DNA of 64,000 nt from Paramacrobiotus metropolitanus (taxonomy: Eukaryota; Tardigrada; Eutardigrada; Parachela; Macrobiotidae): contig NW_026570236.1 of NCBI RefSeq assembly GCF_019649055.1, forward strand, positions 62,001 to 126,000, read 5' to 3'. A program made the position numbers and the translations under genes. Under the pieces are notes generated by a model. The model worked only from the letters and a program-made list of their open reading frames with translations. It ran no database searches and was not told where the DNA came from. Below, one piece after another: positions 1 through 64,000 of this stretch. Position 1 is the first letter of the stretch; each line of letters opens with the position of its first letter.

Positions 1-285
1 GGCCCATTTTTCCAGCAGACTCTTGAAGGCACGGAAGGATCCCTGGAATGTGCTGCTCTTTATCAGGAATTTCACTAACGCTTCCTCTTGGACGGATGTC
101 AGTGTGGACGCCCATTTATCCTTCTTGGACTTAACCACTTTGTGTTTCTTTAAAATATCGCGTATGATGGACTCATTGATACCCAGCTGAAGAGCAATGG
201 AACGATGGCTTTCTCCCTTGTTGAATAAAGCGATCATGATGGCCACCTGCTCATCAGTAACGCTTGGATAATCCACTCTCGCCAT
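1..285 (-). CDS. Transposase-like protein, N-terminal helix-turn-helix part (truncated by window edge)
   Basis: The minus strand is open from an ATG at 285 to the window edge, about 95 residues. It starts MARVDYPSVTDEQ and has a helix-turn-helix signature around residues 22-45 (GESHRSIALQLGINESIIRD), followed by a Lys-rich linker (KKHKVVKSKKDKW). This layout is like the DNA-binding end of Tc1/mariner-type transposases, where the helix-turn-helix binds the terminal repeats. The catalytic domain would lie beyond base 1 and cannot be seen. No terminal repeat is visible near the start. A domesticated transposase-derived DNA-binding protein is equally possible. Fold class is reasonably supported; family is not. 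Confidence 0.55.
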   Translation of the reverse strand, partial: MARVDYPSVTDEQVAIMIALFNKGESHRSIALQLGINESIIRDILKKHKVVKSKKDKWASTLTSVQEEALVKFLIKSSTFQGSFRAFKSLLEKWA

Positions 286-983
286 TTTGGTGATGCAGTC
301 CTGGCTCTTTAGAATGGATTGAAACTGCATCCAAATTATTTCGCTGTCCAGATATTCACTAGAAGCAGCAAATTTTTTGTGGCGGTGAGACAGAACAAAC
401 CTTTTCAGTTACAGACTGTTTAATTTTGAAATGAAACGTGAAAAATTTTAAAATCAAAAGACAAGTCACAAACTCACCAAAGTCAAGTGAACCAAACTGC
501 ACCTTCAGCTTCGCACAGGTGGTAACAGTGCAACCCCCCATGGTGCTGGTCAGTTTCATTACATACCTTTTTCAAAGTGCAATCAGGAAAATTGCCATTG
601 GCCCGTCGGCAACTCTTAAGACTTTAAACTTTGCATTGTTAAATTATTCTAACTTAGATATTTTTAAATTTTACACATACTTTAACATGTACATACTTAA
701 CACTTACAATAAGGTTTTTCTTTTTTTGTTTAAATTTTTATTCAAAAATAAGTTGAAGGAGGCACCGTCGTTAAAGTTTTGCTGTGCAATGCCGAAGCCG
801 ATATTTTAGTAAGTAATTATCGTATGTAGTCGTGATTAGATACTAAATAATCAAGATTTTACTGCGAACGATTTAAATGAAAATATTAAATAGGTGAAAC
901 TTCTATTTGCACATTCGGCTGTTTGCACCAGTTTTCTCTGCCACTTTTTTCCGTTAAACTCTTTTTCTAACTGCTGAATTTCA
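286..983. other. Intergenic, no gene recognised
   Basis: AT-rich sequence with short open frames on both strands that lack domain signatures or plausible splice partners. I see nothing I can name here. Confidence 0.5.
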
Positions 984-1694
984 TCCATGTTCAGGCCCGT
1001 CGCGAGACCCCTGTGCAATTTTCAAAAAAAAACTCCTCCTACAGTTTTCATCGGAAAATTTTTCTGAATACACCATTGGATTCGTCGTGAAATTCTGAAC
1101 AAAACGGTTGAGGCCGATTTTTGAAATTCGTATTTCCCCCTAGACCCTCACTACGGGCGGTCCCCAACTCGACAGCCTGACTTCTGGGGAATCCCCCCGT
1201 GCACTTTCAAAAATGTACTTCTCCTACAGCTTTTATCGCATATTTTTTCTGAAAATATTCCTGAACTAACCGTCAAATTCTGAACAAAACGGTTGAGGCC
1301 AAATTTCAAAATCTGTTCCTCCCCAAGCACGTCCACCCGGGCGGTCGCCTATGTCACAACCCAAGTTTTGGGGGCATTCCCCCGACCCCTCAGAAATAGA
1401 GAAAAATTTGCGCTTGAAATACTAATTGTATCACTGAAAAGGCTCGAGAAGATGTCTTTGACTGTTTTTAAGACACTTGAACAAAACGGTTGAGGCCAAA
1501 TTTCAAAATTCGTTCCTCCCCAAGCAGTAACGGTCTGGGGGGAAATGCGAATTTCAAAAATCGGCCTCAACCGTTTTGTTCAGAATTTCACGACGAATCC
1601 AATGGTGTATTCAGAAAAATTTTCCGATGAAAACTGTAGGAGGAGTTTTTTTTCGAAAATTGCACAGGGGTCTCGCGACGGGCCTGTCCATGTT
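984..1694. mobile_element. Non-autonomous hAT-type element (MITE) with 8-bp target duplication
   Basis: The element proper is 992-1686 (695 bp). It begins CAGGCCCGTCGCGAGACCCC and ends with the reverse complement. The terminal inverted repeats run about 150 bp (992 to ~1146 and ~1532 to 1686) with only a few mismatches. The same 8 bases, tccatgtt, lie immediately outside both ends (984-991 and 1687-1694), a perfect target-site duplication. An 8-bp duplication and termini starting CAGG are the hallmark of the hAT superfamily. There is no transposase frame inside. The interior carries further copies of the word aacaaaacggttgaggcc (near 1097, 1282 and 1480, and inverted near 1561), so it was built partly from repeated terminal segments. 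Near-identical arms suggest recent insertion. Confidence 0.9.
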
Positions 1695-2408
1695 GAGTCA
1701 CGCTACACTTCCGGTGTAAATGTAAACTTCTGTCACCGGAAACGCAGTTTACACTGCATACCTTAATTTGATGTGAAACTGTGGCCCTGCCATCTGTTGC
1801 ATCCCTCGATAAGCGGCAGAGATAGATGTAAACAGTAATTCTAAAATTTCGATCTAAACCACAAAATAATAACCATATTATTTTAATGCCGCATAAACCG
1901 GTTTTTTTGAAACAGATTCGCCCTATAAGCGGTCGTATTTGAGTGGGTACGGACTGATATGGCCCGATGAATCACGTTCATCTCCGCACAGCCTCTCACT
2001 TGTTTCACTTGTTCGCGCTCTGTCTGTATTAACTTATCAGTCCGTGCGATTTGTGAACTGGCGTAAGCGTGCAGAGTGCCGAGTACACAACACGTGAAAA
2101 GTAAATCTGGTTTTTTTCATCCTCCTATCTCTCTCTCTCTCAGTTCATCTGGCATTAGATTTTCTCTCGAGTATTTTTTATAGCCATTTGATGGATTACT
2201 GAATCTTCATGATATCTCCGTCAACACAAACTGGATAGAAATGGTTGTTTTCGATGTACCACCATGCGCGCGTCGAACGTTCTAATCGTCTCTAATGAAA
2301 TGATCAGTCCACCTACGGAAAACGTTGCTCTGTTTGTCTGCCGAGCACCAATGTAGGTTACCTGGTTGTGCATATTGCGATTTGCACGTTGTTTTGATTA
2401 GCAAAACA
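1695..2408. other. Upstream region of the first WASP gene
   Basis: No gene is recognised. A short CT microsatellite lies near 2130-2142. The region probably holds the promoter and 5' UTR of the downstream WASP gene, but no TATA box or other core element stands out. Confidence 0.4.
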
Positions 2409-5400
2409 ATGGATAGCCTGAATTATTACAAATCATCTAACAACAACAATCCCCTCGAAAGCCAGCCTTCGCGGCTGTTGAATCGCGAGGAGAATGAACT
2501 GCTCTTCCAAGTTATCGGTCAGCGCTGCATCGTAAGTGGTTGTTGCGTCTGGATTAAACATCTTCAGGGTTCGTGGATTTTATATTTTCACGGGGAATGT
2601 CTTGTAGTCGCTGGCGTCAGCGGTGGTGCAGGTCCTCTTCTCCGAGCCTGGACCGGGATCAGCGCGCTGGAGAAAACGCTTTTGCGGCGTGGCCTGCTTT
2701 ATCAAGGATAATCCGAAGAAATCCTTTTTTATCCGGATTTTTGATATTGTGGTGGGTGTTTCACTATTTCTCCCGTTATTGGGGTCTTTTGGCACAATTC
2801 CAAGATTGAAATTTTGTGTTTGCAGGAGCAAAGTGTTTTATGGGAGCAAGAACTTTATCGCGAGGTAAGAATGTTGTGCTTTTCATTGTTGGTGACGGGT
2901 TATCTCGGGTGCGATTTGCCTGTTTATGTTATCAGTAAACTGTTATGGTTTGTGATTTAATTTTGGGACGCGAAACAGATTGTGTTTATTTCGCAGTTCT
3001 AGTGCATTGTCTGTTTCCATATTTCTTTTTCCCAATTTTCGTTTTTTTATATTGCTTGCACTGGCCTTGCATTGCATATCAAAAATTAATTCTTAATCCA
3101 AAAAGGGAATTATGGCGAGAAGTTTAATACTGAATCGAGATTTCAATTAGTTAGCTAATTATCTGTTAACGTAAAATTTCGAAAAGTTTTCATATGTATT
3201 CAGTATTCGTGTCGAAGTGTTTAGTGTTCTTTGTTTTCCGCTGCTTTAGTGATTAATTATGAGTATTGATAATTTGTTTTTATGGAATCAGCAAGAGTAC
3301 GGTATTATTAATTTTGAAGTGGAGTCAAGTGAGAACTGGCACGCACTGGTCATTAAAAAATAAAAACTGATATTTTATCTTCGCATGCAGCATTCGTACT
3401 GCGCGTAGTATTCCAAGCTTCGTGCGATGTTTGCGATTTCAGTTTTGCACAGCCCGATGTACCTAATTCACGCTAATTGATCTGAAAACCTATAAAAGAG
3501 TATAAGTTTGAAGTTCTCAAAAGTCAAGTGCATGCTTGGTTTTTTAGCATAAAGCATCGTTTGTGAAGAAGCTGAAACGTTGCAATCATTTCTTAATAAA
3601 AATCAGAATGTGTTATACAGAAAAAGTGGAATTATCTGCGAATGTGTTGATAAAGAATGTCCGATAATTAAATTTTGATTCATGTTTGAAGAGCGTGACC
3701 AAACTGAAATAAGTTGATTATAAAGCATGCTTGGGTAATTAAGTGGTTTACCTTTTTTTTATCGTGACATACTTAGGTTGTGCAATTTTCGAAAAGATGC
3801 GTTGATGGGAAGTTGGAACTGATGAGAACCATTTTTGATTTAATTTGACGCAACCATTAGTCATCGATCGGAAGCACTTTGTTGACCAACTCTTCAGCTC
3901 CGCTACAGTTTCCGAGTAATGTTTCACGCTATCATGTGGGATAGTACTGAGATGAATAGGGCCATAGTATTACCATCACTTATGTACTATCAAATTTTTA
4001 GTATGAAATTCATGTTATTTACTCCTGACATGTTTGTGCTGTTGACAGCTGCTGTGTCTTTTATTGGTGTAATCGGCTTTTTGCAGTGGCGTAGTGAAAG
4101 TGCTCGTAAACGAAAATACGCTGCTTAATACAAGTTTTAAGTTCTAATAAATTAATTTAGTATTACCCAGTTTAATGCACACTGAATTTTGCAGTTTTTG
4201 AAACCTCTCGCTTGTGCAGCCACTGCTGCTCTCATTTCTTGAATGGACTGTGTTTTTTTTTTAAGCAGTGTATGTTCATGAGGTTTTATGGAATATGCTT
4301 GTTAGTTGTTAGGCTTTAGAAAATAGGGTTAGACTAAAGTACCGGTATGCGGATAACTACATCTGGACTAAGGATGATTGGGTTCCCAAGTGCTTGTGTT
4401 TTATTGACAGTGAATTAGTACTAGCTAGGACTAGTCATTCTTTCAGTTCGTAGTTTATAATTGTTGATTCGATACTTCTAACGCGTCTTAGGTTTATTTA
4501 GGTACTCGGCAATTAAACTGTTATATCATGTACGGGTGTGCGCTCGGTGTAGGCAGTAAAGATGATGGCGATTTGGTAAACAAGCGGTAAACAGTGAAAG
4601 TAGCAATAAAAATCCGAATATTAACGGTGTGATTTACAGATCAATTACCATCAAGCACTGCCCTTTTTTCACACATTTGAAACGGATGACCGGCAGGCTG
4701 GTCTCAATTTCGCCAATGAGGACGAAGCATATCATTTTTTCTCCATGGTTGATGACAAGGCTCGCCTTCTGCAGAAACGCTTTGAAGGTAAGTCAATATG
4801 GCTCACCGACAGACGGCGAGAGCAATTCATATTGCTCAAATATTTGAGCAATATTATAACGACACACTGTACACTCGGTTTTAGATTAGGCGCTTTAGTA
4901 ATTGTTATACATGTTGGTCATTTGTTTGTCCGCTGCAGACAATCAACGTAAGCGGGAGGGATTGAACAACAACCATGGTCCAAAGATCGACCATAATCAC
5001 AATCATGTGCAAATCAATCGTCCTGTATCGACGGCACAGTCTGTACAAGCGCCATTTCCGGCGGGTAAGAAAAAAACATGTTCTGGCAAAGTTGTAGGAT
5101 AAGCGAGGTTTTTTGTCTTGCACTTTCAAATGTTGTTTTGGTTCGGGTAAAACCTTTCGTCTGCTGGGAGCCTCACCGGCATAGAGTGCATTCATTGTTT
5201 TGCAGCTCTCACAGCTGCTGATACTTTGTAGCATTCGAACAGTTACCATGTTGCCAAATTAATAGTCGTCTACAGTTGTTTTATTTTTATGAGCCGCAAT
5301 TTGATTTACTGAACACCGCAGATTTTTCCACCTTCTTGTTGTCTGCTTTCTGATCGATTTTGGTGTTTATTACATCCAAAATCGTTCCAAATTCTTGAAT

Positions 5401-7198
5401 CTTGACTTTTGTCTCGCCAGTAATCAGTCGCTTGTCATTCCTTTCGCAAAGTGGCGGAGTTCTACTCTGCTACTTCTTTTTTTCCTGAAGAAACTTAGCT
5501 GGTTTTTTTCATGAGTTCGATATAGATCATCCAGTTTAAGCCAATGGTGGTGCAACAGTGTTTCCGCATTGCATACAGTGTTTCTTTGTTACACAGACCG
5601 GTTCCAGCACAACAGTCAGAATAACGTCAACAACCACGACGACAAAAAGAAAAAGGGTAAATCGAAGAGGATTACCAAGCAAGACATTGGTCTGCCGACC
5701 AATTTTGTGTATGTTGCGCATCGGGTCTTTTTGAGTTAATTTTGTGTCTTATTGCGAATGTTGCTTGCAGTCACATATCACATATTGGTTGGGATCCCGA
5801 TCGGGGCTTCGATTACGATGATTCGGATCCCACACTACAAGAGTTATTCAAGAAAGCCGGCATCGATATCCGGAAAGCCGACGCGGAAACGCGTAATTTC
5901 ATCTATGGCTTTATTGAGAAGGAATTAGGAGGAGTCAATGCGGTGAAGAAGGCAGTCGTCCATCCGCCAGCCAATGCCAATAATATCCCTCCACCACCGC
6001 CCCGCTCTCAGCCTCGTGTGCCAATCACTCCGGCGGTGCCTCAGAATAACTCCGCCATTCGGCCCCTCCCGCCGCCCCGGACTCCGCCGTCGCAACCGCG
6101 ACCGGCTCCGTCCGTTCTCATGCGGGCGCAGCCTCCGCCCCCTCCTCCAGCGCAGCCACCGGCCCTCAAAGGGCAAGCACCGACACCGCGCGGACCTCCG
6201 CCGCCCCCGATGAAACCGGTCAATGGGTTCGGTGCAGCAGCACCCCCGCCTCCCCCTCCGCCGCCGCCTCCCCCACCCTCGGCAGGACCGGTGCCGCCGG
6301 CGCCACCCATGCCGGCACAACTGCAGTCTCCTAGTTCGCCGGAGACCGATGGACGCTCAGCACTGATGGACGCCATTCGCAGGGGGAAGGAGTTGAAGCC
6401 GGTGGAGTCGGCGGCACCAGCCCGCGCGTCGACGGATCGTGATAAGCTGCTCAATGAGATTGTGAACGGGATAAATTTGAAACATGTAAGAAGAAGAAGA
6501 AAAGTTTGATTCTCCTGGCAACGTTGAAGGTTGTTTTATGGGGGGAATGTGGTTGTAGGTGGATCCTGAAAAGGATTCATTAGGGAAGAATGAAGCGAGT
6601 CAGCCGTTGGATGGGATGGCGGCTGCTCTCGCCAAAGCACTGGAGCGAAGGCGAGTCGTCATGGATAATCAAGGTAACAGTTGGGAGAAGTAATAGGACG
6701 GTATCAGGATTTAGGACTGATGTGATTTGAAAACATCCCAAGTATTCGATGATTTTGTGGAATTGGGCGACAGTTGTCTGAACTGTGAAATTATTGTTTT
6801 TTGAAGTAAGATGTTGAATTTATTTTAATCGGAATCATTCGGAGAACAAAGAGGAATAAGATTATTTAGTTTACTTTAATGCCAAGTAATTTTACTTGGA
6901 AGCACTTAAATACTTCCAAGTAAAAAACTGGTGTGTTTATGGGTTTATGCTTCGATTAACATAGGGGAAAAGGAGGAAACCTTAAGTAGAAGCTCATGGC
7001 CTAATTGTAGAACATAATTCCGTTCGTAATCGTGCTTACAGGCACTTTTTGAAGATATACTGCCACTGTTATACGTATTGTGTTGTATGGTGTCCTTATG
7101 TGGCTTTCCTGTGTTAAATTGGTAAAGTATAGAATGGTTATTTTGCAGATGAAACGGAAGATGATGACGATAGTGAGAATGACGATGAATGGGATTAG
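2409..7198 (+). CDS. WAS: Wiskott-Aldrich syndrome protein homologue 1 (WASP/N-WASP)
   Basis: Actin-nucleation promoting factor that links active Cdc42 to the Arp2/3 complex at membranes. Exons: 2409-2531, 2608-2748 (or 2751), 2826-2864, 4640-4787, 4939-5064, 5597-5708, 5771-6485, 6559-6673, 7149-7198; all phases agree and give about 522 residues, normal for the family. In order: WH1 domain (~30-140; LWEQELY and LNFANEDEA motifs), basic stretch and GTPase-binding domain (~205-265; KKKGKSKRI, then HISHIGWDP), long polyproline region (~270-395), two WH2 actin-binding motifs (~424-441 GRSALMDAIRRGKELKPV; ~452-469 DRDKLLNEIVNGINLKHV), connector helix (LAKALERRRVVMDN) and an acidic tail ending DDEWD, whose Trp contacts Arp2/3. 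Two WH2 motifs is the N-WASP arrangement. The start ATG is followed at once by coding sequence of the right phase. Introns reach ~1.8 kb; the third contains a nested gene. Confidence 0.95.
3919..4128 (+). CDS. Small single-pass membrane protein nested in a WASP intron
   Basis: An open frame of 69 residues lies wholly inside WASP intron 3, on the same strand. Residues ~35-56 (DMFVLLTAAVSFIGVIGFLQW) form a convincing membrane segment, followed by a short basic tail (RSESARKRKYAA), the topology of tail-basic small integral membrane proteins. Three in-frame ATGs (3919, ~3952, ~4003) are possible; the last would give a 41-residue protein. A canonical AATAAA sits 18 bases after the stop, which supports an independent transcript. 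I do not recognise the family. It has no usable splice phase with the WASP exons, so it is not a cassette exon. Could also be fortuitous. Confidence 0.5.
   Translation: MFHAIMWDSTEMNRAIVLPSLMYYQIFSMKFMLFTPDMFVLLTAAVSFIGVIGFLQWRSESARKRKYAA
4146..4151 (+). promoter_or_regulatory. Polyadenylation signal of the nested small gene
   Basis: AATAAA 18 bases after the stop codon at 4128, within WASP intron 3. Confidence 0.45.
6890..6925. repeat. Hairpin-forming inverted repeat in the last WASP intron
   Basis: A 13-bp arm (ttttacttggaag, 6890-6902) and its exact reverse complement (6913-6925) are separated by 10 bases. Function unknown. Confidence 0.7.
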
Positions 7199-8341
7199 AG
7201 GAAACTCTGTAACTCTTGACGGAAGGGGAATTGTTATGTTGCCAACCTGTGATCGGGTTATTTTAATTTACGCGCGGTGCTTTCGTGGAGGTCCATTGAG
7301 TCGACTTCGACGTGCAGTCTGGGATGTTTGCCGCCCAGTGCCTTAAATGTTTTGCTTACTTCTGCAGAGGCTTTAATATTTTCGTTTAAACTTAGCAGTT
7401 TTTGTTATTTAACCGTGAGAAATGGTGAGAAATGAACATTTTTTGATTTCATGTGGAGCAATTTTGTGGATGCGCGGTCCATGAATCTCGCCTTCGGACT
7501 TGGGAATCTGTTTAATGTTTCAGACTTTCATATGGTGAATCCTTCAGTGACTGGGAATCTGAATGTTGAACGTAATATGTTGGAGAATTGTTTGAAGTTT
7601 TAAATAAAAGCTTTTTTTGTTCTTAAGTCGCGTAAATTTCCATGCAACATATAAAAAAAACTAATAAAAGCGACAGTAGTTAAGCCATTGAAACTAAGTA
7701 GGCAATGCAGAATCGCAGATAGTAATAAATTTGCGACAATATTCTGGATGCGGCAGAGTTAGTTGCGCTCACAAGTCAGATATGTATCTCGCTTTCAACT
7801 TCCGGACGAGCAAAGCCAGTAGAGTCAGCCCTTTAATTTTCAGAGTTTGAGTGCTAGTCGGCGGACTGATTTCTTTAAGGTATCAGATTTTTAGTGTACG
7901 ATAAGATTTTTGTGCGAAAGGAAATTCTCATGGGTGCGTGAATGACGTTAACAAGATATTCTACACTAAGTGGTGATTCATGCAGTTAATCATCCCTTGG
8001 AATTACTTGAAATTAGATCAGCTGGAGATTAATGAAGCACTCGCTAGAAGTGGAGCACACTTTGCAATGCGATATTTGTTTGTGCGGAATTTGAATTTCA
8101 GCGGCGTGTGGTGGATGTGATAGCATGCATTACGTATACTATCCTTCCATTTATTAATATCGTGAAATACGCAGTACGTGTATCTCGTTAAATTTATCGG
8201 TGTTCACAGTTTCCGATTTGTCAACCGCTTCGTTACCGGAACTTTTTTTGCAAAAGTTTATGAAAAGATATACTGACACTAAAATTATTTATTTTGTGTG
8301 ACACCAAGTCGTCGATTGCTTTAATCTGATTTGCATCGTGA
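7199..8341. other. WASP 1 3' UTR and spacer to the dual-CRIB gene
   Basis: Contains the probable WASP 3' UTR to about 7.6 kb, then sequence without recognised coding potential. The two neighbouring genes are co-oriented and 1.1 kb apart. Confidence 0.45.
7603..7608 (+). promoter_or_regulatory. Polyadenylation signal of WASP 1
   Basis: AATAAA about 400 bases after the WASP stop codon at 7198; it is the best-placed signal before the next gene. Confidence 0.5.
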
Positions 8342-9870
8342 ATGGCGCCGCTGGCATCCAGACTGAGACGAAGTCTTTCCGTGGGAGCAGCCGACGATGA
8401 ACAACCTATATTCAGGCGACGGAATATCCAAAACAATATCTCTATTCCCATTCGGGGAAGTTTTCGGTGTGTAATCCATAATAATATGTCGGTCGACGTT
8501 AAAAGTGTATCCGATTTTTTTATGGTGAAATAATTACTTATAATATGCGAGTCGGCATTAAATTCATATATAACATGTCTCGTTATGATTTTCACTGATA
8601 CAGCAAGTGTATGCGTAGCAGTACAAAATAAAGAGAGCATGCACATACTTTTATATACATGTTTTATATACGGAAGATATTTTAATATAAATTCATAAAA
8701 TCTGCATGGTTTTTTAATCTTGTTCAATCCTTTGTACGAGCAGTCATCGAGCCCACATCGGATGGCAGCCGGAACATGGCTTCGTGACCACAAACGACGC
8801 GGACGATTCGGATTTGAACGCGTTTCTTAATGATGCTTTGGACGTTATCAAAGGTCAGAGCATCACTTATGAGTTGCGGACAATAAATTATTATTTATGA
8901 AGCTCCGTTATGCGGTGGAACGTTTCTCTTCTATTAATACGTACTTGTATCAGGAGGCATGCAGTGTCTCGATGCACAGCCGGATCAACTACCGACAGTC
9001 ATCGTAACCGCAGAAAAAAACCGGCAACCAGCCGAAAGTGGCACGCACTCCGTCCAGAATGGTTCGTTCACTCTGCCGAACCAGAAATGCGACCAGAAAA
9101 ATACAAAACAGAAGCGATTCTCGGATTTCTCCTTTCTCAAGCGATTCAGCCTAAGTATGAAAGTTAATGTTTTTAATTATGCGGAAGCTTTAAATCAGTT
9201 AACGTTATGTCTGACAACTGCATCGTCTCACCAATATAACACGGCTTTAAGCGGCTTGCAGTTCTATTCATTTTATTATAATTATCTAATTCCAAACTGC
9301 AACGTACATAAGCATGTACTCGTAGAACATAAAGCCTGCATAAATAAAGCGTACTCGTACAACTGTATCCTAATGCTAAATCTTGATTAACTAACATACG
9401 CAAGATAGTTTAATCCTCACAAATACTCATGATAGTTTTGTAAGCTTTTAATTAAGCATAATACGTTAGATTATTTTCTTAAACTGCAATATTTATTTAC
9501 GCTCTCCAAAAACATTGTGTGTGAAGGCCGATCGACATCACCGAATCCCGACAGTACCCCTGTCACTCCCAGTCCTGATGCCACGACGCCGACGAAACGG
9601 AAAAGCCGGAATATTTTCCGCAGTCTGTCCGATGCAGCGCTGTTTGCAGTAGGCTCAGGAAAACGCAAATCAGAGGAAATTGCTAGTGAACCACAAATGG
9701 AAATCAGTAGTCCAATCCCTGGTTCTTTCAAGTGAGGCATTTATTTTCGAATTTCGCGGATTCTGACTGTATGTGATCCGTAATTGTTTCGGTTGTGTTT
9801 ATCGTTTAGGCATGTACAGCATGTTGGATTTGGCGAAGGACTGCGGATGGCCACTGCGGCCGAGCGGTGA
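8342..9870 (+). CDS. Small protein with two CRIB (Cdc42/Rac-binding) motifs
   Basis: Predicted effector or sink for Cdc42/Rac-type GTPases. Exons 8342-8466, 8744-8853, 8954-9154, 9527-9731, 9810-9870 join in phase to 233 residues. The first CRIB, residues ~34-52 (ISIPIRGSF then HRAHIGW), continues as QPEHGF..DDSDLNAFL, resembling the WASP GTPase-binding domain, including the Trp after HIG. The second, at ~207-222 (ISSPIPGSF then HVQHVGFG), fits the CRIB consensus ISxP..F.H..HVG exactly and sits 11 residues from the C-terminus. Between them are basic, Ser-rich stretches (KQKRFSDFSFLKRFSLS; TKRKSRNIFRSLSD) that could bind membranes or be phosphorylated. There is no WH1, polyproline, WH2 or kinase domain. 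It lies 1.1 kb downstream of WASP 1 on the same strand. I know no named family with this layout; Cdc42EP and SPEC proteins have a single CRIB. Motifs are certain; function is inferred. Confidence 0.8.
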
Positions 9871-11299
9871 TGTGCATTTCCACACACAAGTTACTTCCTT
9901 ACTTGATTACTGCAATTCAGTCGGATGGATGTCAAAATTAATTATAAAAATCCAAGCAACTACTACTCTGATAACAAACAGTTCTAAACAAGCATTATTA
10001 GTTAGCGTTATTATCGTGATTACGGCATTGATTAGCGTTTGTTCTGCTTTCTGAGAATCTTAAAATATGTTGCTCCGAAATGGGCGGCATATCTGTTTGA
10101 GAACAGTTGTTTCATAAATTGCATTAATTTACTCTACTGGATTTGTAAAGGTACGGTAATGGATGCTAACATTGTATTGTTAATCTTTTGATAACGAAGA
10201 AACCCGCCGCTCAGTTTTTATTGGTTATATGAAGCACTATATTAAAGACGAACACCGCCTTGCGCCTTGCATCGCTGATGGAATTTCAGCTTATGGATTT
10301 AAAATGGTAGCATGCTGAAGTTGACAAGATCACAATTAGTAGACTATAGCTAAATAAATTATATACAGCAGTATATACAGCAGTATATGCAATTAATAAA
10401 CTATATGTAACAGCAGTAAAGGTCAGAAATCATGCAAAATGAAGATGCAACAGCTAATGCTGACTGGTAAAGTGAGAAACTGGTAATTTGACAACCCCTC
10501 GTACTTAAGTTACCGGTATCTAATGTCTTAAATGCATTTAATATAATCACAAAAGTTTGATGGAGGAAGGAAACTCACAACTGCAGATACGTACACTGTG
10601 CAACTTTGATCAAACTTGATAAACTTTTTCATGTTTCCTTTTGCCATTTTGTGTACTAAGTATGATTTGACCAATAAAAAAGAAAAAAACTTATTAACAA
10701 ATGTTTGGTTACCGCCAGCGGAATGCAATTAAAGCGGATTGGACCGGGCATATTCTGTAGTCTGTTCGTAGCTGGCTGTTCAAAGCGATAAAATAATATT
10801 TGTCTCGGTATTTCTCACGGTCAGTGCGCAACATTGAAATTGAAAAAATCTTAAATATGTTTACTATAAAAAAATTAATAGTTGATAAAGGTGCCGGTGA
10901 TTGTGGACGTTTATCTCGACTGTTCGTAAATTTAACTCGTAACACGTGGTTTTGCGGCTATACTAACTGTACTCGTACACTGCACTACGTTCTGCCTGCA
11001 CAACAAGCGGTACATTAACATACCAGTACGGTTTTGAAACCCTTGCGAGTAATACTGGACCGACTTATCACTTGCGAGTACGCTGTACGCGTTTTTCAAA
11101 CTTTATGATTTTGCCATTTTCCGTTTTATGCTACACTCTACAGGCCGTTTTTTTATTAGTGCAGCAGTTAGTTTTAAAATTGTAAGTTATTTACTGTTCT
11201 AAGATTCTGATCTGGATTAAGATTGAGGCCTTTAGGTTAGCCTTCGATGAAAATTGACTGGGAAAGTGACTACCTGTACACTTTTGAAGGTTGGGAAAA
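9871..11299. other. Intergenic
   Basis: No gene recognised. A short tandem of agtatatacagc-like units lies near 10366-10395 and one TACTCGTA word at 10970. The promoter of the TPP2 gene presumably lies in the right half. Confidence 0.45.
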
Positions 11300-14200
11300 A
11301 TGTCTATTGGCGACGGAACATCTTATCCGTTCTTGGGTCTGATACCCAAACGCGAAACCGGAGTGTACGATTTCCTTCGTAAACATCCTACATTCGATGG
11401 CCGAGGTTGGTTGATTGTGAAGCAAAATCTACAAATTCACTGCCTTACACCTTTCTGCGCGTGACAGGTATCAAAATGTGCATTATGGACAGTGGCGTCG
11501 ATCCTGGCGCGGAGGGCTTACAGGTGCGCTAATACCCACCCATCCTGGTATTTTCTTCTGCAGAATCGTAACTTACTGTAGGTAACCACCACGGGGCAAC
11601 CCAAGGTGATCGATATCCTCGATGCTTCGGGCGCGGGGGACATCGATACGTCTACCGTCGTGGAAGCGGACGCGGAGGGGTTCCTGACGGGTCTCACGGG
11701 ACGAAAGCTGCATTTGAACAGGAACTGGCACGCGGAAGATGGGAAATTCCATCTGGGAGTGGTGCGGCTGTTCAGTGTGGTGAGTGAGGATTATCATGAT
11801 GCGTGGAAGAAGGCGCGGAAGATGGAGAAGTGGATGCCGAGGCATGCTGAAGTTGTTTCTGTGGCCATGCAGCGAGTGGCAGCAGCGCCTGCCAGTGATG
11901 TAAGCAGAATTTGCCTCGTTGGTTTTACTTATATTAATTTACCTAAGAAATACATGTATGCGCCACTACTGTAATAATTAATTATTGAATTTATAGCGAG
12001 CGTAATTATTGTGTATTCGAGGTAAACATGGAAATGGCATTGTTTAGTGGATTTAAAATTCTAATTTTACTTAATCAATTTATGTAAAATTATTTTGGTA
12101 GTTATTTTATGCTAATACGGTGGCAAGTATCTGTATTTGCTGTACGCATAAGAAAATTTTATAAGAACGTAGCTGTGGAGATCGTCTTTATGGGTTGTCT
12201 TTCTTGTGAAAAGTCATGATGGCCTTCGTGGCTTTGGTTGAGTGTTACTTATAGGTGATCGTAGTTCAGTGCCTCTGTGTACCGCTGATCACATTTCTAA
12301 ACATCTGTAGGTGCAATTTTAAAATCATTTTGTAGACTTGTAGTATGATACTCCTTTTTGGATTTTGGTATTTTTGTTGGCTTATTGATTGTGTTTCATT
12401 TGTAGTGCGACTAAGCGAAGTATTTGAAAATTCGTAAGATTATTGTGCATTTACTGTGTGTTTGTAAGTTATTCTGCGGTAGGCTCAGACAAAAGAAGAA
12501 TTGGACGCCCAACTGGAAGTGGCCAAACTGTTGGATGACAAGTATGAGGACTTGGGACCTGTGATGGATATTGTTGTCTTTCATGACGGGAAGATATGGT
12601 GGGCGGCTCTGGATACGTCGGAAACGGGTGATTTGACCAATGCGGCTTTGTTAACGGATTATCGGGACCAGTTCAAATACGGAACTATTGGTATGTGTTC
12701 GTAAGTTGACAGGAGTTTTCGTTATCGGATGTACGACCACTTTTTTGTTTGTGTATTTTAGCAACAAAACTAATATTATACGAGTAGTTATTGTAGCTAA
12801 TGCACCGATATAAGTGCCCGTTGCAATGCTTTCACAGTGTAGAGTGATGGCATGGTCGGGGCCACTATACGTACCATTTTGTCCCATGTTATTTAACAAC
12901 AGAATAACGCAAAAATTGGTGCTCCGTTTTCTTGATTACTCAGTAAGTGCAGTAGTACTATTTTGACCTGACGCCTAGTTTTCGGTGTTGGTGTTTCTAC
13001 GAGTTGCTGTAGTGATCATTTGCGGTGGTGCCAACTGCCGAGTGAAATGTGAAATCTAGCACTTTTCGTACCGGCTAAGGGCTAACGGATCTGCACTGTA
13101 CGGTCCACTACTCGCAGTTGTTATTTGCTAAGACTCTGGCGGTGTTTTTTCATTCGGTTGGTTGTCAATTTCTGTAGGAGGAATATACCAGATTAATTAT
13201 ACTCTCAACATCTTGGATGATGGAAACCGAGTGGAATTGGTCATTCCACAAGAGCACGGTACCCATGTGGCCTCCATTGCGGCGGCCCATTTTCCTAACA
13301 CCCCGGAAAGGAACGGCATGGCGCCTGGATGCCAGATCGTCTCCATTAAAATTGGCCACACTTTACTGGATGGAAGCAATGAAACGGGGACATCTTTAGT
13401 GCGGGCATTCTTGTACTGCATGAAGAACGGTGTCGATATTGTCAACATCAGCTACAGTAAGTGTTACCGTAGATTTTGTGAAGAGTTAACAAAATAAATA
13501 ATCATTCACCTACAACAGATGAGCCTTATAACTGGAGTGATGGTGGTCGCGTCTTCGAAGCTATCGAAATGGCCGTAAAACAGTACGGGATGATTGTCTG
13601 CGTGGCCAACGGTAATGCCGGGCCGGGTCTGACTACCGTGGGATCTCTGCCAGCTTCTCCGTATACGTTTGGAATCGGAGCCTATGTGACACCGGACATG
13701 ATGAAAGAGTTGTACGGTTTAACCCACAAACATCCCGCTTTGATGTACAACTGGACCAGTCGCGGTCCGACACTGAACGGACATCTGGGAGCGTGCGTGT
13801 GTGCACCGGGTGGAGCCGTGGCGTCCATACCGACATACACATTAAAGAACAGCAGTTTGTTTAACGGAACGTCCATGGCGTCGCCCAATGCGTGCGGCAG
13901 TCTGGCGGTGGTGTTGTCGGGACTGCGAGCACGACAGATTCCCTGGAGTGCGTTTCATGTGCGACGCGGCATGGAGTTCACCGCGAAGAAGCTGGATCAG
14001 ACGGCGGACTCACGGCTGGCGCATGGATATGGGGTGGTGCAAGTGCAGGAGACGTTCGAGTGGTTGTGCAAGTGGGCGAAGGAACCGGAACGAGATGTGG
14101 ACATTCAGTAAGCCTGGTCGACATACCTATCAGCGGTAATGGCATGTGGCGTTTTTAATATTGTGGTCGTGTAGGGTTTCGGTTGAACATGGATCTGGAA

Positions 14201-17200
14201 TTTATATTCGGCATCCAAATCAGCTCGGTGATTGCATTTGTACAGTTGGCGTTGATCTGACGTACCCAAGAAAACTGGAGCATTATGCGGAAGCTGCGAA
14301 ATTATGCTTAAATGTGGCACTGTCAACGACGGCCGACTGGGTGCGAAGTGCGGAATTTGTTACGATATCTACCGGAAAAAAGGTTAGTGTTTACGATTGA
14401 CGCAATAAGTTTGTCTAAAATTAGGTGAGGTTTGTATGGAACTTGAGTACTAGTACGTATACGGAGTATTAACTGGGCAGTTCCTCTCTAAGATCAGTAA
14501 TAGGTATCGTAGTAAGGGGGCTAAAGTGGATACAAGGCAATTTCCACGTTATTAAGGTGTAGCCCTACAGTGGCATGGTAAATTGTTATTTTGAACCTAT
14601 AATTGTCGAAATATTTTTAGCAGCGATTTTTTTGGCAGGTATTTTTTAGTTTATCGATTCATGCATACTACGTAATTGTAATCTACGTACATGTAACCCC
14701 GTTATCCGTTTCGAAAACCAGCTAACTTGTAACTCTTGACAATTTTTGTGATGCAGACATTTAAAGCAGAAGTGAAGACTTCTCATTTGGCTCCTGGACT
14801 GCACACCGCCAGTATTCTTGGTCACGATGCGAGATATTTCGATAAGGGTCCTGTATTTGTTGTTCCCGTGACCGTCTGTATACCAGAATTCAAGAACGAA
14901 TGGGCCATCCAAAAGAACGGCATGGTGTTCAAACCAGGACATCCTTTGCGCACCTTCATTCAAGTTCCGCCTGGAGCAACCTGGGCCGAATGGAGGCTGC
15001 AGTTGGTAGACTACCACGATTCAGCCCCCTGTCCGATGGATGCTAGTCCGATCCTGAATTTCGAATACCACGCCATGCAACTATCTCAGAATGCGCAGTA
15101 CAAAACCCACATGTTCCGTGAAACGACCGCGTTTCCACTGCGCCGGGTGGTTTCGGTGGTGTTTCCGGTGTCGGATCGCCTGGGTTTTCTGGAACTGGCC
15201 GTCGCGTTGTTCTGGAATAGGATATCCTCGGTCGTTATGGACTGGTCGTTGGATTTTCATGGATTGAAACCGAGTGTGCCGGAGATTGTGTATCAAGAAG
15301 GAGAAGCGTACTATCGGGTGGATGTGGATGCCGGTGGCCGAAGCGAGTTTTTACAGCCGTCAGTTTCGGTATGAGTTGTGTATTCCAGCTGCATCTGCAG
15401 TAATCTGCCGTCCAGTTACATATGGCTTTGAATGGTTATCGTAGTGCAGCGGTTTTATTGCATATCTTCATCTCCAGTTGAATGGATTTACTAATTTTCG
15501 CGAACAGGTTGCAGAGTTAACTGTTCACTAAGTTTGCTTAGCTCACGACTAGCATTTTTTCAGAACGTACTGCAGAAATGGCCGTATTAAAACTTTCGGT
15601 AGCTTAAATCCGTAATTTTAATTTCTCAAAGCCGTAATTTTAATTTCTTATTTGCAGTTAACGCACTTAGTGCAGCCGATTCGCCCGAATGAATTTTCCA
15701 TATCACCCTTATCCTCTCGCGATACGTGGCCGGATGGCCGCATCACCTATCAGCTGATCCTGCAGTACCAGTTCAGCATGACTAAAACCGCCACAGTGGA
15801 AGTGACGTGTCCGATGGTGATGGACTTCCTGTATGAGAATGAGATTGAAGGGCAAATGTGGAAGCTATACGATGCTAATAAACGAATGCTCCGGTGTGGG
15901 GAAGCGAGAGTCATGCGGAAGATTGATTTTACGGCTAAACTAAACAAAGGTGGTTTTCGTTGGTAGTATTTTTAGTCGGGCGCTGTTTTATTGTTAGTAA
16001 TTTTTGTTACATTGTTGCAGGTGATTTTGTCGTGTACGTACAACTGCGACATGATAACCGAAAGATTCTGGAAAGGTTTCAAGATATGGTGGTCCATTTG
16101 AGAAAGAAACTCACTCCTCCTCCTATTACTTTTGATATCGTGCCCACATATCTAGCCGCTTTGCGTGGCGGGGATGAGAAGTTTAAATCATGTATTTTGT
16201 CGCGTAAGTAAATATAAATACAATGTTACAATTTCTGTTTTAATATGAAATACAACGCTATTTTAATCTTTTCAGCCCATCAGTCCCAGTTTTTCTTTCT
16301 AATGCCTCCTAGTAGTGACAAACTGGGGAAAAGTGTGCATGGATCTTATTTTGTGGATGGTTGCTTGTACTTTGCTGTCTCGAGAGATCAACCAGCTGAT
16401 GCCAAACGGAATGCTGGAGCATTTCCGTTGAAGTTTATTCTGGCTGAACCGGGTAAAGGCAAGGCGGGAGGTAGTAAGGCTGGATCGAAGGAGGGTAACA
16501 AGGATTTGGATGATCCGGTTCTCGCTCATCAGGTCAGATTTGGTGATAGGTACTTTGTAATTTTCATGGATATGTCTTATTGGTGTTTTCGTTTTGCAGT
16601 TCATCTGTGTATCAGTTGATTGATGGTTTTGTACGATTTCTGTTTTCAGGTGGCCTTTTTCGATAAAATTTCGGATTTGGGAAAGAAGGCCGAGTTGTAC
16701 GAAAGTTTCTTATCCGATAACAAGAGCCCGATACAGCAGCTCAAAGTTCACCATACTTACCTGCTGTCATTGGCAAAAGCTCTCGATAACAAGAAACAAG
16801 CGGAATCGGCCAGTCTAGAAAAATTGGCTTCCGCCATGACAACTACCTGTGATGCAATAATTGCCGCTGTTGATGAGAAAGAGCTGCTAGCTCAGTTAGG
16901 TAAAGACGGTGAAGTAGAAAGTTAAAAAAATAAGGGTTTACTAGAAATAATTTGGCGTCCATTGCCACTAGATTGTTTTCTGTAAAAATACTACGAGCAT
17001 TGCCATTTTAATTACGTATTTATGCCCGCATTCGAACATTATTGTTGATGAGAGCATTCGCCGAGGGAGTGTTTTCGCCCATACACTACGTTGCAGTCTA
17101 CAATTAGCAGAATCGCTTTTTTTGCACGAGTCGTACAGTACGTATTTATTGGTGACTTCAGGTGCCCAACCGGAATCCGTCGAAGAAGAAGTCCGGCCCA

Positions 17201-17559
17201 GTGTGGATTTGCAAAAGTCCGCGCTGACAGACGCTTTATATCACAAATGCATGCAGCTGAACCGGAATATGGAAGATAAACAGGATCCCGTAGCTGAAGC
17301 TCTCGGTCTTCGCCTGCGGAAATTTCTCGACCCCAAAACGGATGCCCGATATGCGGAGATGATGGGATTTCGTAGCAATAAACTGGGATTACATGGGAGA
17401 GCACTGAAATTTTCAATACAAGCGTTGGAAGATAAACCGACTCTGAAGGGATACAAGGAGGCAGCGGAATTGGCTGATAAACTGAACTGGCCACATGTTA
17501 GAGATTATTTACTGGAAAAATTACCGGTGTTATTTCCGAACAAATATGACTTGTTTTAA
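11300..17559 (+). CDS. TPP2: Tripeptidyl-peptidase II
   Basis: Giant cytosolic subtilisin-type exopeptidase that removes N-terminal tripeptides from proteasome products. Thirteen exons: 11300-11405, 11468-11523, 11582-11899, 12483-12690, 13178-13456, 13519-14107, 14175-14382, 14757-15368, 15658-15949, 16021-16203, 16276-16532, 16650-16899, 17162-17559. All phases agree and give 1251 residues, against about 1249 in human. The triad is intact: Asp43 (IMDSGVDPGA), His256 (EHGTHVAS) and Ser441 (FNGTSMASP), with oxyanion Asn355 (ANGNAGP). The ~200-residue insert between Asp and His that marks TPP2 is present. The C-terminal half matches the family throughout (for example GATWAEW and the final helical repeats ending PNKYDLF). 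The start ATG matches the family N-terminus (PFLGLIPKRETG). No oddities; the gene looks functional. Confidence 0.96.
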
Positions 17560-18435
17560 ATTTGTTATTTAATGAATTTTCTGATTTCTTTGGTTTGCGG
17601 TAACTGGTTTTTTTATGGCGGTATTTTTATTGTTATTGTGACTGCAGCAGGCACTTGCCTGTACGTTGCAGTTTCTGTGTTGGAAATTACAACTGCAGGC
17701 ATATTATTGTTGAAGTAATTTTTTAAGCAATAACGATGTGATCATTTGGCTAATAAGTTGAAAAGCCTTGAAGACACACAGTGTGTCCAAAACTTTATTT
17801 TTCGCGAATTTTCAATGACAGCGCTGCACAGATCACTCAGTACGATGTACAGTAAATCATGTAAGTGTACGATGTTATTCCAGGTGTTGTCCAGAAAAAT
17901 ATGTGGAAGTACGCACGTAATGCCGGTAATAATGGCAACTCACTTTCGAGCTACAGGTAGTTTAATATGGATTATGCCATTATGGAACATCGGCAACGAA
18001 AAAGCAGTCGTGAGAACTGTGTTGCCTTTGCTTTTACAGTACATTAGCTGTGGAAATGATTGCCCCATCTCTTTTTTGTACGTACAGTACATATATTGTA
18101 CTTGGCACCTGCTAGTGTAGGGCGTATTATTAGTTATATTGTTTTACTACTGTGACCGCTCACCGCGATAATTATCCCACAAAGACGGGGTTAAATACGT
18201 ACCTACAATGCCAAAACGCTGATCACTGGATTTTTAATTTATTATTTGGTGAGCACGTTATGAAAGATGCAATCTTAGTAACAGCAGAGCGTAAGCTCAT
18301 TGTAATGACTTTGGTAACAGCAAACAAAAGCAGAACTGGCAATTGGTTTTCTTAGTGCTGCACATTTCCGTTGCCCTAGTCGTAATTTCAAGAGATCAGA
18401 TAAGTAATTCTATTAGGTCTAACAATAATATTGCA
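17560..18435. other. Intergenic between convergent genes
   Basis: Lies between the 3' ends of TPP2 (+) and the SAM/zinc-finger gene (-). I see no gene; the short open frames lack codon or domain support. Confidence 0.5.
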
Positions 18436-20443
18436 TTATTCTTCTTTTATCTTTCCGCATCGATGCATTTTGGCATAAAAACGATTAACTTTTCTCCCGC
18501 ACATTTGGCATCCCACAAAGCGATCATTATAATGTTCGTGATATTGCAGAATATGGCACTGCAACGTGTACTTAGTAGTATAGTTTTTAGGACACTGATC
18601 GCAAAAGAAACGCCGTTTCTGGGTTTCGATGGGCATCGACTGCGGAATTTTATCCATTTTTTTAGATTTTGTGCGGAGGGGAGGCACGAGATCGATGGAT
18701 GCCATGGCAGCATCGCGAATTTCTGCCTAAGAGCAGTGAGCAGTCACCTGAAAAAGAGATTAGCGTACCTCACGAGTATTTTGAAAATCAACATTTTACC
18801 TGAGAGTCAATCATCATCTTCAGTTTATTCACGGCGTCTGTGGTGCCACTGACTACGATGACCACACTGTCATCTTTCCAATCCATGGTGAAGCCGGCTT
18901 TAATGGCAGATTCAGCAGTATAACAAACGCAAAACCCCGACACTCTGGTTTTAGAAATGACGGTTGGGAGATCCAGCTGAGCGAGTACTTTAATGTCCAC
19001 TTGCGCCGTCCCAGTTACGAAGTCAAGGTGGCATTCACCCTGAAAAAAAAGCAGCAAACATCATAGTTCGCAAAAAGACAAGTACTTACATTTGTTAGTT
19101 ACAAGCATTAAACCAACAAGGTGACAATATTAAAGAAGTCAATTTTGAAGTAAAGGACAAAAACTTGGTAGTTAATTTCAAAGAAAGTCTGCGGGAAAAG
19201 ACTTAAGGGATTTGGCCCGGTACATAGCGCTAAAACCGTGTACATTGACGGGAATATTCGCTTTCGCGCACTTTCAAACACTTTTTTGGGTTACTTTTTG
19301 ACATTGTGTAACCAAATGATTGGTGTACATAGGCGTGAAATCCGTTTTCGCGCGCAACATCCGGTTGCGGAGTTATGAGGGTAACAAAATTCCAAAAAGT
19401 TTAAATGCATTCAGGAGTACCAAAAGTCTCATTATGGACCGTTCCCTTTCGAACTTTGCACGTAAATGCACATAACCATGAAGATCGTTTTGACACGGAT
19501 CCACTGTTCTAGCATGTTTTTCAAATTTTAAAATGAATTTCAAAAAATTTAAAATTCATTTAAAATTTGAAAAAAATCGTAGAAGTCTGGATCCGTGTCA
19601 AAACGATCTTTATGGTTATGTGCATTTACTGTACGCGCAAAATTTGAAAGGGGTCGGTCCATAAAGAAACTTTTGATACACCTGAATGCATTTAAACTTT
19701 TTGGAATTATGATACCCTCATAACTTCGCAACCGGATGTTGCGCGCAAACGGTTTTCTCACCTAGTTATACAATTCTTCTGGCTACAAAATATCATAAAG
19801 CAATGCAAAAAAGTGTTTGGGAGCGCGCAACAGCGAAAGTCCCCCTGGTGCTATGTACCGGGCCAAATCCCTTAAGGTAAAAAGAATTAAGAATGCCAAG
19901 GCGTGTCGGCTTTATAGTTCATGCTTTAAGTATTGTGTCGGCTTTCTACTTCTACTTCATACTGATGTTGCATTATAGTAAAAAATTACAAATCGTTTGT
20001 TATATGCGCGTAGGGTGTATTTACAGCATTATAATATGGTAATAACATAATACAGAAATAAGTAATAAGTACTTACTATTATAGTAGCGACGTTCTTTAA
20101 ATTTTATTATACATATTTAGTTTTGGAAACGTCCGGAAAAAAATCGGGATTACCGGTAAAGGTGATCCTGCGGGAATTGAGTCAACTGACGTGGACAAGG
20201 CAGCGCGTTTCGGAGCGCAGCGTTCGCCATTGTGGCGCTTCGCCGCCTGAAGGATGGCTATCTGATCGCCGATGGTACTAATGCCCATATCGATGAGGTA
20301 GCCTTTGTCGAGATTTTTAAGCATGGAACAGTTGATGCGCTCACTGATGAAAATGCCAGCGTACTCCGATGCTGCATGCTCTGGAATGCCACTGTCCAGA
20401 AAGAAATTCTTCCACTCTGTTAGTCGAGCATCTCCGGACGAAA
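18436..20443 (-). CDS. SAM-domain plus C2H2 zinc-finger protein (5' end not found)
   Basis: Three exons are supported on the minus strand: 20443-20154, 19039-18800 and 18726-18436; phases agree. The first encodes a SAM domain (LTEWKNFFLDSGIP..., ...ISTIGDQIAILQAAKR) closely resembling, from memory, the SAM domain of the vertebrate C19orf47 family. The middle 80 residues are unfamiliar (ends VVIVVSGTTDAVNKLKMMI). The last exon has a classical C2H2 finger (CDQCP...CHILQYH) and a C2HC-like knuckle (CQMCG...MHRC), then stops. SAM domains oligomerise and zinc fingers bind nucleic acid or protein, so a nuclear role is plausible but inferred. The SAM exon begins in phase 1, so a short upstream exon with the start codon is missing. 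A TTAA-flanked element occupies the long intron. Two adjacent genes read as one cannot be fully excluded. Confidence 0.65.
19203..19875. mobile_element. TTAA-flanked foldback element (piggyBac-like MITE)
   Basis: The element is 19207-19871 (665 bp), flanked on both sides by TTAA (19203-19206, 19872-19875), the target duplication of piggyBac-type transposons. The outer 22 bases (gggatttggcccggtacata onwards) are perfectly inverted at the two ends. Similarity between the arms continues inward for roughly 300 bp with interruptions, for example caaccggatgttgcgcgc and ggatccgtgtcaaaacgatc, ending in an AT-rich palindromic centre near 19545. The whole element could fold into one long hairpin. No transposase is encoded. 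It sits in an intron of the SAM/zinc-finger gene. Confidence 0.85.
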
Positions 20444-21922
20444 CTAAAAATTGGGGAAATAAAACATTCACTATCAGTATCAGTGACTATCTACCGGTAA
20501 ATAACACGAGAAAAGCTCAGCAATATTACGAGCAGCATTTTTCCAGAGTCAGCATCAGTGCCACATTCCGTAGCACCCCGCTACGCAGGCGCTCAACAAA
20601 AAAATCGTTAATGGCTTAGCTAAATCTTGAAACATTCTATAAGAGGATAAGGATCAAAATTTTTGAATTGGCTTTTAACCAACTTTCATAGAAGTATAGA
20701 TTGTATGCATGCTTGCGTTACGTACTAGTACTTTTGGCACGGGCGCTGTTAGGAGTTTTGGCCGTTTTGGCATTTCCCCTTAACAACCTGCTCATAGTTC
20801 TTTATGATCACGAAGACACCGAAAGATCCAAGCTTTCAATAAAGTGAATGGGGGTTTATAAGTTTTGCGAGCAAATTACCAGAGGATTCGAGCAAGGTAT
20901 GCACTATGCAGCGAACCACCTTCAATACGTACGTAATAAACATGGCGAGCCGCGAGCCCAACAAAAAGAACCACTCACAGTGCCTCACCTTAACAATAAC
21001 GAATAACGACTCCAATAATCTTACAGTAAGATTCTTACTCAATTAATATTAATCGAACCAAGACTCCAATTAATCGAACCAAGACGATCTAATTAACAAA
21101 AAAAATTGCGCGGAATGTTGTTCCATAAGTTTTTAAAAATTCGTTGCGCGCTAACAAATTAATTGTAAGTATCACACATGCTAAAATAAGTTGAGCACGT
21201 GCACGTCTCCGCAAAACACAATAGTTACTTACTTCCGGGGACTCATTAAAATAGTTTTTAAAACTGCCATGCGGTGGAGGGTGCCTTAGCTACTAGAAAA
21301 ATTTGTTGGTGTTGTTCCCAACTTCCCAACAACTTGCTATTTGAAATCACTTGTTGAATGAACATACGTAGATCTGTTGTCCTAACATCTAAAGCTTTTT
21401 GTTTCAAGGGTTTTATTTATTATGATTTCTTGAGATATGAACCATATGGTAATAGGTAAATGGTTTTTTATGACGACAATTTTGTTTTTGATTGTAAAGT
21501 AGGACAGGGCGGCTTTCTGATCAATAATTGGTATTTGGTAATAATTCAATTTCCAATATGGTACATTAGACATTTACGTTTACATTTAAATGGCACATAG
21601 CAGTGGTATTAAAATGAAGCAAAATTGATTGCTCAGCTTATTAGTTTCATTGCGCGTTGATGTAGAGCACTCGTTAGGTTACACCAAAGCACTTAAGGAA
21701 ACTCACAATCCTAATTTTTCCAATTTTTTCAACAAATTTATTATTCACTCAACGAAACAATCTAATCAAAAGTGACACAATAAATTTAAAACCACTCTAT
21801 ATATCCGTGTAAGCAATCATTAAATTTTTCTTCAGAACAAGCAAGCGGACGGCTTTATAACATGGCTTCGATATGGCTTGCACGTCAGCAATAAACCTTT
21901 TCAATTAATGTGCCTCAAAGGA
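20444..21922. other. Spacer between SAM/zinc-finger gene and WASP 2
   Basis: AT-rich sequence. It must contain the missing first exon of the SAM gene and the 3' UTR of WASP 2 (a minus-strand AATAAA lies near 21738). Nothing else recognised. Confidence 0.45.
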
Positions 21923-24894
21923 TCAGCATTCCCATTCTTCGTCATCCGAATAGTCCGATTCGTCTTCTACAAATACAAAAGTTCGCTTAGTTGAAGTAAA
22001 TATACGACAAAAGCATTGTAGCACAATACTCTGGTTGATAAAATTTGTGTTTGTACTGGTAATGCAATATCGCAACTGTACAACGGCATACAGAAGATGT
22101 AAGTACGCATTTTTATTGCGCTGTTCATGAGGAAACAGGCATCAGTGCAAGACAACGAAAAAATTTCAGCCAAAACCTTAAAGCAGTACTTACCATCATG
22201 TTCTTGCTGCATGGCCCTCCGTCGATTGTCCATTGCCAGTTGCAGAGCCGCTGCCATACCTCCTTGTTCCAGAGTCGGTGTCCTGGGTGCCTTTTCCTCC
22301 GGAGTGACCTTTACATACCATAAGATAAATACTTAAATCTTGCATCGATCTATCAGATACCAAAAAAGCATATCTAGTTTGCATATGCGATTTTGATTTC
22401 CTTAATAACAATGCGAATGGTTATAAATGTTCAAAGCAATGGAACGAAAAATACAGGAATAAGACATTTTGTGTAGGAATAACACATTTTTTGCTACAAT
22501 CAATACAGCACGAACGATGCAGTGGTCACACCGCCTCACACGTACCTTTCGTAACGTTTGACCTTTCGCCGCGTTTCGGATACTATGCATCAACTGGTCA
22601 TGGGCGCCTCCCGGTCCCGGATCGGAGTTCTCCCTGTTCACCGGCTTCAGCGCAAAATTCCCTCCGCGAATGTCGGCCAGAAACGCTCGTCCTCCACTCT
22701 CCCCGCTACCGGTTGACCGGAAACTGTCGCCGCGTAGCAAATGGTCCGGTGGCGGCGGCAGATCCAAACCAGGCGCTGGTGGAGGCGGCGGAATAAATCC
22801 ACCCGGTGGCAGAGGCGGAGGTGGGGCGGGGCAAAACCCGGAGGTGGTGGAAGGCCGAAGCCTGGGGGCGGGGGCGGCGGGGGTGGAGCCCCTGGTTTAG
22901 CCTGAGCGAACGGCGGAGGTGGTGGCGGTGGACCGGTGGGCATCGTGTCGCGGTGTGCGGGAATGCTGATGTCTAATGCGGATCCCGTGCGGCGGGGCGG
23001 TGGCGGTGGTCCGATGGTGTGAATGTTGGGATGTTGGCGTGAATATTCGGAACTATCGGAGCGTGGGCGCGCATTGTCCGGTGGGAGGAGTAATGTCGGA
23101 GGCGGCCGTTTGGGCGGTGCCGAGACGCCGGTAATTTTCGGAGCGGCTGCCGCGGGCGGACGTGGCGGTGTCGGGTGCGCGAATTCCGCTTCGATGGCTT
23201 TGCGACCACCTAGATTTTCGATTGTCTGATACAGGAACTGTTCGGTTTCTTTGTCCATCTGTGACACGTTGATGCCGGCGCTGGATAGTAACTGCGCCAC
23301 CATGGGGTCATTCATGTCGTAGTCCAAGCGGCCTTTCTCGGCATCCCATCCGCAATGTGCCACGTGTCTACAACGGATCCGTTGTCGTAGAATGTCTTAA
23401 TCGCAATAAGTACATGCACATTTACTGAAAAGTTTCCACGAGAGGCCGACCGATATCAGCCGCCGTCAATTTTGTTGACTTTTTCGACTGTAGTTTGTCC
23501 TTTTTCCCAGAAAATAGTCCCGTCACATTGGAGAGAAAGGTTCCATCTGCAACAAGAGGTCAACGGCAAAATGAGCAAAAATATTAAACCTGTATTTTCA
23601 TAAAATTTGTTTTAGTAATAAACTTTTAAAAACATTATATCGACGTAGCTTGTTATGTTCTAAAGATAAAAAAATTTTGACCTGTTCAGAAATAATTTGT
23701 GTAATCCAAAGTTTTGCTGACACTTTACAACAATGTTTTACGTGCCATGAACAGTGTGACATGTTAGTGTGACACTAACATCAGTAAAATATAAAGCTTA
23801 AGTTATACTATATGAATAAGATATTTCGCAATATGCTTTTATTAGTCGATTTTAAAAAAATGCTGCTTACTGGCATTCTGCTTTTCCGCTCCGACTGGAA
23901 CGGGCTGTGCAGCGGTGGACACGCCCTGGGCAGCGGAGAGTTTGAAAGCGGCATTGTCGGACACCACTGGGGCGGCGACCGTGGTCTGAGTGGGAATGCC
24001 GGGCGCCGGACGTGTTGATTTCGTCCGCATTCCGTTGTCTCTTGATAAGCCTGTCAATTGTGAAAACAATCAATAGGAAAGTAAGAAAACTAATGTTTTT
24101 AGAACCACGTTGGCAGTCTGTAAGACGTAAGCATAGTCGGCAGAGCCTTCCTAGAGTTCCTACATTGATGTAAAGTATGTTAGTACAAAGTAGGCAAGAA
24201 TTTACAAAATTAATCATAAATCATAAGAATTTGTATATCAGCCAGGAAAAAAGTTTTTAAATCAGGACAATATAGGTTAAGAAATTTTATATGATACCAT
24301 TTTCTCCTGCCGCACGTCGCGATTGCTTAACCGGTTTCCGTCGTTGTATTAAAGTTTTATTGGAGACTTTATCGTAAAAGTCGTTGGCTTCCGCTGCATC
24401 GGCGAAGTTTAATCCGGCCATGCAGTTGTCCGCTTCGAACGTATGGAAGACGTTTTGCCGATTGCGGTAATCCAGTTCAATGTAAATTTCTTGTTGCCAT
24501 AAAAGCTGGAAATTCTATTATTGCAAGCAGACGAATTAATTCACATTTTCAACTGCACAGTGTAATATTATTCTGCCATACCTGAATGTCGTAGACATGG
24601 ATAAAGAATGTCTGCAGTTGGTGGTGTTTAATAAAACACGCCGCACCACAACCGACCTTTCTCCAATAATCATGATTCGGCGGATCGGTAATCAACAATT
24701 GAACCACAGCAGTGGATAAACTCTGAAGAAGAAAATCATAATTTCGACTTTTCCATTAACAGGACAGCTCCAGTATTCCAAAATGGATCACACTGTACCT
24801 CGCATTGGGGCGGAAGCATTCCAATGACGGCATCATTCTCATAGTCAGTCAGAAGATTCGATCGCCGACTCTTCTCCGTTAGGGAGGTAACCAT
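21923..24894 (-). CDS. Second, divergent WASP homologue (apparent -1 frameshift in polyproline exon)
   Basis: Paralogue of the WASP at 2.4 kb, in opposite orientation. Exons: 24894-24799, 24722-24582, 24505-24298, 24050-23871, 23546-23426, 23367-22546, 22308-22194, 21966-21923. The encoded order is WH1 (STAVVQLL, LLWQQEIY, AGLNFADAAEA), GTPase-binding domain (DIGRPLVETF then HVAHCGWDAEKG), polyproline, a WH2 motif (GRAFLADIRGGNFALKPV), connector (AAALQLAMDNRRRAM) and an acidic tail with conserved Trp (DDEEWEC). The large exon is 822 nt; one more base is needed both to leave its GFAP frame for the LPPGGFIPPPP frame near 22830 and to satisfy the phase of the next exon. With that base the protein is about 575 residues. 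The change lies among GC homopolymers, so an assembly error is likelier than a pseudogene. Cys replaces Val/Ile in the CRIB (HCG). Confidence 0.88.
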
Positions 24895-25518
24895 GTTGAT
24901 ACCAATGAATCAATCAATATTGCGGATGATTTACGGGAGTCTCAAAAGTCTCAGTGTACCGTCGAAAGGCCCTGGGAACGGCCGTGTACCTTCAGCATAA
25001 TTCCGTATCAAGCCAGAGAAAAGCCGAACTTTTACGGCCCAACCAACAGGCACTACAGTCCGAATGCTGATTAGATAACAATAAGAGTCACGCATCTATC
25101 ACTATTTGAACTTGCCGATTATAATGCACAATGCTGATGTATGTACACCGTTAAAATATACCTTTGTGCGTATGTAAATCCAGAATCAATCAAACTTTTC
25201 GTAGGTACACATAATAAAGAACGTCCGGAAAAACCCGCAAAATTTACTAGCCAAATTCAAAGTAATTAATCTGAACACTGATTAAAAGAATTAAACCGGT
25301 TAATAATTAAAGAATTCAACCAGACCCATACAAACTAATCGCAATAAACCGTGTAAATAATCCAAAACTAATTGCAATTCCACGGATTAAAAAACCCCAA
25401 AACCCCGTCTAAAATTAAAATTAACATGCGCTCTATCACCTTCAAAACATTAAGAAATCCAGTAAGTAATTTCCCCGCAAAGACACCGGTTAATGGAATG
25501 CCGATGCGCACACTGCTC
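24895..25518. other. Spacer between b5 reductase and WASP 2
   Basis: About 620 bases between two minus-strand genes: the 3' UTR of the reductase and the promoter or 5' UTR of WASP 2. No other feature seen. Confidence 0.45.
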
Positions 25519-26892
25519 TTAAAAAGCGAAACGATTCTCCGGTGCAAAGCCCACTTTATCCAGATTGGGATTGCAAGCGAACTGGATCATAGGCGGTGGT
25601 CCGCACATCAGGACCAGGGTGTCTTTGCCGGGCGGCGGCAGATGCTCACGAATCATCTCTTCACTGACAAATCCCTCGCTGTACTTCCAACCCGCGGGGG
25701 CACGGTCCACGGTGAACCACAGGTGGAAACGGTTGGGTGTACTGTCGCGAATGGACTCCAGTTCCTGGCGCAGAAGAATGTCACTCTCCGACTGATTAGC
25801 GAAGAGCAGCCAGACTTCCGTGGTGTCCTTGGGATCCTTAAAGATGTGACGGATAATTTGCATCTGCGAAAAATAATCACCATCGTTCAAAACTTCACAC
25901 AATGTAATTATGTATTTATTCGAAAATCGCAGGAAAATATTCAAAACACACACACGTATCACAAAACTGCCCAGTGAATCGAACAATTAATTCAGCATTG
26001 ATACAATTAATCACAATAAATTTACAATTCACTGAGCAATGCAAATTTATTTCTACGTACAGTCATAATTTTTCATTTTATTTATCATAATTTCTTACTC
26101 ACCATAGGAGTGATTCCAGTTCCGCCAGCGATCATCCCTAAAAGGACAAGGTATTTCGAAGTCACTTCTATATTTTGTTATACCGTCTTTTGCGGTGCAG
26201 TTGTACCTAAACGGGTGGCACGCCTGGGTTTAGCCGGACTCTTCTTATCCGCCTTGATGGAGAACTTCCCCTGTCCGTTATAGATTAAAAGACCGTTTGG
26301 TCCGCGGACATCGATAGTATCGCCGATATTCATTAATTCCAATTCCTGGGACATTTTGCCGCCTTCGGGATACTTGGGATGAGTATTCTTGAAGTACACC
26401 TTCACCAATAAATCGGTATATCCTGCAAATTATATTTTCGATAAATCTCTACCAACAGCAAACCTACAAACGTAAGATCTGCGGTACGACTACCAACAAG
26501 CGAAAATAAACATAAAACCATGCCGCAGTTTTGGTTTTAGGAATTGCGGCGAGAATAATCGTACCTTTATCATCATCACTGGAAATAGGAGTATACGGCC
26601 GTATCACAGTTTTTCCCTCAATGTTGGCCGTCAGGTAGATATGCTGGCCGATTGGGAGACCCAGGACGTGCTCCTCTGATGGCAGTCCCAAGCGGTAAAT
26701 GCGCGTATCATGACTGACGATGATCTTCTCAAGAAGGGGCAACCGCACCTTCTGCTCGGGATCCACAAGAGTTTTCGGATGAGACTTCTTCTTGTTCATG
26801 TACTTGGTGACAAAGTACATCACGGCCATGGCCAATCCGGCCGTGGCGAGGATTTCCACCGCGAGGGTGGCTGTGGAAGGCATGCTGAACAT
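25519..26892 (-). CDS. CYB5R3: NADH-cytochrome b5 reductase
   Basis: FAD flavoenzyme that passes electrons from NADH to cytochrome b5 on the ER or outer mitochondrial membrane, for lipid desaturation and related reactions. Exons 26892-26565, 26422-26207, 26137-26103, 25863-25519 give 307 residues, close to the human 301. I chose the ATG at 26892; the frame is open further upstream but only from non-ATG codons, and this start gives the family length. Residues ~8-32 form the membrane anchor. FAD-binding motif at 98-105 (RPYTPISS), GKMS near 131-134, NADH-binding GGTGITP at 186-192, and CGPPPM starting at Cys280. The end, NRFAF, matches the family's aromatic C-terminus. The second-exon donor at 26206, not the later one at 26183, keeps the phase. 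The gene looks intact; which CYB5R paralogue it matches best is uncertain. Confidence 0.92.
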
Positions 26893-29524
26893 CGGAATGT
26901 CTGACGGGGATGTCGATGTCTGCGGAAGAAACAGCTGGGCTGCAAGCAAGGAAGTCGCTTCGTTTTGGCACCCGGGTACGCTTATCGGTTGAGGTTGCGT
27001 TATCACGAACACACAGATATGATTACTGGTTACGTTTTCACTGACATCTACGATTCTACGTACATATACCGATATGCAAAAAAAGCAATGCGTAACACGG
27101 AAACAGATGAGAGAGTGTTTTAGAACCAGAACGAATTCGAGGCGATCATGCAGTCAATTTTGCGCATTAACCGATGATTAACGCGAAGACAACCGATGCA
27201 CCGGTGGTCTAAATAAATTGAGAATTATTACAGACGACTAGTTCTTGGGCGCGATCGCCAAAAGCCCAAAGGCCCAAAAACTGGCTTCTGAAATTTGCGA
27301 AATGCTCCAGTTTGAAGTGAAAAGACTGAAAACGATCCCAAAATTGTAGTGTAATGCCTGTTGGGTAACGAAGATATACGCAATGGGGAAAGGCGTCATA
27401 TACGCAATGGGGAAACCTTTGGCTGGTGGTTACCAAAACATAGTTCGTGGCGCTACACCCACCTAACAATCGTTTAATTATGCGCGGGTTTGTTTTGACT
27501 GTTGCCTATAAGGCTGCAAGAATGAAGAATGCAACATTGTTGTGACGTTGTCGCAACTTTCAAATGTTTTTTTTTAAAAATTTATGATATTATTCGTACT
27601 TGTTATTAGATACGGATAAATTTTAATTTTCGAGTCATTAAAATAAAGAAGTTAAACAAATGCCTCCAACCAAGCTGGGACCAATCGGTTCGATTCATGT
27701 TCAGCAGCGCGCTTATGGTTGGTCAGTTGCTGTTTCTTGACACGGTCAAGCGGAGCGTTGAGTCACGGGTGTGAAATATACACCGAAGCTGAGCCATAAA
27801 ATCCGGATTTCACACATCAGATACGAGAAGCTGTCTCATTTTCGATGCTGTTTATATTTACTTACAGCTTTACCTGTCAGAGTGTCACGTATACTAGGTT
27901 AAATTGGAGATTTTTATTTCCACCGTGAAAACGGAGAATACAGAAACGGTTCGCGGGGGACGCGGCTGCAAAGACAAATGTTCGGATTTTGGCCAGGTTC
28001 TTGGTTGAGAATCGCGCAGATCGTTGTCGCATCTCATCCCGCTGGCGCACGTCTCACGCTTCCGAAGCGTTGACGTTGTTATTGTGGTTGTGAAGAATGC
28101 CAAGGTTTCATATTAATATCTAGTGTTTGGAGTGTATAAGGTTATTTGTGGGATTAGGGATCCGCTGCAGCTTCTTGCATTCGTGATGCGCTACTTGTTG
28201 ATTTTCCAATTTTTCCATAATATTTTGATCGTTGATCTCGCAGTATCCGTCGTTTGAACTTCATTTTCAAGCAGGATTGTGAAGCAAAGGTATGTTCGAA
28301 AAGTCCAGAATTTATACCGCTAATTAGGAATAGCAGTGATGTTACCAAAATCATTAAACATTCGGAATCTACAGTATGTTATGATTGTTAATTTGTTATA
28401 ACGTTATCTTAACAGTGCAACTCATCACTCATGTAAAAGAAAAGAAGTAATTCATAGTATTGAAAATAACTGGCAGATGTATGATGTACGTTATGAATTT
28501 GATCCTGTTGTTTTGTTAAGTAATCTATTTCTGTGCATTACTAGCTGATCCAAGGTATCCATGTTTTTCTCACTAAAAAGTGTAATATTTAGTAGACACT
28601 AACGGTGACTAACCACGCAGATCAAAAAAATTTCTGAAACATTCCGCAGCTACAGAAATCTATAAGGGTAAGATCATCATAATTTGAGTAATTTTCAGTT
28701 TGTCGAAATATTACCAGTTTGATTTTTTGGACTTTTGTTTTTGCAGTAATATTAATATCAGTATTTATTACAGTACTCTGCTAAACCATCGAACCCCCTT
28801 GTTTGGCCATGGAAGTACGAAAAGCATACGCTTTAACGTTTATAGTTTATACATTTCTTCAAAAAGAAAGCGGCAATTTGGTTACGATAAAACAACGGTG
28901 CACGGGCGCGCGAGCGAGCAATGTCAGTAGTTTTTTGATACAAAAAGGCGCTTGTTTGTTGCATCGAGACGCGCGTGCTGTTGAATAAACAGCGCTTTAA
29001 TTACCGGGCGTGCATAAAAACGCTTACGGAACGGATCGTTTGCTTTTTGCAGGTCATACATTGGCTCGCGTTAATAATTTTTGGAGAACCTAAAATAACA
29101 TTCGCAGAGACATTGGATAATCTACGGACTCTATGTTAAAATTACCTTTTAGATTTAAGATATGAATGTGTTGCGTTTGACAGTTCCGGAGCGAGCTCTA
29201 GTCTTATTAGCATTGTTTTCATAATGACAAGCGCGGTAAGCAAATATGTTGCTGTTTCATTGAACGTTGAAAAATACAACCGAATGTTGTAGTAAAAAGG
29301 CCTTGGTAGTTTAATAGCGAGCATAATTCTAAACACCGTTTGGATGCTTTTGACCTGTGTAAAATTCTTCACAGTTGGATTCCTAAAAATAATGCCAGAA
29401 TATTAAGAATGGCAGAGTATCTTACTAGTCAGTAGACATTTTCCCTTGTAACTGAAAAATCGCGCTTCTGTTTGGTTACAGAGTATTTAATTTTTACAGA
29501 GCAGTTAAAAGTTGATATTCGAAA
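26893..29524. other. Divergent intergenic region (b5 reductase / RGS gene)
   Basis: About 2.6 kb between divergent genes. It must hold both promoters and any non-coding 5' exons. I see no credible coding exon; short open frames (for example at 28.8 kb) lack domains. Confidence 0.4.
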
Positions 29525-32500
29525 ATGTCCGCACAAGATTATTTCTACATCGAAGTGGACAAAGGCAACAAGCCGACATACGGGATGACATTATTGGGCA
29601 GCGGTCCTTGTATCGTATCCGACGTCGTAGCCAACGGTGCGGCTGATCTGAGTGGCGTCCGCCCCGGTTTCGTCGTCCTGGAGATCGATGGGAATAATGT
29701 GATTTCCAAGAACCACAAGGAGGTCCGGGAGATTATCCGTGTAGCGGAAAGTAACACGGGTGGTAGTATACAGTTTAAATTCGCCACAATGGACGCAGCC
29801 TGCCATTTCTTTGGGCGCAGTCTGCGGGAAACATTTGAAAGCAGCCGGTCAAGGAGAAAATCGGATGGTGCTCGGCCGTCCGCGAGTCCCAAGGCACGCA
29901 AATCCGATAGTAATCTCAGGATGGCAGCGGATTCGCGGCAACCTTCAGCGGAGATAAAAGACAATCGACCATCACACTCCGTTGCCGTTCAAGTGGATTA
30001 TCAGATGGATTCGCCTCCCGTGAATCAGGCGCGGAAGCTGCGGACTCCACCACGCGAACGGGTGAGATAATTGGTTTCGTTATTACTCACAGTAGAATGT
30101 AGTGTTTTCAGAGAAATTATTTTTCTTGTGCGATGGCCATGCCGAAATGTTTACATCCAGTTGTTATTTTCGTTTTGAGAAAATGTTTGTTCTGCATCGT
30201 GGGTTCTTTGCTGCTTATTTCCATTCGAGATTAGTTAAAATTGATTTGGATTTATTTTAACATATGAATAACGTAAAGTTCGCCTACATTTCAAATGGAA
30301 TTAGCTGAATAATGTTGCTAAAATTTCCCATTTAGTGCATAGTTTCCTGCATGCGCGTATGTGCTACACATGATTAATTGATTGGCAGTATAATTGGATC
30401 TCATTCACGCATTTTCTTTAATGGCTCAATGTAAATTTGAATAGCCGGCGATTAAAACCATATCTGACCTTATCTGTCAGAAATTATATCGGGCTGATCA
30501 CAGTCTGATTTCTTTATTAAGTGCCAAATTAGCATTGCGCATCGTTGCATAATTTTGTTTTACCGCTTTTGTGGACATATTATGATAATCTTGTGTATTT
30601 GCCGTTCGCTTTTATGTTACGAAATTATTTGCCAAAAGGATTATTATAATTTCTCCGGTATAAGCCAGCCATTACATGATGATCAGCGTTTGGGTGTGAT
30701 GATATTTGGCTGATTATTGCTGACATATAATTTTCGAGACAAATGATGTGGGTAGGCTGATGATGAAGATTACATGATGTTTACTTCACCGCATACCTGC
30801 ACTTCCCTAAAAATTATTTATGATTAAATTAATTGGCTTGCCTAATGCCTATCAACTGTTTTACAACGAAGCCAATTGTCCATTCTCTAATATGAAACTG
30901 GAGCATCTAGGCTATTTGCCGACGTAGCGTTAAGGCTGGGAATTTTATTTACCGTCATTGGACTGTATCAATAAAAACTCGTTTGCATCACACTCATCAA
31001 TTCAGTGTCGGCTTTTTAATGCAAATGAATTGGAGCATTCAGCATTGTTTGCCGGTGCCAATGTCTTCCATGCTTGTCGCTATTGAAAATTGTTTATTTA
31101 TTTTGTACTTAAGCCAACTATATAGTCACCTGTTGTAAAATATCACAAAAAGAAAAATTTGCTAGAAAGGAATTTTCCAATATTATGCAATTTGGTAACC
31201 AAAACGATAATTTTGACGGCCCTGTAAAGGGTAGATCAACATACAAACATAATTGCACCGCGCAGTATTGAACTTGTGCGCTGTTCTTTATTAATGGATC
31301 ATCCGACTTGAGCTGTAACAATACTAACTGTTATTTTTGCTAATAAAAAGTCGTTCAGAACGATACTGAGGCAACCTGTGAACTGAGACAATGCATTATG
31401 ATAATCAAACGACATAAATCTTGAAATAAATGATTATATTTTGCTGACCCATTTCCGGTCATTATGTTGCACACAATGATGCTCATCTGTGGTGAATGTT
31501 TGTCCATTTACAATGGCAAACATTTCAGCACCCAGCCGATTTTCGAACGTGAAATCGAGACGGTCAAGTGCTAGATCTCATACCTCTGACAGCGGATCAT
31601 CACCCCCAATGAATTATGAGTTTTTAATTTACTCCATAAAAAAACTTTTTATTAATCCGCTCTAGATTGCTGTCGGTGGCAGGTAATAGATTTCTCAATG
31701 CTTCATCAATACTTGAATAGCGTGTGTTTGTGGTAATGGATTTGCGTGTCGGTTTTTGTCCTAAGCAAATGTCTTGTCATGTTTTCAGAAACCCACACAA
31801 CCTCGATATGGTGGAGAAGTGACACGCCGACCACACATCCATCAGACGCGCGACCTGACCCGGTGGATGATGCGAACTGCTGATCCGCAGAATGTCTCGT
31901 CGCCATTGAATAACAAGTCCTCACTGAGCCCGGCAGCCGGCACCACCGAGTTCGTTTGTGTATATTATTTTAACCTGGTTGACCTTTTGGGACCGGTAGA
32001 GGAGAGTGTCTTTCGCGAGCATGTCGAGGCGTTGAAAGTCCAACCGGGACAGCGCTTCTGGGCCCGGCTGGTCATCAACGATAAGCGCTTGACCATTTTC
32101 CGGCGCGAAGGGAAATATGTCTCGTATTCGCAGCGAAACATGCGCGATGTCTTTGTCCATGAGGATGGGAACTTTTTCGGCTTCACCGCGGTGCGGTTGT
32201 CGCAGGTGAAAAGCATGTCGCCAAATCAGATGGGCGGCAGTCCGGCGCAGACCTTAGATGTGTATTCCTGCCACATAATGTACGTCGATCCGGAGCTGAA
32301 GGCCACGAAAGCCCGACAACGGGAGATTTTGTCAGATTTATTCGGCAAAGACCGGTTGTTGGTGATGAACAACAGTGCCGGCGCGTATTTCCCGCACAGT
32401 GCCAGCGATGTGGCCAGCGCATTGCGGACACTGGTCAAGGTGGAGAGCTCACCGGAGGACACGATGATTGTCAGCAAATCCCGCGCCAACGCCAGCACTG

Positions 32501-35078
32501 TGGATCTGCTGAAGGAGTCTCAAGGCTGCGATGATGCCACCGCCAATTTTAATAGTGCCAGCGATTTACGGAATAGTATGCGGAAGTACGGACCGTATCT
32601 GGGGTTGAACCGGCATTCGATATCAACGGAGAATGTGGGACGGCTACAGCGACCGGCGCCGGTATTGGTCAATTCTCGCCTTAGCTGCGTTACCGGATTG
32701 TATGCAAATGGCCTACCGCAGACCATTGCGGAGACGGAAGTGATGATATCCTCACTGGCCAGCTCGCAGTCGGATGGAATCGGGTCTATGTCGTCTTATG
32801 ATGAGGAGTTTGAAAGGTGTCTGCGGAGGGAAGCAGTGTCTTCGTTTGATCTCACCGGACGAACGGGAAACGATGGGTTTATCACACCGGTTAGACCCAT
32901 TGCCGCGCCTATGAAGAAGCTGGAACTGCTGGATGTTCTACACGATCCGAAAGGGTTAAATTTGTTCCAGGTAAGGCACTGACACTCTCAGATTCCTCGT
33001 AGTTTTACTGTTTGCTTAATTTTTTAAGATATTCTCGTGCGCGACTCGACTTGTGTACTCCGATCGAGAGAAGGTTATGTACCTAGTTAGTTAATGTAGT
33101 AGCTGAAATGTGTAGTGTAACGGCTGGACCCGGGTTTGTTGGCTGTAGCAGGCAGCATTCGTGATTCGTGAATGATTATTTTATGTAACGCTACTCTAGG
33201 GGATTAAATTTCGTTATAAAATTTTTTGTGTTTTGTTAACAGTAAGAACGTTGATTACTAGTAAAAGTATTTATTACTTCTCGACTACATACTTTTTTGA
33301 AACGTAGTATTTTTGCTACCATTATATTTTGTTAGTGCTTCTTGCTCAGCATATCTGTACGCTCACTGTTTTTAAGATTTTCCTGCTGCATTTGATCTTT
33401 CAGTCATATTTTCGTGTAATCACGATGTTTTGTCTCGATAGGCTTTCTTGAAACAAGAACACAGCGAGGAGAACAGCAATTTCTGGCTAGCCTGTCAGGA
33501 TTACCGGGCGCTGAAGAAATCTCGTGAGGTAAATTAGCTGTAAGAACACTTGCAGATTACACTTGTTGTTAGCTGCATGAGTGTGTGTTTGTATTGACGG
33601 GGGCCCTGCGAGTGACAAGTGACTAAATTTACAGATTGAGGCGAATGCGCGCAAGATATTTGACAGGTATCTGTCTGTGCATGCATCGGAGCCCATCAAC
33701 GTTGACAGTGATGTGCGCAATGTAATTGAACGCAATCTCAAAGTGGCCACTACTTGTCTCTTCGATACGGCTGCCAAACAGGCAAGAAAAGCCTAAGTGA
33801 TGCACTTGTTTTGTTTATCATCATTATTTTGGACTAAACGGGATAGTAGTGTGGTCTAATTGTGTGTATGTCTCTGCCACTGACCAACAGGTTTTCGATC
33901 TGATGAACACCGACTCGTTTCCCCGCTTTGTCAAATCAGCCTATTATGGCCAGCTGATGCAGATTCTCCATCCCGATGTCAACTTGTTCAACAAAAGCAT
34001 GACGTGCCTGGATAAGAAGGAGACCAATCTTGGACCGTCACGCAATAGCGGGATCCTGGGCTGGCTGGGAAAAAGGTAAGTCTGAAATGTAGTCAAAGCG
34101 TTCAGGAAATGTACTGCGTTACTTGCATAACATACAGTACTTTGATCGCGACGCTACCTTTCGATTTTTAATTCAATAAATGATTAGCCAGACGGCTTTC
34201 TTCGCGTACTGTTTCTTGCTTGCGATTTTGTTGTTACTTCCGTGTTATTGTGAATTAATTTAAAATTACGGAGATCGGCTTGATTTAGTGGATTGAACAT
34301 TGTATTCACGCACGTGCTTATCGTAGAAAACCGATTCGGATACGCCACGCTCTGGCCGCCAGTCGTTGCCGGTGACCGTCGACTCGCCAATGGATCAGCG
34401 GCGACATTCGGTAGTGAAGAATCGCTTTCAGAAGTTAATTGACAAAGGAAGGAAATCGCTGAGTGCACGCGTCAAATCATCCCGTCGTAAGCACTGACTT
34501 CATTCCAGTTTTTCGGTGTTTACGGATATATGGCTAATTGTCGTTAATTAAATTAGTAATGCAAATCGTAGAACGGTGGATGCAGAAGCTTAGGTGCGGC
34601 GTACGAATGTAGCCCTACATGAGAACATTGTCGTGTTATTTTAGAAATGACTTCGTTTACTTTTGCCGAAATCTTTTGTAGAACCGACGTGTGACTTCCA
34701 TATATTTTTATGGCTATATTAGGTGAAAGTCTAATGGAATGGGTGGGTGAAAATCGAAGCCCTCTTTCAAATCCGCAACCTGTCCCGCACATCAATGTCT
34801 CTCCAGCCCCCTTTGAATTCCGCAAGCCGTTGACCCCTCCCCCAAAAATGGAAGTGGTGGTGCGCAGGGAACGCAAGTCGCAGTCCGCTAGCAAGGAGAA
34901 ACGTCTTTCACTACAGTCATTCCAGCGTAACAAATCTAAGGAAACCACCATCCCCACCGAGTGGACTTTCAGTCGCAGCTCACTGGACGGACTGGAGAAT
35001 GTCGGTCCGGCGCAGTCCGCACGATTAGCCCGGGAGAGCGTCTCGTATGTGAATTTTGAACGGAATCTGAAGTCTTGA
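29525..35078 (+). CDS. RGS12: PDZ-PTB-RGS protein (RGS12/loco type)
   Basis: GTPase-activating protein for Gi/o alpha subunits. Exons: 29525-30061, 31789-32970, 33442-33528, 33635-33781, 33891-34075, 34327-34486, 34723-35078. PDZ domain at ~5-90 (YGMTLLGSGPCIVSDV), PTB/PID domain at ~230-370 (TEFVCVYYFNLVDLLGPVEES), RGS domain at ~560-685 (FLKQEHSEENSNFWLACQDY, KIFDRYL, FDLMNTDSFPRF). The order matches RGS12 and Drosophila loco. The tail is basic and Ser-rich with a Pro patch (PLTPPPK); no Ras-binding or GoLoco motif is seen, unlike RGS12, RGS14 and loco. The exon ending at 33781 uses a GC donor. Exon 5 ends in phase 2 while exon 6 opens in phase 0, so one base is missing (an A5 run abuts the donor at 34070-34074) or a micro-exon was missed; with one base added the protein is about 884 residues. 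Introns one and two are 1.7 kb and 0.5 kb. Confidence 0.9.
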
Positions 35079-35913
35079 ATTTTTCTCCAGTTTCTTTCTC
35101 TGTGAGTTTCGTTTGTGGTGTAAATATGCGTTTTGCACGCTGGCATCTTGTATGTTCTTCATGGCGCTCCGACAGATGAAACGTGGATAATTTTTATGTT
35201 TTGTGATTTTCTTGCAATCCAAATTTGTACCGTCGTGCAGAGCAGATTGTGCTTTAATGTGGCACATTTTTCAACCCTTTACATTATGTACGTCGTTTGT
35301 AGCGTCCTGCTGTACTTGTTTTGTCGTAAGTTTCTTTAAAATTCTCTTGAATTTTAACGGGTTTGATAACCATTGTGTTCGATTTTTAAGAGCACTTTAA
35401 AATGCAAATGGTATAATAAAGTATCATTTCTTGTCTGTTCGCTGAACTTCAGATTCACCAGCATGATAGCATCCTTATATTATGTCATATTGTGCATTTC
35501 TGATAAAACATTACTACAATTAGTCATATGCAGTACTGTAACACATCTTGAAACCGAAATCATAAAAATCAAAGAACTCCATAATATGGAGTCCATATTC
35601 TTTCTGCATAGATAATAATGGAACTTTGTAATTAAAATCAGTTATGATTTATGAAAGGGCATGATGATGAACTAGTGCTGATTCTGGCGCTGTTTTTTTT
35701 TTCTGGCATGAAGGCTTGATTATGGTACTGGTTTGCACGGAAACACATACTACACATTTTTAAGTTGTCAACAATAACCTATAGGCTATAGCAACGTGAG
35801 CCAACACGATCAAGTTTATTTCATTTCAAACGTCCGCAAGATAAATACAAAATATCGCAACAAACGAAGAGTATAAACCGAAGCAATTTCTAGCATATAT
35901 TATTGCCGCAGCC
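35079..35913. other. Intergenic between convergent genes
   Basis: 3' UTRs of the RGS gene (+) and the protease homologue (-). No other gene recognised. Confidence 0.5.
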
Positions 35914-38900
35914 TTAGAACATTATGGAAGGATCCCTGGGTCTGGTAACGTTCCATAAAAGCCTATTGCTAGTTACGGTCACATTAACGGGTGCATTGGA
36001 TATCGTGGTATTTGCCGCAGCTGGTGCGACAGTTGTCGATGATGCGACCGTCACTTTAGGCGCAAAGGTCAGCAGTCTTCTGGACGAAGTGGACGCTATG
36101 GTCGTTGTAGATATTGTCGTATTAGTCTTTAACGCTTCCGTCGTATTCGTAATAACTGAAGTTATATTCGCTGTAGTAGACGGTATTACAGCTGTAGTAT
36201 TTAGCAGCAACGATGTTGACGCTGTACTTGTTGCGAATTTAGCTACTGATGCTGCTGTCGTGGCGTCGGTGTACATCTGGGAATCCTTGTATCGCCGTCT
36301 TAAAAACTTGAGTATCGAGGTGTTCTCTTCCGGGCGAATGAAGACCACTACTTTACGACCGGAACCGCTGTTTGATAGTGGTTTTAATAGTGGCGCTGTT
36401 GGGACTTCGTTAACACTGGCAGGTGATTCTTTGGTATCTTGTGAACTGGTTGTTGCGAGACTTGCGACTGCGCTGGTTGTTGCCGGCACAGTGGATGCCG
36501 ACGTGACGCTGTTCTTCGTCGCAGTCGTGGCAGATGCCGCAGCAGCAGTTAAAGCAGTGGAGCTTGATACCGTCGTCGAGGGTTTTGTACTGGTCGTTGC
36601 TTGAGTTGTTGGATTGGTTGCGACAGACACTGCAATCGTGGACGAATTATTAATCGATGCATCCGTGACCTTTCGGCGAAAAACACCGCCCATTTCCGGA
36701 CGGAAGAATAATCGAATTGCCGATGAGTTTTTAGAGACTTCGGTGCTCTTCGATGAATCGCCTTCACCGCCCACCAGAATGGAGAAAAGTGAGCGCATTG
36801 TCGACACTTCTGTTGTTGGGGCGACCGTTGCTGCAACTGTTGTCGTAGCTGCCGTTCTCACACTATCTGTCGGCTTATCTGCTCGCTCTTGGAAAAACGC
36901 TTGCGCCAGTTTTTGTTGGGGATCGATGTAGACGGTCTGTTTAGGGATAAAAACTTTCGGTGTATTAAACTGGAATCGAAAGGGTTTGCTACTGGAGGTC
37001 GTGAGCGTTGTCGCTGCCGTTGAGAGTGTAGTTGGTGTGTCCGTGGTGACAGTGTCGGATTGGTTGGCCGTCGTGGTGTCGTTAAGGGATGCGGGCGTGG
37101 TCCAGTAGGATGTTGGTGGGGTGGTGGCGTCCTCCTTGTACGTCCCCTTCGAGTAGGAACTGATCCAGTCGTAATAGTACCCCACATTGGTGAAGAGCGT
37201 CGGAGCCCCCACTTGCCGGCAACGGTTAACACCCACCCCAACAATACCGCTTAGTTCCCAGTTGCCGTATTTGGTCTGGCACACCAACGGTGATCCACCG
37301 TCCCTCTGTAAAATGATGTCAAAATTTTGCAAAAAATAACAGGTAAACCACAAAAAGCTAAAACTTTTCCAAGTAGCAATAATATATCTGTAGCATCTGT
37401 ACAGTATTATATAACCGGGCACACAAAGTCGTCTTGTATATATGAGGTCACTCACATCACACGTGCCACCGTTTTGGTTAATGGCATCTGCACACAGCAT
37501 AGTTGTGGGGAGATCGTAGTTCTTTAATCCCAGTTTAAAGAAGGATTTCAGGCACTCTTGAGGATACGGAATGGACATTTCTTGTTTCTGTAGGATGGGT
37601 GCAACACCTAGCGAATTTTCAAATCATAAGAAAACAAAGTAAGCAGCGAACGAAATGTGTATATATAATTAGCCCAACGCATACACTGTTGTCAAAGCTG
37701 CATTTGCACACTGCACTACTTTTGTGCTCACGAGCAAAAGGTTATCTATGTTTTCCGGCTTACTAGCGTCATTTGTTGCACCCCAACCGGAAGCGTAACA
37801 GGTGCCTTTCCAAGGCTGAAAGGGATTAACCGGCGTCGGGCTGAGGCAAATCGGGCACAAGTTGGCATTGTCACAAGAAATCGGATTAAAACGAATTATG
37901 GCAATATTGTTTTCGTATCTACAAAGTAACACAATAAAATTTTATTTTATTTTCTGTTGCTCATATTTAAGTTGGCTATCTATACAAAAAAAATTTAATT
38001 TCTGCAAGTCCTACCAGCCTATATAATTATGAAAACAGGCCGGAATTGTAACATCATTTCTTCTTGTATTTTGAACCACGGCAAATCGAGATAAAGGCTA
38101 ATCCTAACTCGTGAGCCTGGCAAAAGCCCTTATACTACGTAAATGTTCAATAATGTGCAGATCAGTTGGGACTGGCCTTTTTGTTATATTACTAGTAACG
38201 TACTGTAAAACAGAAGAACTACATGTAGTTCTACACGTTCTCTAGCAAATGTCTGTACAGACATTTGCTAGAGAAAGTGGTTTCTCTTTTTTATGTAGCG
38301 ATCAAAATTATTAATTACATTTTTTACGAATAAGCTGTGCGCATTTACTTACGTCCGGTCGTTGTATCCGCTGTGAAACGCCATTTCGTTGGGAACACGG
38401 AATACCGGTATTTCGTCCCAATTTGCTGATGCATTCATAATATTCGTCACATCGCTGATGTTGCGAAAACCAAACGCCATGAAGATGATGAAGTTAGCAT
38501 CGGTGATGAATCTGTCAACGAATACTAAATAAATTAAAACTGACGGTGCTTAATTAAAATTTGCATATCTTCGATAGCAACATTAGCTGAAAGTAAAACA
38601 ACTTATTATTTAAAACATACTTTTGTATTTGTAACATAAGAAGCGCATGCGCATTTTCGCATGCGCATGCGAATCACAACTGTCTAAAATGTTTTATTTT
38701 TATAAACCGGCTTTGATTCACTTACGGTTGCAGAACATGGGCAGCAGTCAATGCCATATCTTGCGCTAAATAACAAAATCACAAAAATTTAGTTCGTGAC
38801 TGTCTTTAATTTTAAGTATCAACCAAATGACGTCGAGAAAAAATTCTTCCAGTCTTACCTACGAGACTTGCTCCACCGATAAATATAGGCGTTGTAGTGG

Positions 38901-39545
38901 CAGAATTATTTTGCAATTGGTCCGTATCCACGATAAAAACCCCGCCCTGAATTTAACCACCATTAATCGTAAGTATTTACTTATATTCATGAAGAAAATT
39001 ATATAATTGTTTACTTTGTACACATTTTCTCGGAGATAAGCAAGTATGCTTTAAGTTAGCCGTTGGTTACCATAATGCGCTTCACTGCATTTTCGTTGTT
39101 ATTATAATGCAGCACTGGATTGCTGTAATTTATCGCCTTTAACACGTGCACTATACTGTACATGCACGTGGCGGCGGTGGTGTAGCTTGTAAAACACATC
39201 TTCCCACCTGCCAGCAGAATTCGTATTTGTCGGCATCTGATCCATTGACGATCCGTGAACTGCGTTCTTGTGCTTGCAGCATGAGATCCCAGTCGTAGTT
39301 TTTATCCAGTTTAATGCCGCTCTCGGCGACATTCTGTTTTTGCCGGGCTGTACCGGAAATGCCGCAGCGTTGCGAACAACTGCCATCTTCCGGGATGGGC
39401 AGATTGACGCAGCAGAACTCGTCATGCGAGCAGTCACCGAATGAACTGTTGTCTTTGAAATAGTAGGGATAACCGTTTTGAAAGACACATGTGAACACGT
39501 TGGACGAGCATTTCCCCAGACCGTTCGGACTGGAACACAACTGGG
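35914..39545 (-). CDS. CLIP-domain serine protease homologue with Thr-rich tail (catalytically dead; signal-peptide exon not found)
   Basis: Secreted, non-catalytic chymotrypsin-fold protein of the CLIP-SPH type, which in arthropods act as cofactors in extracellular cascades such as melanisation. Exons: 39545-39208, 38946-38859, 38765-38726, 38511-38353, 37918-37687, 37587-37456, 37305-35914; phases agree, about 792 residues plus a missing first exon. A CLIP-like domain with six cysteines ending in CC opens the protein; an activation-type site follows (RSSR then IVNG). His is present (LTAAHVLQP), but the Asp position reads ENNIAII (Asn) and the Ser site reads RDGGSPLV in place of GDSGGPLV, so Ser is Gly. 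After the protease fold (end near WISSYSK) comes a ~380-residue Thr/Ser/Ala-rich, probably O-glycosylated tail with spaced Arg/Phe motifs. The last intron is 150 nt and free of stops. Confidence 0.85.
38215..38275. repeat. Two adjacent perfect palindromes
   Basis: An 18-bp perfect palindrome (agaactacatgtagttct, 38215-38232) is followed five bases later by a 38-bp perfect palindrome (38238-38275, centre tgta/caga around 38256) with no spacer. Both lie in an intron of the CLIP protease homologue. Cruciform or hairpin formation is likely; origin unknown. Confidence 0.9.
38643..38671. repeat. GCATGC-rich palindromic cluster
   Basis: gcgcatgcgc (38643-38652) and cgcatgcgcatgcg (ending at 38671) are arranged as inverted repeats around a short T-rich spacer. 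Alternating purine-pyrimidine sequence, potentially Z-DNA or cruciform forming. Confidence 0.7.
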
Positions 39546-40935
39546 CTGCAACAATTATCATAAATTTTAAATTACCATTATTTATTTGCAATTAACAATA
39601 ATATAATAATATTGTTTAAAATTTATGATTTTTAATTAATTCAGTTTTAATATACTGCAACTAATTTATGCATCACGTGGAGCGGCGACATGTATACGGT
39701 ATATACAGGTTATTATTAGCAATTAGTAGTACTCGTACTACATTTAATATGCGGATACGAATGGAACGCATTTCAGGCTTAAAAAGCATCGATGTTAGTA
39801 AAAAAGAATTGAAATTAAAGATTTTATGGAACAATCAATCGTATACCGTCGACGAAATGGCAACAGGAACTGAGAAATAACAATATTCCCACAGAATATA
39901 ATAAAACCGGCATCTTTTTGTCAGAAAAAATAATACTGAAGTATCTGATCGCAACGACGATATAGAGCCAATGATAAAAACGGTTTTTGGGATATTTACA
40001 TCATCAAGGAAATGAGAATTTGCCGGCCGTAATGTTAACGCATAAAATACAGTCCGGTATGATGCGATCTCGTGGTCAAGGCCAATGGAACACACCTGAA
40101 GAATCCGTATATAAGAAGCCGTTGCAAGATAAAAAAGTTCCGTTGAGGAAGAAACAACAATATTATTATGCTGCTGAGATTCTTGGTGCTCATCCGACCG
40201 GGTCAACCACCTGTATACCGTGCATTGCGTTTCACTTTCAGAAGTTTTCGGCCTGCGGATACGTGTAAACAGCTTCTACCTGATGAATTATCGGCGAAAG
40301 ATACAGATGTGATGCGCAGAATAATTTATAAAAATGCCCGTACATTCATTCGCATATTATGCTTGTCTAATATAATCATAATCTCGGACGCTACTGCACC
40401 GTATACAGAGTACATTATAATTCACGATCACCACCAAGCAGTTTCACAAATGCAGCGAAAAGTTTGCTAATTACCCGATTATCTTCTACAGTGTTTGTTA
40501 TGTATGCAGAATTAATCGTTTTTTGTCAAGGATTAATGCTGGGATTAAGTTGTATTTGTTTACTTTTTTCTCGGCATTGGCATATCGCTGGTGGGAAATT
40601 CGTTTCGACTAGTGATTAACAGATTTATAAATTTGTTCTTTGTTAATTACTTTTTGTTTTTTACTGTTAATGGGTTTCTGTCTAATCTCATAACTGCAAG
40701 GAAGTTTTGTAATTCTGACGAAACAAGGCAAAATATCTGTACAGCGCTCATGTTATCATATATACCGTACACATCAGTGTTTATTATTAAAAATAATACA
40801 GCCATTACGTCGCAACGCAGTCCCTACAGTAGTGAGCAACACGTTACCAGGAAAGCGGCTTTTTTATACAAGTAGATGATTAAACTGCAGAAAAGTTTAC
40901 GTATTACGATGTTATACAGAACAGACGGGTACATT
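39546..40935. other. Region upstream of the protease homologue
   Basis: AT-rich. It should contain the signal-peptide exon of the CLIP gene, which I could not identify. A plus-strand frame at 39987-40268 lacks recognisable features. Confidence 0.35.
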
Positions 40936-41627
40936 CTATTTCCAACCACCAAAAGTAGGTAAAGGTACTGGTTGGTCCATGGGATAAGATGCCGACGAGC
41001 CCAGGGGACGAATCCCGAGCTGATTGAGCTCCCGACTCACGGGGTCAGCTTTCGGCTCCACTGGCGGCTGATACTTGAGCGCTTCCTCCTTCTGCATCCG
41101 CCGATTCTCTCCCCGCCGCTCTTCAAACTTCCGTCGCAGCTCCTGTAGCCGCTCAGCCGTGATACTGTTCAGTCTGGATGCAGTGCCGTTGGGATGGAGA
41201 AATCGCTCGATCTCGCTTTCGGTCCGCAGCTGCAGTTTGTACGCGGCCGTGTCCTCGGCGTCGTGGATGGGCGCTTGCTCTTTCTTAGCTCGCGGCGAAT
41301 CTCCCGCATACGTTCCGGGGATAAACGCAATATAGGCAGCGGTATGGTCAGGTATTGCTCCAGTTTATCGGCGTCGGTGATTTGCTGTTTGTAAGCGGCA
41401 GTTTTCCACAGCTTCCACGTTTGCGCTCGGGCTTCGGCGAATTCCTGGCGAATTTTCTTCTCTTCGTCGGGCGTTAGCTGGATTTCAGGGAAGCCGGTTA
41501 TATTGGTGCTAGCCGTTATGGCGTTGGTGTCGATGGGAATTAGCGTATCCGTGTCAACGGGAGCGGAATGCGCACAAAGAACCAGCGCTAAACTTAGCAA
41601 TACGGCTGTCACAACAAACTGCCACAT
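40936..41627 (-). CDS. Secreted, highly charged helical protein of unknown family (apparent -1 frameshift)
   Basis: Starts at the ATG at 41627 with a clear signal peptide (residues ~1-22, ending HSAPV). The mature part is Glu/Arg/Lys-rich and predicted helical (QLTPDEEKKIRQEFAEARA, TWKLWKTAAYKQQ, YLTIPLPI). The frame as written ends at 41169, but a paralogue at 52.2 kb has aagaaaag where this copy has aagaaag near 41285. Adding one base opens a frame that continues as EQAPIHDAEDTAAYK through charged sequence (ERLQELRRKFEERRGENRR) to a stop at 40936, giving about 230 residues ending FGGWK. This continuous, compositionally matched extension argues that the longer form is the real gene and the break is an indel or a recent mutation. 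I do not recognise the family; no enzymatic motif is visible. Confidence 0.7.
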
Positions 41628-42451
41628 AATGGTGGTTTTGAAATACTAACGTAGATAATTATAACGTTCCGTAAATACAAAGCTCTGTACTGGCAGTTGA
41701 TATGTATTATTGGTGTTAATGGGAAGTCTGCGAAGAGGTCACATCCACTTAGAAACGGCTTTAAGCTAAAATGATATAACGGAGCAAAAAAGTACGTCAG
41801 CCAAATTATAACAGTCGGAAAAGCATAAACTGCCTCTTTTATGTCGTCTGAAGTGGTTAGCATCCCGCTATTGCGCCTCTGAAGTGCAGTGGGATTCGAG
41901 GAAAATATCAGTACGTATTCTGTACATGAACAATACACTGCAAATGGACAAAAAAAAGCGCACTGTTATACATTAAAGTGGTTTTCGATTTTCACGGAAT
42001 ATGCATACTGGTTCTCGTTAGATTTCTTGATTGCACTTACAGGAAACAAACTGCAACGGTTTGTGTATTAATGTACGTAGTATAATTTAGTGACGGATGC
42101 TTTTTTGATAATTTTGCAGTATAGTTTAACATCAAATGCAAAAATGATATTATATATACAGTAGCAGGCAGTAAGCCTGATTGTTGAATGGCAACGTCGA
42201 CGAGCAGCCCGGTATAATTAATATCGTCATCTCTGAATTGCTGGCTGAAACATATAAAAAAATTCCACTGAATTAAACAAATCTCATAAAATATGCAATC
42301 TTTTGCACCACGTGTCCACGTTTGAATACAAGCACAATTCACACAAAAATAACTAGAAAGCTCTCAACTTTGTAAACAAACCAGCAAATTCGAATATACG
42401 ATTTAAACACACAGACAAATATCCACACTCTTCGCGCTGAATGGCTTTTTT
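41628..42451. other. Intergenic
   Basis: 5' flank of the secreted-protein gene and 3' flank of the PDZ gene, both on the minus strand. Nothing else recognised. Confidence 0.5.
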
Positions 42452-45400
42452 TCAATATTTTAACGAAGTCGATCGGGGTTTTGTCTGGGTAAACTGCGTT
42501 CCGTGCGGCAGGGGATCTGTCCCCGGGACACTTTTGTAAGCGTGACTGCTATGATACTGGCGACTAGGACCTGACTCTTCGTCCGACGTAAATGACGTCG
42601 GCGTCGATACGGAAGGTGTGGGCTCCATGTTAACCGGCAGGATTAATTTGGAGCCGCCGGATGTTTGGATAAAATGGGGAGATCGTGGGGAATAGGCTTC
42701 TTCGTCATGGTCGGCGGGATGGGTGATGGGGTGGGAATATGTCGTATATACTTGCCGGACGTAGGTGTGGTCGGACGCCGGGAAGGCGCTTTCGTGCCGG
42801 GTCACGTTCCGGTGTGTATGATTCTGTGTAGTAAAAATTATGCACAGTCTACAGTAAATTTACGAACTAACGGGGAACATTAAATGCACAATCTAATTAT
42901 ACCCACCCATACGTGCAGCGTACTAATTAACTGATCTGTAAAACTAAAAAAATTTTCTAATAAATGCGGAGCAAAACGTCTTATATGCACATTGCACAGT
43001 TGCAAACCAGTGTTATACGAGTGCATTAAGATATACACCGCAAACTTCAAAATTACGCCTTGTCGACAATCGATTATCCTTTACAGTACGATATGCTCGT
43101 ATATTATAATTTGAAACATACTCGAGTAGTTATATACTGATTGAAATAACCGTGAGAACTAAACTGGCATTGCGTAATCCGATGTCTCCAAAGTTTTTAG
43201 TCTTACATCCGTATTTTTTTCCAACACCGACGATGTCTCCGACTCTGACCCTTCCGTCCAGACCATCTCAAACGTCTGATATTCCCTTAGCGGTCGTTTT
43301 CCCTGGGGATCCACTATTCGTTTCGCAGGCGACCGGTCATGGTCCTGCAACTCCCGGAAGATCTCTTTGACCATGGATGATTCTTCATACGAACGCCGCT
43401 CGTCCTCATCCACCCGCGAGCGGGCATAGTGCGGCTCTGTCGATGTATCCCGGATGAACTGGATGTGCTGACCGAACTGAACGGCCGCGCCATGTGCGGT
43501 GGAGAGGGGGTGGGGAGCTGCGGAGGCGAGGGTGGTGGTGGCGGAGCGCGCTTCTTGGGCGAGCCGATACGGCTAAAGGTCACTGTCTCCTCACTAAGCC
43601 CTTTGGGGGTTTCGTGGCGCTGGAGGAGGCTGTTGGAGGTGGAGCTATCGCGGGAATGCCAGGTACCGTGACCGTTGGCGGTGCCGTTGGTGTAGTGGCC
43701 CGGCCGGGTGACGATGTGACGAATGGAAGAGGCGGGAGAACTCTGCTGGAGGTTCCTCACACTAGAAATCCAAAAAAAGTTATTCATGAAAAGTTGCTTT
43801 TCGTTAACCCTAAGGATATAAGTAATTTTAACACTACTTGCAAAACTGGCAGTAGTGCTGCTGAAATTAAAGCAAGCCAACTAACATTAATTAATAATTA
43901 TTATTACAACGGGTTAGACGCACTGAGCGAAAAATAGTGTCTATAATGAATGAGGGTGAGGGAGGTCTTTACAAATTATAATGGTTTGGTTTTCGTAATT
44001 AAATGAATAAATTAAAATTTCAGTTTAGCACAAAAAAATTTGAGTTGTTATATTTTTACCAGCGGATTACTGAAACACGGCGGCACGTACACGTACTCGT
44101 ACGAAGCAGAAGCAGCAATAAACGTTACGCGCCTTCATGCGATTTAGGTACCAGTTTTAAGCGTGCGATCATCTATAGGGTCGCGTTTTTATCAGCAAGC
44201 AGAAAATATAAATGGATTTTGAAGGAAGAAATTTTTTCTCAAGTATCATTTAAAAAAATTTTATACCTGCAAGAAGGCATTATGTCGCTCACTAAACATG
44301 TGCTTTGGTGGCTAAATAGCTTACATTAAATATTCACGCATGCGTACGACATAAGTTGTTAAGAATCAACATCTTCCGTAAGCAGAAACAAATTACAGTA
44401 ATTAAATCGAGTTAACACTAGAATTCAGAATGCATAATAATAATAATAGTAATTTTATTGTCGTCGTGTTGTTGCTCTCGTATCTGTACCTGCTAACCGC
44501 CGACTGCGGCGACGTGTCTCGCGCTTGTCTGGCGGATGCCGGCTGCAGATTGCTATGCTGTGGACCCGCATTACGGCTGACCGTGGAATTACTCTCAACG
44601 GACGAATATGAATCGCGTTTGGCGATCTGATCCAGATCACCAATACTCTGACTGCGCTTCAGCGGGAAAGACATGCCGTCGAAAAACTGCCCGGCTGCGG
44701 CCGGCGTTGAACGGGCCTGTAAACTCGAGCTGCGACGGCTAAATTTGGCCGATGCCGACGAGGAGGATGCCGCGGATGACCTTGTAAAATCATACTTTTT
44801 GACGGCCAGTGTCACGTCGTACGGCGATGCGTAGCTTAGAATAGTCAGGGCATCTTCAAATACGATATTCTTGAAAGACACTTCAACGTCCATTATGCGA
44901 TCACCTGCGAAAAAACAGCAAGATGTCACCGAAATCAACAGTGTTGCATTAGAACATGTACTTAACCAAACACCGGAATATACGTACAAACCAAATATCT
45001 TACATAATATTCCAGGTGTTAAATGTTAAATCTGACCTCTTAACGCAATTAGTGCATGGAATAATGGAATAATTAATTTCTCAATAAAATTTAAATTTTT
45101 TTTATTTTTTAACTTAAGTTTTTATACGTCTGGTGTGTGCGGGAAAATTTTGAAGTAGGGACAGAAAAACCTTAATTAAATCTAATGTTGCGCAGTGTCC
45201 CCATTGAATTACCGGGTTCCAACAGTCCCGACTCCGCTGCTGGACCTTTCTGCAACACATTTTGAACATAAATCCCATCGCGCAGATTTCCGCATATGTT
45301 GAACCCCAGACCGGTAAAGTCGTGTCCTCGTAATTTCACTTTTACGCGATCCTGAAATAATGTTTTATTTTTATAATGCATGCTTTTTTATCTTGCTTAC

Positions 45401-48400
45401 AAACTGCAATATCCGTTTTTAGTTTCAGAAAATTTAATACCAAGGCGGTTTAATTTGTGCACATGTACCGTGGTTTATATTTTTCTGCATTCATTTTGTA
45501 AAAATTTTCTGTAGGTTACTGTAAAAATTTTTGGAAGGTTACTGTAAAATCTTAATAAAGCTTTTATTCAAAGAAGATATAAAAGTAATATTATAAGTGA
45601 TACGAATGGCGTTTTAAGCCACGGACGCTATGAAGGGCAATAAAGCTTGGCATGCGTAACCTCTAGAAAAGCAAACTTTCACTTTCGAAATTATTTTAAA
45701 TTTTCAGAACATTTTATTGCACGGCAGTACAGGCAAACATCCGACGGACCATACCTTTTTCGAGTGGAATTTCTGTGGAACTCGTTGGTGTAATGTTGAC
45801 TGTGTGCGCACCGCTCCGGCCGGTGCTGTTTGCGCATTTCCAGTGTGATCGCGCGTTCTTTCCCCGCCATCTATAAAATACCAACATTGTGTAAATAATC
45901 GTATAAACAATCCTCCTTCCGAGGAAATTGACGTGATCTCAGTATTTGATTTATGGAATTTTAATTCTGTGAGAAAGTCCACATCATTCGTATGCATTGC
46001 ACAATTTATTTGCATTACTATTATAATTCATTGTATGCAATACATCTGTAATTGTGCTGTTAGCGGCAAAATTGTAACTAATGTTACAGGCAGACTGGGA
46101 AGTAGCGAATCCAATTTTTTGTCGAATGTACCGTATAAATGAAATTAATAATTATTATTTTTTAGTTGCTGTGACGGATTTACGCGCATGCAAATTAAAT
46201 TTATTTTGTTGGCTACGTACGGCTTGCTTCTAATCCAAAACCGGCATGTACAGTCTGTATATCTATACAGGTAGTATATGGATGTATTAAACAGAAAAAT
46301 CCTTTTAATCAATTAAGATGATTTTTGTAGCCAGCTGTCATCCGCCAGTTTACAAGCGGGTTTAACAGATTTTCCAAGCTAGTCTGTATATTGATACAGC
46401 CGGGTGGAGTCAGTGTTTAGAGATTGTTTGTGTGTGCGTGTGTTTTTTATGGTGTCTCACGCCTGAACAACTAATGGTGCTAAATACAGGCCAAGGATCA
46501 ATACAGTTCCCATATTATGCCGCCATCATCATCCGCGCTCCGATAAATTTCACATTAACTCCACGCAGGAAAGTAACACTTTAATTTAAAAGACTGTTTG
46601 GCAATTACACAATTATTCGGTGCAATGTCGAACTATATAGTCGGCTTACCCACGCTGGAGATAAAACGAATTCTGATGCTCTCAGACTATAATTGTACCT
46701 TCGTAAAATTACGACATAAAGAATGTTGCTCTCTTTAAAAATACATTGCATGTGAAAAAGTGATTTAATTGATAAATGCGCTGTAATTATTTGCAGTCTC
46801 ATAGCCATGCATACAAATTTTATTCTACGCGGACGGCATTCGACTTGAATTCTGCGATTACTGAGTTCTCGATAGTAACGTGCGTTATACAAAGTGTCTG
46901 CAATTATCGTAATTGTAGCACAGATATCTATAAACAATTTACGTATGTATATATTTTCCAACAAAATTACATGAAGTACTATTTAGAGAAATGATAGATT
47001 ATTGAATGTGTATATCAATTTTGCAAGTCAAAGAGGATGTTCTAGCTTAATAACGCTGAACAGCAACAGGAGTCTGCAAATGTAAGTCGGAACACTGCAA
47101 ACACAACCAGATCGATTAGTAGGACCATATCAGCTTACCTTTGGTACGGTTTTGGTTTTTATGGCCTTTATGCTGCTTTTGCTGGTAGACCAGATGAAGA
47201 CCATCGTCTGGATCTTGAAAGCCGGCATTGACATAAGCCTTCGTTGGACCATGGTGTTTTCTACCCACACCAACATCGGCGTCAGTAATTAAATGCTTTC
47301 GAGTAACATTTGACGCTCCCATGTTGACACGGTATCCCGGCCTACTGGCATCTACAAAGTTACAAACAGGGCAAATAGTTTGGTTGTTTCGATCGTGAAA
47401 ATCGTGTACACTGTACGCTATTAAAAAGTTAATTCGGCTAATGATTCTACTGTTCGCTCATTCTGTGGTCACTCATTTCGGCTGAAAATTTAATCTGCAT
47501 AGCATTTTGTTTAGCATTTTCTGAAGAAATTTTATTAGTTTCGTTGTTTCTCACAAAAATATTAACAAGCGTGTAAGTTTAAACTGAGATCAGATAGCAC
47601 ATATCTTTTCGCAAACCGCCACTTCACTACGACCGTGTATATGTACCATAATGGCAGTTTGACGTGTATAGATAGCACAGAACTGACTGCGAGAAAACTG
47701 GAATAGTTTTCGTTAATATAAGTACTCGTATATACGGAATATCGGAATGAACTGAATGCACCAGTAATTTGATCAAGCAGTCCGCACAAAACTTTGACAA
47801 AAATCCGCTACCGTATATAAGTATATAAATAACATAACTGAACGGATGAATATATAGAGCAAATAATCAGTTCTAACGGAGCTCCGCTGGTCAATTGCTG
47901 TTTGTATAACCTGATCTAATCGGGATCAATTCATATAATGAATTAACTAATATCACTATCGAAACACAGGGTCATTGTCAAGTGATTAATCAGTCTATCG
48001 CATAAACTGGAGCATTATCCTATAAACGTGTTATGCCAGTTCAATTTGGCATCGATAAAACGAAAATAAGAAAGACTTGAAATCTTCTTCTGCGAGCAGC
48101 AATAACAAATAATATGGACATTGATAACGATTAATATTTTTTTCTTAAGTCTGTGAATCGTCTTCCACGATATGCAAGAAGCTTGGATTTATTGCTCTGC
48201 GCGTTAACGTAATACCAAAAAAATATAAGGTATATTTTTGTTTTATGTTAGTGAAACTAGTGTTTTTATTCACACTAGCTATTTTTATTCACATTAGTAC
48301 ATTCAGGTGAGGTAATATTCCACGTATTTAGGCTGTCTTATAGTTCATATAAAGCGGTAATATTGTTGTCGGGCAGATTGGTAGCCAAAATCAATACAAA

Positions 48401-48838
48401 ATTATGATTAATCGTCAGAATTACACTTGACCACATTATGATTACTACCGGACGGTGTTACGTACAAGGTCGAAGGCAAAAGAAAGCGCACAAGGAAGAT
48501 TAAACAAGTCTATGTTTAAAGACAACAATCCACGGCTAACAAAGGATTGCGACACGTTTCTTTGCTTTCATTACAGCATCCGCGCAAAATACACACACAT
48601 ATACTCACCTTCGAAATCGATCTTCCCATCACGCTTCCGCATATAAAACCAGTACCAGGCAAAAAATCCGCAACAGGTCAACACCAGCGTACACAGAATA
48701 CTCCCAATTACAGCGCCGGCAATATCGCCGTCGGTGAATTTCTAACGTGGGGTCATGGGTGCCGGGTGCCGGCGGATTCTGTCCACTAACGCTCGTCCAG
48801 TATACCAGAAATAGGATAAATATTCCCGTAAAATGCAT
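42452..48838 (-). CDS. Single-pass membrane protein with cytoplasmic PDZ domain (periaxin/AHNAK-like PDZ)
   Basis: Exons: 48838-48791, 48741-48609, 47351-47139, 45870-45755, 45351-45213, 44904-44490, 43761-43207, 42823-42452; phases agree apart from one missing base in the seventh exon, giving about 663 residues. The start encodes a signal-like segment (MHFTGIFILFLVYW). A second hydrophobic stretch (AGAVIGSILCTLVLTCCGFF, then WYWFYMRKR) is a transmembrane helix after a very short ectodomain. The cytoplasmic part has a basic linker, then a PDZ domain (TGLGFNICGN, GIYVQNVLQKGPA, FEDALTILSYASPYDV), whose EDALxILxxAxPY end recalls periaxin, AHNAK and Drosophila big bang. Ser-rich and Pro-rich regions follow. 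In the seventh exon the frame must change between 43573 and 43314, near G/C homopolymers. The first intron would be only 49 nt. It probably anchors membrane partners to cortical scaffolds; I know no named orthologue. Confidence 0.72.
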
Positions 48839-51800
48839 AATATTCCCGGAGTGATAATAGAATCTTATTCCACTGCATTCGACATAAAAGAATCTCACTG
48901 TATGCAAAAGCGATACAGTGTGTACACACACGTTGCACCACTTTGCTCGCTGAACTGCCGGGACGAAAAACAGCAGCCGATGGTCTGCCGCGGTGGCTGC
49001 TGTTGCTACCGCTGACCGGCTCGTGCGGTGTCGCGCAGTCAATCAATTTACAACCCGGCTGGAAATTGAGGCGGGGATTTATGAAAATTTATTACGCCGA
49101 CGGACGGTCAGTATTATACAGATTGTGTCGCAGGGAAAGGAGTGCGCTCTTGATACCTACAACGGAGCATGAATTTATTAAATCCGCTTTTATGGTGCCA
49201 TAATTCACGCAGCTGCTGTTAGTGATACTGTGGTAACGGTGGCTCATCGGCGCATGCTGCGTATGTGGCCAATGAATTCTTTTTGAAAAGTGATATACTC
49301 ACGGCTTTATCAACTTCCAACTGGTTTATTACGGTACAAAGATTGCCTATTTATTGGGACATTTAATTGTTGACTTATTGTTATCGCCTATATTGATAGT
49401 GTAGCCAAGGTGTAACGTTAAGGATTGATAAAGCACTTGCATAATTTATGCACATATCGCTAACAAATATTCGACAAATAGCGTGTGTAATACGAAACTG
49501 TTCGAGCATTTTACATGAAATTACAAAACTATTACTCAAGCGAAGACAAATAATTTACTATTGGAAACGTTACAACGTTAAACAAATTGGCTGTTATGCA
49601 CGTAAAACCGTTACGCATTTAATTTTCTGATGCAACTAGTAAATAAACGCAGAAACGTGTATAGTTACTGTATATATACTTCTACATAATATATTCTTGT
49701 ATTATTATATGTATATTGCGCATTTAGTTTTATAATTCAGATGCAACTAGTAAATGAACGCAGAAATTTGTATAATTGCATATATACCATTGCATCTCTT
49801 TACTCAATAAACTATAAAAAAACTATAAAAACATTTAGGAAAATCCTAAAATATACCAACACAATAATAAATTTATAAACATAATTCAGTGCCGCAATTT
49901 TAGCAAAATTTTTGTCTTAAGCTTACCTGTTGGTTTTGGCAGAGCGATTCCGCATCAAATTCAAAACGAAGGTAAACGTACGATAAATGCTGCCATTTTC
50001 TCAATCGACAACTTCTGCGTTTACAAACGCAGAGTTTCACGACGCATGTATTTTTTGTCGATAATGCCGCAAATCGGCAAAAACTTGACAGGAGCTGAGG
50101 ATTTGATGAGCACAATTACCCAGTAAATGAGGAAAGCGTGGTATCGTGTACACGGACACAAAATAACCGCACACCAGTGTATGGCCGGCAGTAATTTTCT
50201 TGTCCATCAATCTCCGCAGAGCTGATCAGAATCCGCGCAAAAACACAACACTGCATCGTACATATAACAGCCAGCGCCGGTGCGTTGTTGACGCATGAAT
50301 AGCGTAATAGCCGGTCAGTTGAAATTGTTCCAATCAGCAACAGTGAACGTGCGCCGTGAGGGCCATTTCTGATGACAATAAAACCAACTGACAATTGGAC
50401 AATGGCATCGCGGGACAATGCAGCAATCTTCACTCTAACCTACATCAAAACAAGCGAAATTGTTGCATATACTGTATTTAAAAAAATTACTGTATTATAG
50501 GGATAAAAGTGAATTATTAATTTTGTCAATTTGTAAAAGAGTTCCATAGCACCCATTCGTATATCATATACATAGTTATGGGCACATGTAATAAGTGGTC
50601 GTCCTGTTATACGTCGGCAGTATTTTTTTCGATGGACCATTGTAGCGTTGTTCAGATTCGTATGCAGTCGCCGGTGGAGTATTTCAGAGATCTACTTGTA
50701 GCGGATTGTTATTCACATCTTGAGTTGTCTGCCCATCTTCACTTCCGATTTCACCGACCATCATACAGCAACGTAATCTCGAACACAATGAATAATGATG
50801 TGCCTGTTTGTAGTGTACAATACCAGTAGCACTGCATCAGCTTTGGTACTCCAAGCTTTCCAAACAATATTAGTGAGTGACCACTTGTGTGTGCTACATG
50901 TACAGATATATAGTATGTATTACAGTCTGTACTTGCGTAGAAAGTATTACTGCTGAATCTGAGCAGTGCTGACTGCTGAGCAAGTGTGGTCACGGCATCA
51001 TTTCGCACTTACCAGTGCAGCTGAGGACTAAATCGAACGCTTACGAATATTGTGAGAAACCTGCGCATTTAAGCGATACTATCCCGAGAGAGATATGTGT
51101 TATTGATCAAGAATATTTCAAGGGACGCTGCAAGTTTTTGTAGTTGATATTGAGTTTCATGCTGAAATTATGACGGTCTAGAGACTTCGCATCCGTGACC
51201 TTTCATTATGATTCGCGCCTCAGACTTAACTGATCTAAAGTCTTTTTATACCTAATACTGAAGCACAACTTGAAATGACTATGGCCATTAATTAGTATTA
51301 CGTCAGTTTTGTAGCAGATTTTCGTAGCCTGTTGGTTAACGCTTCTTCATAGCTTCTCTTCCGGACGGCGCCTAACACAGCCCGATTTCCACCAAGACTA
51401 CGTGACCTTTGCAGCCTTCCTGCGGGCACCTCCAAAACGTAGGATGATCTTTTTCGGGCGCTCGCCGTACAGCCGTCGGAGGAGTCTAATCTTGATAAAA
51501 TCTTATTTATGGATGGTTGTCCGTCTAATCTAAGTTTTCATTCCCACAAAACACCCGCGTTTCGTACCAACGCATTATGATATCAATCATAACATTTTAT
51601 AGTGACCGCTTTGTTAGATTCTTCATCCAGTTGTCCGGCACTTGCACCTTCCTGCATTCATGATAGATAATTGTCGATTCATTAAAATTTTGTTGCTGGA
51701 CCCATGTTTCATCCGTGGAAACGGTTAACTTCGAATCTTCCACATTTGTGCGCTAGGCAACCGCGTTCTTCGGCACGTGTGTTGTAACATGCAAGTCTAC

Positions 51801-52158
51801 GGGAGACGAACTTTGAGTTGGGGTCACCTCTAGGGCCGATCGCGCAGGGCTGAGTTGCTGAAGCGTAAAGGATACCATTCGAGCAGTTATACAGTTTTCA
51901 AAAAAATTCACTGAAAAATTCAGTATCATGAAGTTTCTAGAGGGGCAGTTATAGGCACCCTAAAAACGACCACAGCCTATCTGCTTAGTGATATGTCATA
52001 ATAATTATTCCAGATTTGGTATCGCTAGATCCGCAATAAAAATTTACACTAGAAAAGTGTTAAAAAAGAAACACAAGGACGAACAAAAGTATTTTCACAT
52101 TTATTTTATGCAACTGTCCGAACTTGGCATGGCAAGGCTGTATTTCAGGTGCTCTATG
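48839..52158. other. Long intergenic region, no gene recognised
   Basis: AT-rich. Contains a ~34-bp direct repeat (next entry) and, near 51350-51745 on the minus strand, a broken frame with a transposase-like STDETWV phrase that is too weak to call. The promoter of the PDZ gene should lie at the left end. Confidence 0.4.
49630..49774. repeat. Pair of ~34-bp direct repeats
   Basis: Copies at 49630-49663 and 49741-49774 share atgcaactagtaaat and cgcagaaa with a few mismatches, spaced 111 bp apart. Possibly an eroded tandem duplication. Confidence 0.65.
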
Positions 52159-52760
52159 ATGTGGAAATTTTTGCTGTGACAACCGCATTGCTAAGTTTAT
52201 CAATGGGAGTTTTTGTGCTTTCCGCTCCCGTTGATACCGATATCCCGCCACTCCTCATCGACACCAACGCCACAACGACCACCACCAATGTCACATGCTT
52301 CCCTGAAGTCCAACTAACTCCCGACGAAGAGCAGAAAATTCGCCAGGAATTCGCCGAAGCCCGTGCGCAGACATGGAAGCTGTGGAAAAGTGCCGCTTAC
52401 AAGCAGCAGATCACCGACGCCGATAAACTGGAGCAATACCTGACCATACCGCTACCTTTACTGCGTTCATCCCCGGACCGTATGCGAGAGATTCGCCGCG
52501 AGCTAAGAAAAGAGCAAGCGCCCATCCACGACGCCGAGGACACGGCGGCCGCGTACAAACTGCAGCTGCGAACCGAAAACGTCTTCTCCATCCCAATGGC
52601 ACTGCAGCCAGGCTGAGCGGTATTAAGGCTGTACCGCCTGCAGGAGCTGCGACGTAAGTTTGACGACATCGGGAAGCGAATCGGCGGATGCAGAGGATGA
52701 AGCGCTCACGTACCAGCAGCCGGTAAAGGAGAATGCTGACCCCGAAAGCCGAAAGGTCAA
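52159..52760 (+). pseudogene. Decayed inverted copy of the secreted charged protein gene
   Basis: Clearly related to the gene at 40936-41627, in opposite orientation. The blocks QLTPDEEQKIRQEFAEARA, TWKLWKSAAYKQQ, DADKLEQYLTIPLP and the stretch around IHDAEDTAAAYKLQL are nearly identical. The aligned ATG at 52159 is followed by an in-frame stop after six codons because of a small insertion in the signal-peptide region. Downstream, a deletion near 52585 and further indels near 52615-52700 destroy the C-terminal frame that the 41-kb copy retains. Similarity continues beyond the gene (for example aaaagccgctttcctggtaa near 52911, matching the flank near 40850), so this was a segmental duplication. 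The central ~150-codon frame is still open, so decay is recent, or a truncated product survives through another start. Confidence 0.75.
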
Positions 52761-53842
52761 CGCGCTTATGCCGCAACCCACGTCAGCAGTGTTGCCCGGG
52801 TTACGATTATTCGCAGGCCCTCATCTCCGTAATGGGTTGGACATAACATGCCGTCTGTTTTGTGTGTTATCGTAATAAGTAAGCCTTTCTGCTCGGTGAT
52901 TTATCTGTAAAAAAGCCGCTTTCCTGGTAATTTGCTGTTCGATGTTGTAAGTTTGTAACGGATAAGGTGCGACGTAATGGCTGTATATGATTACACTGGG
53001 CGCAGAAATACTTACTGGAAGAATATGTTGTGGTGATGGCCAACAGGAAATTAATTTTTACCAGTTGTGTACCGAAAGGTCACCGTACCAGCATGTCATA
53101 TTACAATATTGTTAGTGAATTGTATTCTTAGGGGTTGTTCTTCTTGAGCGGGGAATATCAATCCGCTCCAGTTGCTGGCTGGTGCCGGATAATGCCACGG
53201 TAACCTCGAGTATGAACCCCGATAAGGTCAAACCAGATTATTCTGATGCACAAAAGCGGATTAATACAACACTTCCATATGTTGAGCGTAGTTCTTTTCC
53301 TGAAAGGTGATGATTTCTTTGTTAATGCGCTTTAATACAACACAGGGTTGAATTTAAATGCACTTTTGTGAGGGTAAGTAATAGCGTCTTATAGACAGTT
53401 GTACGTTTAGTGATTGAATTGGCTGGTGCAACTGGGTCTAGGTATTTTACGTAATTGTAAATCTGTAACTGATTTTAATAATAATCTTTCATCATTGACA
53501 TACAATTTGTGAAAGACACCTACACTGCCGTATCGAAAACAAGTTTTGACAGTATTCTTGAAAATTTTCGTTCATATAATTGCGAAACGTCATGTAGACG
53601 GTAAACAGGAAAAACAACGCACAGTTATCGAGGTCGTTATTGAACGTTAAATTTGTGCAATTTTACAGAACAACATACTATATACTCGTAGTGTTTCAGT
53701 CACGAAATTGTCAGAAGACTAATACCCAAAGGCACCACACTTCGATGCTTAAAATACTCGGTCACTATAGATATACCAACAAAGGAAAATACCTGCAAAA
53801 TACGAACGACCGGTCAAAACGCATTAACTGAATGCTCAACGA
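52761..53842. other. Flank of the pseudogene and upstream region of peptide gene 1
   Basis: Carries the continuing homology to the 41-kb locus (to about 52990) and, from about 53490, the start of the ~2-kb tandem duplication. No other gene seen. Confidence 0.45.
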
Positions 53843-53850
53843 TATATAAA
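53843..53850 (+). promoter_or_regulatory. TATA box of secreted peptide gene 1
   Basis: TATATAAA, 113 bases before the ATG at 53963. The paralogous gene has a similar element at nearly the same distance. Confidence 0.55.
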
Positions 53851-53962
53851 AGCCTAAAATTTGTTTCAAATGATATTGCACTTAAATTTTTAAAAGCCAA
53901 CAACTTGATGTCGCATTTTTAAGTTTTGTTATTGATGGCCTTTAATTTGCAAACAATCCGAA

Positions 53963-54103
53963 ATGGTTTCAATCCGCAAATTTCTCGTCCAGATCGCTGT
54001 GGTTTTGACTGCTGTCGCCGGGTACGTCCAAGCCGCCGAAATAGGCCGGGCACCACACAAGAAGGCTAATGGAGACCCATGCAAATATATACTTACATGT
54101 TAA
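53963..54103 (+). CDS. Tiny secreted two-cysteine peptide 1
   Basis: A 46-residue frame. Residues 1-24 form a textbook signal peptide (MVSIRKF, then a hydrophobic core IAVVLTAVAG, then a YVQA cleavage region). The predicted mature peptide is about 21-22 residues, starting AEIGRAP and ending CKYILTC, so a disulfide could close a small loop at the C-terminus. A TATA box lies 113 bases upstream and AATAAA at 54407-54412. A paralogue 2 kb downstream keeps the signal peptide, the AEIGRAP start and the C-terminal CKYI..C, while the middle diverges, the pattern of a gene under selection. No family recognised: could be a signalling peptide, an antimicrobial or another secreted effector. Function unknown. 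Confidence 0.65.
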   Translation: MVSIRKFLVQIAVVLTAVAGYVQAAEIGRAPHKKANGDPCKYILTC

Positions 54104-54300
54104 CCAGCTGTTCATTCCAAATGGATATTCCGGCTTGTAGCTGTGTACTATACTGTGCGTTTTTCCATGAATTATGATATATGTATGTATGTACAATACA
54201 ATACTGTACTATAATGTGCGCTTTTCCATACTTCAAGTATACTCTAATATACTGTGCATTTTCCATGTGCATTAATATATTAATGTCGTATCCTTCTCTG
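54104..54300. repeat. Degenerate tandem repeats after peptide gene 1
   Basis: Three imperfect copies of a unit resembling ctatactgtgcgtttttcca occur at roughly 40-50-bp spacing between 54145 and 54275, in the likely 3' UTR. Only one such unit remains after the paralogous gene near 56155. Confidence 0.5.
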
Positions 54301-55848
54301 ACTAAAGTTTGATTAAATCTCCTAACTTAATCTGAATCTGCACAAAGAATAGCGAGTTATACTCGTACTTTTACGTGAGACGGTTTTCAAGCAAGCAGTG
54401 TGCAAAAATAAATTCTCTGCAGGTGGTTCACCCAGATTGCTTAGTTGTACAGATACGATACCATACCACCGGTGTTCTTTAAACCATCACTGTTGACTAA
54501 ATCTGACAAATCACAGAATTATGTTGAAGTTCCCAATTGAAACTCAACCACAGCAGTCATAACCAGTTACAAAGCGCACCGTTAAATCAGTCCACATCCG
54601 AACCCTTTCGCAAGACAATCCAAAAGCAAAAGGTCATAATATTTACCCCGGTTTGCTCTTGAGTAGTCATGACCAAACTAGTAGTCATTCCCCCGATTTC
54701 GCCACAAGGGATCCGCCTGCATTCGCTGTAACCAGTCCGCTCCAGTTGGTGATACTACGACACCAGATCTAGACGGTAATATCACGCTCTCATCATTCAT
54801 GGGTTCGTGACCTTTCCAGTTTTGGAGGAATTTTTAGACTATTCGACGGTTAGCTGTGCAGCCGAACTGTGTGCCCAAACTCGGATTCAGGCCAGCGTGC
54901 CATGCATATGCCAGATCTAGAAGATCGCCGAGATTGAATGAGTGCAATGGAGGGAAGCTATCTGGTCCATATATAGCATGCATGGACGGAAATCAACTTA
55001 CATTGAAGTTTTGAACAATGAAACAATATGAACTGAATATGATGAAAACTTCCCAAAAGACTGCGAAACAGGAGTCAAAGGACAACATAACCGTTTAAAT
55101 GAAATATTGATTTAGCAATAAAAATTTGCCAGGGGTTTGAAATACTTGAAGAAAACGATAAAATAATGATACCTATTGCCGCTTTAATCAAGGTATTCCT
55201 CTCTAAGTAACGGCCCCTCTACCATTCCGAATTCCAAAAGATCTATAGTAGGTTAAAATGGTGCAACAGATTGAATTATTTTAGCAGACACATACTTTTT
55301 GTATTCCACTAATATATAGTTGGCGATATTAAATTTGTAAACAGTTTTTTTTTGAACAATTTTGCAGTAGAACAATCACGGATCAATCTAATGCAAGATC
55401 GTAATTCGGGGAGGAGGGTTACATTGTCTTATTGCGGACAGCGAATTTTGCTAGTGTGATCCACATTATGTTGACGTTTGCAACAGTTTTCAATAACATA
55501 CGTTGACATACAATTTGCGAAAAATACTTTAGTCACACAATCGGAACGAAAACAAGCGTTGACCGTGTTCTTCGAAATTTTCCGTTCATAAAATTTTGTA
55601 ACGTCATGTAGACACTAAATAAGAAACACAGCGTGTATCTGTAGTTATCGAGGTTGTTATTGGATATTTGCAATTTTACATAACAACATATACTCTGGTA
55701 TTCCAGTCACGAAATTCTCAGAAGGCTGCAATGCCACAGGCATCACTTTTTGATGCTTAAAAATACTTCTTGGTCAGTTACTAACTAACAGAGGAAAGTA
55801 CTTGCAAAATACAAAGACCGTTTCAAATACAACAACTGAACGATCCGC
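54301..55848. other. Duplicated spacer with a tomosyn 3'-end remnant
   Basis: 54460-54620 matches 56550-56690 (for example ggtgttctttaaacca, aaatctgacaaatcaca). Around 54700-54770 a stretch containing ccgcctgcattcgc resembles the last tomosyn exon near 56800-56850 but is not open, so it is a duplicated fragment. 55490-55840 matches 53490-53840. No functional gene seen. Confidence 0.55.
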
Positions 55849-55856
55849 ATATAAGC
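55849..55856 (+). promoter_or_regulatory. TATA-like element of secreted peptide gene 2
   Basis: atataag-type element about 110 bases before the ATG at 55964, at the position of the TATA box of the paralogue. Confidence 0.45.
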
Positions 55857-55963
55857 GATTTGTTTCCAATGCAGCTACACTTCAGTTGTCGAAACGCTGA
55901 ATACTTCATACCGACATTTCTAAATTTGCTGTGGATGACCTTTAGTGTGCAAAACAATCCAAA

Positions 55964-56110
55964 ATGGTTTCACTCCGCAAATTTATAGTCCGGATCGCTG
56001 TGGTATTGACTGCTGTCGCTGGTTACATCCAAGCCGCGGAAATAGGTCGTGCACCATACAAAGATCTCGAGGCTGACGGTTTCGACCAATGCAAATATAT
56101 AATGTGTTAA
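55964..56110 (+). CDS. Tiny secreted two-cysteine peptide 2
   Basis: A 48-residue paralogue of the peptide at 53963. The signal peptide is nearly identical (MVSLRKF, IAVVLTAVAGY, IQA) and the mature part begins AEIGRAPYKD. A two-residue-longer acidic middle (LEADGFDQ) replaces the basic HKKANGDP of copy 1. It ends CKYIMC, so the cysteines are four residues apart, against five in copy 1. The charge switch in the middle, with conserved ends, suggests functional divergence after duplication. Too short for routine gene callers. Function unknown. Confidence 0.65.
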   Translation: MVSLRKFIVRIAVVLTAVAGYIQAAEIGRAPYKDLEADGFDQCKYIMC

Positions 56111-56730
56111 CCAGTTGTCCATTCCACATGGATATTCCCGATTTGGAGCTATGAACTGTGCGTTTTTTACTATGTATAAAGCAATCCTTTTTTAATGTAA
56201 ACAATTATAAATATGCATTAGGATCAGATATATCTATATGCTTCTCTGGCTAATTTTTAGTATAGATATCTGTTTCGACTTTGGAACAAAGCTTAAGTAC
56301 TCCGCATGTCGCAACAAACAATGAATTCTACGTGGTTTATTCTTTTTTATGCTCCAGTCAGATTTTCCGATTTCTTTAAAATGCAAGTTTGCTGTAATAC
56401 AGTTATGGCTTGGATCCTATGAAAATACAAAGTATTACACCTGTATCTTATCAAAACATTGAACAGCTCAATCTGCATATCAACTTTATTTTCACGCAGC
56501 GGAAGTGCCATAATATATTCCCGCGAGATATGTACACGGTACAGTTGTACAATATCACCGGTGTTCTTTAAACCAGCATTAATTAAATCTGACAAATCAC
56601 AAAATTATACTGAAGTTCCCAATTTAAATCCAACCAGTGCAATTATAACCAGTCACAGAGTTCCACCGGATCGACATCAAATAACCCACATCCGAACTTT
56701 TTCGTATGAGGACCAGAGGAACGCAACAAG
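56111..56730. other. Spacer between peptide gene 2 and the tomosyn 3' end
   Basis: Second copy of the duplicated spacer. Convergent 3' ends; no further gene. Confidence 0.5.
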
Positions 56731-59700
56731 TTACATCTTATACCACTTTTTGTCCTTATATTTACTGGCCAGTTGGTGCGCATTCCCCGCAAAGGCTTCC
56801 GCCTGCATTCGCATCTGCTCAGCGCGATCCTCCAGCTCCGACAGTTTCTCACCGCGCTCCAAAGCCAACTACAAAACAACTCAATGCAAATCAAAATCCT
56901 ACTGGCGGCCTACAGCAAAATCACATTTTACGAAAAAAGGAACCAAAATCTCACAAAAACGACATTTTGCTCTCCAGTTTGAGTTTAAACCAGTGCGATC
57001 GTTTTCCTGTTTCATTACATGTATTTTCTTAATTCGTACCATTTTAGCTCTGGAAATTTCACTGGTTGCTCCCTGACTGCTGATGCGTGCTTGGTCGATG
57101 GCCGATGTACCAGGAACATGGCGGGCCAGAGCGCGCGATCCTTTCCCAGCGGCGTCCCCAACTATGCCATACAAAGTTGCAAATAGCAGAACTATGCAAA
57201 ATCATTACAGCTACAACTTTCAACGAGTTAATTTATTTACATAATTCCTCACGGTCCTTGGCAAGCTGTTCGGCAGGACTCAGGGTGGGCACAGTGGATA
57301 CCGTGCTCATTAATCCCTTGAAGAAGCCAACAGACGGGACGACGGACGGTTTCGACGATGTTTCCACTACTTCCCGTGTGGAATACAGGCAACCACTCAA
57401 TTGATTCAGACATGCACTACGAAAATATAATTTAAAAGCAGTGGTGTCGTGCCTGCAGCTATGGTCATTGCGACCCAAAATAAGACAAATGACACTGCAC
57501 TACGGCGATACACATATGTCTGGATCATGTCAACACAAACAGCAATATGACAAAACACCTGTCACCTACGCTGTCTCTGCGGCGAACGTCACTTTTTGTA
57601 GTTCGGATTTGGTTACCAAGTACACAGCATTGCCGTGTTCGCTGAACGACAATGTCCGCGCCATTCTACAGAATAAAATGCACGTTTATAATAATAGCGC
57701 TATATATAGTGCATTAGAATTTGCTAGACGAACCTTAAGTCATTAGGCTGCGATACATTAACATCGAGTAGCGGTTTGAGGGTGGGCAAGGAGAATACTG
57801 CAATCCTTCCGGCGGACATATAGGTAAAGATGCAGGCGTTATCTACAGAAAATCCATGCATATCGGCAATGACCACGCATTTTAATTAGGCTCAAGTTAA
57901 CAAGTACCTTTGATCCTTTCTACGGACGCTTTGAGGAATGTGTTATTATTATTGCTATTTTGATCTGTTAATTTGAGCTTCTGATACAGTCCTTGATGGG
58001 GCAGTATAAATGTGCGGATCTGTCGTTCCATACATATCACAAGAATGTGCCGGGAGTCGGCCAGGAGATTGGCCAAGGGTGGAATGGCCGCGGCGTTAGC
58101 ATCACTCGGGCGAGCGGAAGATTCTACAAACACACAATTTGTAATGATTAAATTATGTAAAACAAAAAAAATATAGTATAAAATTATTTTTTAAACCAGT
58201 ATTAATTTAATTTTTCCGAAAAGTTCGCGATTCAGTGGGTGAAGTAGGCCATACTAGGATCGTCCTTTGTTGAGCTGGCGGAAGGAGGCGGTGATATATT
58301 GGAATCACCTAATATGGCACCACGGGCATCCAGGAATCCGATGGTTATTACTGCTCCGCTGTTATTATACCGGAAAAGTGTTCCTGTAACAAACCCAACA
58401 CGTCACCACCATAATTTGGTGAACTTCATAAAATACTTTCATAAAATATATAATTTTTATTATTTTTAAATACTTTTATAAAATATATAATTTAATTTAT
58501 AAAATGTTTTTAATCGAACATACGCGTATGTTGAAACATGGCTCAAACAAATGCATCAAAATGTGACGCAGGCTGTTTCTAAACAGCGCTGTCATCGAAT
58601 TCGGCAGAATTAGAAAAAGTCGTTACCACTTACCAGTAGGTGTTCCAATCACAGGTTGGGACAGCCGTTGGGTTTGCTGGGGCTGGGAAGGATCCACGGA
58701 TGAGGAGCAACCTGGAACCTGGAAGGTCAGTACGAGAACCGAACCGAGTGCCGTCCCAATCCATAGGCAGGGAGAAATTATCCCTTCTGAAACGCAGTGC
58801 GACATGATCAGGAAGAAACTAACTGGAATTTCAATAGTTTCCAACTAGTAGAACCAGCAAAGCGCAAAACCCATAAATGGTCAATACGAAAACTAATAAA
58901 GTAAAGTATAATAAAGTAAAGTATACCGTAACCTACCCGATTTTTTTCCGTATGTATCTGCGAATTTCAAAAATAAAATAGCTTCCGACGTGACAACATC
59001 CACTTCCGACGAACTGGAGCTTCGCGATCGGGATAACTCTGTTTTCTCTGCATAACATTGACAAAAAACCGAATTACAACCCAACTAAATCACCACACTA
59101 CAGCGCACAATCTTCACCAGCAAACCAAATACGAATATCGAAAAAACTGGCACAGCGTGAAAACCGTGCCGAATACAAAACTGCAAAGAGAACTAATTAC
59201 ATAGATCGCAGCAACGCAGCAGCAGCAATCAGCCAGAACATCCAGACCGATTTCGAGCGTGAAAACCGAAAAACATGGAAGTGTGACCGAAGAAACGGAT
59301 GAGACCGAAATGTATTTGTCGCAAAATTGACAACTGAGAAAACGAGTGACCAGAAGAAAACACTGTGGTGCAAAAAACAACAACCATGTGAACGCGGTGT
59401 GATATACGTATGTGTGAGTGATGGACGGGTGTGTCTCGGCAGCGATGAGCAGAGACAACATGACGAGCAAACCGGCACAAACGAAAATTCTACCTAAACT
59501 CGAATGAATCGCGCGGTCTTTGGAGCTGTGCCGGGCGGTACGACGCGGTGACTCCTTGGTCATTTCCGCATCAAAGGACAAGGCCAGACTCTGCATCCGC
59601 TGCAGGACAGCGGTGCGCTGTTGCGGCGATGAGTGTGTCTTATCTCTTTGCAGTTTTGGCCTGTGCTCTAAATGTTTAGCTTTCGTATTTGACACACCCA

Positions 59701-62700
59701 CTGCGGCCGCGCTGGACGAGGGACGATGTTTGGGGGAGGTGGTGGGCAGCTGGCGATCACTTATCGGATCCCACGACTGAAACCATTAAACGTACAGTAA
59801 CAAAAATAAAATATTAAACGGTCAAGCGCTTAAAGCAAAACTTTTAATAAAATACAGTAAGGAAAATAAAAAAGTGTCTAAAATACAAATATGACCAGGA
59901 AACGGTTGTTCCACATAAAAAGAATCTGAACAACGGAAAAGAACAGCATTACCTGGTCGTTTCCGGGAAGGGAAGCTTTCTCATTCTTTGGCGATTTTGA
60001 ACCACGATTGTACGGATCCCCGGAGCCTAGATAACAATCCACTTTATTACACTGTACACGCACTCTCGACGGTCTTCGTTCCGCAGCACTACACTCTCTA
60101 ACAGCCAGAAAACAATCTTGGAGAAAATAAACACTTCAGGGAAAAAATTCCCCTTCCGTGCCGAACTTCCCATCACAAACATTGGGCCTGCCATCACACA
60201 CACAAAAAGGCAGGCCAAAAGTTATGTGAACCACTCAGGTAGATGGAATAACATCACCTGACCCACTCCAAACAGCAACATGCAGCCCCCGCGTATACAA
60301 TAATCACAATCCGCACAACGCCGCTGGCTAATCAGCCGCACAAGCCAACAATCCCGGAAACCGGTCCCTGGATGACATTAATCCAGGGCCATCGGTGGGG
60401 ATTAGGCAGTTATACGTTAAGCTGGCCAGGCAGCTCTTTCGCTCTCGTTCTCTACCACCGTAAGGAAAAGGAGGGGGAAAAAAGAGGCTTACCATACAAA
60501 TCCGGTGTTCCAATGCTCATCACACAATGCTTTTGAATAATGTCAATCACAGCCAGTCCAATTTCATTTCCGATGGCCAACCTGCACAAATCAACCATCC
60601 ACATCAACTGATTACCATCTACAGTAGCACAGCTGCCTCGCTTGCAGTTGCGTAACTCGCGGTGTCAAATCATTTCAGGGAAAACAAAACGTGAAAACAG
60701 CTCCAAAAAGTCTAAAAACTAATTTTTTAAGTCGAGCTGTTACGGTTGAAAACTGCGACATTCGATACAATGATTGATCCGTCCCATAAACACGCCACCG
60801 CTCTACGACACAATCCTGCTCTTTTTCGACCGCAGAGCACCTTTGTTGTCATATTAAATTCTCTGCATCATTTTCGAATCCACGCGGTTCAAATCCTTTT
60901 CAGCACATTAATTTTTGTGATCCATTAGCATTTTTCATGAAGTAACGTTACTGCATCGGTTTCGCCTATGCAAACTAGCGATGTAAAAACATTTCAGAGG
61001 TTCCAAAAGGTTTAAAAAATCTACCACGCTAATTTTACAAATCTCGCTCCTGTGGTCGGAAATTATATCATATCCATGATATTTCATACTGAAATCTGTT
61101 GCAGCAAAGGATGCCACCACACTACAACACACTCCTTCCTTACTACAAAAGGTTTTTGTTACTTACCCTACTGAAATGATAAGTCTCCTTGCTTTTTAAA
61201 AATTAATTTGAGAGTGTATTACAAAGTTGTATAACTGATCTCTAGGTGCATAAAGCATACTGCAAGTCCTGGGTCACTCAATGGACCCTGTTCTATAATT
61301 TCAAAAATCCTCTGTTTCGCTGCTGCAGTAATTGCTAATAACTAGTGCATCACAAAAACTCTTACAGTCCATATTTAGCTGATACAGCCAGGCTGGTGAT
61401 CAAGGAGGTGGCCGGATGTGTATCCAGATCGTTGGACGTTGCGGAAGACTTGGTATGGGTGAAGCAGACCAGTACCGGCTGATATCCGGCTGCGCGGCGA
61501 TGTGTACCCGGCTTGACTTTGATACGGCGGGTCGGATGCGGCGACGACAGTGCAGCATGCCCATTATTCTCCGGCTTGTCCAGCGAATTCTGGCCTCCGG
61601 CGCTGGCTGATGAAACGGGCGGAGACGTTGTCTGGCTAGTTGTGCTGGATGGCGGCGGCGGCTCGACGGTGGAATTCTCGTGGGAATTGTAATGGATCGC
61701 AATCTCCAGTACCTAATGGAAATTTGGTATGCTTTAACCATATTGTGATTTGTACGGTTTTGTATTGCAACCCACTACAGTGCCTAGGCAATCAAACAAG
61801 CACATGCACCCCACGCAGCTGACAACGACCGATCAGATTGCACCGTATAATATATACTGATGCCTCTTATTGTTAACAGGGGCTGAAAATGGACGATTCA
61901 GTCCTTGTTTCGTACGGCGCAAAACCGGACTCGTCTTAGAAAAACGCTATGGAAGCAAATGCAAATTCGCTGCGGTACAAAAAATTAACGCGAGAGGAAC
62001 GTGAACAACGATTTACTCCGCTCCGGGGAACCGGAACAATTGCGTAATCCACTAGCGTTAACCCATTTCGAGGTCCATTCACAGACTCCATTGTACGAGT
62101 AGCGCATTTTTGTCTATTCTAGTATTATTTAATCAACATCTCACGCGATAAAAAAAAACCAGCTCTTACTAAAATCACATTGCAATTCTCCATTGCTTCG
62201 AGTAATTTTTTAGGTACCAGAACGCATAAATGAAAACAACTTGCACCACCAACAACGCCGATGCACTATGATCCCTTCCTATTTTACATAATTAAAAGCC
62301 GAGTACTTTTTAATTTTAAATTTTCAACACCCACTTTATGCCTCAGATAAATCAGCTTCAACTATAACTTTACATACCGAATTGTGGGAATTTGTGGTAA
62401 CGAACTTCAACCAAGAATTCTGCTTAGAGATGAGATTCTTCTCAGGTTCTCAATGTTTATGGCGCTCAACTTACCGAAATCTCGGACGACACCTCCTGCT
62501 TATTCCACAAGTATAGTATCACCAATCCACCCACGCAGGCCACAGCCAGATACCGGCACTCGGGATCCAGGGTGACCATTTGGATCTCAAACGGCCCATC
62601 CAATAGAGATGACGAAGATTTTCCCACCAACGGCTCTGACTTCTTCTTCCCGGCATTCTCAACCGGCTCCACACTAAACGATCCCTTCTTGATCCTCTCG

Positions 62701-64000
62701 AAGATCTTGGATATCTTCAGCCGGTCGAGATGTTGTAGGGCCGCTATTACAATACCAACCAAATCATCCCCAATCAAAGTCAACATGCTGCTCCATAATC
62801 GATGGCCAGCATCAACTGACAAAAGCAATTACAATCTCTGACCTGATGAGACATCCCAAAAACGGATAGTGCCCTCATGGTGACTGACGATGGAGAAAAA
62901 ACACACAGTACAGCAATTGTCGGTCGAGGGGCTGGGAAGGAATAATACACACACAAAACTGCAGGCTTACGTTGTCAATAAAAAATCCGAATAGCCCATG
63001 GCGGATGTGGCCCATACTCCACCATCAATCGGCCAGTCCTGTACAATTACCGAAGAAAATCATTGACAATCATATTGACAGAACGTTTCTGGCTGATAGC
63101 TATTTACGGTATGAAAAAAACGCTAGCCTAATCTTGTATTTACTCACTGAAATCTACTTACGAACGTATCGAGAAAACAATCACAGTCTGCGCAGACAAT
63201 AACTTTTTCTGAGTGTTGCGTACAAACTATAAAATCTGCTTTGAAACACATGTGCATATTGAAGTCATGTCATATAACCAGCTAATGCAACTACAGCTAA
63301 ACTTTCAGTATAAAACAGATAATGGTTTTCATGATTTTCCGTACATGGGCACCTACAACTTGTACGGTACAACCACGCCAGGTACAATATACTTTGAAGT
63401 TTTTTAATTAAAAGCGTGAGTTTCGATCAATGTGTACTCGTATTGTTTTTTAAAATCGAAAATCTCATTACGCCATAATAACACGAAATAGTTTCACCAG
63501 GTTAGTCGTCTCAAAATTGTCGTAAAAGAGAAACATTATAACTTAGATATTTATTTACGATGGATCAGAATACATTCAAACTACTCGTATAATCGCTATT
63601 GTGTGTTCCGTCCAAATACATGTACCTTGTTTGTAAAATTGGATTTTTTATGTTTCGCCCCGGCCGTATACAGTGTGGGAATAATATCCGTGGGACAATC
63701 AGCGACGTAATGGCAGTGCAGTAGCGTGGGTTCGTGGAGATCCATTGGATAAGGATTTTCATAGAGTGGATACCTAAGGGAATGACAAAAACCACATTTG
63801 TCCAATTAGGTAGGCCTGATGATATTTTTAGACATGGCTTCGGTCTCTCCTTCTCTCCCATTCTTCCCTCTCTGCATCACAGCTGCCCATCCCACTCCAT
63901 TGGCGTTTTTCAAACACACACACAACACACATGGCGGCACACGTACCCGGGAGTGACGAGATCGATCGCCACTAAATCGTTCTCCAGCAGCACCATCACG
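56731..64000 (-). CDS. STXBP5: Tomosyn (syntaxin-binding protein 5), C-terminal part; 5' end beyond window
   Basis: Inhibitor of SNARE-driven exocytosis with Lgl-type WD40 propellers and a C-terminal R-SNARE-like motif that binds syntaxin and SNAP25. Exons from the window edge: 64000-63947, 63773-63626, 63038-62971, 62883-62843, 62743-62475, 61712-61366, 60581-60493, 60026-59953, 59776-59494, 59047-58937, 58786-58634, 58383-58255, 58123-57908, 57842-57734, 57665-57570, 57416-57241, 57161-57040, 56868-56731. All phases agree. Tomosyn landmarks: VLLENDLVAIDL, YENPYPMDLHEP, ADCPTDIIPTLY, GTIRFWDVSS, SGDPYNRGSKSPKNEK, RSRSSSSSEVDVV, FFKGLMS, GKGSRALARHVPG, then the coiled-coil LALERGEKLSELEDRAEQM and the end SKYKDKKWYKM. 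The Ser-rich linker before RSRS is long (two exons, 60026-59494). The donor at 58254 is a choice; one at about 58290 is also possible. No break seen. Confidence 0.95.
58895..58924. repeat. 15-bp perfect tandem repeat, two copies
   Basis: aataaagtaaagtat occurs twice head to tail in a tomosyn intron, just outside an exon border. Confidence 0.8.

What the first reader, a model, noticed from the sequence alone, without database searches (positions are those of the whole stretch)
5597..23546. Four CRIB motifs in three neighbouring genes are split by an intron at the identical codon and phase
In WASP 1 (5708/5771), WASP 2 (23426/23367) and both CRIBs of the small gene (8466/8744 and 9731/9810), the exon ends two bases into the codon just before the first conserved His (gt|t, ca|a, cg|t, aa|g), and the next exon opens with the H..H.G motif. 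Same site and same phase in four modules within 18 kb strongly suggests one ancestral module copied locally.
Basis: partly seen in the sequence, partly recalled or inferred. Interest (0 to 1): 0.8.

Follow-up and report, generated by a model that had tools for sequence, protein, structure and literature searches.

The report
Old WASP-type intron inside CRIB motifs
Four GTPase-binding motifs in three neighbouring animal genes really are cut by an intron at the same spot, but the human WAS gene has that intron too and so does a gene elsewhere in this genome, so it is mostly an inherited feature and not a sign of recent local copying.

Summary
In WASP 1 (5708/5771), WASP 2 (23426/23367) and both CRIBs of the small gene (8466/8744, 9731/9810), a phase-2 intron ends one base before the first conserved CRIB His. 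No other GT/AG pair within 40 bases of the sites keeps the motif (4 of 4).

Local copying is not the best reading. (1) Human WAS splice variants (c.734+2, c.735-1) and c.735del = K245Nfs place a human intron in the same codon and phase, before the same His, so both WASP genes inherited it. (2) A fifth module with the same junction lies on another contig, C21. (3) Small-gene CRIB1 scores highest against that distant module (81), then WASP1 (73) and human WASP (70).

The site is not general to CRIB genes: 0 of 6 other CRIB genes found here have it; PAK1 is cut 9 nt downstream.

What remains unusual is a predicted 233-residue protein with two CRIBs and no other recognised domain, perhaps a bivalent Cdc42/Rac adaptor or sink built from a WASP-type CRIB. 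The tree cannot prove that origin.

The parts
2409..7198 (+). WASP 1 gene, 9 exons (2409-2531, 2608-2751, 2826-2864, 4640-4787, 4939-5064, 5597-5708, 5771-6485, 6559-6673, 7149-7198), 523 aa with WH1, CRIB/GBD, proline-rich region, WH2 and acidic end
   Evidence: open joined frame with GT/AG sites; Pfam WH1, PBD, WH2 above cut-off; 208 bits to N-WASP in the PDB
5709..5770 (+). 62-base phase-2 intron in the WASP 1 CRIB (NFV|HISHIGW)
8342..9870 (+). small gene, 5 exons (8342-8466, 8744-8853, 8954-9154, 9527-9731, 9810-9870), predicted 233 aa with two CRIB motifs (ISIPIRGSFRHRAHIGW; ISSPIPGSFKHVQHVGF)
   Evidence: open joined frame; PBD 35.1 bits, two stretches; exon GC 0.52 against intron GC 0.32, frame 0 best by a codon score trained on WASP 1 alone
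8467..8743 (+). 277-base phase-2 intron in CRIB 1 of the small gene
9732..9809 (+). 78-base phase-2 intron in CRIB 2 of the small gene
21923..24894 (-). WASP 2 gene, 8 exons (24894-24799, 24722-24582, 24514-24298, 24050-23871, 23546-23426, 23367-22546, 22308-22194, 21966-21923); the assembled proline-rich exon carries a one-base frame slip
   Evidence: WH1/GBD 133 bits to N-WASP in the PDB; WH2 in the downstream frame
23368..23425 (-). 58-base phase-2 intron in the WASP 2 CRIB (TFQ|HVAHCGW)

Best explanation
The shared intron is an old intron of the WASP gene, placed one base before the first CRIB His, already present in the common ancestor of this organism and humans. Both WASP genes in the window inherited it when one ancestral WASP gene was duplicated. 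The two CRIBs of the small gene, and a CRIB gene on contig C21, carry WASP-type CRIB modules with the same intron, most simply because they descend from a WASP-like split CRIB exon pair and not from the neighbouring WASP genes recently. Shown: the junctions, the human match, the fifth copy, and the lack of the site in the six other CRIB genes found. Inferred: that the small gene's CRIBs came from WASP, and that its protein works as a bivalent binder of GTP-loaded Cdc42/Rac which, having no VCA or kinase part, bridges or titrates the GTPase instead of activating Arp2/3.
For: Human WAS splice variants c.734+2T>C and c.735-1G>A, with c.735del = K245Nfs, put the human intron after base 2 of codon 245. 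Human WASP reads ...GFKHVSHVGWD, so the next codon is the first CRIB His. Human introns implied by variants at c.132/133, c.274, c.734/735, c.1338 and c.1453 have phases 0,0,2,0,1, as WASP1 introns 1, 2, 6, 7 and 8 do. WASP2: 5 of 7 introns share order and phase with WASP1; the last two lie after the frame slip. The C21 module has the same junction on another contig. Small CRIB1 local scores: C21 81, WASP1 73, human WASP 70, N-WASP 61, small CRIB2 58, WASP2 56, then PAK1 42 and less. In the PDB the small-gene matches at E<0.1 are 3, all WASP, out of 8 matches listed up to E 10. 0 of 6 other CRIB genes found share the site.
Against: The modules are too short for a tree: 0 of 9 inner branches well supported. 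From the first His onward, small CRIB1 is nearer to local WASP1 (68) than to human WASP (62) or C21 (47). The P-x4-F spacing of small CRIB1 and CRIB2 and of C21 is shared with local WASP2 but not with WASP1 or human WASP/N-WASP (P-x2-F). C21's own next-best partners are WASP2 (66) and the unsplit Cdc42EP-like CRIB (59), ahead of human WASP (54) and WASP1 (52); small CRIB2's next-best after small CRIB1 and C21 is PAK1 (46), not a WASP (43 or less). The exon-by-exon family search missed small CRIB2, so it finds unsplit CRIBs more easily than split ones and the '0 of 6' is biased that way. Only this one genome was examined besides the human WAS variants.
Confidence: 0.66

Rival explanations
1. 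One reading: a WASP CRIB exon pair was copied locally within this 18 kb to make the small gene, and then duplicated inside it.
For: Neighbouring position on one contig; from the first His on, small CRIB1 scores highest with WASP1 (68 against 62 for human WASP); small CRIB1, CRIB2 and local WASP2 share the P-x4-F spacing; the two small-gene CRIBs share ISxPIxGSF.
Against: The WASP copies inherited the site. Over the whole motif the best partner of small CRIB1 is on contig C21, and C21 has the same junction and spacing, so at least one copy is not local.
Confidence: 0.16
2. The site is an ancestral intron of the CRIB motif in general, kept in WASP, the small gene and C21 and lost in PAK, ACK, MRCK, SPEC and Cdc42EP-like genes.
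For: It explains the presence in genes without other WASP domains and on another contig; C21's CRIB also resembles the Cdc42EP-like one (59).
Against: 0 of 6 other CRIB genes found here have it, and PAK1 is cut at another place in the motif.
Confidence: 0.14
3. Independent intron gains at one favoured site.
For: PAK1 has its own phase-2 intron one base before the second His, 9 nt away, so introns do land here separately.
Against: The five junctions show no common flanking bases (tgt|tcac, tcg|tcat, caa|gcat, tca|acac, cca|gcat), and repeated exact hits on one of about 48 sites are unlikely.
Confidence: 0.04

Closest known systems
WASP / N-WASP genes (human WAS)
   Same: CRIB intron in the same codon and phase; WH1, CRIB, WH2 and acidic end in WASP1
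   Different: two genes here in inverted order about 15 kb apart; human WAS has further introns at c.777 and c.931 where WASP1 has one uninterrupted exon
Small CRIB-only effectors (SPEC/CDC42SE, Cdc42EP/Borg; family traits recalled)
   Same: short protein with CRIB and no catalytic domain found
   Different: two CRIBs, both split by the WASP-type intron; the SPEC-like and Cdc42EP-like genes of this genome, named by recalled resemblance, are unsplit there
Proteins with two CRIBs: Dictyostelium gnrC product; Coronin7
   Same: two CRIB motifs in one protein (passage of PMC8847673; start of the abstract of PMC4585930)
   Different: those are a gelsolin homologue and a WD-repeat protein; the small gene has no other Pfam domain above cut-off
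ACK/Mig6 GTPase_binding (PF09027)
   Same: small gene scores 27.2 against a cut-off of 23, over residues 31-53 only
   Different: PBD scores higher (35.1); this genome's ACK-like CRIB reads through the WASP site without a break

Membership tests
WASP (WASP 1) | WH1 + CRIB + WH2 + acidic end | tested here: met
   WH1 105.7, PBD 43.1, WH2 36.6 bits; ends DDDDSENDDEWD
WASP (WASP 2) | WH1 + CRIB + WH2 + acidic end in one frame | tested here: inconclusive
   all parts present but the assembled proline-rich exon slips frame by one base
WASP (small gene) | WH1 and VCA/WH2 domains | tested here: not met
   only PBD and GTPase_binding above cut-off
CRIB effector (small gene) | I-S-x-P-x(2,4)-F-x-H-x-x-H-[IV]-G (consensus recalled) | tested here: met
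   both motifs fit; PBD 35.1 against cut-off 21.3
CRIB effector (small gene) | binds GTP-loaded Cdc42/Rac | not testable with these tools
   needs a binding assay
Cdc42EP/Borg (small gene, C21 gene) | Borg homology domains beyond the CRIB (recalled) | not tested
   only the CRIB was compared; C21 scores 59 with the Cdc42EP-like CRIB

The most novel reading that the evidence does not exclude
The small gene and the C21 gene belong to a lineage-specific group of CRIB-only proteins made by exon shuffling of WASP's split CRIB exon pair, and the small gene's product is a two-CRIB competitor of the neighbouring WASPs for Cdc42.
Probability: 0.25. Interest if true: 0.5.

Novelty: new variant of a known kind. 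Interest (0 to 1): 0.3.

Why it matters
The intron marks WASP-type CRIB modules apart from the other CRIBs found in this genome, so it could serve as a character for tracing how CRIB motifs moved between genes, which the roughly 16-residue motif itself cannot resolve. The two-CRIB small protein is a testable candidate for an actin-pathway decoy. The WASP part of the finding is ordinary inheritance.

Tried and rejected
Tree of 12 of the 13 CRIB modules compared (ACK left out, its 5' half not located): 0 of 9 inner branches well supported, so no ancestry claim rests on it. In one search the modules differ in length, and ACK, PAK4 and MRCK were short or partial, which lowers their scores.

Split-CRIB pattern over the whole genome: 36 matches against 83 for the reversed control. 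4 are known split modules (WASP1, both small-gene CRIBs, C21), 1 is inside the unsplit MRCK-like motif, and the other 31 were fetched with 721-base context. 5 of these 31 show some P-x(2,4)-F before a GT upstream, none with the I-[SG]-x-P of a CRIB, and none was judged a CRIB (by eye). The pattern cannot see WASP2, which has HCG, so other variants could be missed.

Papers: no paper on CRIB intron positions turned up in the searches (listings only). The H246D search was empty. For a PAK3 splice variant, 48 papers held 2 of 3 terms and none of the 10 listed held the variant (passages of PMC10017488), so the human PAK site is left out. Passages of PMC3298513 (12 of 19 places shown) treat WASP-family duplications; none shown concerns this intron. 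A tardigrade plus Wiskott-Aldrich search gave 2 unrelated papers.

Whole-genome searches with the small protein and with the C21 module each found only their own locus, so they did not even link the two, and kinship beyond the CRIB is unproven. Seven further WH1 loci of the 10 contigs outside C16 were read for WASP copies with a CRIB: no split CRIB in the 4.1-5.1 kb fetched; the WH1 matches on C10, C15 and C5 were not fetched.

Full report
Observation. I rebuilt three genes from the DNA. WASP 1 runs on the plus strand (2409-7198, 9 exons), the small gene on the plus strand (8342-9870, 5 exons), and WASP 2 on the minus strand (24894-21923, 8 exons). To exclude a choice made by eye, I listed all GT/AG pairs within 40 bases of the claimed sites. 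Each module has exactly one pair that encodes the CRIB pattern, and the junction lies one base before the first His codon (4 of 4 window modules). The organism was not identified by any search; that it is an animal is inferred from its gene content.

The fifth copy. A scan of the whole assembly with the Pfam PBD model gave 10 matches: WASP1, WASP2, small CRIB1, PAK1-like (two exons), PAK4-, Cdc42EP-, MRCK- and SPEC-like exons, and one on contig C21. The last turned out to be the 3' half of a CRIB. Its 5' half lies upstream in ...TADKISLPQKGSFQ, and the junction is again CA|G CAT, phase 2. So the split module is not confined to the window. The scan did not list small CRIB2, whose halves are both short, so it finds unsplit CRIBs more easily than split ones. 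A scan for the split form itself listed three of the four window modules, C21 and no further CRIB that I could recognise.

Other CRIB genes. Named by recalled resemblance, the genome also holds PAK1-, PAK4-, MRCK-, SPEC-, Cdc42EP- and ACK-like CRIBs. The SPEC-like one scores 20.7 bits, just under the 21.3 cut-off. In all six the F-x-H stretch is read without a break. Four show the whole F-x-H-x-x-H unsplit (PAK4, MRCK, SPEC, Cdc42EP-like). The ACK-like one seems to begin an exon a little upstream, at LRHSFVHTGH after a TAG; its 5' half was not located. PAK1 has a phase-2 intron 9 nt downstream of the WASP site, one base before the second His. Thus 0 of 6 share the site.

Human comparison. A clinical paper lists human WAS splice variants at c.734+2 and c.735-1, and c.735del as K245Nfs (PMC9304939, passages only). 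Codon 245 is therefore split 2|1. PDB sequences of human WASP read GFKHVSHVGWD, so the codon after K245 is the first CRIB His. The human intron is the same intron. Other variants imply human introns at c.132, c.274, c.1338 and c.1453; with c.734/735 their phases are 0,0,2,0,1, in the same order as WASP1 introns 1, 2, 6, 7 and 8. I checked only the CRIB position by alignment. Human c.360 (phase 0) and c.559 (phase 1) could pair with WASP1 introns 3 and 5, untested; c.777 and c.931 have no counterpart in WASP1. The human list comes from patients' variants and need not be complete.

Small gene. Its 233-residue product has two CRIBs (PBD 35.1 bits, two stretches) and a weaker overlapping GTPase_binding match (27.2, cut-off 23), and no other Pfam family above cut-off. 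Exon GC is 0.52 against 0.32 in introns, and the model's own frame scores best for codon usage (trained on WASP1 alone), so it looks like a gene, though no transcript was seen. Small CRIB1 aligns best with C21 (81), WASP1 (73), human WASP (70), N-WASP (61), small CRIB2 (58) and WASP2 (56), and worse with the other six (42 or less). In the PDB the 3 matches at E below 0.1 are WASP (8 listed up to E 10, 2 of them unrelated to CRIB).

Results against my reading. From the first His on, small CRIB1 orders WASP1 68, human WASP 62, N-WASP 53, C21 47, WASP2 42, a slight lean towards the local WASP1. The P-x4-F spacing of the small-gene CRIBs and C21 is shared with local WASP2 and not with human WASP or N-WASP. 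C21 itself scores next with WASP2 (66) and the unsplit Cdc42EP-like CRIB (59), and small CRIB2 scores next with PAK1 (46). A tree could not decide (0 of 9 inner branches well supported). On re-checking I lowered the best reading from 0.68 to 0.66 for these facts.

Reading. The WASP part is well supported as inheritance of an old intron. For the small gene, a WASP-type origin of the CRIBs is the simplest account of both the sequence and the intron, but time and place of copying are open, and the distant C21 module argues against a purely local event. Mechanism (inferred): two CRIBs on a short, otherwise domain-free protein would bind two GTP-loaded Cdc42/Rac molecules, acting as a bridge or a sink that competes with WASP. 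Two-CRIB proteins are known in Dictyostelium (PMC8847673, one passage) and in Coronin7 (PMC4585930, start of abstract), with other domains.

Noticed in passing
window about 22839-22800 (minus strand): WASP 2's proline-rich exon, as assembled, slips frame by one base: CRIB side and WH2/acidic side are open in different frames. Assembly error or recent mutation; both sides look conserved.
   Followed up: partly
G000:C206:39807-40538 (L049, minus strand): A WH1 stretch resembling WASP 2's first exons (MPSPLQEKSRRSRLLSDLEND...), without a split CRIB in the 4.1 kb fetched: a partial WASP 2-like copy elsewhere.
   Followed up: partly
window 986-1692: Inverted repeat with 167-base arms, 96% complementary, 373 bases between, like a foldback or non-autonomous transposable element.
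   Followed up: no
window 19250-19844: Nested inverted repeats (arms of 118, 104 and 82 bases), apparently in an intron of the minus-strand gene that lies between a TPP2-like gene and WASP 2 (gene name recalled, no model built).
   Followed up: no
G000:C30:62651-62439 (minus strand): PAK1-like gene has its own phase-2 intron one base before the second CRIB His, 9 nt from the WASP site.
   Followed up: partly
G000 WH1 matches on 11 contigs: 20 WH1 exon matches on 11 contigs, several reading as repeated Ena-like WH1 fragments (name recalled): a possible expansion of WH1 fragments in this genome.
   Followed up: no
G000:C21, L011 about 3600-5480: Kinase-like stretches (GRGAFGTVYKA..., HGDIKPDNIFV...) lie on the same strand upstream of the C21 CRIB exons; whether they belong to the same gene was not tested.
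   Followed up: no
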